Shown here: piece after piece, positions 1-64,000 of the stretch
Layout: the number at the start of each line of letters is the position of its first letter
Numbering within the stretch: position 1 is the stretch's first letter
NCBI GenBank assembly: GCA_019054805.1
Contig: JAHQIY010000003.1
Coordinates: 2,170,001-2,234,000, forward strand
DNA: 64,000 bases
From: Brachionus manjavacas
Taxonomy: Eukaryota; Rotifera; Eurotatoria; Ploima; Brachionidae
Direction: 5' to 3'
The notes under the pieces: model-generated
Database searches by the model: none
The model's input: the letters and a program-made list of their open reading frames with translations, nothing else
What the model was told of the DNA's origin: nothing
Position numbers and translations under genes: made by a program

Positions 1-2
1 AC

Positions 3-3000
3 GAACAGCTTAGCCAAGACAACACACGCCTGGCCCAAATTAGCCTTGAATACGAACAGCTGAAAACAACTAACCAAGAACTGGCTGATCACTATGAACA
101 ACTTTGTCACCAAGCTACTGATATTGTCAACGGCAATCAAATGCTCAATGAACAGGTTGAATCAAGTCATGCCCAGATTGAGCATCTGAACTCTCAAGTG
201 AATGATCTTCAGCTTCAGGTTGACCACTTGTCCAACTGCAATTCAGAGCTAAACACCCAAAAGGTCAACTATGAACTCAAGGTCGAAGATCTCGAGATAA
301 AGATCCAGGAAATTCAGCCTGAGCTGGACGAGCTGGCCGCTCTGAGGCGCCTCAATCTCGACATCAACTCCTTGAATGACCAGCTAAACGACTTAAGGCT
401 CGAGCTGGAAGACAAAAATGAGCTCATTGAACAATTGAATCAGGCAAAGGAATTTTTGGCAGAAAACAATTGTAAACTCTTGACCAACAATATCAAAATT
501 CAACTTTTTGTTGAGTCGTTGGGACTGGACCAGTCTGAAATAGAGAACAGTCAACGAGTCAAAGAATATGACGATTTGATGGACAAAGTGTCAAGGTATG
601 AAAGTGAAATTTTGAGTCTGAGAATTCAGTTGGAAGAATTTAGGCTTCCGGCCAAGACTGGAATGGATCAGGAAAGTCAGTTTGATAGTTTGGCTGAGGA
701 AATGGATCAATTAAGAGATAGGCTTGCTTCTAATGAGAAATTGACTCTTAAGCTAAAGGCCAAATTGAAGCAAATGTTGAAAAACTCGGCTAAGTGTCAG
801 GAAAATGAGGCTCAGACCGAAGATGGAGAATATGTGCAGTTTTTGGTGGAATTTGGCGCCAAAATGGCTCAGGAGAAGATAGAAAAAGATGTGGAAGATA
901 GTTTGAATGCGTTGAAATGGGATGTGCAGCGTTTGCTTTTGTCCAAAGAGCTAAAATCAGACAAATCTTTGAACACGTCCCAAGACTTCGACTACAGGGA
1001 TCAAATATTTAGTTTAGAGGCCCAGTTGAACCAGAAAATGAATCAAATGGGGGAATTAGCAGCCAAATGCGAGCACCAACAGCAAATAATTGATTCCATA
1101 GACACTTCGGTTGTAACAGAACTCGAAAATAGAATAGAACTGATGCAGAATCAATTGAGAATAAAAGATGATCAAATTGATGCTTTGTCTGACTGGGGCT
1201 CGAGTCTGCCCGAACCATCTCAAACAAATAAAGATCAAATTGAGGCTTTGAAGAAGGAAAAAGAATTGCTTGTTACTGATTTGGAAAAATACAAAGAACA
1301 ACTTGACCAAGAAACTAAGAATGCTTTCAATTTAAAAGAAATTCTTGAATCAAGAATTAAAGAGCTAGAAAATGAAGCAAAGATAAAAGATGATCAAATT
1401 GATGCTTTGTCTGACTGGGGAAGCAGTTTTGTTAATAAATCTGAAGACCCAAAAAATAGTGGATCCCAAATTGAGTCCCTTGAAACCAAGATAAATGGTC
1501 TGAATGAAGAAATTGCTGTTTTGAGAAGAGAAAAAGAAGTTGTTTTGTTGGATTTGGAAAAAAATAGAGAAGAATTTGAGCATGAGATAAAAAATTTAAA
1601 TTATTTAAAAGAAAAACAGTTGTTTATGATCGGAGAGCTTGAGCTAAAGATTAAAGAGCTAGAAAGTGAAGTAAAGATAAAGGATGAACAACTTGAGGCT
1701 GTGTCCGATTGGGCCCACGGCTCCCAAAACAAATCGGAAAACGAAGACCAAGTCGAAGGTCTAAAGCATCAAATTTTGGACCTTCAAGTCGACTTGAAGG
1801 CCAAACAAGAACTTATCGAGTCTCTAGAAGTACAAATGAAAACTGTTGACGAGCAGTTAGAGACGATCAAGTGTAACAACAAGTATTTGGAAAGCGAATT
1901 GGCTCAGAGTCAACCATCCAAGCAAGAGACTAAATTGGAAAATGTTCAATTAGTGGGCAATAGTGCATCTAGCGACGAAACAATTGAGCTTAAGGCTCAC
2001 CTTAATCAAATAATGATTGAACTTTCGATCAAAAATGACCAGTTGGCCAGTTTGGAAAGTTTTTTAAATGAGCAAAAAATCGAAAGCCAAAAAATGATCG
2101 AAAAATTGACTTTTGAAGGTGAGAATTGGAAGAAAAAGTACGAAACAATGCGCTTGAAGGCCTTGGCTCTAAGGGACAAGTGCAAAAAGCTCGAGCTGGG
2201 TCAGTGTTTGGATGACGGACGAGCCTCGCCATCAAACAGCTCCAAATCTAGCATGGACAGTTCAAGTTTGGCCGAGCATCTATTCCACAATCTTCAAGCC
2301 GAATACAAAGAATTCAAAAAAACACACGAAGACCAAATCAACGAATTGAGCACTCTGCTGACCAGCGCCCAAGCTCACCTTAATGAATACAAACAAGACT
2401 ACAATGAAGAAAAGATAAACGATGTTCATCGAATGTACACCGATCAGCTCAAGCAATATGAGCTGAATTTCGAGTCGGTCCAGAGCCAAAACGACCAATT
2501 AAAGCTTGAGTTTGACCAATTGACCGACAAGTACTCTCACATGGAAAAACAAAATCTAAAGCTTAAGGCCAAATTGAAGCAAGTGCTGGCCAAGAGCAAA
2601 GAAGACCATTCGGAAAGTCAAAAAATGTCCACTGAAATAAAGCCAATACAGGCGGGATTAGAAGAGCCTTTGGAGCACAAAGCTGTGGCCCAAGTGGTGC
2701 ACACAGAGGCCCAGACTAATACATTGGAGTTGTTCAGCACACAATGCCAGACCGAAGACCAAGAACTTGAGTCTCTTCGGCTGCAAAACCAACAATTTAA
2801 GTGTTTGATTGAGGAGTTGGAAAAAAATCAATTTAGCACTGAGACAAAAGGCGAGCTTGATGAGCTGAGGGAAAAAGTCAAAGCTGTCCAAGATCAAAAC
2901 CTGAAGCTCAAAGCCAAGCTAAAACAGGTCATGAGCCATCAGAAAGTGGCCAAAATTGACTCTGAGTGTCAGACAGAATTGGAAAGCTTGGTTCAAACAG

Positions 3001-3449
3001 AATCCGAGATCGAGAATTTATTAAGGAGAATTTCCTATCTGGAAGAATTGGTGGGACAGAAGGAAAAAATGAACCAGGACATGAGATGCGAGATAACTGG
3101 TCTAAAGGACTGGATCGAAAAGCAGCGTGGTGATTATGAAAATCAGATTAGCTGCTTGAATGCAGAGTTGGTTGGTAAAGAGACCAATTTGGTGCAAATA
3201 AAAGAGGAGTTGTGTGGTCTGAGGTCTCAATCGGAAATTTCGATGGTGTCCGCATTGCCGAGTTCATTAATGAGTGAAAGTGTGGTTCTGGATGAAACGG
3301 CGAGCACTGCTTCGTCAAATTTAGAGAATCAGCTGAAGTTTTGCCATGAAAAATGCGAAAAAGTTGTTGCCAAGCTAGGTTTGCTGAGAAAACAAAATGA
3401 AAGCTTAAATTCCAAGATTAAGACTATTAGGTCTATGATTGTTTCGTGA
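3..3449 (+). CDS. Long coiled-coil protein, C-terminal 1,148 codons (5' end outside window)
   Basis: The frame is open from base 3 and ends at TGA, so the gene enters from the left. The first Met in the window is at 141, but upstream codons are in frame and equally coiled-coil-like, so it is not the start. The product is almost all heptad-rich Glu/Lys/Leu/Gln sequence with no membrane span or enzymatic motif. Internal repeats occur: IKDDQIDALSDWGSS-like near bases 1160, 1381 and 1675, and LKLKAKLKQ near 747, 2559 and 2905. Short (A/C)QTE-type peptides recur, which resemble dynein light chain LC8 sites. GC content is clearly above the flanks and there is no internal stop over 3.4 kb, so the gene looks functional. 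Golgin, centrosomal or myosin-tail-like roles are possible; I cannot assign a family. Confidence 0.9.
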   Translation, partial: EQLSQDNTRLAQISLEYEQLKTTNQELADHYEQLCHQATDIVNGNQMLNEQVESSHAQIEHLNSQVNDLQLQVDHLSNCNSELNTQKVNYELKVEDLEIKIQEIQPELDELAALRRLNLDINSLNDQLNDLRLELEDKNELIEQLNQAKEFLAENNCKLLTNNIKIQLFVESLGLDQSEIENSQRVKEYDDLMDKVSRYESEILSLRIQLEEFRLPAKTGMDQESQFDSLAEEMDQLRDRLASNEKLTLKLKAKLKQMLKNSAKCQENEAQTEDGEYVQFLVEFGAKMAQEKIEKDVEDSLNALKWDVQRLLLSKELKSDKSLNTSQDFDYRDQIFSLEAQLNQKMNQMGELAAKCEHQQQIIDSIDTSVVTELENRIELMQNQLRIKDDQIDALSDWGSSLPEPSQTNKDQIEALKKEKELLVTDLEKYKEQLDQETKNAFNLKEILESRIKELENEAKIKDDQIDALSDWGSSFVNKSEDPKNSGSQIESLETKINGLNEEIAVLRREKEVVLLDLEKNREEFEHEIKNLNYLKEKQLFMIGELELKIKELESEVKIKDEQLEAVSDWAHGSQNKSENEDQVEGLKHQILDLQVDLKAKQELIESLEVQMKTVDEQLETIKCNNKYLESELAQSQPSKQETKLENVQLVGNSASSDETIELKAHLNQIMIELSIKNDQLASLESFLNEQKIESQKMIEKLTFEGENWKKKYETMRLKALALRDKCKKLELGQCLDDGRASPSNSSKSSMDSSSLAEHLFHNLQAEYKEFKKTHEDQINELSTLLTSAQAHLNEYKQDYNEEKINDVHRMYTDQLKQYELNFESVQSQNDQLKLEFDQLTDKYSHMEKQNLKLKAKLKQVLAKSKEDHSESQKMSTEIKPIQAGLEEPLEHKAVAQVVHTEAQTNTLELFSTQCQTEDQELESLRLQNQQFKCLIEELEKNQFSTETKGELDELREKVKAVQDQNLKLKAKLKQVMSHQKVAKIDSECQTELESLVQTESEIENLLRRISYLEELVGQKEKMNQDMRCEITGLKDWIEKQRGDYENQISCLNAELVGKETNLVQIKEELCGLRSQSEISMVSALPSSLMSESVVLDETASTASSNLENQLKFCHEKCEKVVAKLGLLRKQNESLNSKIKTIRSMIVS

Positions 3450-3473
3450 ATAGTTTGGCTTTTAAATATAAAA

Positions 3474-3479
3474 AATAAA
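3474..3479 (+). terminator. Poly(A) signal of the coiled-coil gene
   Basis: AATAAA lies 25 bases after the TGA stop of the coiled-coil gene, in AT-rich 3' sequence. Confidence 0.6.
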
Positions 3480-3861
3480 GTTTTAGTTTTTATCAAAATT
3501 TAATCAATTGATTTAATTTATTTTGGTCGTGTATTTTTATGCGTTAGTCTTTTGTCCAAGTCACTTTAAATTGGTTTCGTCAATTTGAAAATTTATTATT
3601 AATTTTAATAAAAAATAGCATTGAGAAAATTATTTAATAAAAACAAGAAATTTGATCATTTTTAAAATTTTAATATTTTTAATTTTTTTTAAAGTCGCAT
3701 CATATCAAAAATGTAAAAGTAAAAATATAAAGCAATGAATTTAAATATTACAAAATTAACTTAAATTAGTAATATATATAAAAAAATAAGTAAATCAGGG
3801 TCAAAATAATATAATAAAAAATAATAAAATTGTATGATTTTATAATTATTTTTTTTAAAGG

Positions 3862-4285
3862 CTTTGGTGATAACCTGAATTATCACTTGTTCATCAGCTT
3901 AAACACACCATATACCAAATTGTAGATTTTTAAATGCGACAAATGAATTGAATCTACAATTGTCATAACGATGCATTTATCAGAAATCTTAATTGTATCA
4001 TTTGCTGGTAAATAATATAATGTTTCATTGCCACTTTCTTTTGCAATCACTTCTTAATTCAATTTTATCTATTGTATCCACTATTCCAATCAGAAAGTTT
4101 TATTGTCGTATCTTGCTTATAAACTTATTGACTGTGGTTGGGGTTCCTTTCAATTGACCATTTTTTCACCATCGAAAGTACCAACGAATCTAGAAAGAAC
4201 CAAACGATCAGAGAGTGTATCTTTATTTAGTACAAGAAATTCAATATTTTCTTTCTGTTCTAAATAAATGCTATTTTTGAGCATC
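3862..4285 (-). pseudogene. Decayed coding remnant, unknown family
   Basis: Read on the minus strand, this stretch gives protein-like segments broken by stops, such as LNKDTLSDRLVLSRFVG and YYLPANDTIKISDKCIV. The hydrophobic/polar pattern is more protein-like than the surrounding AT-rich DNA. I do not recognise the family. It lies just left of the hAT-like element at 4301, so it may be part of another transposon. The rest of 3480-4300 shows only AT-rich sequence. Confidence 0.3.
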
Positions 4286-4300
4286 CTTTTGTCAATTATT

Positions 4301-6016
4301 TAGTGATGGGTCTTAACTTAACTAATTTAGTTTAGTCGGCTAAAATTAGGTCGACTAAAAACAAGTTTACTAATTCTTAGCCAACTAATTATTATTTAAC
4401 TAAATTTTAGTCGACTAAATAAAAAAACATTACAGCGTTAAAATAAGACAAAAAGTCTAGTGTAGACATACTTTATTTTTAAAAAATGAAAAAGCCATTT
4501 TTTTCTCTGAATTCATCAAAAAATGACCATTTAAGGTACAATTCGATTATTTTATCAATTAATTGATGGAATATTTTTTACAAATCAACTGATTTGCATC
4601 AATAACTTATAAAAATTAATTTAGACTTACTAAATTAAATTTTCAAATAACGATAAATGTTCAAAGTATTTTTTTTTCAAGTTCCTTAATCAGGTTCAAG
4701 TATTTGGTCAAGGTAAGTTAGCTGCAGATAGTGAATTTCACGGTCGCTACCTAGATTATAATATAAAATCAGATGTAATCTTGAATATATATTAACACTT
4801 AATTGTATTTTGTAACGAATGTCGAAAATGGAAGAGCATCAAAAATTGGTAACTAATAAATTCTGAATTTAACAAACAATCGATATGAAATCGATTGTTT
4901 CGGATCAGCATATCAATTTTTTGGGAAACATTTGGAAAATTTTCAAAGATATAGTTCAAACGGTTGTGGTAAAGTGTCTTGTCGCGGAAATCATCAAAGT
5001 AATAGTGTTATGTTACTTTTTGAAAACGATAATAATTCATTAATGGTAAATATACTAAAAAATGAGTCTAAATGTAACTTTTGTGGCTATTATTACAATA
5101 ATTTAAGTAGATTTCAAACTTTACCCCCTTTTTTGTTGATTGAAACGAGCCATAATTTTATTAAACTATCTCTCTTTTGTTTTAATTATAAATAGAAAAA
5201 ATCGTCTTTTTTTATAACCCAAAATTTGTTAACTATGATCTCGAGAAATTTTCGGTGTTTAAGCAAGAAAATCACTTATAATTGAAGATAAATCACTAAA
5301 AAACATGTATTTTTAAAGATTTAAAGAAAAATAATTTGGGCCATATTGAAAATATAAAAAATGTAAATATACTATTTAATATCAAAATCTTTCAATAAAA
5401 CCTCAATTTTTTTTATTTAGTTTTTCCTTAATGGCTTTATCTTACAGAGCATAAAATTTTATACAAGACGAATATTTTTTCAGCACTCATATCGTCATTG
5501 TCCTTATTTTAATACGTTTTTCTTATATTTTAAATATTTAGAGTTGGTAGTCTTTAAGCTCTTATATCTCATGGCCCCAAACTTTTATTTACGTAAAACA
5601 TATTTTTTTATGATCCTAATAAAATGACCTTCAAAATGATATATAATATGGGCATAAACATGGGATGGTCTAGGGAGCGAATTTTCCCATTAAATATGCA
5701 CAAACTCTTTATTTAACTTTTTTTTTATGGAAAATTTTATATTAATGAAGAAAAAATAGATACAATCAAATTACAGAAAACAAAAAACAATGCTAATTTA
5801 ATTTTACAGAAAACAAAAAACAATAATAAACATAATTTTGTAAAGATTTTCCCATGATAATTGATTTTAAAAATTAAACCGTTTAAAGGCTTGAGTTATT
5901 AATTCTAGTTAAGTTGACTAAAATTTAGATTACTAAAAACTAGTCGGCTAAAATTTAGTTTCCAAAAAACAAGTCGACTAAAATTTGGTTAACTAAAGAG
6001 AAAACTCCCATCACTA
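4301..6016. mobile_element. hAT-like DNA element with subterminal GTCGACTAAA repeats
   Basis: The left end reads TAGTGATGGG and the right end CCCATCACTA, a perfect 10-bp terminal inverted repeat typical of hAT elements. Both ends carry arrays of a GTC(G/A)(G/A)CTAAAA motif within about 120 bp. The 8-bp flanks (CAATTATT and CTTTTATT) match at 6 of 8 bases, as an aged target duplication would. Length is 1.7 kb. No hAT transposase catalytic region is visible. One short ORF lies inside (4932-5195). Confidence 0.7.
4932..5195 (+). CDS. Small Cys-containing ORF inside hAT-like element (87 aa)
   Basis: This is an uninterrupted 87-codon frame inside the hAT-like element. It carries CGKVSC, then CNFC, followed by a LPPFLLIETSH segment. 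Two cysteine pairs ahead of a LPxFLxIE strand recall the zinc ribbon and following strand of USP-type (C19) deubiquitinase cores, but no catalytic Cys or His box is present. The upstream sequence contains stops. It is probably a surviving exon of a longer transposon protein; the C19 resemblance is only a suggestion. Confidence 0.35.
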   Translation: MENFQRYSSNGCGKVSCRGNHQSNSVMLLFENDNNSLMVNILKNESKCNFCGYYYNNLSRFQTLPPFLLIETSHNFIKLSLFCFNYK

Positions 6017-6204
6017 CTTTTATTTTTTATATTTTTTATTATTATTTACTTATTTATTTCAATGAACGCTTTTAAGGCGATGTTACCCAAATAGATTTGA
6101 AAAAATTAAAGACAAATGTTTGAATCCATTCAAAATAAATTTTGTAAATAATATTAATTAATTTTTTTTCTAGTTTAGTTAAATATTATTCAATTTTTCT
6201 TTTC

Positions 6205-6640
6205 CTTTAATGGGACTTGGTTAATTCTATAAGCATTTTTCTATAGGTCTCATTTCTTATATTTTCTAAGTATTCTTTGATGGAGTCAATTATACCATTC
6301 TGATTTGTTTTTCTTAACTTTCTCAGTTTAAATTCTATTTTCTGAGAGATATCAAACTCTTCATTTTAATCTTCTTTCATGAGCTCATTGAATTCCTTAA
6401 ATATAGATTTTTTACTTGTTCTTGATGTCTTTTTAAGACTTAGTATTTTCTTAATCATTGTAGCCTCAGTTGTCTGCAATTTTTTTATTTGACTTCTACT
6501 TAGGACAAAGTTTTCAAACCCATGGACAAGTGTAGATCTAATAAACATTTGATACAAGTTTATTCTAATTTTTGTTGCCAGATATTTATTGTCAATTTTT
6601 ATAACATTAAATTAAAATTAAATGCCTTACTATTTTTTCC
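6205..6640 (-). mobile_element. LINE ORF2 3' remnant
   Basis: A minus-strand frame at 6557-6366 encodes MFIRSTLVHGFENF followed by IKKLQTTEATMIKKIL. This matches the region after the reverse transcriptase in non-LTR elements (a motif of the type IRPxLLYGLE...KIxxTExxILKK). Only the segment downstream of the RT remains. It ends in AT-rich sequence with no recognisable tail. Confidence 0.55.
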
Positions 6641-6732
6641 CTTATTTGGGGTTGCGAAGTTCATTTCAATTCAATCTTTCTCTCCTTATTTTGTATATAA
6701 GTTTTTAATCTTAATGTTGGCACATTATTCAA

Positions 6733-7375
6733 TTAGGGCTGATTTACATAATTTGACGTTATTTTACAAAATTTTACGTTAAAAAATGTAATTTTACCGA
6801 ATTATTCGAAAAATTTCGTAAATTGACCAATTTTTACGAAACAACTCGTTAATCATTAAATGGCCAAAAAAATGCCATTTTTTGGTTTTTTAATAAAAAC
6901 TTGAAATTTTTTTTTTTTTAAATTTCAAAACGTAGAAAATAATTTACTGAATTTTACGTAAAATAAAGTAAAAAAACGTTTAAAAAAGCTAAAATTATCA
7001 TATTTCTTTCATTCTAATTTTTAATAGTCCAACAATTTTTAATTTTTATACGATTTGTTTATAGTAAATCTGTTTTCAGAGAATTATCAGCCTTGTTCCA
7101 AGTCTCTTAAAAATTAGTTGCCTTCGGTACATATTTGATTAAATTTTCGAATAATTTTCGGATAATTTTTATTAAAAAACGAAATAAAATGGCATTTTTT
7201 TGGTCCTTTTATGTTTAACGAGTTTTTTTTGTAAAAATTGGTCAATTTACGACAATTTTCGAAAAATTCGGTAAATCTAAGTAATATTATAAAAGTCATT
7301 TTACGAAAAATACGATAAAATTACATTTTTTAATGTAAAATTTCGTAAAATGACGTCAAATTACGTAATTTTACC
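6733..7375. mobile_element. Foldback/MITE element rich in TTTACG motifs
   Basis: About 200 bp at each end are inverted copies of each other. The left arm has ATTTGACGTTATTTTAC and the right arm carries the complement GTAAAATGACGTCAAAT. The arms are dotted with ACGTAA and TTTCGTAAA blocks. The centre has no coding potential. The arms diverge by several indels, so the insertion is old and no clear target duplication remains. Confidence 0.65.
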
Positions 7376-7782
7376 TGAGAACCAAGTATCAAAGCACTAC
7401 TGTGAGTAACAATAATAATAAATAAAAAATAAGCTACGGAAAGCATGCTTGCGGAGATGTCTTTTAAAAAAAGACATCTTTGGTAGCTGGATGCATTGAA
7501 ATCTATTTACTTATACAAAGCTATCAATAGTTTTCTTTATCAATATAAGCACAATCTGTAAATTATAAAATAAAACAAAAAAACATCGTGTTCACTACAA
7601 AAACAATCCGCAACACAATCTTCCCAAATAGGTAAGTACCCTTAAAATTTACAATCTCGCTCATATTCCCGCAAGTCTGGAATATTTCCATGCATTTAAT
7701 AATAATGCTAAAATAAAAAATTTATACTAAAAATTATTTTTGTTAAGTAATTGTTTGTTAATAAATTGATGCTTAGGGAGGA

Positions 7783-7990
7783 AGACAAAATATAGAAAGA
7801 CAAAATGTAGAATTTTCTCCAAAATATAGAAAGAAAAAATATAGACAAGACAAAATATAGAAAGACAAAATATAGACATGACAAAATAAAGAAAGAAAAA
7901 ATATAGACAAGACGAAATATAGAAAGACAAAATATAGACAAGACAAAATATAGACATGACAAAATATAGAAAGACAAAATATAGAATACT
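7783..7990. repeat. Minisatellite of AAAGACAAAATATAGACA units
   Basis: Irregular tandem copies of (G)ACAAAATATAGA(A)A(G) run for about 200 bp. The right half recurs at 9671-9803 as part of the 1.8-kb duplication, and the duplication breakpoint lies in this array. Long frames here on either strand are low-complexity and not genes. Confidence 0.8.
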
Positions 7991-8389
7991 ACTAAATGTA
8001 AAAAAATATAGAAAATTTTAATTATATTATTATAATAATATATTTGAGACTTTTACTTTGACTTAAACTTAAAATTAAAAAGCTTAATTTTAAATTAAGC
8101 TTAAAAATGATCAAAAACGATTAGTGACAGATTATAAAAGTGAGAATATTGAAGCATTTTTAGAAGGTTTAGGAAATTTTTACTAATTGACAAAGAAAAA
8201 AATTGAAATAAAATTAATTAGACTGTTTTAAATTAATTACACTGCATCAAATGCTTTTTCACTTATGACATTTTGCTTTTATACACAAAGAAAAGAAAGT
8301 ATACATACCAAAAATAGTTTTATTATAAATGTATAAAGTAAAATAAACACAAATAAAATTAAACATACTTAAGAAAAGAAAAAGCAAAC

Positions 8390-9283
8390 ATCGATTCAGA
8401 AATTTATACAATAAACTTCAAACTGTTTTTTGGCGCTCTCAAGAATTTATTTATTTCTTATGGAATTGTATTTAATCCGGTTTACATGATGATGGATGCT
8501 AGTGACGCTTCTTACAACGCAGTAAAATTACATTTCCTGAACTGTATCATTTTGATGTGCTTTTTCCACGTTCAATACAATATAAAGAAAAATAGTAAGT
8601 TTTACCCTATTGCGTGTCAAGATGATATATTGAATCATGTTAGAGTTTTAAATTCTTGTACTAGCTATGATGAGTTTTGCCGAGAAAGAGATCTTGTTTT
8701 AGATAAATGGGATAAGATGGGTTTATTAGACTTCAAAAATTATTTTGATAAAGAATGGTTGAGCGAAAGATGGTGGCGTTGGCAGTTGTTTTAAGTCGTA
8801 CCCGGCTATCCAACAACTAATTCCTGTATTGAATCTCACAATATATTGATTAAACTACTATATACAAATTACATATGCTACACGATCCATGAAATGCTAA
8901 AAGTGGTAATGGACAAAATAGTCAACTACTATTCAAGACAGTTTTTAGAAATCAAATATTTTAGAGCACCAACCACCGATACAATTTCAAGAGCCAAGGA
9001 GCTCAATCATTGTCTGTTTATCAAGTACGGAAATAGTGATAAGAGTTACTTGTATGATAATAAGTATTATCTTATGCATAACATTAACTTAATATACCAC
9101 AAACATCATTATTGCAGCTGTACTTGTAAAGATTTTTATAGACATTTAGTCTGTAAACACGCTTTAGCGTTGTCAGCAAAATTAAAACTGACTCTAAAAG
9201 GTTTTGTTCAAGAAGATTTTTTTGCTACTCAAGCTAAATCTGGCAAAAAGAAGGCAAAGTCGAATCCTTTGAGTTATGATTAG
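8390..9283 (+). pseudogene. MULE-family transposase with SWIM zinc finger, C-terminal half (copy 1)
   Basis: The reading frame can be followed from about 8390. MMMDASDASYNAV matches the second catalytic Asp block of Mutator-like transposases, CFFHVQYNIKK the next conserved block, and NSCIESHN the Glu block (the DDE triad minus its first Asp). A SWIM zinc finger follows as CSCTCKDFYRHLVCKH (CxCxnCxH), then a Lys-rich tail. One in-frame TAA splits the frame near 8792, just before PGYPTTNSC, so the gene is dead. The N-terminal DNA-binding part and first catalytic Asp are not visible upstream. The same stop is in copy 2, so it predates the duplication. Confidence 0.8.
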
Positions 9284-10205
9284 ATAACTTAAAAATATAA
9301 TTGTGACATTAACACTTTTTATGTACATTATGTACATTTATGTATTATTTTATACTTATGAATAAATATTTATACAACAGAAAAGATAGTTATACCTTAT
9401 TGTAAAAAGGTCTTAAGTAAATTCGTTTTTCCTTATGTATAAAAGCAAAACGTCATAAGTGTAAACAACTAGTCCCATTTGTTTCTGAGTCAGCTGGCTA
9501 ATCGTAGTTTGGTTTTAACCGAATTTTTGTACAAGATTGGTCTAATAAAAAAAATTAAATAAAATTTGAATTGTGGAAAAGTTAAAAATGAATATTGACA
9601 TGTCGCTATCGAATTATATGAAAATTTAACGGTCATTTTCAACTTTAAATTTTATGTTAGTTGATTGATTAATATAGAAAGACAAAATATAGACATGACA
9701 AAATAAAGAAAGAAAAAATATAGACAAGACGAAATATAGAAAGACAAAATATAGACAAGACAAAATATAGACATGACAAAATATAGAAAGACAAAATATA
9801 GAATACTACTAAATGTAAAAAAATATAGAAAATTTTAATTATATTATTATAATAATATATTTGAGACTTTTACTTTGACTTAAACTTAAAATTAAAAAGC
9901 TTAATTTTAAATTAAGCTTAAAAATGATCAAAAACGATTAGTGACAGATTATAAAAGTGAGAATATTGAAGCATTTTTAGAAGGTTTAGGAAATTTTTAC
10001 TAATTGACAAAGAAAAAAATTGAAATAAAATTAATTAGACTGTTTTAAATTAATTACACTGCATCAAATGCTTTTTCACTTATGACATTTTGCTTTTATA
10101 CACAAAGAAAAGAAAGTATACATACCAAAAATAGTTTTATTATAAATGTATAAAGTAAAATAAACACAAATAAAATTAAACATACTTAAGAAAAGAAAAG
10201 CAAAC

Positions 10206-11099
10206 ATCGATTCAGAAATTTATACAATAAACTTCAAACTGTTTTTTGGCGCTCTCAAGAATTTATTTATTTCTTATGGAATTGTATTTAATCCGGTTTA
10301 CATGATGATGGATGCTAGTGACGCTTCTTACAACGCAGTAAAATTACATTTCCTGAACTGTATCATTTTGATGTGCTTTTTCCACGTTCAATACAATATA
10401 AAGAAAAATAGTAAGTTTTACCCTATTGCGTGTCAAGATGATATATTGAATCATGTTAGAGTTTTAAATTCTTGTACTAGCTATGATGAGTTTTGCCGAG
10501 AAAGAGATCTTGTTTTAGATAAATGGGATAAGATGGGTTTATTAGACTTCAAAAATTATTTTGATAAAGAATGGTTGAGCGAAAGATGGTGGCGTTGGCA
10601 GTTGTTTTAAGTCGTACCCGGCTATCCAACAACTAATTCCTGTATTGAATCTCACAATATATTGATTAAACTACTATATACAAATTACATATGCTACACG
10701 ATCCATGAAATGCTAAAAGTGGTAATGGACAAAATAGTCAACTACTATTCAAGACAGTTTTTAGAAATCAAATATTTTAGAGCACCAACCACCGATACAA
10801 TTTCAAGAGCCAAGGAGCTCAATCATTGTCTGTTTATCAAGTACGGAAATAGTGATAAGAGTTACTTGTATGATAATAAGTATTATCTTATGCATAACAT
10901 TAACTTAATATACCACAAACATCATTATTGCAGCTGTACTTGTAAAGATTTTTATAGACATTTAGTCTGTAAACACGCTTTAGCGTTGTCAGCAAAATTA
11001 AAACTGACTCTAAAAGGTTTTGTTCAAGAAGATTTTTTTGCTACTCAAGCTAAATCTGGCAAAAAGAAGGCAAAGTCGAATCCTTTGAGTTATGATTAG
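10206..11099 (+). pseudogene. MULE-family SWIM transposase (copy 2, tandem duplicate)
   Basis: This is an exact repeat of the frame in copy 1, offset 1,816 bases. It has the same catalytic Asp and Glu blocks, the same SWIM finger CSCTCKDFYRHLVCKH and the same disabling TAA near 10608. It therefore arose by copying an already inactive gene. Confidence 0.8.
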
Positions 11100-11486
11100 A
11101 TAACTTAAAAATATAATTGTGACATTAACACTTTTTATGTACATTATGTACATTTATGTATTATTTTATACTTATGAATAAATATTTATACAACAGAAAA
11201 GATAGTTATACCTTATTGTAAAAAGGTCTTAAGTAAATTCGTTTTTCCTTATGTATAAAAGCAAAACGTCATAAGTGTAAACAACTAGTCCCATTTGTTT
11301 CTGAGTCAGCTGGCTAATCGTAGTTTGGTTTTAACCGAATTTTTGTACAAGATTGGTCTAATAAAAAAAATTAAATAAAATTTGAATTGTGGAAAAGTTA
11401 AAAATGAATATTGACATGTCGCTATCGAATTATATGAAAATTTAACGGTCATTTTCAACTTTAAATTTTATGTTAGTTGATTGATT

Positions 11487-12652
11487 AATGTTCTAAAAAG
11501 GGAATGTTAGTTTTAATTGGTAGCTTAACATGTCAATACATGAGATGTTTTAATCAATAAATCAATTACGATTTAACTTATATCAACTATCAGGGATTGT
11601 CTTTTTAATTGGATGTATCAGCATGCTCAATGAAAACTTTAATCCAATTATTTTTCCATTCATGAAGAACTTTTAACCTCCTACATATAATTATAATAAA
11701 TTAAAAACGCTTAAAGAGATCAACTCTAACCGGATACCTTCACTATGTATTTTTTTGCCAGTAAAATACCATATTCGCCAGTCTATTAAAAAATTGTCAG
11801 ATTAAAACTGAATTTTTTTTTATGAATCCTTTATCAAATTATAAATTTAGAGAAATCTTTAATTACGCTTCTTTCTTATTTTGTTTTATTTTTTGTTAAT
11901 TTACTATGAATAAAAAAAAGCATCCTTTCAATAATTCTTAAAATATTATTTAAATCACTAAAAACCATTCATGAACACGATTATTGGGCTCACGAAAATA
12001 ATCGTTCTAAATACAAAAAAACTTTTAAAAAAATGTGATGAAGAATGGGAAAGTTTTCTTTAATTTTTTACCAAAACTCTAAATGCTCAAGTTTTAAATT
12101 GTACGCATATAATTCTCTTTCTTAGGTGTTTAAAATATCGTCAGCTATTATAACTGATAATGTGTCATTAAAATTAAATAATTAATTGTGCATTAGAACA
12201 ATATAATAAATTTACTAGAGAAATTTTTTCAATTTTAAATATATAATCAAATGCTTTAGTTCTCAAATATTTTAATCAAATTTTGATATCTTATATTCAA
12301 ATCAAATTTATTTTCATATTTAACTTGTAATAGAATAGACATTTCAACTGTTTTTTATTTTAGTTTGAATTTGGTTCCATTTGATTTCATCACTAATGAA
12401 TACTAAAAAATTAAACATCAAATTAAGATGCTTTAATAAAACAATCAAATAAATAAAAAACGTCTTTTTATTTTGTTAAAATAAAATTTAAAAATATAGA
12501 AATTAAAAGAACTCAAATGATTAATTAATTTGAAAAATTCTTTTTTTGTTTTGTTGAAAAAGAAATAAAAAAAAAGATTATTTTCTAATGAAATTAAATT
12601 TCTATGATTGAAGAGAGTTTAGATTGAGGAAATGATTTGATTTTTTAAGGTC
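11487..12652. other. AT-rich intergenic sequence; 3' flank shared by PV-repeat copies from about 12411
   Basis: No gene is seen in 11487-12410. From about 12411 the sequence matches the 3' flank of the other two PV-repeat copies (near 21815 on the same strand and 41765 inverted), so this part belongs to the duplicated unit. Confidence 0.5.
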
Positions 12653-13741
<1,089 letters not shown>

Positions 13742-14928
13742 TTTGCTTTAATAATTATTATATTTAATATTGAATTTTTTCCAAATATTATTTGTGTTTA
13801 AAGTAAAAATTATTCTCCTTTATATATTCATATTTATGCTTGATAAATTTCATCCATCATCATAGAAGCAAGGTTTGCATCTTTTATTTTTTAAGTATAT
13901 AATTCTAGAGATATTTTTATAATTATTTTTTTAACTATTTCTATGTTTATTTCAAACACAAATATTTAAATCTATTTTTTTTAAAAAAGCTAAAAGTATT
14001 ATTTGGGTACCAATTAGAAAGATTATACAGAAGTGACCATCGATTTCATCTCAAAATCGACTAATCTTTAACTCATCCACTTTTATCCGAATTTTTAAAA
14101 TGGCAAGATTTTTTTCTATTTTTAAATTATTGAATGAACCTAAATAAAAAAACAAAAAAATAAAAAAGAATTGAATTGAACATTTATTTTTTTATTTAAT
14201 GTAAACAAAGTTAAAAATACAATAGTCTTTTCGCTAATTATTAACCAGTTAAGAGTAAGCAAGCTCTACTCTTCACGCTCCTTGAGAGGCGCATGCGTGT
14301 CACTGATGATCTGCTGCCATCCTTTAGGTTCTGGGCTAGCTGCTCTAACTTGTCACGATTATTTTTTGTCATTAACTGGGCTGGTAAATATGCGATGGTG
14401 GCTTTCTTCATGCCTCGTTTTTTCGATGTTTTCTCTTTGATTTGATGAATTTGAGATCGTTACTGATGACTATTGCCAATGTTCTACGTGGTCCTCCTGG
14501 AAAGGTATTGGCGTTGGTGTTGAGAGAAAGAAGAGCATGGCTTTGTTTGCCGGGATGTTGACGTCCATGCGGGGTGTATGCCCGGGTACATGTCCTAGCT
14601 AATCGGTTTTGAGGCCGTTTACCTGAACAAGTCGTCGTTGCTAATTTTATTAAGATAGTGGATGCTGACTACCTGACCGAGTTGTGTCCGATAGAAGGCG
14701 TCAAGCTTATTGACTTCTGTCACTATGAGAGCCAACGTACCCACTATATGTCAGCAAAAGTTATAAGCATGCATTGTAGACATGGACAAGTCATTGCTTC
14801 GTGACTCAAACTTCTCGCCATGAGACCGAAGCCTTATTTATCGCAGATGATGCAAGCTCTCGTCTCCTAGCCAGCTACACTGAATCAACCAGAATTGAGC
14901 TTAAATTTTTTTGGGCCATTAAAATCGA
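13742..14928. other. Intergenic; GC-richer island at 14225-14905 with decayed coding look
   Basis: 13742-14224 is plain AT-rich DNA. 14225-14905 is clearly GC-richer than its surroundings. On the plus strand it contains a clean stretch near 14634-14805 reading VVVANFIKIVDADYL, then LIDFCHYESQRTHYM, then a TGA. Other frames carry further pieces, so frameshifts are likely. I do not recognise the protein. It could be a captured host-gene fragment or an old retroelement. Confidence 0.3.
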
Positions 14929-15305
14929 TTATTTATTTATTTATTATTTATTTGTTTTTTGTACAGAGCTAGGGCTCCTTCAGAATAAATTTAAAAAAAA
15001 TCAAAATCAAAATAAAATAAAAATTTAAGTAAATAAAATGAGATACAGTGCTGGAAATTAACTTGTCACATCACATCATATGATATCATTTGATATTAGA
15101 TCATATGATCTGATTTAAATATTTTTACAAATAGTAATTCAAATTAATTCACCTGATATTATCTGATATTTTCTGTTTCTGTTTCCATAAATTTTTAAGT
15201 TTAGATTATCACTCTCTTTTTTGTACCTAGAGAAGACTACTGAACACGACTTTTCAACTGATATCTTCATTTTCCATTTAATAAACCATTGTTCTAGTTC
15301 GTTGT

Positions 15306-16951
15306 GGTTATCCCTAAAACGCGGAAAATAAAACGCGGAAAATAAAACGCGGAATGCGGAAAGCGGAATGCGGAATTCCGCAAAAAAATACCAAAAAATG
15401 GGGCATTATTAAAAAATGTTTCCGCAAAAAAAACTACTAAAACGCGGAATTTCCGCATTTTAGTAGTTTTTTTAATTATTGCGGATAAAGTTCGCGGAAT
15501 TGGGCTGAAAAGAAAAAAATTAATATTAATCAATAAATATTATTATTTATTTTATAAACAACAATATGTATTTTTAATTATTTAAACTAGTTTAATTGTT
15601 TAAACATTTAAAGTCATATTTGCTACATAGCCATGATTTTGCTTTGCGAGATCTTTGATAACTATTGACCTTGGCACATTCAAAATGGTACCAAAATTTG
15701 CACATATCACATTCTATTGAATGTTCAAAACAAATCTCCGAACAAACAGGGCAACGGCAATGTATTTTTTTGTTGTTGATTAAACTAATCACAGTTTTCC
15801 AGGATGATTTATTAAAATATTTTTCCAAAAAACCAAAGTCAAGATCTTTAAGAAAGGCATCGCTTAATTTGGTATGGTCAGTAATAACCAAATTTACTTT
15901 GATTTTATATATTTCATCTATTAAACTATCTAAGATTTCGTCTCTGTTTTCTGTTTCCAATAATAAATCAGAAAGTAAACATCTCATATCGGGGAGTGTA
16001 CTAACAGACTGTGTACTAACAGGCTGTGTACTAACAGGCAGAAGAACCGAAACAGTATTTAAACTTGGGTCGATAGAATTAATTAAATGGCCTTTTTTTT
16101 ACGTCCGGTTAATCCTGAATTTTTAGATTTTGTCAAAGAAGTTAAATTCGGTATTTTATAATTGTTACTTATATCTAAACCATTTATTGAATGTACAGCA
16201 AGTATATGAAAACAAGAGCTTTTTTCTGGACAAGTACAACTCAGCTTAGGCAATAGCTTAACTTGGAAACAATTGTTCTTTTCATCTGTAACGAAATATA
16301 ATTTAAGACCAATGTCAAATTTAATTTTATCTTTTTCCACAAACCATAAAGCACGACTTATTTTAGAATTAAAACGACTTTTAAGCTCAAATGGCTTGTC
16401 AACAATTTCATTTTCGTCATCAGAAGTATCATCTGTTGTCATATCTTTTAATGTTGAACTAATTATCATTTAATTACCTGATCTTGGTCTAAATATTTTT
16501 GGATTATGATTGCCCTCAGCATGATTAAAACTCGTTAACATTTCTTCGGCTTCAGAATTTGTTAAGCGAAGATTTTTTTTTAGAAAAATATTCATTTTAT
16601 TCTCTTTTAAAAATTTTAGAATGTGGTTTGTTAATTTCTCTTATGTATAAGATGAAAATTTATTTTTTAAATAAAAGTTTTTTATTATATAATTTAAAGT
16701 TTTAGAACTCAAAACTAATTTAACATAGTATTATATTGTTATGAAAATTTATTCATTTAAATAAAATTTTTTATTTTCAGCCTAATTCCGCAAACTTTTT
16801 CCGCAATAATTTAAAAAACTACTAAAATGCGGAAATTCCGCGTTTTAGTAGTTTTTTTTGCGGAAACATTTTTTAATTATTCCCCATTTTTTGGTATTTT
16901 ATTGCGGAATTCCGCATTCCGCGTTTTATTTTCCGCGTTTTAGGGACAACC
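15306..16951 (-). mobile_element. SWIM-PHD DNA transposon nested in a LINE, 8-bp TSD
   Basis: Terminal inverted repeats of about 200 bp start GGTTATCCCTAAAACGCGG on the left and end CCGCGTTTTAGGGACAACC on the right. They contain nested GCGGAATTCCGC palindromes. The 8-bp sequence TTCGTTGT directly flanks both ends (15298-15305 and 16952-16959). Removing the element makes the host LINE continuous and matching the intact copy near 38690. The interior carries one transposon protein gene on the minus strand. Clear ends and target duplication make this the best defined element in the window. Confidence 0.9.
15592..16469 (-). pseudogene. SWIM-finger plus PHD-finger transposon protein, frameshifted
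   Basis: The N-terminal frame (16469-16083) has an acidic start, then a SWIM finger CTCPEKSSCFHILAVH. The C-terminal frame (15987-15592) ends in a PHD-like zinc finger: CRCPVC, CDMCKFWYHFEC, then WLCSKYDFKC. Both belong to one frame if a 1-base change in the T8 run at 16093-16100 is allowed; the sequence between them (INSIDPSLNTVSVLL) is open. No DDE catalytic block is visible inside the 1.65-kb element, so it is either a deleted derivative or encodes only an accessory DNA-binding factor. SWIM fingers are typical of MULE transposases. Inferred role: binding of transposon ends or chromatin. Confidence 0.65.
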
Positions 16952-18489
16952 TTCGTTGTGTAGTCTATTATTTATCTTATTTTCTAGGTTCCCCTTTTTG
17001 TTATAAATAAAGAATGTAATTAGATCACCTGCGAAAAGCAGAGAGTATTCATTATTGGTTTTGTTTCTTTTGGGGATGTCATTAATATATATACTAAATC
17101 TTTCTTAGAATCAATTAAATCAGAATTAGGATTAAAAATTGAAGATAAGAGCTCTCCGACGCATTTTCAAATTTGGGATTAAATTTAATTTTTTTTTCTC
17201 AAAAAGGTCTACTTGTTAGTGTTTTTTTTCCCGTCTTCTTGATAAAACTCAACCAATTTTGATTTCAGAAATTCCAAAATGTAGTTTCTAAATTTTTTAT
17301 TAACTGTTTTAAATAGCTCAAAGTTCAGAAGGACATTGGGTGGATTCTAAAAACTAAATACAACTAATTCATTATTCTTTCCTAAATTTATCTTTATTCA
17401 AAGAAGTTTGGAATTGAATTCCTCAATAGAACAATCTTGTTTAAATTCAATTTCTTCTTTAATTTAAATAGCTACATCAATTTCTTTCTTAATGCGTGGT
17501 TTTTTATGAACTGATAATTGTAAAAATCAAGATAAATATTTGCCTCACTCAAATACATCTTTAATTGATTGAGCAAAACAATATCGGGCCATTTTTGAGC
17601 TAAAAAATTTCCTAAGAGAGGAACCCTACTAGGTAAATGAAAACAATTCCATTGTGTATTTAATAACCTGTTTTTGTAGGAAATTTGGCTTGACAGATTT
17701 TTCTTCATTGTTTGTTTGAGTCTGACTGTTTTTGTATTAAATCGCTGTTGTTTTCATCTTAATTGAGTCTATATATTACTTTCTTGAATTACGCCATTTA
17801 GTTAACTGTTTTCCTTATCATTAGCTTGATCCTTTAGTTTTTTCGATTCAGCTGTTTGCGAATCGTCGGATTCTGAAACGCGCTTGATTTGCCTACTTGT
17901 TAGAAAATTGGTAACAAGGTATTTTGATGACTTTACAGATTGATTCCTAAATTTTATGAAATTTGAATAGTTTCTTTGTTCAGAATCGTTATTAAGATTA
18001 ACTGTTAGAACTGAAGTATGCATACTTTTTTGACTGAACTGTGACGACAAAAGAGATTCCTCATTTGTTGACTCGTTATTTAAGAACTGTGGAGTTTTGG
18101 TTAACATTTCCATTGTTTCTATTTGAGAAATTTTCTTCTTCTTCTTGAATCGCTAGTTCGCTATAATCGATTTAAGCCTCTCGGCTAAAGATCATTTCTG
18201 AGTCAAATGTTCTTTTTGATAAAAGTTTTTGCAAGCTTGGTTCTTAACAGGATATCTAGCAATTTGTGCCCTTCACCATTACAAAATAAGCAATTTTGTT
18301 TCTGTCCGGCAATTGAAATTACGGCCTTTAAACCTTATAACACTGTTTGAGCAGTCAAATTTCTAACTAACTGATCTGATTCTTTCGGGAGGAAATTTTT
18401 ATTGGAGATATAAAAAGGAAAATTTCTGGAGAAGTTATTTCTATCATGACAAATTTAAAAAATGCACAATTTTTGTTTCTGTCTTACCA

Positions 18490-19042
18490 ATCCACCAAAT
18501 ATTGAACTCTATATCTAAGAGAAAATTATTAAAAAGCTCAACATCTCAGTGATCAATGATAAAACACCAATATATAATTAATTTTAGACTGATTATTACG
18601 AAGTCCTAGAAATAAAAAATTGCAAAAATCCTGGAAAATAGCAACTTTAACCATGATCCAAAAGAATTTTTCTCCTAGTTAAGACCCTAATAACTATCGT
18701 CCAATTAGTATGATCAGTTGTTAGGTAACTTAGGAAGTAACTTAAACGAATTATTTACACTAGAATACATAATTTACTTTTTCTAGAGCATATAGGATTT
18801 AGAAAACATTGACGGACTGCAGATAATCTTTATTTTCTAATTCAAAAAGTATTAGAGTCTTCCAATCGGATGAAAAAAGTATGTTGTCTATATTGACATT
18901 TCTTAAGCTTTTGATAGAGTTTGGCACGATGGACTAATTTTATAAGCTAATTAAAATTAAACTACCTCCTTATATTATTTATTGGATAAGATCATCTCTG
19001 CATTTAAGATCTTTTACAGTAAATGTAAATGGTAATCTGTCG
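18490..19042 (+). mobile_element. LINE RT fragment, copy B (heavily decayed)
   Basis: Plus-strand sequence matches the RT N-terminal region of copies H and J: NNYRPISMISC, then SDEKSMLSILTF, then YKLIKIKLPPYIIYWIRSSL. There are many stops. It stops abruptly at 19042 where a tRNA-like sequence begins. It lies head-to-head with copy A (minus). Confidence 0.7.
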
Positions 19043-19115
19043 AGCTTATGGTGTAATGGTTCGATCAGCCGCTTTAAAAAGTGATTTAAGCAAAAGGTCG
19101 ATGGCTCGAATCCTC
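19042..19115 (+). tRNA. tRNA-like sequence, possibly a SINE head (degenerate)
   Basis: TGGTGTAATGG (A-box-like) and GGCTCGAATCC (one mismatch to the pol III B box GGTTCGANTCC) lie about 55 bases apart. I cannot draw a clean cloverleaf or anticodon arm, so a functional tRNA is unlikely. A tRNA-derived SINE head or chance match are the alternatives. Confidence 0.3.
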
Positions 19116-19429
19116 CTGGAGGAATTCAAAGTTAAAAAATGGAAAGTTTGCGGTTGAAAAAGTATCATCTTCACCAAAGGCTCTTCTGCAAGCGCGTAGG
19201 GCTAACTAAAACAGAAAAGCCAGAAAATATTTGGTATTATTGACCAGAGGACTGGTAAATAATACCGACCAACAGAGAAGCATGATACAGCCGATGATGC
19301 TGAAGCATTTCCGAAAAACAAAAGTTGTTCCATAAACACGTACTCAATCGCAAACATTGCAAAAAAGGGTTCAAAAAAACAGTATATTTTCGAAATCAAA
19401 TTTAATGAAGTGATCGTAAAGTTGATGTT

Positions 19430-20050
19430 TCAAACAACAAGAATTCAAGTCAACCGATCGAAGAAGAATCTCCTAGAATACCTTTGGCTTTAGCTGAAAA
19501 ATTATTGACTTCGGTAATTAGAGCAGAAAATGAAGATATTCAACCACCGACTGATAATCAAATTAATTAAATAATCAAAAGATCTGAAATTACTAGTGCT
19601 GGGCTGCTGGGCTCATGTCAATCGCAGTATTCAAAAAAACATCAAATCAATCAGCAAATGTCAAGCAGTTAACAATCGACGATATCAAACAAATTTTAAA
19701 GATTTTTTATCAAAAATTTTTTTTTAAATGCCATCAAATTTTTCAAAGAAAAGGAGGTAAATGAATATGGCTCATCAATTAAGAAGTTTTTAGGCTCCTT
19801 CCAAGATCAAAGATGTCAAGATGGACAAAACGGTTGGTTTGAAGGTAATGCCTCCGGGATGTCGTAAATAGACTCTAGAACAAGTAATACTCTAAAGTCT
19901 ATTCACGACAAAATCAAGATGGCTTTGGATAAAAAAATGTTTTGCTTGATACCTTTTTTGAATGAGTGTTCCAAGTGGATAATCGAGCGTTTTCCAACGT
20001 TTACTTTAACTGATCCACAAACGCACGAGGTCAAAGCGGTTTATCGATAA
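19430..20050 (+). pseudogene. MULE transposase remnant
   Basis: Near 19828-20048 the frame reads NGWFEGNASGM, stop, then a region aligned to the MULE TNxxxES block, and KMALDKKMFCLIPFLNECSKWI followed by RFPTFTLTDPQTHEVK. Layout and spacing match the WYxGxxxGxPSTNNxLE...IK segment after the catalytic core of FLYWCH/MULE-type proteins. The first half (19430-19650) is EES/PP-rich and broken by stops. Confidence 0.45.
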
Positions 20051-21814
20051 GATCCTTAATTTTTGTAATTTTTTCGCTAAGTATCGTTGATTATTGCAAA
20101 AAGCTTCTAATAGCTTCTAATCGCTTCTAAGCGTTACTTTATAGTTGATTTTTTTTGTTCTTAATTTTCATAATTTAATGGATTTTAAAATTTAATTTTT
20201 TTGAGAACTTATCGTACAAAATATTCGGATCACAGTAAAATAAAATAGTAATCTTAAAATTAGGGTTAAATTGTCATTATGTATTTTTTATTTGTTTTTT
20301 CAATAACCAAAAATATAGTTGATTGAAGAAAATACTACATTAGGTATAAACTTACTCTTCGTAATAATGCTATTCACTAGCGGGGAATGGTATTGAAAAA
20401 ACAATCCGCTTAAGTCTTTAATCATTTATTTTTATCTGTGCTTAGCTTTAAACACACCAGTCGGCATTATTTAGTTGGTTTTTTATTTATCAAAGCTTTA
20501 AAAATATCATAGTCAAAATCGAGTCAAGTCACTAGACAAAATTTTAAAATTTTAAAAAGTCATTTCAGAGACAAAAATAAAATTGGACTTCATTTATAAC
20601 TTCATGTTAAGACTAAAAACTCATGTGGCCACCTAAATTACCTCATGGAAAAATAAAAATTCGAAAATTAATATTGTTTTAAAAATGACTAATTTGCTAT
20701 TTTTATTTCAAATTCTTTGAAATGAATAAAAAAAAATTAAGTAAGATCAAATGATTTCAAAAGTCAGCGACTTGACAATCTATACTTTTGCGCAAGTAAT
20801 TAATAATATTTAAATTAATTTTTTAAATTGCTTAACTTGGTCGGGCTACTTTTTCTTCAGAATTGTAAAAGAGCATTAATCAAATATGTAGTGTTAGATT
20901 TAAGTTCGGCTTTTGGGTCTTTTTTTTAATTTAATTTATTTCCAAGATTTTATTACAAAGGAGCATTAGGTTGGTACCTTATAATCCAATAATTGAAATA
21001 AAAATCCAGTTAAAATGTTTTAGATTTAGCTTTTGACACGCTTTTGGACAAAAAACATCTCATCCGAACAAAAATATTTTAAATTTTGAATGCATGGTCT
21101 AAGATGTAAGATCACGCGATTAGATCAGCACCAAACACTGAAATTTTTTATTTAATGCCTTATCAAGATTCGGACTTAAAACGACTTAGAAAAACTTAGA
21201 AAAGCATCAAATGAATGCTCTCTCAGCTGGAAAAAGTTTGCGGCAACGTGACCAAACAAGCGATATCCCCTATTCTACAAAGCGACGACATGATTTAAAA
21301 AATTTTCGAAATTTAATTTCCACTGAAGAAAAAAAAAAGTCGAAAATGTCAAACAAACAATTTGACAAGTGTATCACAACTTCTTATCAACACCTAAATA
21401 TACAAATATTCCGCCTCCAATCTTTAACATAAATGATGTGAGTACAAATACCGAATACAATGAGTCTATTCATATTTATCATAATTAATACCTAAAAATT
21501 ACGTCAGGACTTTTTATTTTAATCTATATGTTAAGTATTTTTTTTGAGCGGAACGCTACAAAAGAAATTATTAATGCATTCATATGAATGAGATCTTTTT
21601 TAGATTTTCAGGTACCAAATAACTTCGATTCGCTAGTCAACTATTTTTAAAGAATGAGTGTAAATCACAAAAATTCGAAGTAATTCACTAAAAATCAAGG
21701 AAACAATGCTTTCCGGACTTCATGGGCTGATTTATATAACTAGTGATATTAAAAACAATGGTTCTATAAATGAGTTAAATTCCATTCATTATTCTGATCC
21801 ATTTATTAACTGAT
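20051..21814. other. AT-rich intergenic region without recognised gene
   Basis: No conserved protein, RNA or repeat end is seen. A 73-codon frame at 21211-21432 (Lys/Arg-rich) has no recognisable motif and no supporting structure. Confidence 0.4.
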
Positions 21815-23510
<1,696 letters not shown>

Positions 23511-23814
23511 TTTAACACCAATAAACTCATCGTGACGGAATCAGCTTTAGAAGGTCTTTAATTAATTATTGAAAAAAAGTTTTTTTGGATATATATTTGT
23601 TTCAATTAAATCAAATAAGGTGTCAAAGAGACAAAACAGTCACTATCTTAATCATATTTGACATTAGTTAATTTAATTGTACTAACAAAAAAAAATTGAC
23701 ACTAACATCAGTAATTTTGCTCTCGAAAATATTATTTTTGTTGTTTAAAAATTTTATACGCGGAAAATTTTCCTATTTCTTATTTAATCCATTTATCCTA
23801 TTTTTAAAAATATA

Positions 23815-25159
23815 AATAAAATAGGCAGCCTAGGTAAGTCAGAGCCACCACGATAAATTCTAGGAATGAGTACATTAACCTTATCTCCTAAATCGAATTC
23901 TAAAGTTCGTATATTTCTTTTCTTATTATGTTTTTCTTCCATTTTTTTTGCAGCTGTCTCTTGGTTTAAACTTACTAATTTACGAGTATTAGTTATTGGC
24001 TCTACCGGTTCAACTTCCTGTTTGACTACTTGTCCGACAATAATTTCTTTTTCTACTTCTTTATACTTTCATAACTTGTCTCAACAAACTTTTTTTCATT
24101 ACCTAAATTTAGTTTACAATTCAAAACTATTTTATATGGCATATGATTAGTTGATATAAAAAATACAGGTAAATTTTAATGGATTAATTGAATAGTTTGC
24201 TAATTGAAAATTACTTACATGAACTTTGTTGTGTATTTAGATTGAACATTATTTTTGGTAGTAAACTAACCCAATCGTTTGTGTTAAATTGATCCATCAT
24301 CACTGCCAACATTCTTTCCACTGTTGCATTTGATTGCTCAACTAAGCCTTGGCTCTGAGGATGTCGAGGTCTTCCATAGATTATTTTACATCGTAAGAGT
24401 TAATTAAATTTCTAATTAAAGCGTTTTTAAATTCGGTACCGTTATCCGATTGAAAATTAAATGGCAAACCAACAACACCAAAAACAACACCATCACCTAC
24501 CTCTTCCGCACATTTATGATCTTGAGCCCATAAAAATTGAATTTACTAAAGTGGTCAATCACATGAGAAATCCAACTATAAATACGACCGAATCGAGTAC
24601 AAGGTTTATGCCGCATGTCGATTTGCATTCTTGATAAAAAATCACTTGTTCGAATTGCTTTTATACGAGATTGAATAATTTGAACTTGTTTTAAGTTACA
24701 TATTGGACAAAACTTGATGAAATTTATTAAAACAATTCTAGGTATACCATAAAAACGTTAGTAATATTTTTGTTCCATTTAGTTAATACCGACGTGTCGT
24801 CGTTGTACAGAATGCAAATCATATAAAATGTCGAAAAAGTTTTCTTGAACAGCGACTTGTAGGTTTAATTCTTGTTTTCTTCTCTTGAATTATTGATAAA
24901 GCTTTGGTCCGTTTTCGGTTAATTGTATATTGAATTGTTGCTTTTTGTCATGAAATCTTTTATTTGGATCAGGATTCGGCATCGAATTATCCAAGTATTT
25001 CATAATTGTGCCATATTTTTCTTGGGTTATAATTATTCAAGTTGAATCTTCTTTTTCTGTGTATTGTTTTAGAAATTGTTCAAAGGCTTCTAAATTGGCC
25101 TCTCGACGGGCAGATTCAATCTCTTGAACAGCTTGTTCGGTTGAAATAGAATCACTCAT
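23815..25159 (-). pseudogene. Retroelement/KRBA2-like integrase gene, decayed
   Basis: From ATG at 25159 the frame runs MSDSISTEQAVQEIES..., with an HHCC zinc-binding region (LHSVQRRHVG ... KFCPICNLKQ). A core Asp region follows (MQIDMRHKPC, VIDHFSKFNF), then GRPRHPQSQGLVEQSN, the Glu-containing block of DDE integrases. The C-terminal part near 23830-23900 reads FDLGDKVNVLIPRIYRGG, typical of KRBA2-like integrase proteins. At least four in-frame stops (TGA, TAA, TAA, TAA) in the first 130 codons, plus later frameshifts, make it dead. No long terminal repeats are visible around it. Confidence 0.75.
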
Positions 25160-25429
25160 TTTTAAAAATTAATTCAAAGTAAAAAAAAAAGAAAAATAAT
25201 TTGTAAATTTGCTACTTGATTTGCAAATGATATTATGCAATTTGTGAATTTGACAAAAAATTTGTAAATATTTATAGTTTGCATATGAAAGGTATAAATT
25301 TTTATTTTGTATAGAGAAATTTGCAAATTGTATAGAACATATTCATCTACCAATCTTGCAATCAGTGGTAGTGAATAGTAAAGACTTTTATAAAATATTT
25401 TTCATTTATACCAGAGAGACGATCAGTTA

Positions 25430-25625
25430 TTGATTCAAACTTTTACCTTTTTCCAAACTCTGAGAAACCAGTACAATTTGTAGGATAGATCTGATTGCAT
25501 TGTTTTGGATAAATTGAAGTTTATGGAGATTGGAATCAGAGAGGATATTTATAGTTGGGAAGGAGTTGTCTTTGATTGATCCGATCAGGTTCTTGAAAAT
25601 AATACTTAGGGTAGAATGGCTTCAG
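25430..25625 (-). mobile_element. Short LINE 3' coding remnant (different family)
   Basis: Minus-strand reading gives FKNLIGSIKDNSFP, then LHKLQFIQNNAIRSIL. The KLQxIQNxAxRxI pattern is the conserved stretch downstream of RT in Jockey/CR1-type LINEs. No ends are recognisable. Confidence 0.5.
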
Positions 25626-25639
25626 AGTTTAGAAGCAAG

Positions 25640-26934
25640 AAAAAATTAGAATGAAATTGTGATATATTTTGGAAATAACTTTAAAGAAAATTTAAAATTC
25701 AAAAATCATTTCGTTTTTTATTATTAAAAAATCCAAATGCTAATTCATGCATGATTGCAAATATTATTGTTTGTGCATGGTAGAAGTTTATTATTGAGTC
25801 AAGTCAAGTCGAATTTTACGGCAAGTTTTTTAGTAAAATTAATAGATATGTAGATTTAATTGTTTCAATTTATTTTTTCATTAACACGTCAATTTTATCT
25901 AGTCAAATTAATTTTGGTTGCGGTTATTGGCGTCGAAAGCCCTATTTTCCATTGTCAGTAAAAATGCTAACCCCTTAGCTCTTCTTAAAGCTTTTCTAAA
26001 GCATTCATCTTTAAACCGACTTTTCAACTCCCGTTATGCATTTTTTTGAGAAATAATTTTATTTTTGAAATTTTAAATTGTCTAAAATCATAATCATCAA
26101 AAAAACTAATAAATTATTTAAAAATTATTCTAAAATATTTTTATTCAAATTTTTTATCTATAATAACCAAATTCGAATAAAAATTAATTGAATCATTTTA
26201 ATATTAAAAAAAATTGTTGAAAAAAGTCTCAAAATTATTCTTCATCTTTAAAGTCTACTACTATTTTTGGAATGAAGCCAAAAATAGTAGTAGTAATAAG
26301 ACCGCAAAGCGAGATAACTCGCAGGGATGTCCCTCAAAGCGGTCGTCTCAGTTGGTGTTGATCGTTTTTGATTTTAAAGGAGTCTACGGTCCCTCGTCTG
26401 ATAGTCCGTTCCATACATATGCATTACAAAGATAATTTTCTATTTGTTACAAAGTGGCAGTATTTTTTTATTTAGATTTAGTTTAATTTTAAGTTTATCT
26501 TCTAAAGCTTTATCAAAAGTTAAATTAAAAAAAATCTGCATTGTTTTAAATATTCAAGCGTCTGCTTTTTTGGAAACAATGCCAGAATTACATAAATTTA
26601 GACTTAATATTTTTGATTAGTGTTTTAGCTTTTAGTTTTTTAGTTTTTAAATAAAACATTTTAAAAGAAACTAGTCTTGAATTAAAACCTCTGAAGTTAT
26701 AGTCTTCGTTGCGCAACGAAGTCCTATAACATATATCTATATTCATTAGACAAATTTTTTGTAATTAAATTTTTTGATACATAAAATCTAGAAAATTTGA
26801 AATTAAAAAAATAAAAATCTTTGACCCTATCTATATAAATAAATGAAATTAAAGACCTAACGCCAATTCCATTTTGTTCTTAACTTATTTTATTTTGAAA
26901 TTACAGAATATCGGTTGAGTTTTTGAATTTTTGA
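25640..26934. other. Intergenic; possible mariner-like scrap near 26270-26440
   Basis: Mostly AT-rich DNA. Near 26360-26435 a frame reads QLVLIVFDFKGV, reminiscent of the second catalytic block of mariner transposases (xFFDxxGVVHHEF), but the continuation does not match well. A 13-bp inverted repeat (CTACTACTATTTT) lies at 26256-26300. Confidence 0.2.
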
Positions 26935-27150
26935 AAATATTGTGTAATTGCTACCTTACTATTCCTTCTTTTTTTCCTGAAACTTAAACTATGTAAACAT
27001 GTGCCACATGTAACAATCTATTTCAATATATATCTTCTTAACTTTCATTTTTTTACCTTACTTATTAACTTTAATTTTATTTTTTATTTTTTTTTACATT
27101 TATTCTGAAGGAGCCCTAGCTCGGTACAGAAAACTAATAAATAAAAAAAT
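26935..27150 (+). mobile_element. LINE 3' end (5'-truncated copy K)
   Basis: Begins TGTGTAATTGCTACCTTACT, the last codons of ORF2 of copies I and J. It continues through the 3' UTR with ACATGTGCCACATGTAACA, and ends at the family signature CTGAAGGAGCCCTAGCTCGG at 27105-27124 followed by an A/T-rich tail. Confidence 0.8.
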
Positions 27151-27487
27151 AAAAATTCTCATAGTTTAAAATCTTTCCAATAAATGAACTAACATTTTTT
27201 TCTTTTAGGAAATCCTATGAATATGAAATGAAATGTCAAGCCATTTTTTTTAATGCAAGTTTTAATCTCAATATTTTCAATTTTAAATATCTGAATGTCA
27301 ATAAATCTTAACAAATATTATAAGAAATAGGTATTGAAAGCCTTTTATTTTCAAATTTTTAAATATTTGTTCAAAGCTGGAATTTTCAAATCTACTCATG
27401 TTGTTTTATATTTGTCCTATCATTTAGTATTAAAAGAAAAGGTATTTTGATCTTTTTAATATTTTAAAATTTCAAACATATTTTAGC

Positions 27488-28378
27488 ATGTCTCGAAAGC
27501 CTTTGGTATCAATAATGACCGCCAGCAGTAATTCAGGCTCGGCCTGTTTACATGAACTATACACGAAATACTCAAATAATGTTCGCATTCGGGCTGTGTT
27601 TAGGTCGCAAGAAAAATCCAGTATCTTTGCTAAAAATTATCCAGAAATAGAAATTGTTTCAGGATGTGATGCAACTAAGATTGAAACTTTATCAAAGGCC
27701 TTTTATCTATCTGACTATGCATTGATTGTTACGCCTTTGGACCGAGCACGTGGAATGAAAAATGATTCAGATTTAACAATTGCCATGATAAATGCTGCTG
27801 TCCAAAATAAGGTAAAGTACATCATAATTGTTACTTCATTTACGGTTCATTATCCTGAAAAAATGAGTTTATTAGCCTCAAGAGACATTCCATCCGAAAA
27901 TCTTTTACGAAAATTGGGAGAAGAGGTAAAACTTAAATGGACAATTTTGAGACCTGGATTTTTTATGGACAATATTTTACTTGCTGTTCAAAAAAGTGTT
28001 GAAACTGGAGTTTTGAAGCTTCCTGATTATGGAACTTATTACGTGTCAACAAAAGATATAGGAAAGAGTGCAGCAGCATGCTTAGCGTCATCAGACATTT
28101 TACAGCATAACCAAAAATGCTATGAAATTTACGGACCTGAAATTTTAAATGGAGAAAAAATGGCAAAAATTGTTGAGAAAATATCAAACAAACAAATTAA
28201 ATTCCAACCATTATCCAAAGAAGAAATTAAAGCATTTATGACAAAGGAAGCTTTTCAAAGTTTCGAGTATGTAATTGATGAAAATATATCACTGCCCCAT
28301 TCCGATCATGTAAATTTCCTCACCAACGAGTGGACTACTTTTGAAGATTATTTAAAAGAGAATTTAAAGCATGATTAA
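27488..28378 (+). CDS. NmrA-like NAD(P)-binding oxidoreductase-type protein (296 aa, single exon)
   Basis: This is an intact uninterrupted frame from ATG to TAA. The N terminus (VSIMTASSNSGSACL) is placed like the Rossmann dinucleotide-binding loop of NmrA/atypical short-chain dehydrogenases, but with TASSNSGS replacing the usual TGATGxxG. A second Rossmann strand follows (IRAVFRS), then VSGCDATK, YIIIVTSF, and WTILRPGFFMDN, a conserved NmrA-family segment. The usual Tyr-x3-Lys catalytic pair is not evident, as in redox-sensing NmrA proteins. Length 296 aa is normal for the family. It is alone between repeats, intronless and flanked by AT-rich DNA, so horizontal origin or retroposition is possible. 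Substrate is unknown. Confidence 0.85.
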   Translation: MSRKPLVSIMTASSNSGSACLHELYTKYSNNVRIRAVFRSQEKSSIFAKNYPEIEIVSGCDATKIETLSKAFYLSDYALIVTPLDRARGMKNDSDLTIAMINAAVQNKVKYIIIVTSFTVHYPEKMSLLASRDIPSENLLRKLGEEVKLKWTILRPGFFMDNILLAVQKSVETGVLKLPDYGTYYVSTKDIGKSAAACLASSDILQHNQKCYEIYGPEILNGEKMAKIVEKISNKQIKFQPLSKEEIKAFMTKEAFQSFEYVIDENISLPHSDHVNFLTNEWTTFEDYLKENLKHD

Positions 28379-28404
28379 AACTTTAAAATTTAAAAATTTA
28401 TTTT

Positions 28405-28410
28405 AATAAA
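28405..28410 (+). terminator. Poly(A) signal of the NmrA-like gene
   Basis: AATAAA 27 bases after the TAA stop, within AT-rich 3' sequence. Confidence 0.55.
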
Positions 28411-29299
28411 CTTTAATATTAATAATTAATATTTAAACTTTAATTTTTTATAATTTTTATTTAATAAAATTTTTTAAAAAGTTAACAAAAAATTATAATT
28501 TTCTGTTATTTCCGATCGGAACAGATGAAGATATGAATGGGCGAAAACTTCATTAATCGAATAGTCATTTCATACCCAAAGACAATTATCTTGAAAACAA
28601 AGTAACTTTATAATATTTAAAAAGATGTCTTTTATTTATCCTTGCTTGTGTCATCCATTTATTGGCGTGACAGTCATATCAAATATATACTTGCATACAT
28701 GTAACGTTTTTGAAACATTCCGTTAAATCTGTGATAAATTAGTTAAGAGCCATATACAAAATGCATGAAAATCAAATGAATTATTCCTAAAATGTGGTAC
28801 AGTAGAAATCAAAAATTTCAAAAATAATAAATTAGCGATTCTTTATCACATTCTAAAGTTTATAAAATCTAAAAGAAAAATGAGACCGTTGGTTCAAAAT
28901 CACAGCAATTCAGAACACAAAAAACTTTTTAACTATCTTAAACGTACTTAACAATCCGAAATAAAAATGCATATATAACATGTTGTCGAAGACAAACTGA
29001 TCTAGCTGAAAAATTACAAAACAATTTGCAGCATTGACAAGCACAACTGAGCATAAAAATGGGAAATCAAAATAATAATAACCATCCTACCAGTGATCCA
29101 GCCGAAATTGCAGAATTATTAGCATGTAATTTAGAAAATTTTTAATGATAATCTAACATCGGTGAGAAAAAGCTTGTCTATTTTTCCAATTTGAAGCTAT
29201 TGAATATAACTAGAAATGAAATGATGAAAACGCTAACCCAAAAGCAACAGCAGGTTTTGTGCTTGAATCAATTGTTTAAGTATCTCCTTTTCAAAAACT
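28411..29299. other. AT-rich spacer without recognised gene
   Basis: No gene or element end is recognised. 29040-29130 may be 5' sequence of the following degraded LINE. Confidence 0.35.
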
Positions 29300-30560
29300 T
29301 TCTGATAAACACAAAATATTTTACAGCTCAATTAATCATGGCCACTAATCTGGGAAAAATCCAATAAACCTCCGGATAGTCTAGTCTCTTACAGACTTTT
29401 ATCAATCCTCATGTGCTTAGCCAAATAGTTCGAAAAAATTGTAAATCAAAAGACTCAAGATTGGGCGGAAAACTCAAAAATTCTACCAAGTTGTCAGTCT
29501 GGTTTCAGAAAATCTAAAAGCACTCAAAACTATATATTGAGATTTAACTAATCAATAAAAGATGAATTCTACTACAATCAACTAATCAACTAATAGCTAT
29601 TTTCTTCTAACTTGAAAGAGCCTTTGACAAACATCTCACAATGGTATAATTGCATAATTAAAAAAAACAATCTCCATAAAATACTTATCCGACGGATTGA
29701 AAATTCTCTCACAAACCGATCTTTTGGAGTCAGCTACAATGGCCAAATTTCGAAAAATAAGTCTATCAGCTGTGGAGCCATTAACGGAAGTTGCCTATCA
29801 CCTACTATTCTATTCTGTTTTTAAGTGAGATAGCTTACAGTATTCCTCCTAAAAAAGCCTTGTTCGCAGATAAACTCTGTATTTGGGTAAACTCCAAAGC
29901 CAGTGAAAGAGAATTTCAAATAATTCTTCAAAAGGCAAGGATTATAATCAATGAATACTGCACAATATGGAGATTTAAAATTAACGAAACAAAACTAGCT
30001 GCACAAAATTTACTACAGCTGGTATTCGAAAAATTATGAGCAAACAAATTGAATGAAAATAAAAATCGGAAACAAATTCCTCTCTACCCAAATCCAGCAT
30101 CCTTTGTTATTAAATTAGATCCTAAAATCAATTACAAAGAACTTTTGAAAACTTTCAATTCAAAACCTATGTCCTGATCAGCAAATAAACCTAATCAAAA
30201 TATTAAAAGTTTTAAGTGGGGATCTATATGTCACTCATAAGATCATTAGTCGACTACTGTTTTATTATACTTCAATCAGGTACACAGAAGATAAAAATCA
30301 AAATACAAAACTTAAAAATCGGGTATTGACATCAAATATTTTCTACTTAGGACAAGTATCAAAACAATCCACAAAGAGCTAAGTATCGATTTGATCAATC
30401 ACAAAAAAAAAGCTTTTTTCAAAATTTATCAGTAAAAATCAAAACCATGAATTAATAACTCACGAGATCCACCAGTTTCGGCTTCAAAGCTACTCGAGAA
30501 ACAATTTAAATCCGCTTTGATTCAATCCTAAACATATTAAGCTCTTAGCACAAATTTGAT
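29300..30560 (+). mobile_element. LINE RT remnant, copy D (divergent family)
   Basis: Plus-strand pieces include VSLVSENLKALKTIY (RT block with degenerate SGFRKxxxT), KEPLTNISQWYNC, then SISCGAINGSCLSPTILF (the AGVPQGSxLSPxLF block) and KKALFADKLCIW (FADD box altered to FADK). Many stops and frameshifts. It differs from the family A/H/J. Confidence 0.65.
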
Positions 30561-30689
30561 TAAACAATATAAGTACTATATAATAACTATTTTCTAATTG
30601 TACACACATATTAAATACATATTTTAATTATGTTGCAACCATGAGGACTGAAAAGAAAAAAGCGCCATTCCGAAATGCCCTCGAAAACA

Positions 30690-31200
30690 TTTTCCTAAAT
30701 TATTTTTTAAATAAAAAGATGAAATATAAGTATTGAGAAAAGATAAATTCCTAAAGCATGGAAAATCTCAAATATTACTATGATACCTAAGAAACTTATT
30801 CCAACATCCGATCCTTCCAACTACAGGTCTATAAGCATTACAAGCTGTCAAGGAAAGCTACTAGAACGCATTATTAACCTTAGACTATGCTCTTTTTGAG
30901 AGAAAAATAGTTGTTTGATCCAGGAGCAACCTTATCTTTATTTTGACATTTATAAAGTTTTTGATAGAGAGTGCGGCATGACGGTCTAATTTTTAAGATT
31001 ATCAAAATGCATATTCCACACTATCTAGTTCACTGGATAAATTCTTTTCTCAATTCGGGAATATTCAGAGTAAATGTTAATAGTATATCAAGTAATGAAA
31101 ATCCAATTACAGCAGGTGTCGCTCAAGGGTCAGCTATTAGTCTCTTGTTATTCAGCATTTTTATCTATGAGAAAAAGACCAATAATGATTAATGAAAACA
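30690..31200 (+). mobile_element. LINE RT fragment, copy E
   Basis: Reads MENLKYYYDT, LQVYKHYKLSRKA with stops, then RHDGLIFKIIKMHIPHYLVHWI and NPITAGVAQGSAISLLLFSIFIY, i.e. RT domains 3-5 of the A/H/J family. Truncated on both sides; catalytic FADD is lost. Confidence 0.75.
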
Positions 31201-31371
31201 GGAAAAGGAAGCAAATACAAAACAATTGATTAAATTGGAAATAAATTGCAGTTTAAACGAGTAAAAAGTAATGAGAAAAAAATTCTAAGAATAAAGATGG
31301 ATTTATTTTTATCTAGTGTCTAATTTAGTTTATAAATAGAAGAGTATTATTCAAAACAAATTTTTTTTTGG

Positions 31372-31889
31372 TCATCCTCTTTTTTTAGCTTGAGTTTCAA
31401 CAGCTAGTGTTTGAGTTTCTACTACTTTTCTAGGCCTTCCTGGCTTCTTAGGAGCAGGTTCATTTGTTACTTGTAAAGCTGTTGAAGTAGAAGGAACTGT
31501 ATTGTTAATAAGTGCTGGATTTAGAGGTCCTAACGAATTTCTATGTAACGCTCGAGCACATCTTTTTCTTCTTCCTCTCTTGTGATTTTTTTCAATACCC
31601 AGGTCTAAACTTGGAAATTTTTCAACTAAAGAAAGTGAGTATGCAATCTTAATGACATGTTTACAAATTAAGTGTTTTTTCCAATATGGACTACTACATT
31701 GACTAGATTCCCAAGATTCACTGTTGATGGTAATTATTAAATGCGTACCATACCACTTTAAGTATCTATCAAAATCGGTATTTCTTCGGGGTCGTTGTCA
31801 GTATCGTCTGGATCTTGATCGTGATGGCGACGTTATACTGCTGTATTTGAACTGGTTTCTTCTTCCGATTCAATATCGATTGGATTCAT
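31372..31889 (-). pseudogene. SWIM/AT-hook C-terminal part of a MULE-type transposase
   Basis: On the minus strand the start MNPIDIESEEE and acidic stretch are followed, after frame changes, by YLKWYGTHLIITINSESW, then CSSPYWKKHLICKHVIK (a SWIM finger whose first CxC is CxS). A basic region (KRGRRKRCARAL) and an AT-hook core (KKPGRPRKV) follow before TGA at 31374. Stops lie in the N-terminal half. The catalytic core is absent, so this is a fragment or solo tail. Confidence 0.6.
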
Positions 31890-31989
31890 TTTTAAGTATT
31901 AAATTTCTTTATTAGCTTATTATTTATTTATTTATTTCAGAAAATATTTGGATTGATTTTAAATAAAGAAGAAAAAATTGAATAAAACA

Positions 31990-32890
31990 GAAAAATAATG
32001 CAGTTTAGTTGAAAAGACTTTTTACTTAAAAGTGACTTCTATTTGATTTAAATTGTCAAATAGTTCATCGATCAACTCGTTGTTATTTAGAGCCTTAATC
32101 AACTAACGTGAGTGGACATGTTTGATGCGTTCTACAATTTTAGCAATTTTTAAGTTTTGATAAAGTTCTGTGTTTGAACAGCAAAAAGGTGCTTTCTTAA
32201 TGATCTTTAAGGCATGGTAATGTGTTGAATCAAGTTTTTTCAAGTTATATTCCGAGATGGTTTTCCTAAGAGGAGCACTATACTCAATAATTGAACGAAT
32301 CAAGCTATTATAAGTATTAATTTTCGTTTTTACAGGTAGATCATAATTTCCGTAATTTAATGTTCTTAACATATTAAATTTTCGGGTGCATCTTTCTTTT
32401 ATTTCATCTATATGCTTAGAAAACGTGAGATTTGTGTCTAAAGTGATCCCAAGATATCTCTGATTAACTTCTTTTGAGATGAGTTCCCCAAATATTTTTA
32501 AGTCTATTTTTTTATTTATCGAGCCGGACTTTTTAAAAAAAAATGAACGAGCTTTTATGGGCCGAAATTTTGAATCTCCATTTAAGCATCCATTTAAGCA
32601 TCATTCGAGTTCATTTAAATACTTTTGAGTAGAAACACTTAGCCTATTTAGATTTTTGTCTGAATTGAAGTGAAATTAGTCGTATGCGAACGTAAGGGAG
32701 TGTTGAAAGAAATACCTGTCTAATTTATGAGGAACATCATTTATATAAATTAAGAAAATAATTGGAGAAAAGATTGCCTGTTGTGGAACACCTGTTAAGA
32801 TTGGTTTATTCTCCGATTTTTTCCCATTTATAGAAACTCTGAATTTGCGGTCTGTCAAGAAATTTTTGATCCAGTAGCAAATTTTTTAGA
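31990..32890 (-). mobile_element. LINE ORF2 3' half, copy G (another family)
   Basis: Minus-strand frames: MTDRKFRVSINGKKSENKPI with TGVPQQAIFSPIIFLIYIND (RT block 5) and a FADD box altered to FAYD near 32680. Then LNYGNYDLPVKTKINTYNS with IIEYSAPLRKTISEYNLKKL (post-RT region), ending ...DNLNQIEVTFK, stop near 32028. Two frames are broken by stops. The C-terminal region is unlike copies A/H/J. Confidence 0.7.
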
Positions 32891-33099
32891 ATCAACATTC
32901 ATTTTTTATAACTTTTTAATGTCATGTATTTTACGTGATATTAAAATTTTTTTTTATGGTATCAAAAATATAAATGATATCAAAGCGATTTATTTTAATA
33001 TATTTTTATTGATAACTAATTTATTTTAAATGATACCTAAAAAATAAAAATAAAAATAAAAAAAAGGAAATATTTAAGAAATTTATAGAAAAAAAATTT

Positions 33100-33480
33100 A
33101 TGTTCTAGGTTTTTTGTTAGCAGTTGCTTTATTTTTTGTTGGTCTAGCTCTTGGTCTTTTGGTTATTATACGTTTATCAACATTCGTTTCTATTACTTTA
33201 TTTTGATGTTCCAATTGAGTCAATATTTGATTGTCTGCGTTGCTTATAGAGATAGGCTCGGCTTGAATAATCAAAGTATCGATTTTTTCTTGATTGATTG
33301 TTGATTGTCATAATTGAGTCTTGTTCCTCATCGAATTCGATAATTAACGAATCTTCATCTTCATCGTCTTCTACTTCTAAATTGTTCTGTGTTTCAACTG
33401 GTTGAACATGTAAAGCCTTCTTATTCTTAGCCGGCCTTCCCTTTTTACGATTTTCACCAAGTGAGACATCTTTTGCCTTT
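33100..33480 (-). pseudogene. Acidic/AT-hook tail of a MULE-type protein
   Basis: Minus strand: KGRPAKNKKALHVQPVETQ, an acidic stretch (EDDEDEDSLIIEFDEE), a frameshift, then ITKRPRARPTKNKATANKK. Two AT-hook-like GRP/RPR cores and the overall composition match the tail of the protein at 31372-31889, so it is a related transposon remnant. Confidence 0.4.
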
Positions 33481-33481
33481 A

Positions 33482-36400
33482 TTATTTATTTATTTGTATA
33501 TCTGTATCGTGCTAAGGCTCCTTCAGATTAAAAAAAATAAAAATAAAATAAGTTAAAATAGAAGAATATTAAAATTCGATATATTGAAATAGAGAATTAC
33601 AGGAAACTTTTTTTTAAATGTCTGATTTTTCAGGAAAAAAAGAAGAAATAGTAAGGTAGCAATTACACAATGGAGTTGGGTATTCAATATATCTTGCTTC
33701 GAAACCTTCTTTGTATTCCTCCACAAGTCTAACAACCAATGGAATGGAATGACTCAGTCCTGCCCTAACATATCTCTCACTCAACTCAAACATTCGATTC
33801 GAGACAGTTAATAAATTTAGTTTATTAAAGGCCTCGTGATGCATTATGTTGGAGGGAGTATCATATTTTAGTTTAAAGATGGATCTAACTGCTGAATTTT
33901 GAATCACTTGTATGTAATCATTTTTTAATGTTGGTTTCTGTGAATGAATTTAAACAAGGAAAAGAATAATCGAGAATTGATCCTATTAAGAATTTGTATA
34001 GATTTCCTAATGTTTTGGGTTTAAGGCCCCATTTATTATTCGATAGATACTTAATAATATTTAGTATTGAGTTAGAGCGCTCTTTTATCTCATCCAACAT
34101 TAAACTTAATGTAAGTATTGTCTAATGTAATTCCTAAGATCTTAACTTTTTCTTTTAGATTTAAACTGTTTTCATATAATTTTAGATCAAGATTAGTTTT
34201 TTCTCTAACATGACTTTTCAACAGACATTTTCATTTTCCATTTGAAAAGCCATTTTTCAATTTCTTTTAAGTACTTATTAATTAAACTTTCGAGATTTCC
34301 TTTCTTTTTTAAAATAAAAAAGGTAGCTAAGTCAACTGCAAAAAGAAGAGAGTATTGGCTATTAGTCTTATTTATTTTAGGTATGTCATTTATATAAATG
34401 CTGAAAAGAAGCGGACTAATTACTGATCATTGTGGAACCCCTGCTTTAATTAAGTATTGGTCACTCAAATGTCCGTTTACTTTTACTATAAAAGATCTGG
34501 AATCGAGAAATGATCTGATCCAGTAAATAAGATAAGGAGGAAGATTAGTTTTAATTAGCTTATAAATTAGTCCATCATGATAAACTCTATCAAAGGTTTT
34601 AGAAATGTCAAAATATAAACAGCAGACTTTTTTCTTTCTATTAAGAGATTCTACTTCTTTTTGTATAAGATAATAAAGATTATCCGCTGTGCGCTTATGT
34701 TTTCTAAATCCTGATTGCTCATTTATAAGTAGGTTATTTCTTTCAAGGAAATGGTATATTCTTGTATAAATAATATGTTCAAGTAACTTACCAAGGCACC
34801 TTGCCATACTAATAGGACGAAGAGTCATCAGTGGGAGTAGGTTTCTTTGGGATCATAGTTATACAAGCTATTTTCCAGGTTTTAGGGACATAGCCTTGTT
34901 CCAAACTCATGTTAAAAAGATGACTTAATTCAACTAAATATTCGTAAGGGAGATTTTTTAACATTAAGTTGTGGATGCCATCTATACCTGATTCTGACAC
35001 TTCTTTTGACTTTTTTAAAAAGGATGTAATTCCTGAAACAGTAATTTTCTCAATCAGATTATTTAGTACATTAATTTTTAGGAAATATGAGATTGTATCT
35101 GCTTTTTCAGTATCACTCTCTGATATATCTAAATCTAAATGAGGACTAAAAGTTGTTTTTAAGATGTTTCCGAAGATTTTTTCTTTATCTTTATATGTAT
35201 TTAACCATTTTCCATCTTTAATTAACATGGGAATTTGCCTCGAACATTTCTTTGGTCTAAATTTATTTATTTTTCTACCAAATGGTGTGCTCGATAATGG
35301 ATTTTTTCCCATTTTTTTAATTAATTCTTGCCAGTTTTGGTTCCAAAAATCCTTTAATTTTGAACGTAACTGAGATATTAGCTTATTAAATGTCATTAAT
35401 AGAGAAAGACATCTTGTTTTCTTAAAAAGTTTTTGAACTTTCATACGTTCCTTAATTAGTAATACAATGTTCTTCGGTAGACTTGATTTAAAAAATTTCT
35501 GAGATTGAAAAAGAATACTTTTTTGAGCCGCATTCAATATTTGTAAGAGAATTAATGTTTAGGCTTGAGGATCTAAGTAATTCTTGGAAAAATCCCCAAT
35601 ATGCTTTTTTGAAATCAAAATTAGAACTAAGTGACTTAACTGTTATATGATGCTCAATTTATATGTATGCCTGGATAGGAAAATGGTCACTTAACATATC
35701 ATGATCCTGCAAGACTTTGAAGTCCAATATTTTATCTGCTAATGAGGATGGTATCAGAAAAAGATCATGTATTTCAAAATGTTCAGATTTATATATGTTG
35801 GCGTCCTATCATCGGAGAGGTTAAGTTTGCTAAGTATTTTCTCTAGAATTTTACCATTTTCATTTTCACCGAAACAACCTAAGCTTTTAGCTTTCGCATT
35901 TAGATCTCTCCCTAGGATAAATATTCCACACCTTTTAGAAATATCAAGAAAAAGTTCAAAAGGAAGAACTATATATGGATTGTAAAGACTAAATACAAAA
36001 AGTTCTGTGTTTTTTAAGCTTATCTTGATGCTTAGAAGCTCGGCATTAAAGTGATCAAATGAATTTTCTTGTTTAAACTCAATTCCTTCCTTTATTAAGA
36101 TGGGTACTCCTCCACCATAACAATTTCGAACTTTAACTATTGAATTATAATTTTTAAAATTAAAGTAAAAATTTAAATCATTTTGATTTATTTTTATTTC
36201 ATTTTAGAGAACAATGTCTGGGTAATTCTGAGCTAAAAACTTTTCTAAGATAAGGATTCTACTGGTTTAATTACTAGCAATTCCAGTGTTTAATTACTTA
36301 CCAGTTGAAAAATTATTGATTTTTTGTTTTTTTTTTAAATAATTATCTAAGTTTATTTGTTTTCTATGTGAGCCCATAAGTATCAACCTGAAAGACATTG

Positions 36401-36796
36401 TCATCTTCATTATTATTTCCATGTTCTTCTTCTTCTTGATATACTAATTGTTTTTTAGATTCTGCGGTTTGTGTTTCTGATTCTGATTGGCGCTTGATTT
36501 GTACGCTTGTCTTAACGTTATTGAAAGATGGTTTTAGTGACTTATTGGCTTGAGCATATGGTTTTTCTACATTTAATAAGTTAATTTGTTCAAAACTTTT
36601 TTGAAGTTCAGGCGGTAAAACTGGAGTATGCATGCTTTTTGAACTTGGTTCTGAGTACAGTAGAGATTGATTATTTGTTGAACAATTTTCCTGAAAAACT
36701 GGAGTTTTAGGAATATCGAATAAAAAAAATTTGACTCATTTTGGCATTTTTCATCTTCTTCTTCAGGAATAGCAAGATCGCGAATAGCAAAGTGAT
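33482..36796 (-). mobile_element. Non-LTR retrotransposon (Jockey/CR1-like), longest copy H
   Basis: Minus strand, 5' to 3': ORF1 C-terminal part (36633-36364 and upstream), APE-type endonuclease region (about 36300-35560, with stops), linker (35537-34809), RT (34828-34427: PISMARCLGKLLE, QSGFRKHKRTADNL, YFDISKTFDRV, IKAGVPQ), then SPLLFSIYINDIPK and a FADD box read as FAVD near 34350. The C-terminal domain is at 34100-33614. The 3' end carries the family signature and a (TTTA)n tail at 33482-33530. The Asp change and several stops mean it is inactive. ORF1 is truncated at 36796 where an oppositely oriented copy begins. Confidence 0.85.
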
Positions 36797-37500
36797 TAAT
36801 AAGTATCCAAAAGAAGTTGAAATATTGCTTTTCAAATGGAAAATGAAAATTTCTATTGAGAAATCATGTTATATGATCTTTGAGAAAAAAACTAAAGTTA
36901 AAATTAATCTTGACCTTAAAATTAATAATAGTAATTTAAATTAAGAGGAAAAAGTTAAATTTTTAGGAATAACATTAGACTCAAAACTTACTTTTAGCCC
37001 AATGGTGGATGAATTAAAACAGCGTTGTAATTCAAGGCTTAACTTAATAAAATATCTTTCAAATAAAAAATGGGGTCTAAAACCAAAAACACTAGGTAAT
37101 CTTTACAAATCCTTAATAGGATCAATTTTGGATTATTCTTTTCCTTGTTTAAATTCATTCTCAGAAACTAACATCAAAAAAATACAAGTTATTCAAAATT
37201 CAGCAGTTCGATCTATTTTGAAGCTAAAATATGATACCCTCCAATATTATACACCAAGAGGCCTTCAATAAACATAATCTCCTAACAATTTCGAATAGAC
37301 TTTTTGAGTTGAGTGAGAGATATGTCAGGGCAGGATTGAGTCATTCTGTTCCACTGGTCGTCAGACTGGTGGAAGAATATAGAGAAGGTTTCGAATCAAG
37401 ATATATCGAATATCCAACTCCATTGTGTAATTTCTATCTAGCAATTTCCTCTTTTTTTCCTGAACTATCAGATATTTAAACATGTCTTAACTCTAGTTAT
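36797..37500 (+). mobile_element. LINE ORF2 C-terminal fragment, copy I
   Basis: Plus strand from NKYPKEVEILLFKWKMKISIEKS through EEKVKFLGITLDSK to the end of ORF2 (RYIEYPTPLCNFYLAISS...SDI, stop near 37479). One stop at 36943 and one frameshift near 37245. Homologous to copy J; it sits head-to-head with copy H. A T-rich stretch separates it from copy J. Confidence 0.8.
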
Positions 37501-37619
37501 TTAAACATATCGTTCTTAATTTTCTTTTGACTTATTTATCCTTTTTTTAATTTATTTTTTTTTTTTTTTTTTTTTTTCTATTTTACCTTATTTAACTTTA
37601 TTTTATTTCATTTTTTTTT

Positions 37620-39545
37620 TACTGGAATCAAAATTGGTTTGTTTTGATTGAGAAAATGGGAAAAAAACCACTGACAAGTAGACCTTTTGGGAAAAAATTA
37701 AATAAATTTAGAACAAAAAAAGGAACAAATTTGATTCCTAATTTGATTTTAAATGAAAAGGAATTTAAAACTAATGAAGAAAAGGGAAAATGCTTCGGAG
37801 AACTTTTATCTTCAATATTTAGTCCTAACTCTGATTTAATTGATACTGGGAAAGATTTCGAAATACTGAATTCTAACTCTGATTTCTTTAGAAACAATAA
37901 TCAGTGTAACTTTAATGATTCAATTTGCAAAAATGAATTAATTTTGGCTTTAAAAAGATTGAAAAATGATGCGGCACCAGGACCTGACCAAATTCATAAT
38001 TTAATGTTAAAAAACTTACCTAGAAATTCATTAATAGAAATAATAGAACTTTTTAATTTATCTCTTAGAGAAGGTAAAGGCCCGAAAGCGTGGAAAACTT
38101 CGAACATTACTATGATTAAAAAAAAAGCCTCTTCTTTACAAGATCCTTTAAATTATAGACCAATTAGTATAACGAGTTGTTTAGGAAAGCTCCTGGAACG
38201 CATAGTATTCTCAAGATTATACAATTTTTTGGAACAAAATTCACTCCTTATCCAGGAGCAATCTGGATTTAGGAAACACCGGCGAACATCAGATAATCTT
38301 TTCTTTTTAATTCAAAAAATTGTGGAATCATTTAATAGAAAAAAAACAGTTTGCAGCCTTTTTTTTGATATTTTTAAAGCCTTCGATAGGGTTTGGCATG
38401 AAGGTCTACTTTTTAAATTGATTAAAATGAATCCACCTCATTACTTTGATCCTTCTTAGACTCAAGGACATTTAGGGTGAATGTGAATGACCACTTGAGC
38501 GACGAATATCAAATAACTGCAGGTGTTCCTCAGGGCTTAGTAATTAGTCCTCTTTTATTTAGTATATATATTAATGACATCCCAAAAAGAAACAAAACAA
38601 ATAATGAATACTCTCTGCTTTTCGCAGATGATCTAGTTACATTCTTCATTTATAACAACCTAGAAAATAAGATAAATAAATACACCAACTAACTAGAACA
38701 ATGGCTTATTAAATGGAAAATGAAGATATCAGTAGAAAAGTCGTGTTCGGTAGTCTTTTCTAGGTACAAAAAAGAGGGTGATAATCTAAACTTAAAAATC
38801 TATGGAAACAGAATAGTGAGCCAAAAAGAAATCAAGTTTCTTGGTATTAGATTTGATTCCAAGTTAAACTTTAATACACTAGTAGACGAAATTAAAGAAC
38901 GCTGCAACAAAATGTTAAATATTATTAAGATAATGTCAAACAAAAAATGGGGTCTTAATCAAAACACACTAGAAAATTTATATAAATCTTTAGTCGGATA
39001 GATTTTAGACTATTCTTTTCCTTGCTTGAATTCATTTTCAGAAAATAATAACAAAAAACTACAAGCAATTCAGAATACAGCAGTAAGATCTATCCTTAAG
39101 TTAAAATATGATAATCCCTTCAACATCGTACAAAATGAAGCTTTAATAAACAAAAATTACTAACAGTCTCGAATTGTCTTTTTAAGTTGAGTGAGAAATA
39201 TGTTGGGACAGGACTGAGTCATTCTATTCCATTGGTTGAAAGACTGGTGAAAGAATACAAAGAAGGTTTCGAATCAAGATATATTGAATACCCAACTCCA
39301 TTGTGTAATTGCTACCTTACTATTTCTTCTTTTTTTCCTGAAGCTTGAACTATTTAAACATGTGCCACATGTAACAATCTTTTCCAATTTATGTCTTTTC
39401 AACTTTCATTTTTTTAGCATATTTACTCTATCTTGATTCTTTTTTTTATCTAATTTTATTAACTTTAATTTTATTTTTATTTTACTTTTTTTATTTTATT
39501 TTTAATTTATTCTGAAGGAGCTTTAGCTCGGTACAGAAAACAAAA
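37620..39545 (+). mobile_element. LINE ORF2 RT copy J (best preserved catalytic core)
   Basis: ORF2 from the endonuclease-RT linker to the 3' end. 37644-38459 has RLKNDAAPGPDQIHN, NYRPISITSCLGKLLERI, EQSGFRKHRRTSDNL and FFDIFKAFDRVWHEGLLFKL. After a frameshift, 38477-38692 has ITAGVPQGLVISPLLFSIYIND and an intact LLFADDL box. 38720-39001 and onward carry the thumb and C-terminal domain, broken by TAG at 38999. The 3' UTR ends with CTGAAGGAGCTTTAGCTCGG near 39513 and an A/T tail. The endonuclease and ORF1 are absent (5'-truncated). Confidence 0.85.
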
Positions 39546-40084
39546 AATAAATATATCCTAAATAAATTATTTTAGACACTAGAAAAAAACTAAATTAGAC
39601 ACTAAATAAATTTTAACCTAATAAATATATACGACGCTTTAAGCCAGAAAATTCAATATAAACTGGCCTTAATTTAACTTCTCCGGACTGTTGCTATTTT
39701 TTTTTAATAAAAACCTTTATTTGCACTGAACTATTACTATTCTGTTGACCAAATATTATTGCATTTTTATTACGTTTGTTTTTTCCAATTATAACGATTT
39801 AATAATGTAAATTTGTTCAATTGAATGAAGCGCTGGAAAAGCAACATTGCTCTCTGCCTTCTAAATAAGAGATACTCATGATTATAATAAAAACCTTTGC
39901 GTTCCGAATTATCTTGATTTCTTAAAATTATTTTATTGCTATTTCATTTCTATGATGAATTTTATTAAGGACTCTGTATTTGGATTAATATTTTAAATTG
40001 ATATTTTAAATTTGGTTTCTGTCTATTCTCATTTGATTTAAGATTTGAATCTTTCTGTAGTGGTAATTAAAAAAATTAACTAAA

Positions 40085-41765
<1,681 letters not shown>

Positions 41766-42892
41766 TGTATTTGATTTATTTAATTTACTTTTTTTAATGA
41801 TTTCATTTATTTAATCTATTCTGCATTCCCATAACTAATTTTAAACATTTTTAAAAAAAAAACTATTTAAGTTCTAAACATTTTTACAATTAAAATTATT
41901 TTCTATTTATAACTCAAATAAAAAACTAAAAAAGAAATTTAAAAAATTTAAATTTATTAAAAAAATGGTTAAATTTTTTAGTGTTTGAATTACAAAATGT
42001 ATCCAAATAATGTTATAACATTGAAAAAGTGCAGTGTTTCAAATATATTTTTGAGTTTCAAATAACCAATGTTTTTATTGCAAGCATTTTCGTATTTGAA
42101 ATCAAACTTGATTGTGAAATAGAACGAGTTTGACTTCCGAATTTTCATTAGTTTGACTTCCGAATTTCGTAACCAATTAATAAGACAGAAAATCGCGAAT
42201 GCATGCCGTCGAACTTTTTATTTTTATTTTTTTTAAATTTTGAAGTCCTATGGACAAAAAAAAAATTTAAATTTATAATTTATAAAAAAGTTTGAACATA
42301 AATAAAAAAACTGCAAAAATTTTACAAAAAAATTCTTTTTTACGATTTAAGGTAGTATAAATTGATAAAATTCATCTTCAAATTTGAACACTTTTCGTTT
42401 ATTAAAAAAAAAAGAAACCAATACCACTTTAAAAAATTAAAACAAATTCTAATACAACTGTAAGTATTTTCTTCTTTTTAAACTAAAATAGGTATTTTGA
42501 TGATAAAATTCTAATTTTGCAACCAAAAAGCAACTTTGATGATGAATTACCTCGAATTATTTTTGATCGTATGGAGTCAATTAATTTATTTTTTACAAAA
42601 TATTATTAAAAATTTAAATTTTAAGAAGACGATTTTTTTCAAAAATTAAATTAAATTTTATTGAAATAATTTTTTGATGTCTGAAATAGAGTTTAAAAAA
42701 AACAAGCTTTTTAAAGTTTGTCGATTAGGGACTTTATTTTTGGGTGATAAAATTGTTTTTTAACAAATTCGATAAGAATAGTCAAATTCAGATGATTGGT
42801 ACAAATTATCTATGCTTTGTATAAATTTATAAAATCTATGGATAAAAAAACAGTTGTTTTTATAAAATTTAAAAAAAAATTTAATTTAATAA
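41766..42892. other. AT-rich intergenic sequence, no recognised gene
   Basis: No coding pattern, element ends or RNA gene seen. GTTTGACTTCCGAATTT occurs twice near 42129-42166. Confidence 0.45.
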
Positions 42893-43743
42893 TTATTGTT
42901 TAGACAAATACTCGATTGATATTTTATATGACAATGTGAATTTCCATAGAATATTAGCAATTTCTTCATCTGATTTACTTTTAACAGGTTCGGCAAAGGG
43001 AAACTTGGTTAAGAATTCGGTTATGACCATTATTCCAGTGAAGCCTTCCTCTGTTACCGGTAGGCCGAATACCAAGTCAATTCCGATTATATCAAACACA
43101 CCTTTAATGGTAATTGCTTTCGCTGGGTGTTCCTTTGCGGGAGCTAAATTATTTCTCTTGCACACTTCGAAACTTTGTACTAAGGATTCGATCCAAAATA
43201 TGTGCTTTTAACAAAATACCTCTTCTGTCACAAGGTTTCGGTACCAAACGTGAGATATTATCTTTTCCTTTAATAAAAATTTCACTTTTTTCTCTTCCGT
43301 AATAATACTGAGTTGCTGCCATCTCAATCCTTTTTATTTGCTTTTTGTACAATCCATTTTTAAATCGATCATTTGTTAGATTATACAGTAATGTGTCATT
43401 TACATAGACGTCAAGACTTTTACGTGAAGTTGCATCCATGTGATCATTAGAGTCGCTTTGCGTAATGATTTTTAGTGACAGTAGGAGCCGACTAAAAGCA
43501 TTAGGCTGTCTAAGAAAATTCTATAATAACCACATGAATAGAAAATTGAACTAGTTTAACATTTTCAGGTTTCCCCAACCAATCAGCTTGTTTTACTTCT
43601 GTACCATTTACTAATGTGCCACTTTCCTCAAGGTAGTGAAAATCAGTTTCCAAGTGGTTTTGAGCCTTTATCATGAGATTAAGTGACTGAACGGGCAAAC
43701 TTTTGTAATATTCCATGGATATTGGTAATGAAAAGAAACTCAT
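42893..43743 (-). pseudogene. Ty3/gypsy-type pol integrase remnant
   Basis: Minus strand: an N-terminal piece (43743-43510, unassigned), then DATSRKSLDVYVNDTLLY and SRLVPKPCDRRGILLKAHI (zinc-domain region, broken). The integrase core follows as EVCKRNNLAPAKEHP, IIGIDLVFGLPVTEEGF and IMVITEFLTKFPFAEPVKSK, containing the first catalytic Asp. Frameshifts separate the parts (near 43165 and 43149) and it ends before the remaining Asp and Glu. No LTRs found. Confidence 0.65.
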
Positions 43744-44079
43744 TGTGGATATTTTTACTTATCGCTGCTACCATAATGTAAGGCGGGTTAATGAATGATA
43801 GAACTAGTATACTTTTAAATAGTTTATTAAATAATTGTTGAGCTCAAACAATTTATAAAGGTAGTGTAATTCTAAAATGTATCTCCATAGCACTGAGAAT
43901 GGAATCATTATTTATACCCATGAGTTCGTGTTCGACAACTATATTAAATCTTACTTATCATTGCGCATCGGTTGTGAAGCTGATGATCAAGTGATACGTA
44001 GGGTGTATTATAGATTATCATTTGCCAAATATAAGGTAATCCATAAAAAGGAAAAACTCTTTCTTCAACACCATTAACT

Positions 44080-44310
44080 ACCTCCTATGTACATTTATTA
44101 ACTAAAGCCCACACAATGTGAAACTTTGTGAAATGATCCATTATATAAGCTATTCATTTATTAATTTTTCCATCAACTTCACATGGCTTATGTCTCATGT
44201 CAACTAAATCAATTTGAAATCTTGATGAAAAATCATCCGATCTAATCGGTTTAACACGATCTTGACCAATTTGGATGATTTCAAATTACAAATAGGACAA
44301 AATTTGATAA
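44080..44310 (-). pseudogene. Second KRBA2-like integrase remnant
   Basis: Minus strand reads RVKPIRSDDFSSRFQIDLVDMRHKP, then one stop, then IAYIMDHFTKFHIVW. This matches the corresponding part of the integrase pseudogene at 23815-25159 (MQIDMRHKPC ... VIDHFSKFNF). A KFCPICNLK zinc segment precedes it in a shifted frame. Confidence 0.6.
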
Positions 44311-45371
44311 ATGTTGATAAATGAAAAAAAAAATTTTAATTTCTTGTTTCGAGATGCAAAAAGTATTTTAGCTCTTAAAAGTTTAATTCTTGGCCATTTA
44401 ATTTTAAAAAGATCTCAAAAAAGTTTCCATATATTCTAGTAGCTTTTATTTAATAATTTAATTTTATATAATTACTTCCGATACTAATTCGATCTAATCA
44501 AAAATGAATGAACATGCATCAATGAGTAAATTACTAAATAATACTGAGAACATGTCTCCATCTTGTTTCAACTCGATTTGACTTGAAAAATTACTAGAGA
44601 AAACTAAATGGAAGCTTATTTAAATGAAATTCACTATAAGATATATTTTTGAATAAAGCTAAATGATATAAAAAATCCTTTGCCATACTTTCGATGGACT
44701 TCAAAAATTTTACCTGTGCACATGTCTTTTTCTTATGAATAAGCCATAAAAAAATCAGGGCACAATTCTATTAACAAATCCAAGATCTAAAAGACTAACA
44801 AAACTATGACAAAATAAAATTAATTAAAAAAACTAAATTAAGTTATTCAAATAATTTTCCCTTTCAATATTTGAAAAATCATTTTTATTTCACGTTTTGA
44901 TTTATTTTAATTATATAAGAAAGCAAAATTTTTTTTCGATATACACCTAGTTATATAATACTTAATATATATATATATATATATCATTTAATTTGAAAAT
45001 TTTGATATAATTATAAAATTTTCTTGTAAATCAAATTTGCAAAAATATATTTTTGAAAAAAAAACCAAAATTTGTATACAAACTTTAAAATGATTTATTT
45101 CCGTCTGATTCGAATTGAACCACGAATAACTTGCCAAAGAAAATCAATTGAAAAATAAAAATTTTACTATTCAATTCACTTATTTATCCTTATAATATAT
45201 TTCAAAAAATAAACTAGAAAATTTTAATTAAATAAATAATAACGAAAAATAAAAAACACTTTCACTCTTGTGTTGATGTGGATAAATGAAGCATGACACT
45301 TTGACAACTATTTTAACCGGTTCGAAATTTTATTACCAAGTCTTTCAAAAAATTAAAAAAAATCACTAAAA
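44311..45371. other. AT-rich upstream region of PV-repeat gene 4
   Basis: No gene seen. A short (TA)n run lies at 44967-44985. This interval holds the presumed promoter of the gene at 45372. Confidence 0.4.
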
Positions 45372-49234
<3,863 letters not shown>

Positions 49235-49732
49235 AGCTATTTTCTAAATTTTTTATTAGAAAAAATTTTAAAAAATTAATTAGGAAATTTTTAAAAGCAA
49301 AAATTTTTTAACGAATAATTATTAATTAAAATAAATTTTTAATTTAATTCCATTTTTGTTTGGCAACTTGATTTAATACTGAATCTTCTTTAGGAATATA
49401 AATGAATTTTTAAATTTTTTTCACCATTCGGTAAGTAAAATCAAAATTAGAATTATTGAAATTTTGTTGCCAAGATTTTTTTTGAAACTTTGTTTTAAAA
49501 TATTTATCTAATTAAAGTTTTTTAAAATTTAAAAGATGCTAAATTATTTGAACTTTTTTTACAAGAAAATTTAAAATTTTGATTAAATCAATAATACTGG
49601 GTTCTTAATTATTTGATAAAAAAGTTGGTATAATTTTTGAATCCTTTTAGATCTGAATAAATTTATTTTAAAAAGAAAGTCTTGCTCGAGAATAAAAAAT
49701 TTCATCGAATTTTTCGATAAAATAAAACCAAC
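49235..49732. other. 3' flank of PV-repeat gene 4, AT-rich
   Basis: No gene or element seen between the stop at 49234 and the MITE at 49733. Confidence 0.4.
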
Positions 49733-50364
49733 GGGTCTAGTCATATGGCCAATTAGCCAGGCCAATTAACTTTTTGTCAATTAATGGCATAAAAAATATA
49801 TTGAAAAAATAAAAAAACCAAACTATCCAAATAAAAAAATTCGTGTCCAATTAAAAAAAAATATAGCCAATTTCGAACAAGATGATCTAATTTTTTCTTT
49901 TCCTAAAGTTATAATTTTTATGATTTATGCAATTATTTTCAGTCTCATTACCATAACTGTCAATTACGTCTTTTCTTGGTTGCAATTTCAAACGATTAGA
50001 ACATTTAATAAAATTTAGTTCGCTAGGAATCAACTTGCGATTTTGCAACCGTGAGATAACTTCTAAGTTATTTTGGATTAAAAGATTTCATTTATTTTTG
50101 TCTGTTTATCTGATGAATTATCCATTTTTAAAATTTTTGTTCTCTAAGTTTTAATTTTTTCTTAATTTTAATAACAAACAAAAAAACAGTTGAGGTGCAA
50201 ATTAATAGTTACAATTTTTTATTTTAAATATTGTCATATTTTGTGCCCAGATAAAAAAAAAGCTGGCCAGGTAAAAAAATTGACGGCCAATAAATTAGGT
50301 TTTTTGGCCACTAATTGACAAAAAGTTAATTGGCCTGGCCAATTGGCCATAAGCAACAAGACCC
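49733..50364. mobile_element. MITE with TGGCCAATTxGCCAGG termini
   Basis: Left end GGGTCTAGTCATATGGCCAA and right end TTGGCCATAAGCAACAAGACCC are inverted relatives. Beyond them about 35 bp (GGCCAATTAACTTTTTGTCA) is perfectly inverted. No coding potential in the 632 bp. Flanks AACCAAC and AACCCAA hint at an imperfect target duplication. Confidence 0.75.
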
Positions 50365-50675
50365 AACCCAAATTATATTTCAAAATTTTTTAAAAAAATT
50401 TTAAAACTATGAAATCAGGAACTTGAAACCTTTTTTTCGTTGATTAAGAACGAGTTATTAATGATATTAACTGATAGACGCGTTTCAATTTTTTCTTTAT
50501 TTAAAATCTTTAAATGAGAGATTTCTCATTTAAAGTCTAATTTATTTATGATTTTTCTAAAATATTTCAAATTCCATTTTCATTTGACCAAAAATCCCAT
50601 TTACTTGTTTCATACTTATTTTAGGATTTAGTTATTAATTAATAGTTTTTGAAATGGAAAAAATGTTTTTTTCAC

Positions 50676-50954
50676 GGCATCTTGAAGTTTAGGATCAAAA
50701 AAATCAAATCAAAATTTTTTTTCTTTATAAAATTTGAATGATACTTGATTAAATCTCTCTGCAAATTGCTAACTAATGCAAAAAACATGCTAAATATTAA
50801 ATGAGGCTCTGCAAAAACTCTCTCAATTTTGCAGGAAAATGCACTTAATTAAAAAGTATTGAATTCAATTGCGTAATTTAATTGCAGAGTTTTTAATATA
50901 TCTACTATTTAGCATGTTTGATCTGATTTTTTTGATCCCTAACTTCAAGATGCC
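50676..50954. mobile_element. Small foldback MITE (279 bp)
   Basis: GGCATCTTGAAGTTTAGGATC at the left and GATCCCTAACTTCAAGATGCC at the right are inverted repeats. Flanks TTTTTTCAC (50667-50675) and TTTTTTCAG (50955-50963) match at 8 of 9 bases, so a 9-bp target duplication is likely. The interior contains CTCTGCAAAAACTCTCTC. Confidence 0.8.
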
Positions 50955-50963
50955 TTTTTTCAG

Positions 50964-51944
50964 GATTATACTTAAACGCTTTTCTCCAATTTTTTTTGCA
51001 AAACAAAAATATTTTTAAAAGTTTTAATATATCATTTAAAAGACCTTGGTTATTATTGAAATGGATCTTTTAAGAGCACAGTGTGATGTCATGAACTTTA
51101 AAGTGTCGACCAGTTTGTCGCTTTTTTTTTTACTTTAAATTCTTTCTAGCACTAATATTCCTTTTTTTATCACCAAAAAATCTCACTTTTCTAAAAATAC
51201 TTTTATGAAACAAAATAACCTCTTGCAAACAAAAATACTAAATGAATATAAAATTACTTCTTTAATATATAATTATTACAAAAAAATGATTGATCTCGAA
51301 GCGACATTAAATGAAACATCGATCGAAGATAAGATTTCATCTGTTAACGAAATAGGCATTGAAGTTGACAATCAGACCTACAACTCCAATTCTTGTAATC
51401 GCCCAAACAGATGAAAAAGAATTTACTGGAACGTTGAAATTATATTTAATAATTACAATGAGGCCGTCATAAGTATTGTAAAAGTAAAAGTTTTTATTTT
51501 TACTAAAATATTTTAAGACAACAAAAGTATTTTTGTTCTAAGAGAGTTTTTTTAGACCAAAAAAGTTCGCTAAAATCACAAGAGTATTTTTAAATGCAAT
51601 GAGAAATTTTAGAAAAATGATGATTTTTGGTGAAAGAAAAATTCTAAACCTTTTTTTTTCCTTTTTCTTGTTGTTCTATACCTTTCTTGCTTCATCATCT
51701 ATTTTGATGATGAACAACGTTTTTAGAGTCTTGAATGCCTATTTCGTTATTGACATTAGTGTAATCTCCTGATTTTTGCGTGATTTTGACCAGTTCTGTC
51801 GACTGCAAGTTTAGCTCCCAGAGCTCAATCCATTTGCTTCATTTTTCAGCGTGCTGAGAGGCATCTTTTCTTGGGTTGAGGTTGGATCATTATGTCATTT
51901 TGTGATAATGTGTTAATCCTAGCTCTAAAAGAATGAGAGGCTCT
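50964..51944. other. Intergenic, no recognised gene
   Basis: A 69-codon frame at 51205-51414 (Asn/Ile/Glu-rich) has no recognisable motif; it might be the start of the transposase remnant that follows. Confidence 0.3.
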
Positions 51945-52130
51945 AATTTGTTAAAATTGAAGAGTCCCTTAATCACTGGTTAAAATCAGTTATGTCATTT
52001 AAATATTACACTTAACGGTCCATTGATTCAAGCCCAGGCTATTAAATATGCAACTATGTTAAATCAAACTGATTTTAAAGCTAGCAATGGATGGTTAAAC
52101 GGATTTAAATAAAGGCATAATATTACCTTG
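51945..52130 (+). pseudogene. CENP-B/Tigger-type helix-turn-helix remnant
   Basis: EESLNHWLKSVMSF, then after a shift LNITLNGPLIQAQAIKYA, then DFKASNGWLNGFK, stop, RHNITLKT. The order (LxxWL, NGPxIQxKA, FxASxGWLxxFKxRH) is the Tc5/CENP-B DNA-binding domain of pogo/Tigger transposases. A frameshift and a TAA show it is dead; no DDE core follows before the inverted repeat at 52376. Confidence 0.65.
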
Positions 52131-52375
52131 AAAACTATTGCATAGATAACTTCGATTGTTTTTTTCCAAAAGAACGAAGACTGTTCTTTATTCATTGATC
52201 AGTTGTCTTAAATGGATCAATTTTGTAGCGTCGATCAGTCTTTTCAAATTTAAATTATTTTTCTTTATAAACTATTTATTTTTTTGGCATTGTGAATTTT
52301 GATACAAAAAAACAAATACAAAATATAAAAAATGCCAAAGCTCAGCTTCTAATGTAGCAAAACATGTTCTGTAAA

Positions 52376-52705
52376 TAGTAGCAACTGATACATATACTGA
52401 TTCTGCAAAACTCTGCAATTTATCTGCAAAATTCAGAATTTTGTGAATTTTAGTACAAAATCAGAAACAAAATATAAAATACACCATAGATTTAATTTGG
52501 ACAAGCTAAAAAATATTCTGTAAAATGAAGCAACTGGTACATTCTCTGTACCACCACTTAATGTAAAAATAGTAATCTAAAATTCACAATCTAATTTAGC
52601 ATTTAAACCAGTGCTTAGGCAACCTAAAAAATAGAATTTAAAACTCTTGTTATATTTTAAATGTTTCTTGAAAATATTTTTTTTATTTAAAAAAATATTG
52701 AAAAC
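52376..52705 (+). repeat. Left terminal inverted repeat of the large element
   Basis: Starts TAGTAGCAACTGATACATAT; includes CTGCAAAACTCTGCAATTTA and CATTCTCTGTACCACCACTT. Nearly perfect inverted match to the last 228 bases of the window, weaker over a further 100 bp. Two related units (AGCAACTGxTACAT) sit in direct order. Confidence 0.85.
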
Positions 52706-52945
52706 AAAAAATTTTGAAAATTACTGCGCTTTTGATATTAAAAATATTTTTTTTGGTCTCATGCTAATCATTTTTAAAAACAAAAATTAAAGTATGATAC
52801 AACGGGATCAACATTTTTCAATTTGCATGAATTTATATATTTTATTAACAAAATTTATATTAAATGATAATTTTTAAATTCGAAAAATAAAAAAAAAAAC
52901 GAAAATCTGAAATGAATATTTAAGAAGTAATTAAATAATCCGACA

Positions 52946-55103
52946 TTATGAATCAGCATTACTTGAATCTTTAGCTTTTTCAATCTCTTCCTAAAAAATC
53001 GAAAATGGTAAATAATATCTTACAACCTTGATGGTTATGCAAATCATTAATTGATCAAAATATTTAACTTCCTTTTTTTTTGAAAGAAAATGAAAAAGCT
53101 TTTGACTTATTCAAGAGAAGGGAGGGTTCATGCCGAATTATATTAAAAACAATTCTCTTTACGTGAATATTATTAGCAATGAAAACTTGAAAACTAAAAT
53201 TTTACTCACAAAATTTAATGAGTAAAATTTTATCAAATTTTCGTTTAAAATAAAAAGAAAAATTTTTTTGATTATAAGATATTTTTTTATTCTTACACTT
53301 CATCCTCTAGATGAGATTTAGCTGCATCACACTGAGCTTTCAATGCCACGAGTTTTTTAGTCTTATTTTCTCTTTAAAATATTTTTTAAATACATCTGAT
53401 ATCCTTTTTTTTTAATTATTTTTCTTCTTTTAACTCTTGGCCTTCTTCCCGTAAATTTTCAGTCGTCTCCATTAATCTTTTTCTTAAATAAAAGATTTTC
53501 ATCAGAGCAAAAAATATTTCATTTTTTTCTTTTCATTTGAATTTCTTTAGAATGGTTAATTTTGAAAGCTGGTCTGATATTTCTGATTTTTCAGAACAGT
53601 TTGAGAACATTTTCTGATTATTTCAAATTTCAATTCATTAATATTAAATTTTTTTCTTTTTATTTGAGTTAAAATTACTCGTGCAATATTTTGCTTTTAT
53701 GTATTAATTCCAGTTCTATAATTTCTTTTTCTTCTTTTTCCTTTTGAAATCTCATTTCGCTTGATTCAATTTTTAATTTAAAGCTTTCTTCTACATTTAA
53801 ATGTTCTTGAATCACTCTTTTTTTTTTGATTTTCTTCTTATAGTTTTTCATTTTCTTCTAGTTGCTTGAAAAGATTTTAGGAAAATAAAATTTTTTTAAA
53901 TAAATTCAAAAATCTAAACCTTATTAAAGAACGGACAGTTTTTGATTACAAAGTGTGATGATAATCCTCTTTTAATGTTTCCTTTGCCATTACATTCTTT
54001 AATTAGAGTACATGACCTAGTTCTTTTTTCTTTAAGTAATCATTTTCTTGAATAAACTTCTCAACATCTTTTTTTAAAGACTGTATTGTGTGATCTTGCC
54101 TTTCTCTTTCTTTTTTCTCCCTCTCATTTCTAAAAATAAACATTTTTATTTTATTTTTAATATCAGTCAGTCGATTAAGTGATTCGTACTTTTGCCTTAA
54201 GTTTTCTTTTAATGCTTCATTTTCATTTTGAAGGATTTCCTCATTTAAAAAACATTCAGTATAAAATTGTTTCCATTGATCAGTATTTGATCTTAATGCA
54301 TCCTTTTAAGAAGATAAGATTTCATCATCGATGAAATAAAAATTAATTACTCGTAAGTTATCAATCTCTGATTCCATATCATCATTTTGATGATTCATAT
54401 GTGAAGCATTTTGATTTTCGGAAAAGCTTCTGTTCAAAAGAGGAGTTCAAACGATTGAAAAATTTCGTCGATCTAAATAAATTTAAAATTTTGTTTATTA
54501 AATACTCAAAAATACTCACAGTATTTGGATCATCCCGCTTTTCAGCAACATTTTCAAAAAATTTTTTAAAAAATTGAAAATTCCATTTGAAATATTCTCA
54601 ACTAGCTCAAATGATTTATCTGTAACGTCCTCACTTATTTAAATATTAGAAATTAAAATAAAAAACATATATAACTATAAATTCATTTTTATATTTTATT
54701 CGGTCCTAGACTCTACACCTGGCTCCGTCTTACAATTCTTAAGATAAAATTGTTAAAAATTTTATAAACATAAACTTTAAAAAACAGACCACTAATTTCT
54801 CTATAATAGAAGCATCTAAACTATTAGAATGTATATCTTCGACAAATTAAAAGAACTGTTTGCATTCTTTTGGACTCACCTTCACTTTGATACATTTTTT
54901 TGGTCCATCATCAATTTTCACTAGCTGAGATTCGACCAGATCGCTTTTTAATGAGGATGAAATTTCATATGTTTTAACAATTATTTTATCCTTTGATTCA
55001 TTATTGAATTCAACTTTGGAATAATTCTCATTGTCTGATACATCCTGAATTTTAACGTATGGATCACATTTTGAATTTGATCTTTTTTTTTGTTTTGGGA
55101 CAT
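52946..55103 (-). pseudogene. Coiled-coil companion gene of the large element (multi-exon, damaged)
   Basis: Starts MSQNKKKRSNSKCDPYVKI at 55103. A polar segment runs to KKCIKVKVSPKECKQFF, then an in-frame TAA, then FVEDIHSNSLDASIIEKL. Further left are Glu/Lys coiled-coil exons: DMESEIDNLR, SNTDQWKQFYTECFLNEEIL, EREKKERERQDHTIQSLKKDV, VEESFKLKIESSEMRFQKEK, then KKLVALKAQCDAAKSHLEDE with a GTAAGA donor. The last exon is EEIEKAKDSSNADS with TAA at 52946-52948, after a TTTTTAG acceptor. Several frames do not connect cleanly, so exon borders are uncertain and at least one stop is real. Homology unknown. Confidence 0.55.
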
Positions 55104-55454
55104 TTTAGAATTTAAAATATTTAAATATTGTATAGTTTTTTGACTAAATTACAGTTTTAAAATCTATTTTAATTTTAAATTAATTTTAGAAGTTTAAAAA
55201 TTTAATTTAAAGACTCTGTGGATAAAAAGGCCAAAAATATATCTAGTTTAACTGAATTAAAATTTTAATTAGCTTCTTAAGTGAGCACACTCGCTTGATA
55301 GCCCAATTATCAAATGTTTTTCTTATATACTTTTAGTAAAATAGGGTTAATAATCTTTTTACCATCGTCATTATTTATTTTAAATTTACAATTTAATTTA
55401 ACAGAATTATTTGTTAAATATTGATTAAAAAAAAAAAAAACTAAATCATTTATT

Positions 55455-58400
55455 TTAAAAACAAATTGGACATGACTGATTTAATTCATAATTTTCAATA
55501 CACGATTGGTGAAATTTATGAAAGCAATCAATTTTCGGAATATTTTAGAATGTTTTGAATTCTGAACTACATTTGGAACAGAAATTTTCAATAGATTTTT
55601 TTCTGAAGATACGAATCATTTCTGAACTCAATTTTTGTAGTGAACTATTCAACGTATTGAAAAAGAGCGGTTTCCCTCTTCAAGACATTTTAGAAAGAAG
55701 CTCACAAATACCCCACAATTATTAGGATCATTTTGAAGTGAATGATCACATTTTGCTTTTTTCAAATTTCTATTATTCAGTGATTCAACGATAGAAGCAA
55801 ACCTCTTTTAAGAAAATATATACAGATACATTTTAGATGAAATACTGACTTAGACTTACTTTCAGTTTTCAAATGATTTTTTCTGATTATCTATTTTTCT
55901 CCCAATGGATCAACATAGTATAATTTACTTCCGTTTAATTCAAAAAACATCATTGACCAATGATTTGAGTTTTCATTAATAAAACCGAAAATTACATCAA
56001 AATTTTAAACTTGAATAATTTTTTAATTAGATCTTTTACTTATTAATAAGAAACCTAATTCAAAATAACTTCCAATTCCAATTTTACTATTTAATTGTCC
56101 TTCATTAAAAATCTGAGTTGAATGAAAACAGTCGAGAATTAAAATTTTTTTTGAGAGTTACTAACAACGCATTTTGCAGAGCCATTAATTCCTAAATTTA
56201 GAAATAAATAAATTTATCTTAATAATTTTCGAAATATTTACATTATAATTTAGCCATTTATTTGTAAAAATATCGTCAATTGCATTTTTTCGGGTTAAAA
56301 AATTTTCAATTTTAAGATAGTTGAAATTTTCCAAATTATTTTCATTTTTTTTTGTCAATGTCCATTGGAGCTTCTTTTTGACCCTTTGAAGAATGTCAAC
56401 AATAAAGTTTTCCTTAAATTTTGGTATATCATCCTCATTGTTTTGCTTGTCAATATTGAAAACAACATTATGGTAACCAACACAATTTTTTGCCGGTTTC
56501 TTAAAATTCCACATTTCTCTTTGGTCTAAATGTTCTCTCTTTCGAAGTTTGCCGAGCCTAATATTCGCTATGTCTTCATAGTTTTCCTTATACTTATGAT
56601 TAATATAGAAATACAAAGGCGTAGAAATATCACTTAGGAATAGTAAACGACAAAATCGAACACGCTTATTTATATTTAAGACACTATTTTTCAAATTTTT
56701 AAACCAGCTCTCAACGTTATTATTGAAAAACGAGTTTTACCATGAAATTCGCTATTAATCATTAAACCTGTCCATAAAGGCGCCAAATGAAGCTTCTTTT
56801 TTATTATTTCAAAAAGTCTAGGTGAATAAAATATGTTCTTTAGCATCAAGACATTGTTTTCATTAATATTATCAATAATTTTCTGATTTTCTCTTAAAAG
56901 ATCGAGAAAAAATGGGCAAAAGGTGATTCCTGCAATAAATTTTGATTTTATTTTCGAAAAAGAAAATTTGTTTCTTAATATCATTTTACATCTTATTCTT
57001 ATCATAGAATATGTTATTTTACCATTTTGTATTCCTAGTGGATAAAAAGAATTCTAGCTTTTGGATTTTTTGGGTTAAAATTTCGTTTTCGAATTTTGAA
57101 AAGAAAAAAATTTGAATGCATTTAAAAATTTGGCAAAGTTCCTCGATTGATGTGCTATTCTGAAGTGAGCTAAAACTAAATTTTCACATGACCATTTGAT
57201 TGTAAACTTCCACTACCAACAATTTTTTCGGTTTCATCAATAACATTTTTTAGCAAATGAGTCGAACAAATATAGACACATGTTTTTATTCGTAAAGAGG
57301 CCCACATGTTTTTTTTGACTATGAGTTCGTATGAAATACTAAATAATCCATGATTTCTAGATTATTTAAAGCCCTCAAAGATGCATTAATGAAAAATTTC
57401 GGGTATCGAAAAAAAGAATATTCATGAAATCTTTCGATATTTTTTTTTTAAATCAGTAAATTGTTATGGTGTCATTTGAACTTGATAAAAAATTGACGAT
57501 AGGGATAAAGTTTTTAAAAGTCTGATCTTGGCAAGCAATAGAATATTAAAAAAATTTCTTATTGATCCTTTAGCTTTATCTTTAATTTACCAGTTGCATC
57601 AAAAAAACCAAAATGGGTTGTTTTCTTGAATAACACCCCACATTTTTGCCTGTTTATCTGATACCAAAAGCGCGCCAAATGAATTTAAAACCACTTCTTG
57701 TATGTATCCTTGAATTAAAAACTTTGATGTTTTTGGTATCAAAAGATCAAATATTAGTTTTGTAGCGTCAGAATACATTCGAAGATCATTAGTTAGCAGA
57801 AATATGTGTCTTAATTGACTTTTGAGTTTTCATTGGAAGCATAACTAATTTCACGTTGTTCTAAATCTTCATCTTCTAAAAAATCGTTTTCGGTTTAAAA
57901 ATTTTTAAACACTTAGAATAAATATCTTTTTGAATGGCTTTTCATTAAATTCTCGATGGATTATTTGATAAAATTGAAAAATTACTTTTCCTTTTACTTT
58001 ATCTTCTTTTGCTGGTCTTTCAGGTCTTTCTTTTTGAAAGCCAGGATTTTTCATTGAAAAAATTCTCCCAAGTTCTATTGTAAAAGAATTATAAAACTAA
58101 AAATGAAAATTTTTTTTAGTTAAAATAAATTATACGGTTTGAAATCGATCTCGATCTCGATCTTTTTATTTGCAAATCTAATCGATTCCATTTCAACTTC
58201 CTTTTTATCATTTTGTTTGATGGTGAAGATGCCTTGAACGTATCAAAGCCAATAATGTTTCTTGAATAAATTGAATCATCCATTTGAAAGCCTGGAAGTT
58301 TAATAATATTGACTTAATTTATAAATTTAAAAAATTTTTTAAATATTCTTTTAATTTTATGTTAAACTTACTGGTGCAATATTCGTTCATTTCATCAATG

Positions 58401-58981
58401 TTCTCAATGCAAAGCTTATTTCCCATTAGCTTTTTGCATTTAATGAAACAGTTTTTAATTCGTTCCTTATCCAGATCACGATTGGACATCTATTACAAAA
58501 AAATTTAAAGATAAATAAAATTAGTAGATAAAAAATACTTTTTTGGAATCACAAACGGTACTTTATGTTCGGTTTTCTGATTACAAAGTTTCACTCTTAA
58601 CAAAAAATAATTAAAAATTTACCAAAAGAAAGAGTAATTTTAAATTTACCTCTAAGTCAAGTTCATGACCTAAATTTAAGGACATCTGAAACTGCGTCCT
58701 CATATTCCCTTTTTTTCAAAGTTTCTTTAACATCGTTCTCCACCCAAAAATTAACCAAGCCTTTTTCTTTCGATAAGTTGGCTATTTCTTCGTCACTTTT
58801 GTCGAATTTTTTAACCTTTTTCTAATTAAATTAAAATAATGAAAAAAAGGATACCTTTCATTAATTCTTTGAATTTTCGAGCGTTTAATGCGCCAACCCC
58901 ATGAATTTCGTTTAATTCATGAAAAGCTTTCCGAAGCAGCGCTCTGATATCCCTATTATTGAGTAACGCTGGGTTAACCAT
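55455..58981 (-). pseudogene. DDE-type transposase fused to Ulp1/SENP-like protease and RING-H2 finger, decaying
   Basis: Start MVNPALLNNRDIRALLRKAFHE at 58981; short GT-AG introns. Transposase marks: GFFDATGK near 57600 (first Asp type), TCVYICSTHLLKNVI near 57250-57290, LAPLWTGLM near 56790, then NNVESWFKNLKNSVL at 56718-56670 (Glu type). The Ulp1 part follows: TNKWLNYNV, ILDCFHSTQIFN, SNHWSMMFFELNG (His at 55957-55962), YYVDPLG (Asp), an intron, QNDPNNCGVFVSFF (Gln and Cys, 55735-55700). The RING-H2 comes last: FCSKCSSEF ... DCFHKFHQSC ... SCPICF. Frameshifts (near 58850, 56735, 55630) and stops, including TAG after VDPLGEK, disable it. Ulp1-like domains occur in several eukaryotic DNA transposons; the superfamily here is not assigned. 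Confidence 0.7.
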
Positions 58982-60159
58982 GTTTGTAATTTTGTATTTT
59001 ATCTAAAGAAAAAAATGAAATCGATTTATAAAAGAGGTGGTTTAAACAGTTTTTTATAACTGTAAATAGAAATAAAAATTTTTTTATTAAAAATCATTTA
59101 TTAACAAGTGATTCAAAAATATAAATTAAAAAGTGAATTTATGAATTCACGGTGACAAGCAGATAAAAGAGTGGTATTTGAGACAGCATCGATTTATTAT
59201 GATGTTTTTTCAATTTCACGAAAAATAGCAATTGATTTAATGAACTAAAAAAGATTTAATTTAAAAAATATTTATTTATCAAACTAAATTTAATTTTAAA
59301 AAATTTAAAAATTAAAAAAAAAAACAAAAAATTAAGAATTTAACAACAAGAATTATAAAAAAAAATCATAAAAATCATTTGTTTTGATAACCGTTCGTGT
59401 TTTAAAAAAAAAATGGTTGGTTTGCGTCCATTGCACTAATTTTTTCGTTTTTGTTTTCGTTTTTTCGATTTGAAATTTACCTAGGACAGACACCAACCGA
59501 GTTAACTTCGAGCACAAGACTTCCTCCTATCAGCTCTTTAGTAAGTAGTCTCACAATAGACCGATTGGTGGGGGGGGGGGGGGGGGGGTAGCCCTAATTT
59601 TAAAATAATGTGCAAGAATATTTACGTACGGTCCCACGCGTACGGCCCGAAAATGTCCTAAGTACAAAGCTATAAAATTCATTTTCCCTCTAATGGCTAT
59701 GATATTTATCTACCATTTATAAAAAAGGATTTAGATTATAATTAAATTAAGATATTTGTTGACTACTAACTTCTTTAAATTTTAATTAAATTTTCAATTT
59801 TTTAATTAAATAAGTAATTTTACGAACTTGAATTTTTTTTTTATTCTTAATAAACCAAAATAAATTTTTTATAAAAAATTTGAAAATTAAATAAGTTTTT
59901 TTCAAAAGAAATTTAAAATAATTAGAGAGTTCAAAAGAAAAATATCAGCCATCAGTTTAGAGGTTAATAAAACGATTTTTATAAAAACTTCCAATAATTT
60001 ATACTAACTGAAAAAGCAGTCCATCGGTGTTGAAATTTGATTTGAATATCGATAAGTGCTAAAATTGACAAAACTTAATAAAGAAATTTTTTGTTAATTG
60101 TTAAATAAAAAAAAGATTAAATAAAAAAAATAAATAATTTTTTTCTTAATTTTTACATG
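58982..60159. other. Non-coding interior of the large element, with a 19-G run
   Basis: No gene seen. A run of 19 G lies at 59570-59588 in otherwise AT-rich DNA, followed by TAGCCCTAATTTT and a locally GC-richer stretch (TACGGTCCCACGCGTACGGC near 59626). It may mark an old element end or an assembly or polymerase slippage site. Confidence 0.45.
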
Positions 60160-60600
60160 AAAATCTGACATTTTTTTAAAGTTAAATTTCTCGAAGAATG
60201 AAATCAGGCTTTTGAATAAAACATAAAAAATCAATTTCACTTCTCTCATACAAGTTATGTAATTGATTTTCCAAGTATTACTCAAAGAGTTGACTTATTT
60301 CAATTAAATTCACTATGGGTAGGTTTTTAACATTAGATTGTGAATACGATCTAGATCACACCCTGTTAGTTAGCTTTTTTAAGGCATATTTAGTTTCTAA
60401 AAGAGTGATAGACTCGTTTAAATTGTTTTGTACCTTATTTTCTAGGAAATCTCTTACCTCATGTGATATTTCACAATTATCTTCTGTTCAACGAAATCGA
60501 AGTGAGGACTATACTAAAAGTAAAAGTAAATACTTGATTCAAATATTTAAAGAAAAATTTGAAATTTTTTCAAACTATTAATGAGCATTGAAATCCAAAC
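60160..60600 (-). mobile_element. LINE linker/RT fragment inside the large element
   Basis: Minus strand: ISHEVRDFLENKVQNNLNES, TLLETKYALKKLTN, then in a shifted frame CDLDRIHNLMLK and VKNLPIVNLIEISQLFE, then TWKINYIT. Same order as ALKRLKNDAAPGPDQIHNLM ... KNLP ... WKTSNIT in copy J. Truncated both ends. Confidence 0.65.
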
Positions 60601-60794
60601 CACAAGTTTTTTTGTTTTTTTTTTAACAAAAATCCAAATCGAAATCAGTAATTAATTTTAAACTAATTAAAAAAAATGATTGTCTAAATCTGGTTTAAAA
60701 AACAAGAAGAAAAGACAAGATACATTTGAATTGAGCGCTAGTATTGAGTATTTAGTTAAAAGATTTTATAAAAAATAAAATTCAAAAAAAAAAA

Positions 60795-61828
60795 TCGCAA
60801 TTAATACCTCCAAAATGCATGCCGCATGCTCTTGGTCCATTTTTTGCTGCATCAGTGACTTTTTAGCATCCCATTTCTGTAAAGTAGAGCCTGTACCAAA
60901 TCCAGAACCTTTTGCCCAGTAAAGATTATTCTTTACCTCGCTAGTCAGTCCCGAAGTTTCACTTTAGCTGACAATACAGTCCGAATCAAATTTTGGAAGA
61001 AATGCGGCTCTTTTTTGCCGATTCGGATGATGGCTCATGTCGGTCAAAATGTCCAAAATAAATGCCAAATTTTGGTTCTTGTGAATAAAATTGGTCAATT
61101 CGGAACGACTTTCACTGAGTTTGCTTTCGGCAAGTAAGCCTTTGAGCGAGCTGAATGGCATAATGGACAAGCTGAGTCCGAATTCGTCTTCTTTGCTGCG
61201 ACTAGCGCCAAGAACCAGCTTTAGAATCGACTGAGCTTGCTTCTTGTTCTTCATCATTATGGACGCATAGCCAGGTATTTTGAGAAATAGGCCGAATGCA
61301 ATGAATGGGTGAGGCGGCATGGTCATTTTTTCCCGCGATGTTTTAGGCTGCTGGTCGGGCTGACTAGTGGCTCGGTCTTTGACGGTTATGTTCAATAGGG
61401 GCTGGTGTATGAACGGAATTATAATAGGCAATCGTTCGGCGAGCACGGTCAGTCCATTTGATTTGACGTAGGTTTCCAGCGGCGAACTAAATTGACTCGG
61501 CGCCAAAGTCACTTGTGATTGATGCGACATGTCCTCGAAGCAAATGTCGATGTCTTAGCTGTTCACATGGCGCACTCCACATGTGTGAGTGTAAAAATCG
61601 GTCACTGCCTCCACGCTAAAATCGCTGGCTATTGTGTAAATTTGCTACTCAATGCGAATGTAGTAGCAAATTGATTTGAGTTCGTTGGTGGAGTGCGCTT
61701 TGACTTGGTCTTTTTTGTCGCTTTTCATTTTGTCTAGAAAATCTTTTAGCTCGTTCAGCGAGTCGATGGAGCAGATGGCTTCAGGCTAAGCAGAGAATTT
61801 TCTGGGCCGAGTTGTCACAAGACAGGCT
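60795..61828 (-). pseudogene. BIRC6: BIRC6 (BRUCE) fragment, captured, with in-frame stops
   Basis: One reading frame on the minus strand runs through AICSIDSLNELKDFL, LSTFxSPLE-like sequence, AERLPIIIPFIHQPLL, FIAFGLFLKIPGYASIMMK, KKQAQSILKLVLGA, DILTDMSHHPN, and NLYWAKGSGFGTGST ... MDQEHAACILEVL. This order (AFSLFLRLPGYAExxL, LLRLVLG, LYWAKGTGFGTGST, EEHVTCLLQVL) is characteristic of the large E2/E3 anti-apoptotic protein BIRC6, from its middle to late region, far from the BIR and UBC domains. Frame is kept over about 330 codons but four stops interrupt it (TAG near 61790, TAG near 61648, TAA near 61556, TAA near 60965). It breaks off at 60795 in AT-rich DNA and abuts the dynein fragment at 61829. 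Confidence 0.8.
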
Positions 61829-62260
61829 TCAAATGAATGCCTTTTTTGATTGCTTCTTGATTTTTTTCAATTTTTTCAAATCAGGAAACAAATTTTTCAT
61901 CAAATTTCCAAAAAGAAGAGAGTCTTCTTTCAGAAACTTTGGCAAATGAGTGTCATTCAAAGCTTGTATTAAAATTTGCGACTCTTGATCCTTCCTAAGT
62001 GATGTACTTTCCAATTTATTCTCATAAAGAAATACTTTTTTCACCTATCCGGCCATAAGAATAACAGCCTTGATAGTTCTCAGCCCAAAATTGTAATGAT
62101 CTTGTTGAGACAGTTGACGCGAGGCCAAATGATATAAAGTGAATATTTTGGTGGCCAAAATTTCGGCCGATGTAAAGCCCACACTAAACAGGATTAACTG
62201 TGCAATGAGTGCAAAATCTGGGACCATCATTGCCACTCGTACAAATGTGATAAATTATTT
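61829..62260 (-). pseudogene. Dynein heavy chain fragment (AAA1-AAA2 region), captured
   Basis: Minus strand: RVAMMVPDFALIAQLILFSVGF, KIFTLYHLASRQLSQQDHYNFGL, RTIKAVILMAG, one in-frame TAG at about 62046, then ILIQALNDTHLPKFLKEDSLLF and NLMKNLFPDL, ending at TGA 61829. The block AMMVPDYALIAE ... LSSQDHYDFGMRAVKSVL ... LRALRDxNLPKFLxxDxxLF ... DLFP is highly conserved in dynein heavy chains between AAA1 and AAA2. Only about 135 codons of a protein normally over 4,000 aa are present. Axonemal or cytoplasmic type not decided. Confidence 0.85.
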
Positions 62261-62344
62261 CCTTCGTACTTGCATTCAAGCACCACAACCTTAAATTAAT
62301 TTTTCAATTTAATTTGGAAGTATGAAATTAAATCATTCCGAATC

Positions 62345-63529
62345 ATTTTTACTTTAAGTTGGATTGACAGCTTTGTTTCTTGTTAGAAATGAGCCTTGGT
62401 GCATTGACAACAACATCCTTTAAAATAAAATAAAGAAATAAAAAAGAAATTTTTTAATTTAAATATACTGCTTCGTCATCGTCTTCCTCAGACCTGGCGG
62501 TAATTTTAGGACCATTGCGGTTTTAATCAATTACTTCTTTTCTCAAACGATTTAAAAAATATCCTAATAAAAACTGGTGCTCTAACAACTTCTCAGCGCT
62601 GGGTCTTTTTTTAGGTTCTTAGTCAAAGCTACCTTGATAAAATTGTGAAAATTTGAGGACCACTTTTCCTTATTTTTGAGAGTGTGCGGCTTGAAACCGG
62701 ATTTGGACATAGAGCTCGCATAGGATGAAGGAAAAAAGGGTGGTTAAGCTCAGCCAATTCGATCGTGGTTATACAAACCGCCCATGTGCCACACTGCTGA
62801 TTATATCATTCTTTTCGCACAACAACAGCCACTTCCGGGGCCATCCAATACGGCGTTCCAAAAAATGACTTCGCTTTGCCAGAGTAGCTGTTATTTGTGC
62901 CGATATCTGCTAGTTTAACATCACCATCATTAGTAAGCAAAATATTGGCTCTTTTATGTCCCGATACATTTTGCCCATGTTGTGCAAATATTGCAGTCCT
63001 CTAAGAGTCTCATGGCCCACATAACCATTCTGGTTTTAGGTAAGAGCACCAATAACTTGGAACAAAATTTAGGCTGATTTTTTAAATCATAAAAAAGTCT
63101 ACTTTTGTAAATATATTGAAGAAAGCCACCACCACAAAATTCCATAGCTATCCAAGTGTTTGTCTCTTCTTTGGAAAAAAAAAAGCTGATATTTTTGATC
63201 TAATTTATGCTTACCTCAAATAGGATTCAAAATATGCAATTATATTCGGGTGTTTGCAGTCCCTAAGCAAGCAAATCTCTTGTTGGAAGACAGTAAAGTC
63301 ATCGCCTCTGAAAATAGATTAGATAAGAAGGATATAGTTGTTAGAGTTGGATTCTGGTACCTGGTTCTAGTTTAACAGCTTTGATGGCGGCAAGTTCAGC
63401 TGAGTGAATGTTTCTGGTCTTGTAAACTTAGCCATAAGTGTCACTGCGAACCCGTTGTATCAATTCATCATCATCTTGCGAGTTCTTTCGCTAAATCACG
63501 CTCTAATCGACCCCTAAGTTGTTGCTCAT
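62345..63529 (-). pseudogene. MAP4K3/5-like (GCK-family) kinase, 5' part, captured, inactivated
   Basis: From ATG at 63529: DDDELIQRVRSDTYG, stop, VYKTRNIHSAELAAIKAVKLEPG; intron 63301-63360; [22 protein letters not shown], intron, WIAMEFCGGGFLQYIYK, about 47-bp intron, GALT, stop, [18 protein letters not shown]. Then KMYRDIK (HRD altered to YRD), a frameshift, [17 protein letters not shown] (DFG altered to DIG), [10 protein letters not shown], stop, and a decayed C-lobe; after it DDDEA and VVNAPRLIS. The order and [20 protein letters not shown] signatures identify the MAP4K3/5 group. At least six stops (two TAG before the domain), frameshifts and altered catalytic motifs rule out activity. 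Introns are retained, so it was copied as genomic DNA. It ends near 62345, next to the dynein fragment. Confidence 0.85.
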
Positions 63530-63664
63530 CGGTTATTTCAATATGTTTGACATTTTGGACTGGATTCTGCGCCTTAGTTAAAGCTCATCTTGCAAACCTC
63601 CGGTAAAATACATACATATTCTTGGTTGAATTTTTAATCACAGTGCGCATCTATTTTCTAAATA

Positions 63665-64000
63665 TTTATTGACAATTTTTTTTTGAAATAAAAAAATATT
63701 TTAAAGACACATTTAAAAAAATATCACAAAAGCTTAAAATTCTATTTTTTAGGTTGACTAAACTATGGTTTAAATGCTAAGTTAGATTGTGAATTTTAGA
63801 TTATTATTTTTAAATTAAGTGGTGGTACAGAGAATGTACCAGTTGCTACATTTTACAGAATATTTTTTAGCTTGTCCAAATTAAATCTATGGTGTATTTT
63901 ATATTTTGTTTCTGATTTTGTACTAAAATTCACAAAATTCTGAATTTTGCAGATAAATTGCAGAGTTTTGCAGAATCAGTATATGTATCAGTTGCTACTA
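63665..64000 (-). repeat. Right terminal inverted repeat of the large element (cut by window end)
   Basis: Inverted match to 52376-52705, ending ATATGTATCAGTTGCTACTA at 64000. The true element end may be outside the window. Confidence 0.85.

What the first reader, a model, noticed from the sequence alone, without database searches (positions are those of the whole stretch)
52376..64000. Large transposon-like unit carrying transposase-Ulp1-RING, a coiled-coil gene and three captured host-gene fragments
Seen: an inverted repeat of about 330 bp at both ends; inside, a decaying transposase gene and abutting fragments of MAP4K, dynein heavy chain and BIRC6 in one orientation. Known: Pack-MULEs, Helitrons and some CACTA elements capture gene pieces in plants. 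Inference: this animal element does the same. Large gene-capturing TIR elements are little described in small invertebrates.
Basis: partly seen in the sequence, partly recalled or inferred. Interest (0 to 1): 0.9.

Follow-up and report, generated by a model that had tools for sequence, protein, structure and literature searches.

The report
Decayed animal transposon with host-gene scraps
A stretch of animal DNA bounded by two inverted copies of one repeat holds the remains of a transposon-like gene and pieces of three ordinary host genes, most likely an old jumping element that picked up host DNA, a process already reported in animals; its true ends and any other copies could not be examined here.

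Summary
The inverted arms are real (52376-52721 against 63653-64000, 92.6% identical), but 52376 is not an element end. The right arm is cut by the window end, and the left arm continues outward to at least 52261 as a second copy of a ~150-nt subrepeat (0 of 300 shuffles). Outer borders and target duplication are unseen, and the proposed 20-mer border tag is internal. The three host fragments are real, in one orientation, beside the right arm: MAP4K3-type kinase, axonemal dynein (DNAH6-like) and BIRC6. MAP4K and dynein keep 46-55-nt GT-AG introns, so genomic DNA was captured. A C48 (Ulp1) peptidase and a RING finger are supported. The 'transposase' core matches no transposase profile; its DDE/CxxH-like motifs are my reading. 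All these genes are broken. Best explanation: a decayed, foldback-like, Mutator-style TIR element carrying pieces of three genes (0.55). Gene capture by TIR elements in animals, Ulp1 in animal Mutators, RING beside a MULE transposase, and internally repeated TIRs are each in print, so this is an unusually multi-source member of a known kind. No host genome was held, so other copies and parental genes could not be sought.

The parts
52261..52721 (+). Left arm of the inverted repeat, including the outward extension 52261-52375; true outer end unknown
   Evidence: 52376-52721 pairs with 63653-64000 at 92.6%; 52261-52375 aligns with 52401-52524, 0 of 300 shuffles as good
52290..52393 (+). Outer copy of the ~150-nt arm subrepeat (crosses the claimed border 52376)
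   Evidence: 72% to 52441-52542 (E 1.1e-11) and 73% to the right arm 63935-63834 (E 1.5e-12)
52441..52542 (+). Inner copy of the arm subrepeat
63653..64000 (-). Right arm of the inverted repeat, cut by the end of the window
53162..54597 (-).
   Evidence: ORFs; three ORFs scanned, no Pfam match at a cut-off
56188..59002 (-). Broken transposase-like gene; FDATG, CSTH and NNNVESWF motifs suggest a DDE transposase of the CxxH kind (motif rule recalled, not a profile match). That the ORFs above 57817 belong to the same gene is inferred from order only
   Evidence: three-frame reading; 10 frame segments and 3 in-frame stops over 57817-56239; no transposase match in Pfam, NCBIfam or PDB
55652..56157 (-). 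C48 (Ulp1-like) cysteine peptidase domain, broken
   Evidence: PF02902, E 4.5e-7, 30.4 bits against a cut-off of 20.7
55458..55610 (-). RING-type zinc finger
   Evidence: ORF 55458-55544: PF00097 22.4 bits (cut-off 21), PF13923 E 7.8e-6 just below its cut-off; joined piece: PF13639 E 1.5e-4, below its cut-off
60808..61770 (-). BIRC6 fragment (aligned to PDB-chain residues about 4052-4331); followed by a possible splice donor GTATTAATTG
   Evidence: PDB 8atm E 2.7e-31; edge read; 4 frame segments, 2 stops
61862..62259 (-). Axonemal dynein heavy chain (DNAH6-like) AAA1 fragment with one apparent retained intron, 62044-61995
   Evidence: PDB 9d2f E 9.1e-31; PF12774 E 7.7e-24; intron
62373..63481 (-). 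MAP4K3-type kinase-domain fragment with four apparent introns: 63360-63306, 63214-63169, 63102-63056, 62468-62418
   Evidence: PDB 5j5t E 1.1e-123; introns; 10 segments and 4 in-frame stops

Best explanation
This is one old, inactivated DNA transposon of a metazoan. Its terminal inverted repeats are long and internally repeated (foldback-like); the right one is cut by the window end. Between them lie the wreck of its own gene (a transposase-like core followed by an Ulp1/C48 peptidase and a RING finger) and, against the right repeat, a 2.7-kb block of three host-gene pieces copied as genomic DNA with introns. Inferred mechanism: a break or stalled replication fork inside the element was repaired by copying from unlinked host loci (gap filling or template switching), in successive rounds or in one multi-switch event; both copying models are published for animal Pack-TIRs (PMC8277862). 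Shown here: arms, subrepeat, C48, RING, host fragments, apparent introns, decay. Inferred: that the arms are the ends of one element, that the gene is its transposase, that the source loci are unlinked, and how capture happened. Nothing shows that the captured block moved or works.
For: Inverted arms at 92.6% with no third copy in 64 kb. All recognised protein remains between them (C48, RING, kinase, dynein, BIRC6) lie on one strand. The kinase homology begins 172 nt inside the inner edge of the right arm (63481 against 63653). The captured fragments have G+C 0.35-0.44 against 0.23-0.27 for the arms and the rest of the unit and 0.29 for the left flank, as expected for coding DNA brought in. 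Apparent retained GT-AG introns argue against a retrotransposed origin of the MAP4K and dynein pieces. Ulp1 in animal Mutators and RING beside a MULE transposase are in print.
Against: No outer end, no target duplication, no second copy, no empty site. The transposase core matches no transposase profile, so nothing ties gene and arms to one family. Disablements differ between blocks (about 10 per kb for MAP4K, about 4-5 per kb for BIRC6 and dynein, my count), which may mean different ages.
Confidence: 0.55

Rival explanations
1. Two separate elements of one repeat family (whole short elements, or foldback-like units) inserted in opposite orientation about 11 kb apart; what lies between is ordinary genomic debris, or was moved as a composite.
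For: The arm's outer end is not seen, so each arm could belong to its own short element; the arm contains subrepeats, as in foldback elements, which are recalled to flank large host segments in flies. A Tc5-type HTH fragment (PF03221, E 3.1e-9) lies about 150 nt left of the known arm, so debris of other elements is present.
Against: No third copy of the arm was found in the 64-kb window, and the recognised protein remains between the arms share one orientation.
Confidence: 0.22
2. The MAP4K-dynein-BIRC6 block is a host pseudogene mosaic made by ordinary repair or segmental duplication, and the repeat arm landed next to it by chance.
For: The three fragments are decayed, and two have apparent introns, as in segmental duplicates; dynein and BIRC6 are very long genes, so random sampling of the genome would hit them often.
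Against: Pieces of three genes abut within 2.7 kb in one orientation right beside the arm, inside the inverted pair.
Confidence: 0.15
3. Assembly artefact (chimeric or palindromic contig end).
For: The right arm ends exactly at the end of the window.
Against: The arms are 92.6%, not 100%, identical and diverge further inward (81% over the inner 59 nt); the window has no N; the window length alone explains the cut.
Confidence: 0.05

Closest known systems
Animal Pack-TIRs, including the Drosophila Ssk-FB4 Pack-MULE (PMC8277862; abstract, sections 7, 8 and 14, and passages read)
   Same: Host sequence enclosed between TIRs in animals; Ssk-FB4 is drawn with its gene's introns and sits in FB4 TIRs of ~700 bp
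   Different: The reference-genome survey took internal sequence of 100-5,000 bp with one unambiguous parental copy; here there are pieces of three genes beside a transposase-like gene. TSD and parental copies, which define them, could not be tested here
Mutator elements with Ulp1 in hydra and lancelet, and Ginger1-Ulp1 (PMC2836005; passages read)
   Same: Ulp1/C48 domain in an animal DNA transposon
   Different: Window core not matched to a MULE or integrase profile; the word RING does not occur in that text
Ghost MULE clade (PMC6446971; passages and section 5 read)
   Same: RING finger ORF beside a MULE transposase in an invertebrate (its most complete element)
   Different: No TIRs were found for Ghost; neither 'C48' nor 'peptidase' occurs in that text; sequence relationship not testable here
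Tm1 Mutator/foldback family of root-knot nematodes (PMC3169594; abstract and passages read)
   Same: Composite TIRs with internal repeats, in a small invertebrate
   Different: Its putative transposase (496 aa) is described as FLYWCH plus MULE, Phantom subclass; captured pieces of several host genes were not described in the passages seen
Arthropod MULEs (PMC13359780; passages read)
   Same: TIRs of 13-1,193 bp, elements with a DDE transposase and zinc finger
   Different: Complete elements were 1,875-9,972 bp; the unit here is at least 11.7 kb if it is one element
Plant MULEs with multiple (tandem) TIRs and Pack-MULEs (PMC3310237; abstract and outline read)
   Same: Gene fragments between long TIRs; tandem TIRs
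   Different: Plants; amplification shown by multiple copies

Membership tests
Pack-TIR / Pack-MULE | Non-TE host sequence between two inverted repeats of one family | tested here: met
Pack-TIR / Pack-MULE | DNA-level capture (introns kept) | tested here: met
   (apparent introns, my reading guided by the alignments; five in two of the three fragments)
Pack-TIR / Pack-MULE | Element ends and target-site duplication | not testable with these tools
   right arm cut at 64000; no genome held
Pack-TIR / Pack-MULE | Parental copy elsewhere without the TE | not testable with these tools
   no genome held; BIRC6 and dynein ORFs found no relative in viral contigs
Mutator (MULE) superfamily | MULE transposase domain (PF10551) | tested here: not met
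   joined core, Pfam at E up to 1: only PF22462 below its cut-off. The core is badly decayed; I therefore do not file it as a MULE, only as Mutator-like in layout
Mutator (MULE) superfamily | DDE triad with CxxH motif | tested here: inconclusive
   FDATG, FINASL (N where the second D is expected), CSTH and NNNVESWF read by eye; motif rule recalled, no profile support
Mutator (MULE) superfamily | 8-10 bp TSD | not testable with these tools
   outer ends not in the window
Foldback-like TIR elements | Long TIRs with internal direct repeats | tested here: met
   two subrepeat units in the left arm; arm at least 461 nt; only one unit can be seen in the cut right arm
Ghost MULE clade | Transposase phylogeny within Ghost | not testable with these tools
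   no Ghost sequence at hand
Helitron | No terminal inverted repeats; Rep-helicase protein | tested here: not met
   long inverted arms; the interior ORFs that were scanned gave no helicase or Rep match in Pfam; not every ORF was scanned

The most novel reading that the evidence does not exclude
A foldback-type, Ulp1- and RING-bearing TIR element of a ciliated small invertebrate that still carried its own transposase gene while repeatedly collecting genomic pieces of unlinked host genes: an animal counterpart of multi-gene Pack-MULEs, and possibly the first view of TIRs for a Ghost-like lineage, for which none were found in PMC6446971.
Probability: 0.25. Interest if true: 0.6.

Novelty: new member of a known kind. 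Interest (0 to 1): 0.4.

Why it matters
If the unit is one element, it shows that a TIR transposon in a small invertebrate can accumulate pieces of three host genes beside its own gene. The published survey of 100 animal genomes would have missed it, because it took internal sequences under 5 kb with one unambiguous parental copy. That would make animal gene shuffling by large TIR elements testable in one genome.

Tried and rejected
Tried without result: the arm 20-mer and a second arm 23-mer in viral contigs (0 matches each); relatives of the 183-aa ORF, the joined core, the BIRC6 ORF and the dynein ORF in viral contigs (0 confirmed of 5, 3, 7 and 12 pattern matches); a back-translated motif pattern in viral contigs (17 stretches) and genome contigs (103 stretches), where tblastn of the joined core against all 120 loci gave one match, at E 0.17; Rfam (gathering threshold) and tRNA scans of the window (0 and 0); the stretch just upstream of the kinase as a fourth captured gene (no PDB match at E up to 10; no Pfam match at E up to 0.1). 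Sub-threshold, apparently unrelated Pfam or NCBIfam matches were seen for interior pieces (for example GAIN E 0.12 and DivIVA E 0.027, Ctf19_RWD2 E 0.0027, PRK09898 E 0.13, Fer4_20 E 0.031) and set aside.

Rejected: 52376 as an element border (the subrepeat continues outward); retrogene capture for MAP4K and dynein (introns kept); Helitron (long inverted arms).

Not done: structure prediction of the transposase pieces (short and decayed, expected to be poor); a scan of every interior ORF.
Full report
Observation. The window holds an inverted pair, 52376-52721 against 63653-64000, 92.6% identical over 350 columns, with 96% over the outer 283 nt and 81% over the next 59 nt inward. Self-comparison at E 1e-6 showed no third copy in the 64 kb, and nhmmer gave the two arms and one match at E 3.8. 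A permissive blastn lists very many weak AT-rich matches (best outside the arms: 59% over 276 columns, E 4.3e-6; output cut), which sets the noise level of this AT-rich sequence. The pair itself (E 5e-141) is far beyond chance.

The borders, however, are not where the finding puts them. The right arm runs into the last base of the window, so the matching left coordinate (52376) only marks where the window stops. Left of 52376 the sequence goes on as arm: 52290-52393 is 72% identical to 52441-52542 and 73% to the right arm at 63935-63834 (E 1e-11 to 1e-12). In a shuffle test the arm unit (52376-52545) aligned to 52261-52375 better than all 300 dinucleotide-preserving shuffles of 51500-52375, and likewise for 52200-52375; three control regions gave 67, 148 and 189 of 300 shuffles at or above the observed score. 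The left arm therefore holds at least two tandem subrepeats of about 150 nt and is at least 461 nt long. TAGTAGCAACTGATACATAT lies inside it. Outer ends, target duplication and total size are unknown. A fragment of a Tc5-type HTH domain (PF03221, E 3.1e-9, + strand, 51984-52109) lies about 150 nt outside the known arm and may be inside or outside the element.

Interior. On the minus strand, 63481-62373 encodes a MAP4K3-type kinase domain and tail (best of 2216 PDB sequences matched, 60 shown: MAP4K3, E 1.1e-123). 62259-61862 encodes the AAA1 end of an axonemal dynein heavy chain (84 matched, 60 shown; DNAH6 best at E 9.1e-31, other axonemal chains close behind). 61770-60808 encodes BIRC6 around residues 4052-4331 of the PDB chain (E 2.7e-31). 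Apparent GT-AG introns of 46-55 nt remain at 63360-63306, 63214-63169, 63102-63056 and 62468-62418, with one of 50 nt at 62044-61995 in the dynein piece. The BIRC6 piece is followed by a donor-like GTATTAATTG at 60807; I saw no intron inside it. These joins are my reading of the frames, guided by the alignments; the third and fourth MAP4K introns are the less certain ones. The fragments have G+C 0.35-0.44; the arms, the transposase block, the spacer and the 52.7-55.1 kb block have 0.23-0.27, and the left flank 45-52 kb has 0.29.

The gene at 59.0-55.45 kb. A C48 peptidase (PF02902, E 4.5e-7, above its cut-off) and a RING finger (PF00097 just above its cut-off on the single ORF; PF13639 below its cut-off on the joined piece) are supported. 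The part before them has motifs that look like a DDE transposase of the CxxH kind (FDATG; CSTH; NNNVESWF; an N where the second D would stand). That is a recalled motif rule. No transposase profile matched at E up to 1 in Pfam or NCBIfam, and no PDB chain at E up to 10. The core needs 10 frame segments, with 3 in-frame stops, over 1.58 kb.

Decay. By my count, MAP4K has about 6 frameshifts (introns not counted) and 4 stops in about 0.9 kb of coding sequence, BIRC6 2 frameshifts and 2 stops in about 1 kb, and dynein 1 frameshift plus a stop codon just before its intron in about 0.35 kb. The element cannot make these proteins as it stands. The uneven decay may mean stepwise capture, but the counts are too small to say.

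What it is. The simplest account is one decayed TIR element with foldback-like ends and an Ulp1/RING transposon gene, which had copied pieces of three host genes as genomic DNA. That the arms are the two ends of one element is inferred. The strongest rival is two separate members of the repeat family lying in opposite orientation. Both remain open because the record stops inside the right arm and no genome is held. The host is probably an animal with motile cilia and very short introns, judging from the axonemal dynein and the intron sizes; a rotifer is my guess, not a result.

Prior work. Tan et al. 2021 (PMC8277862; abstract, sections 7, 8 and 14 and passages read) report 370 Pack-TIRs in 100 animal genomes, with internal sequence limited to 100-5,000 bp (a 10,000-bp limit was also tried in humans without further cases), no Pack-MULE in the reference genomes, and the Ssk-FB4 Pack-MULE in flies, drawn with the introns of Ssk; they propose gap filling and replication-fork switching. 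Bao et al. 2010 (PMC2836005; passages read) note Ulp1 in Mutator elements of hydra and lancelet. Dupeyron et al. 2019 (PMC6446971; passages and section 5 read) describe Ghost MULEs, one with a RING ORF, and no TIRs found. Gross and Williamson 2011 (PMC3169594; abstract and passages read) describe Mutator/foldback Tm1 with internally repeated TIRs. Sela et al. 2008 (PMC2572040; abstract read) report two host sequences inside the ends of C. elegans Turmoil-1. Passages of an arthropod MULE survey (PMC13359780) give complete elements of 1.9-10.0 kb, and of a review of giant transposons (PMC6431247) say that none of the first-reported Pack-MULEs exceeded 7 kb. The six literature searches run showed me titles and abstract beginnings of 20 of 132, 10 of 10, 15 of 73, 15 of 60, 10 of 16 and 3 of 3 papers; none of those described an animal element with pieces of three genes beside a transposase-Ulp1-RING gene. 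They cover open-licence papers only, so this is no proof of absence.

Verdict. The pieces are real, the borders claimed are not, and the kind is known. The unusual points are the three sources and the size of the unit (at least 11.7 kb, if it is one element). Interest 0.4.

Noticed in passing
7854-11489: A 1.82-kb tandem duplication, 99.9% identical. The first copy's ORFs match a MULE transposase domain (PF10551, E 6.9e-4) and a SWIM finger (PF04434, E 7.8e-4), both below their cut-offs; the second copy's ORFs read almost the same. A recent duplication of another transposon gene.
   Followed up: partly
51984-52109: Tc5/CENP-B type HTH fragment (PF03221, E 3.1e-9, + strand) just outside the left arm.
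   Followed up: partly
12402-13744, 21809-23104, 40081-41785, 45357-46097, 48527-49234: Five loci with ORFs made of [11 protein letters not shown]-type repeats; three are 94-96% alike, and the other two share a 377-nt stretch at 92.6%.
   Followed up: no
33600-39500: Several LINE-like reverse transcriptase fragments in both orientations, 71-82% alike; the one tested at 37596-38459 carries PF00078.
   Followed up: no
47751-48097 and 46358-46714: Two imperfect palindromes of about 350 nt each, MITE-like in shape.
   Followed up: no
50676-50954: A 38-nt, 92% inverted repeat with a 203-nt loop left of the unit.
   Followed up: no
63474-63584: An ORF piece between the right arm and the kinase fragment with no PDB or Pfam match; could be a fourth captured piece or the kinase gene's own N-terminus.
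   Followed up: partly
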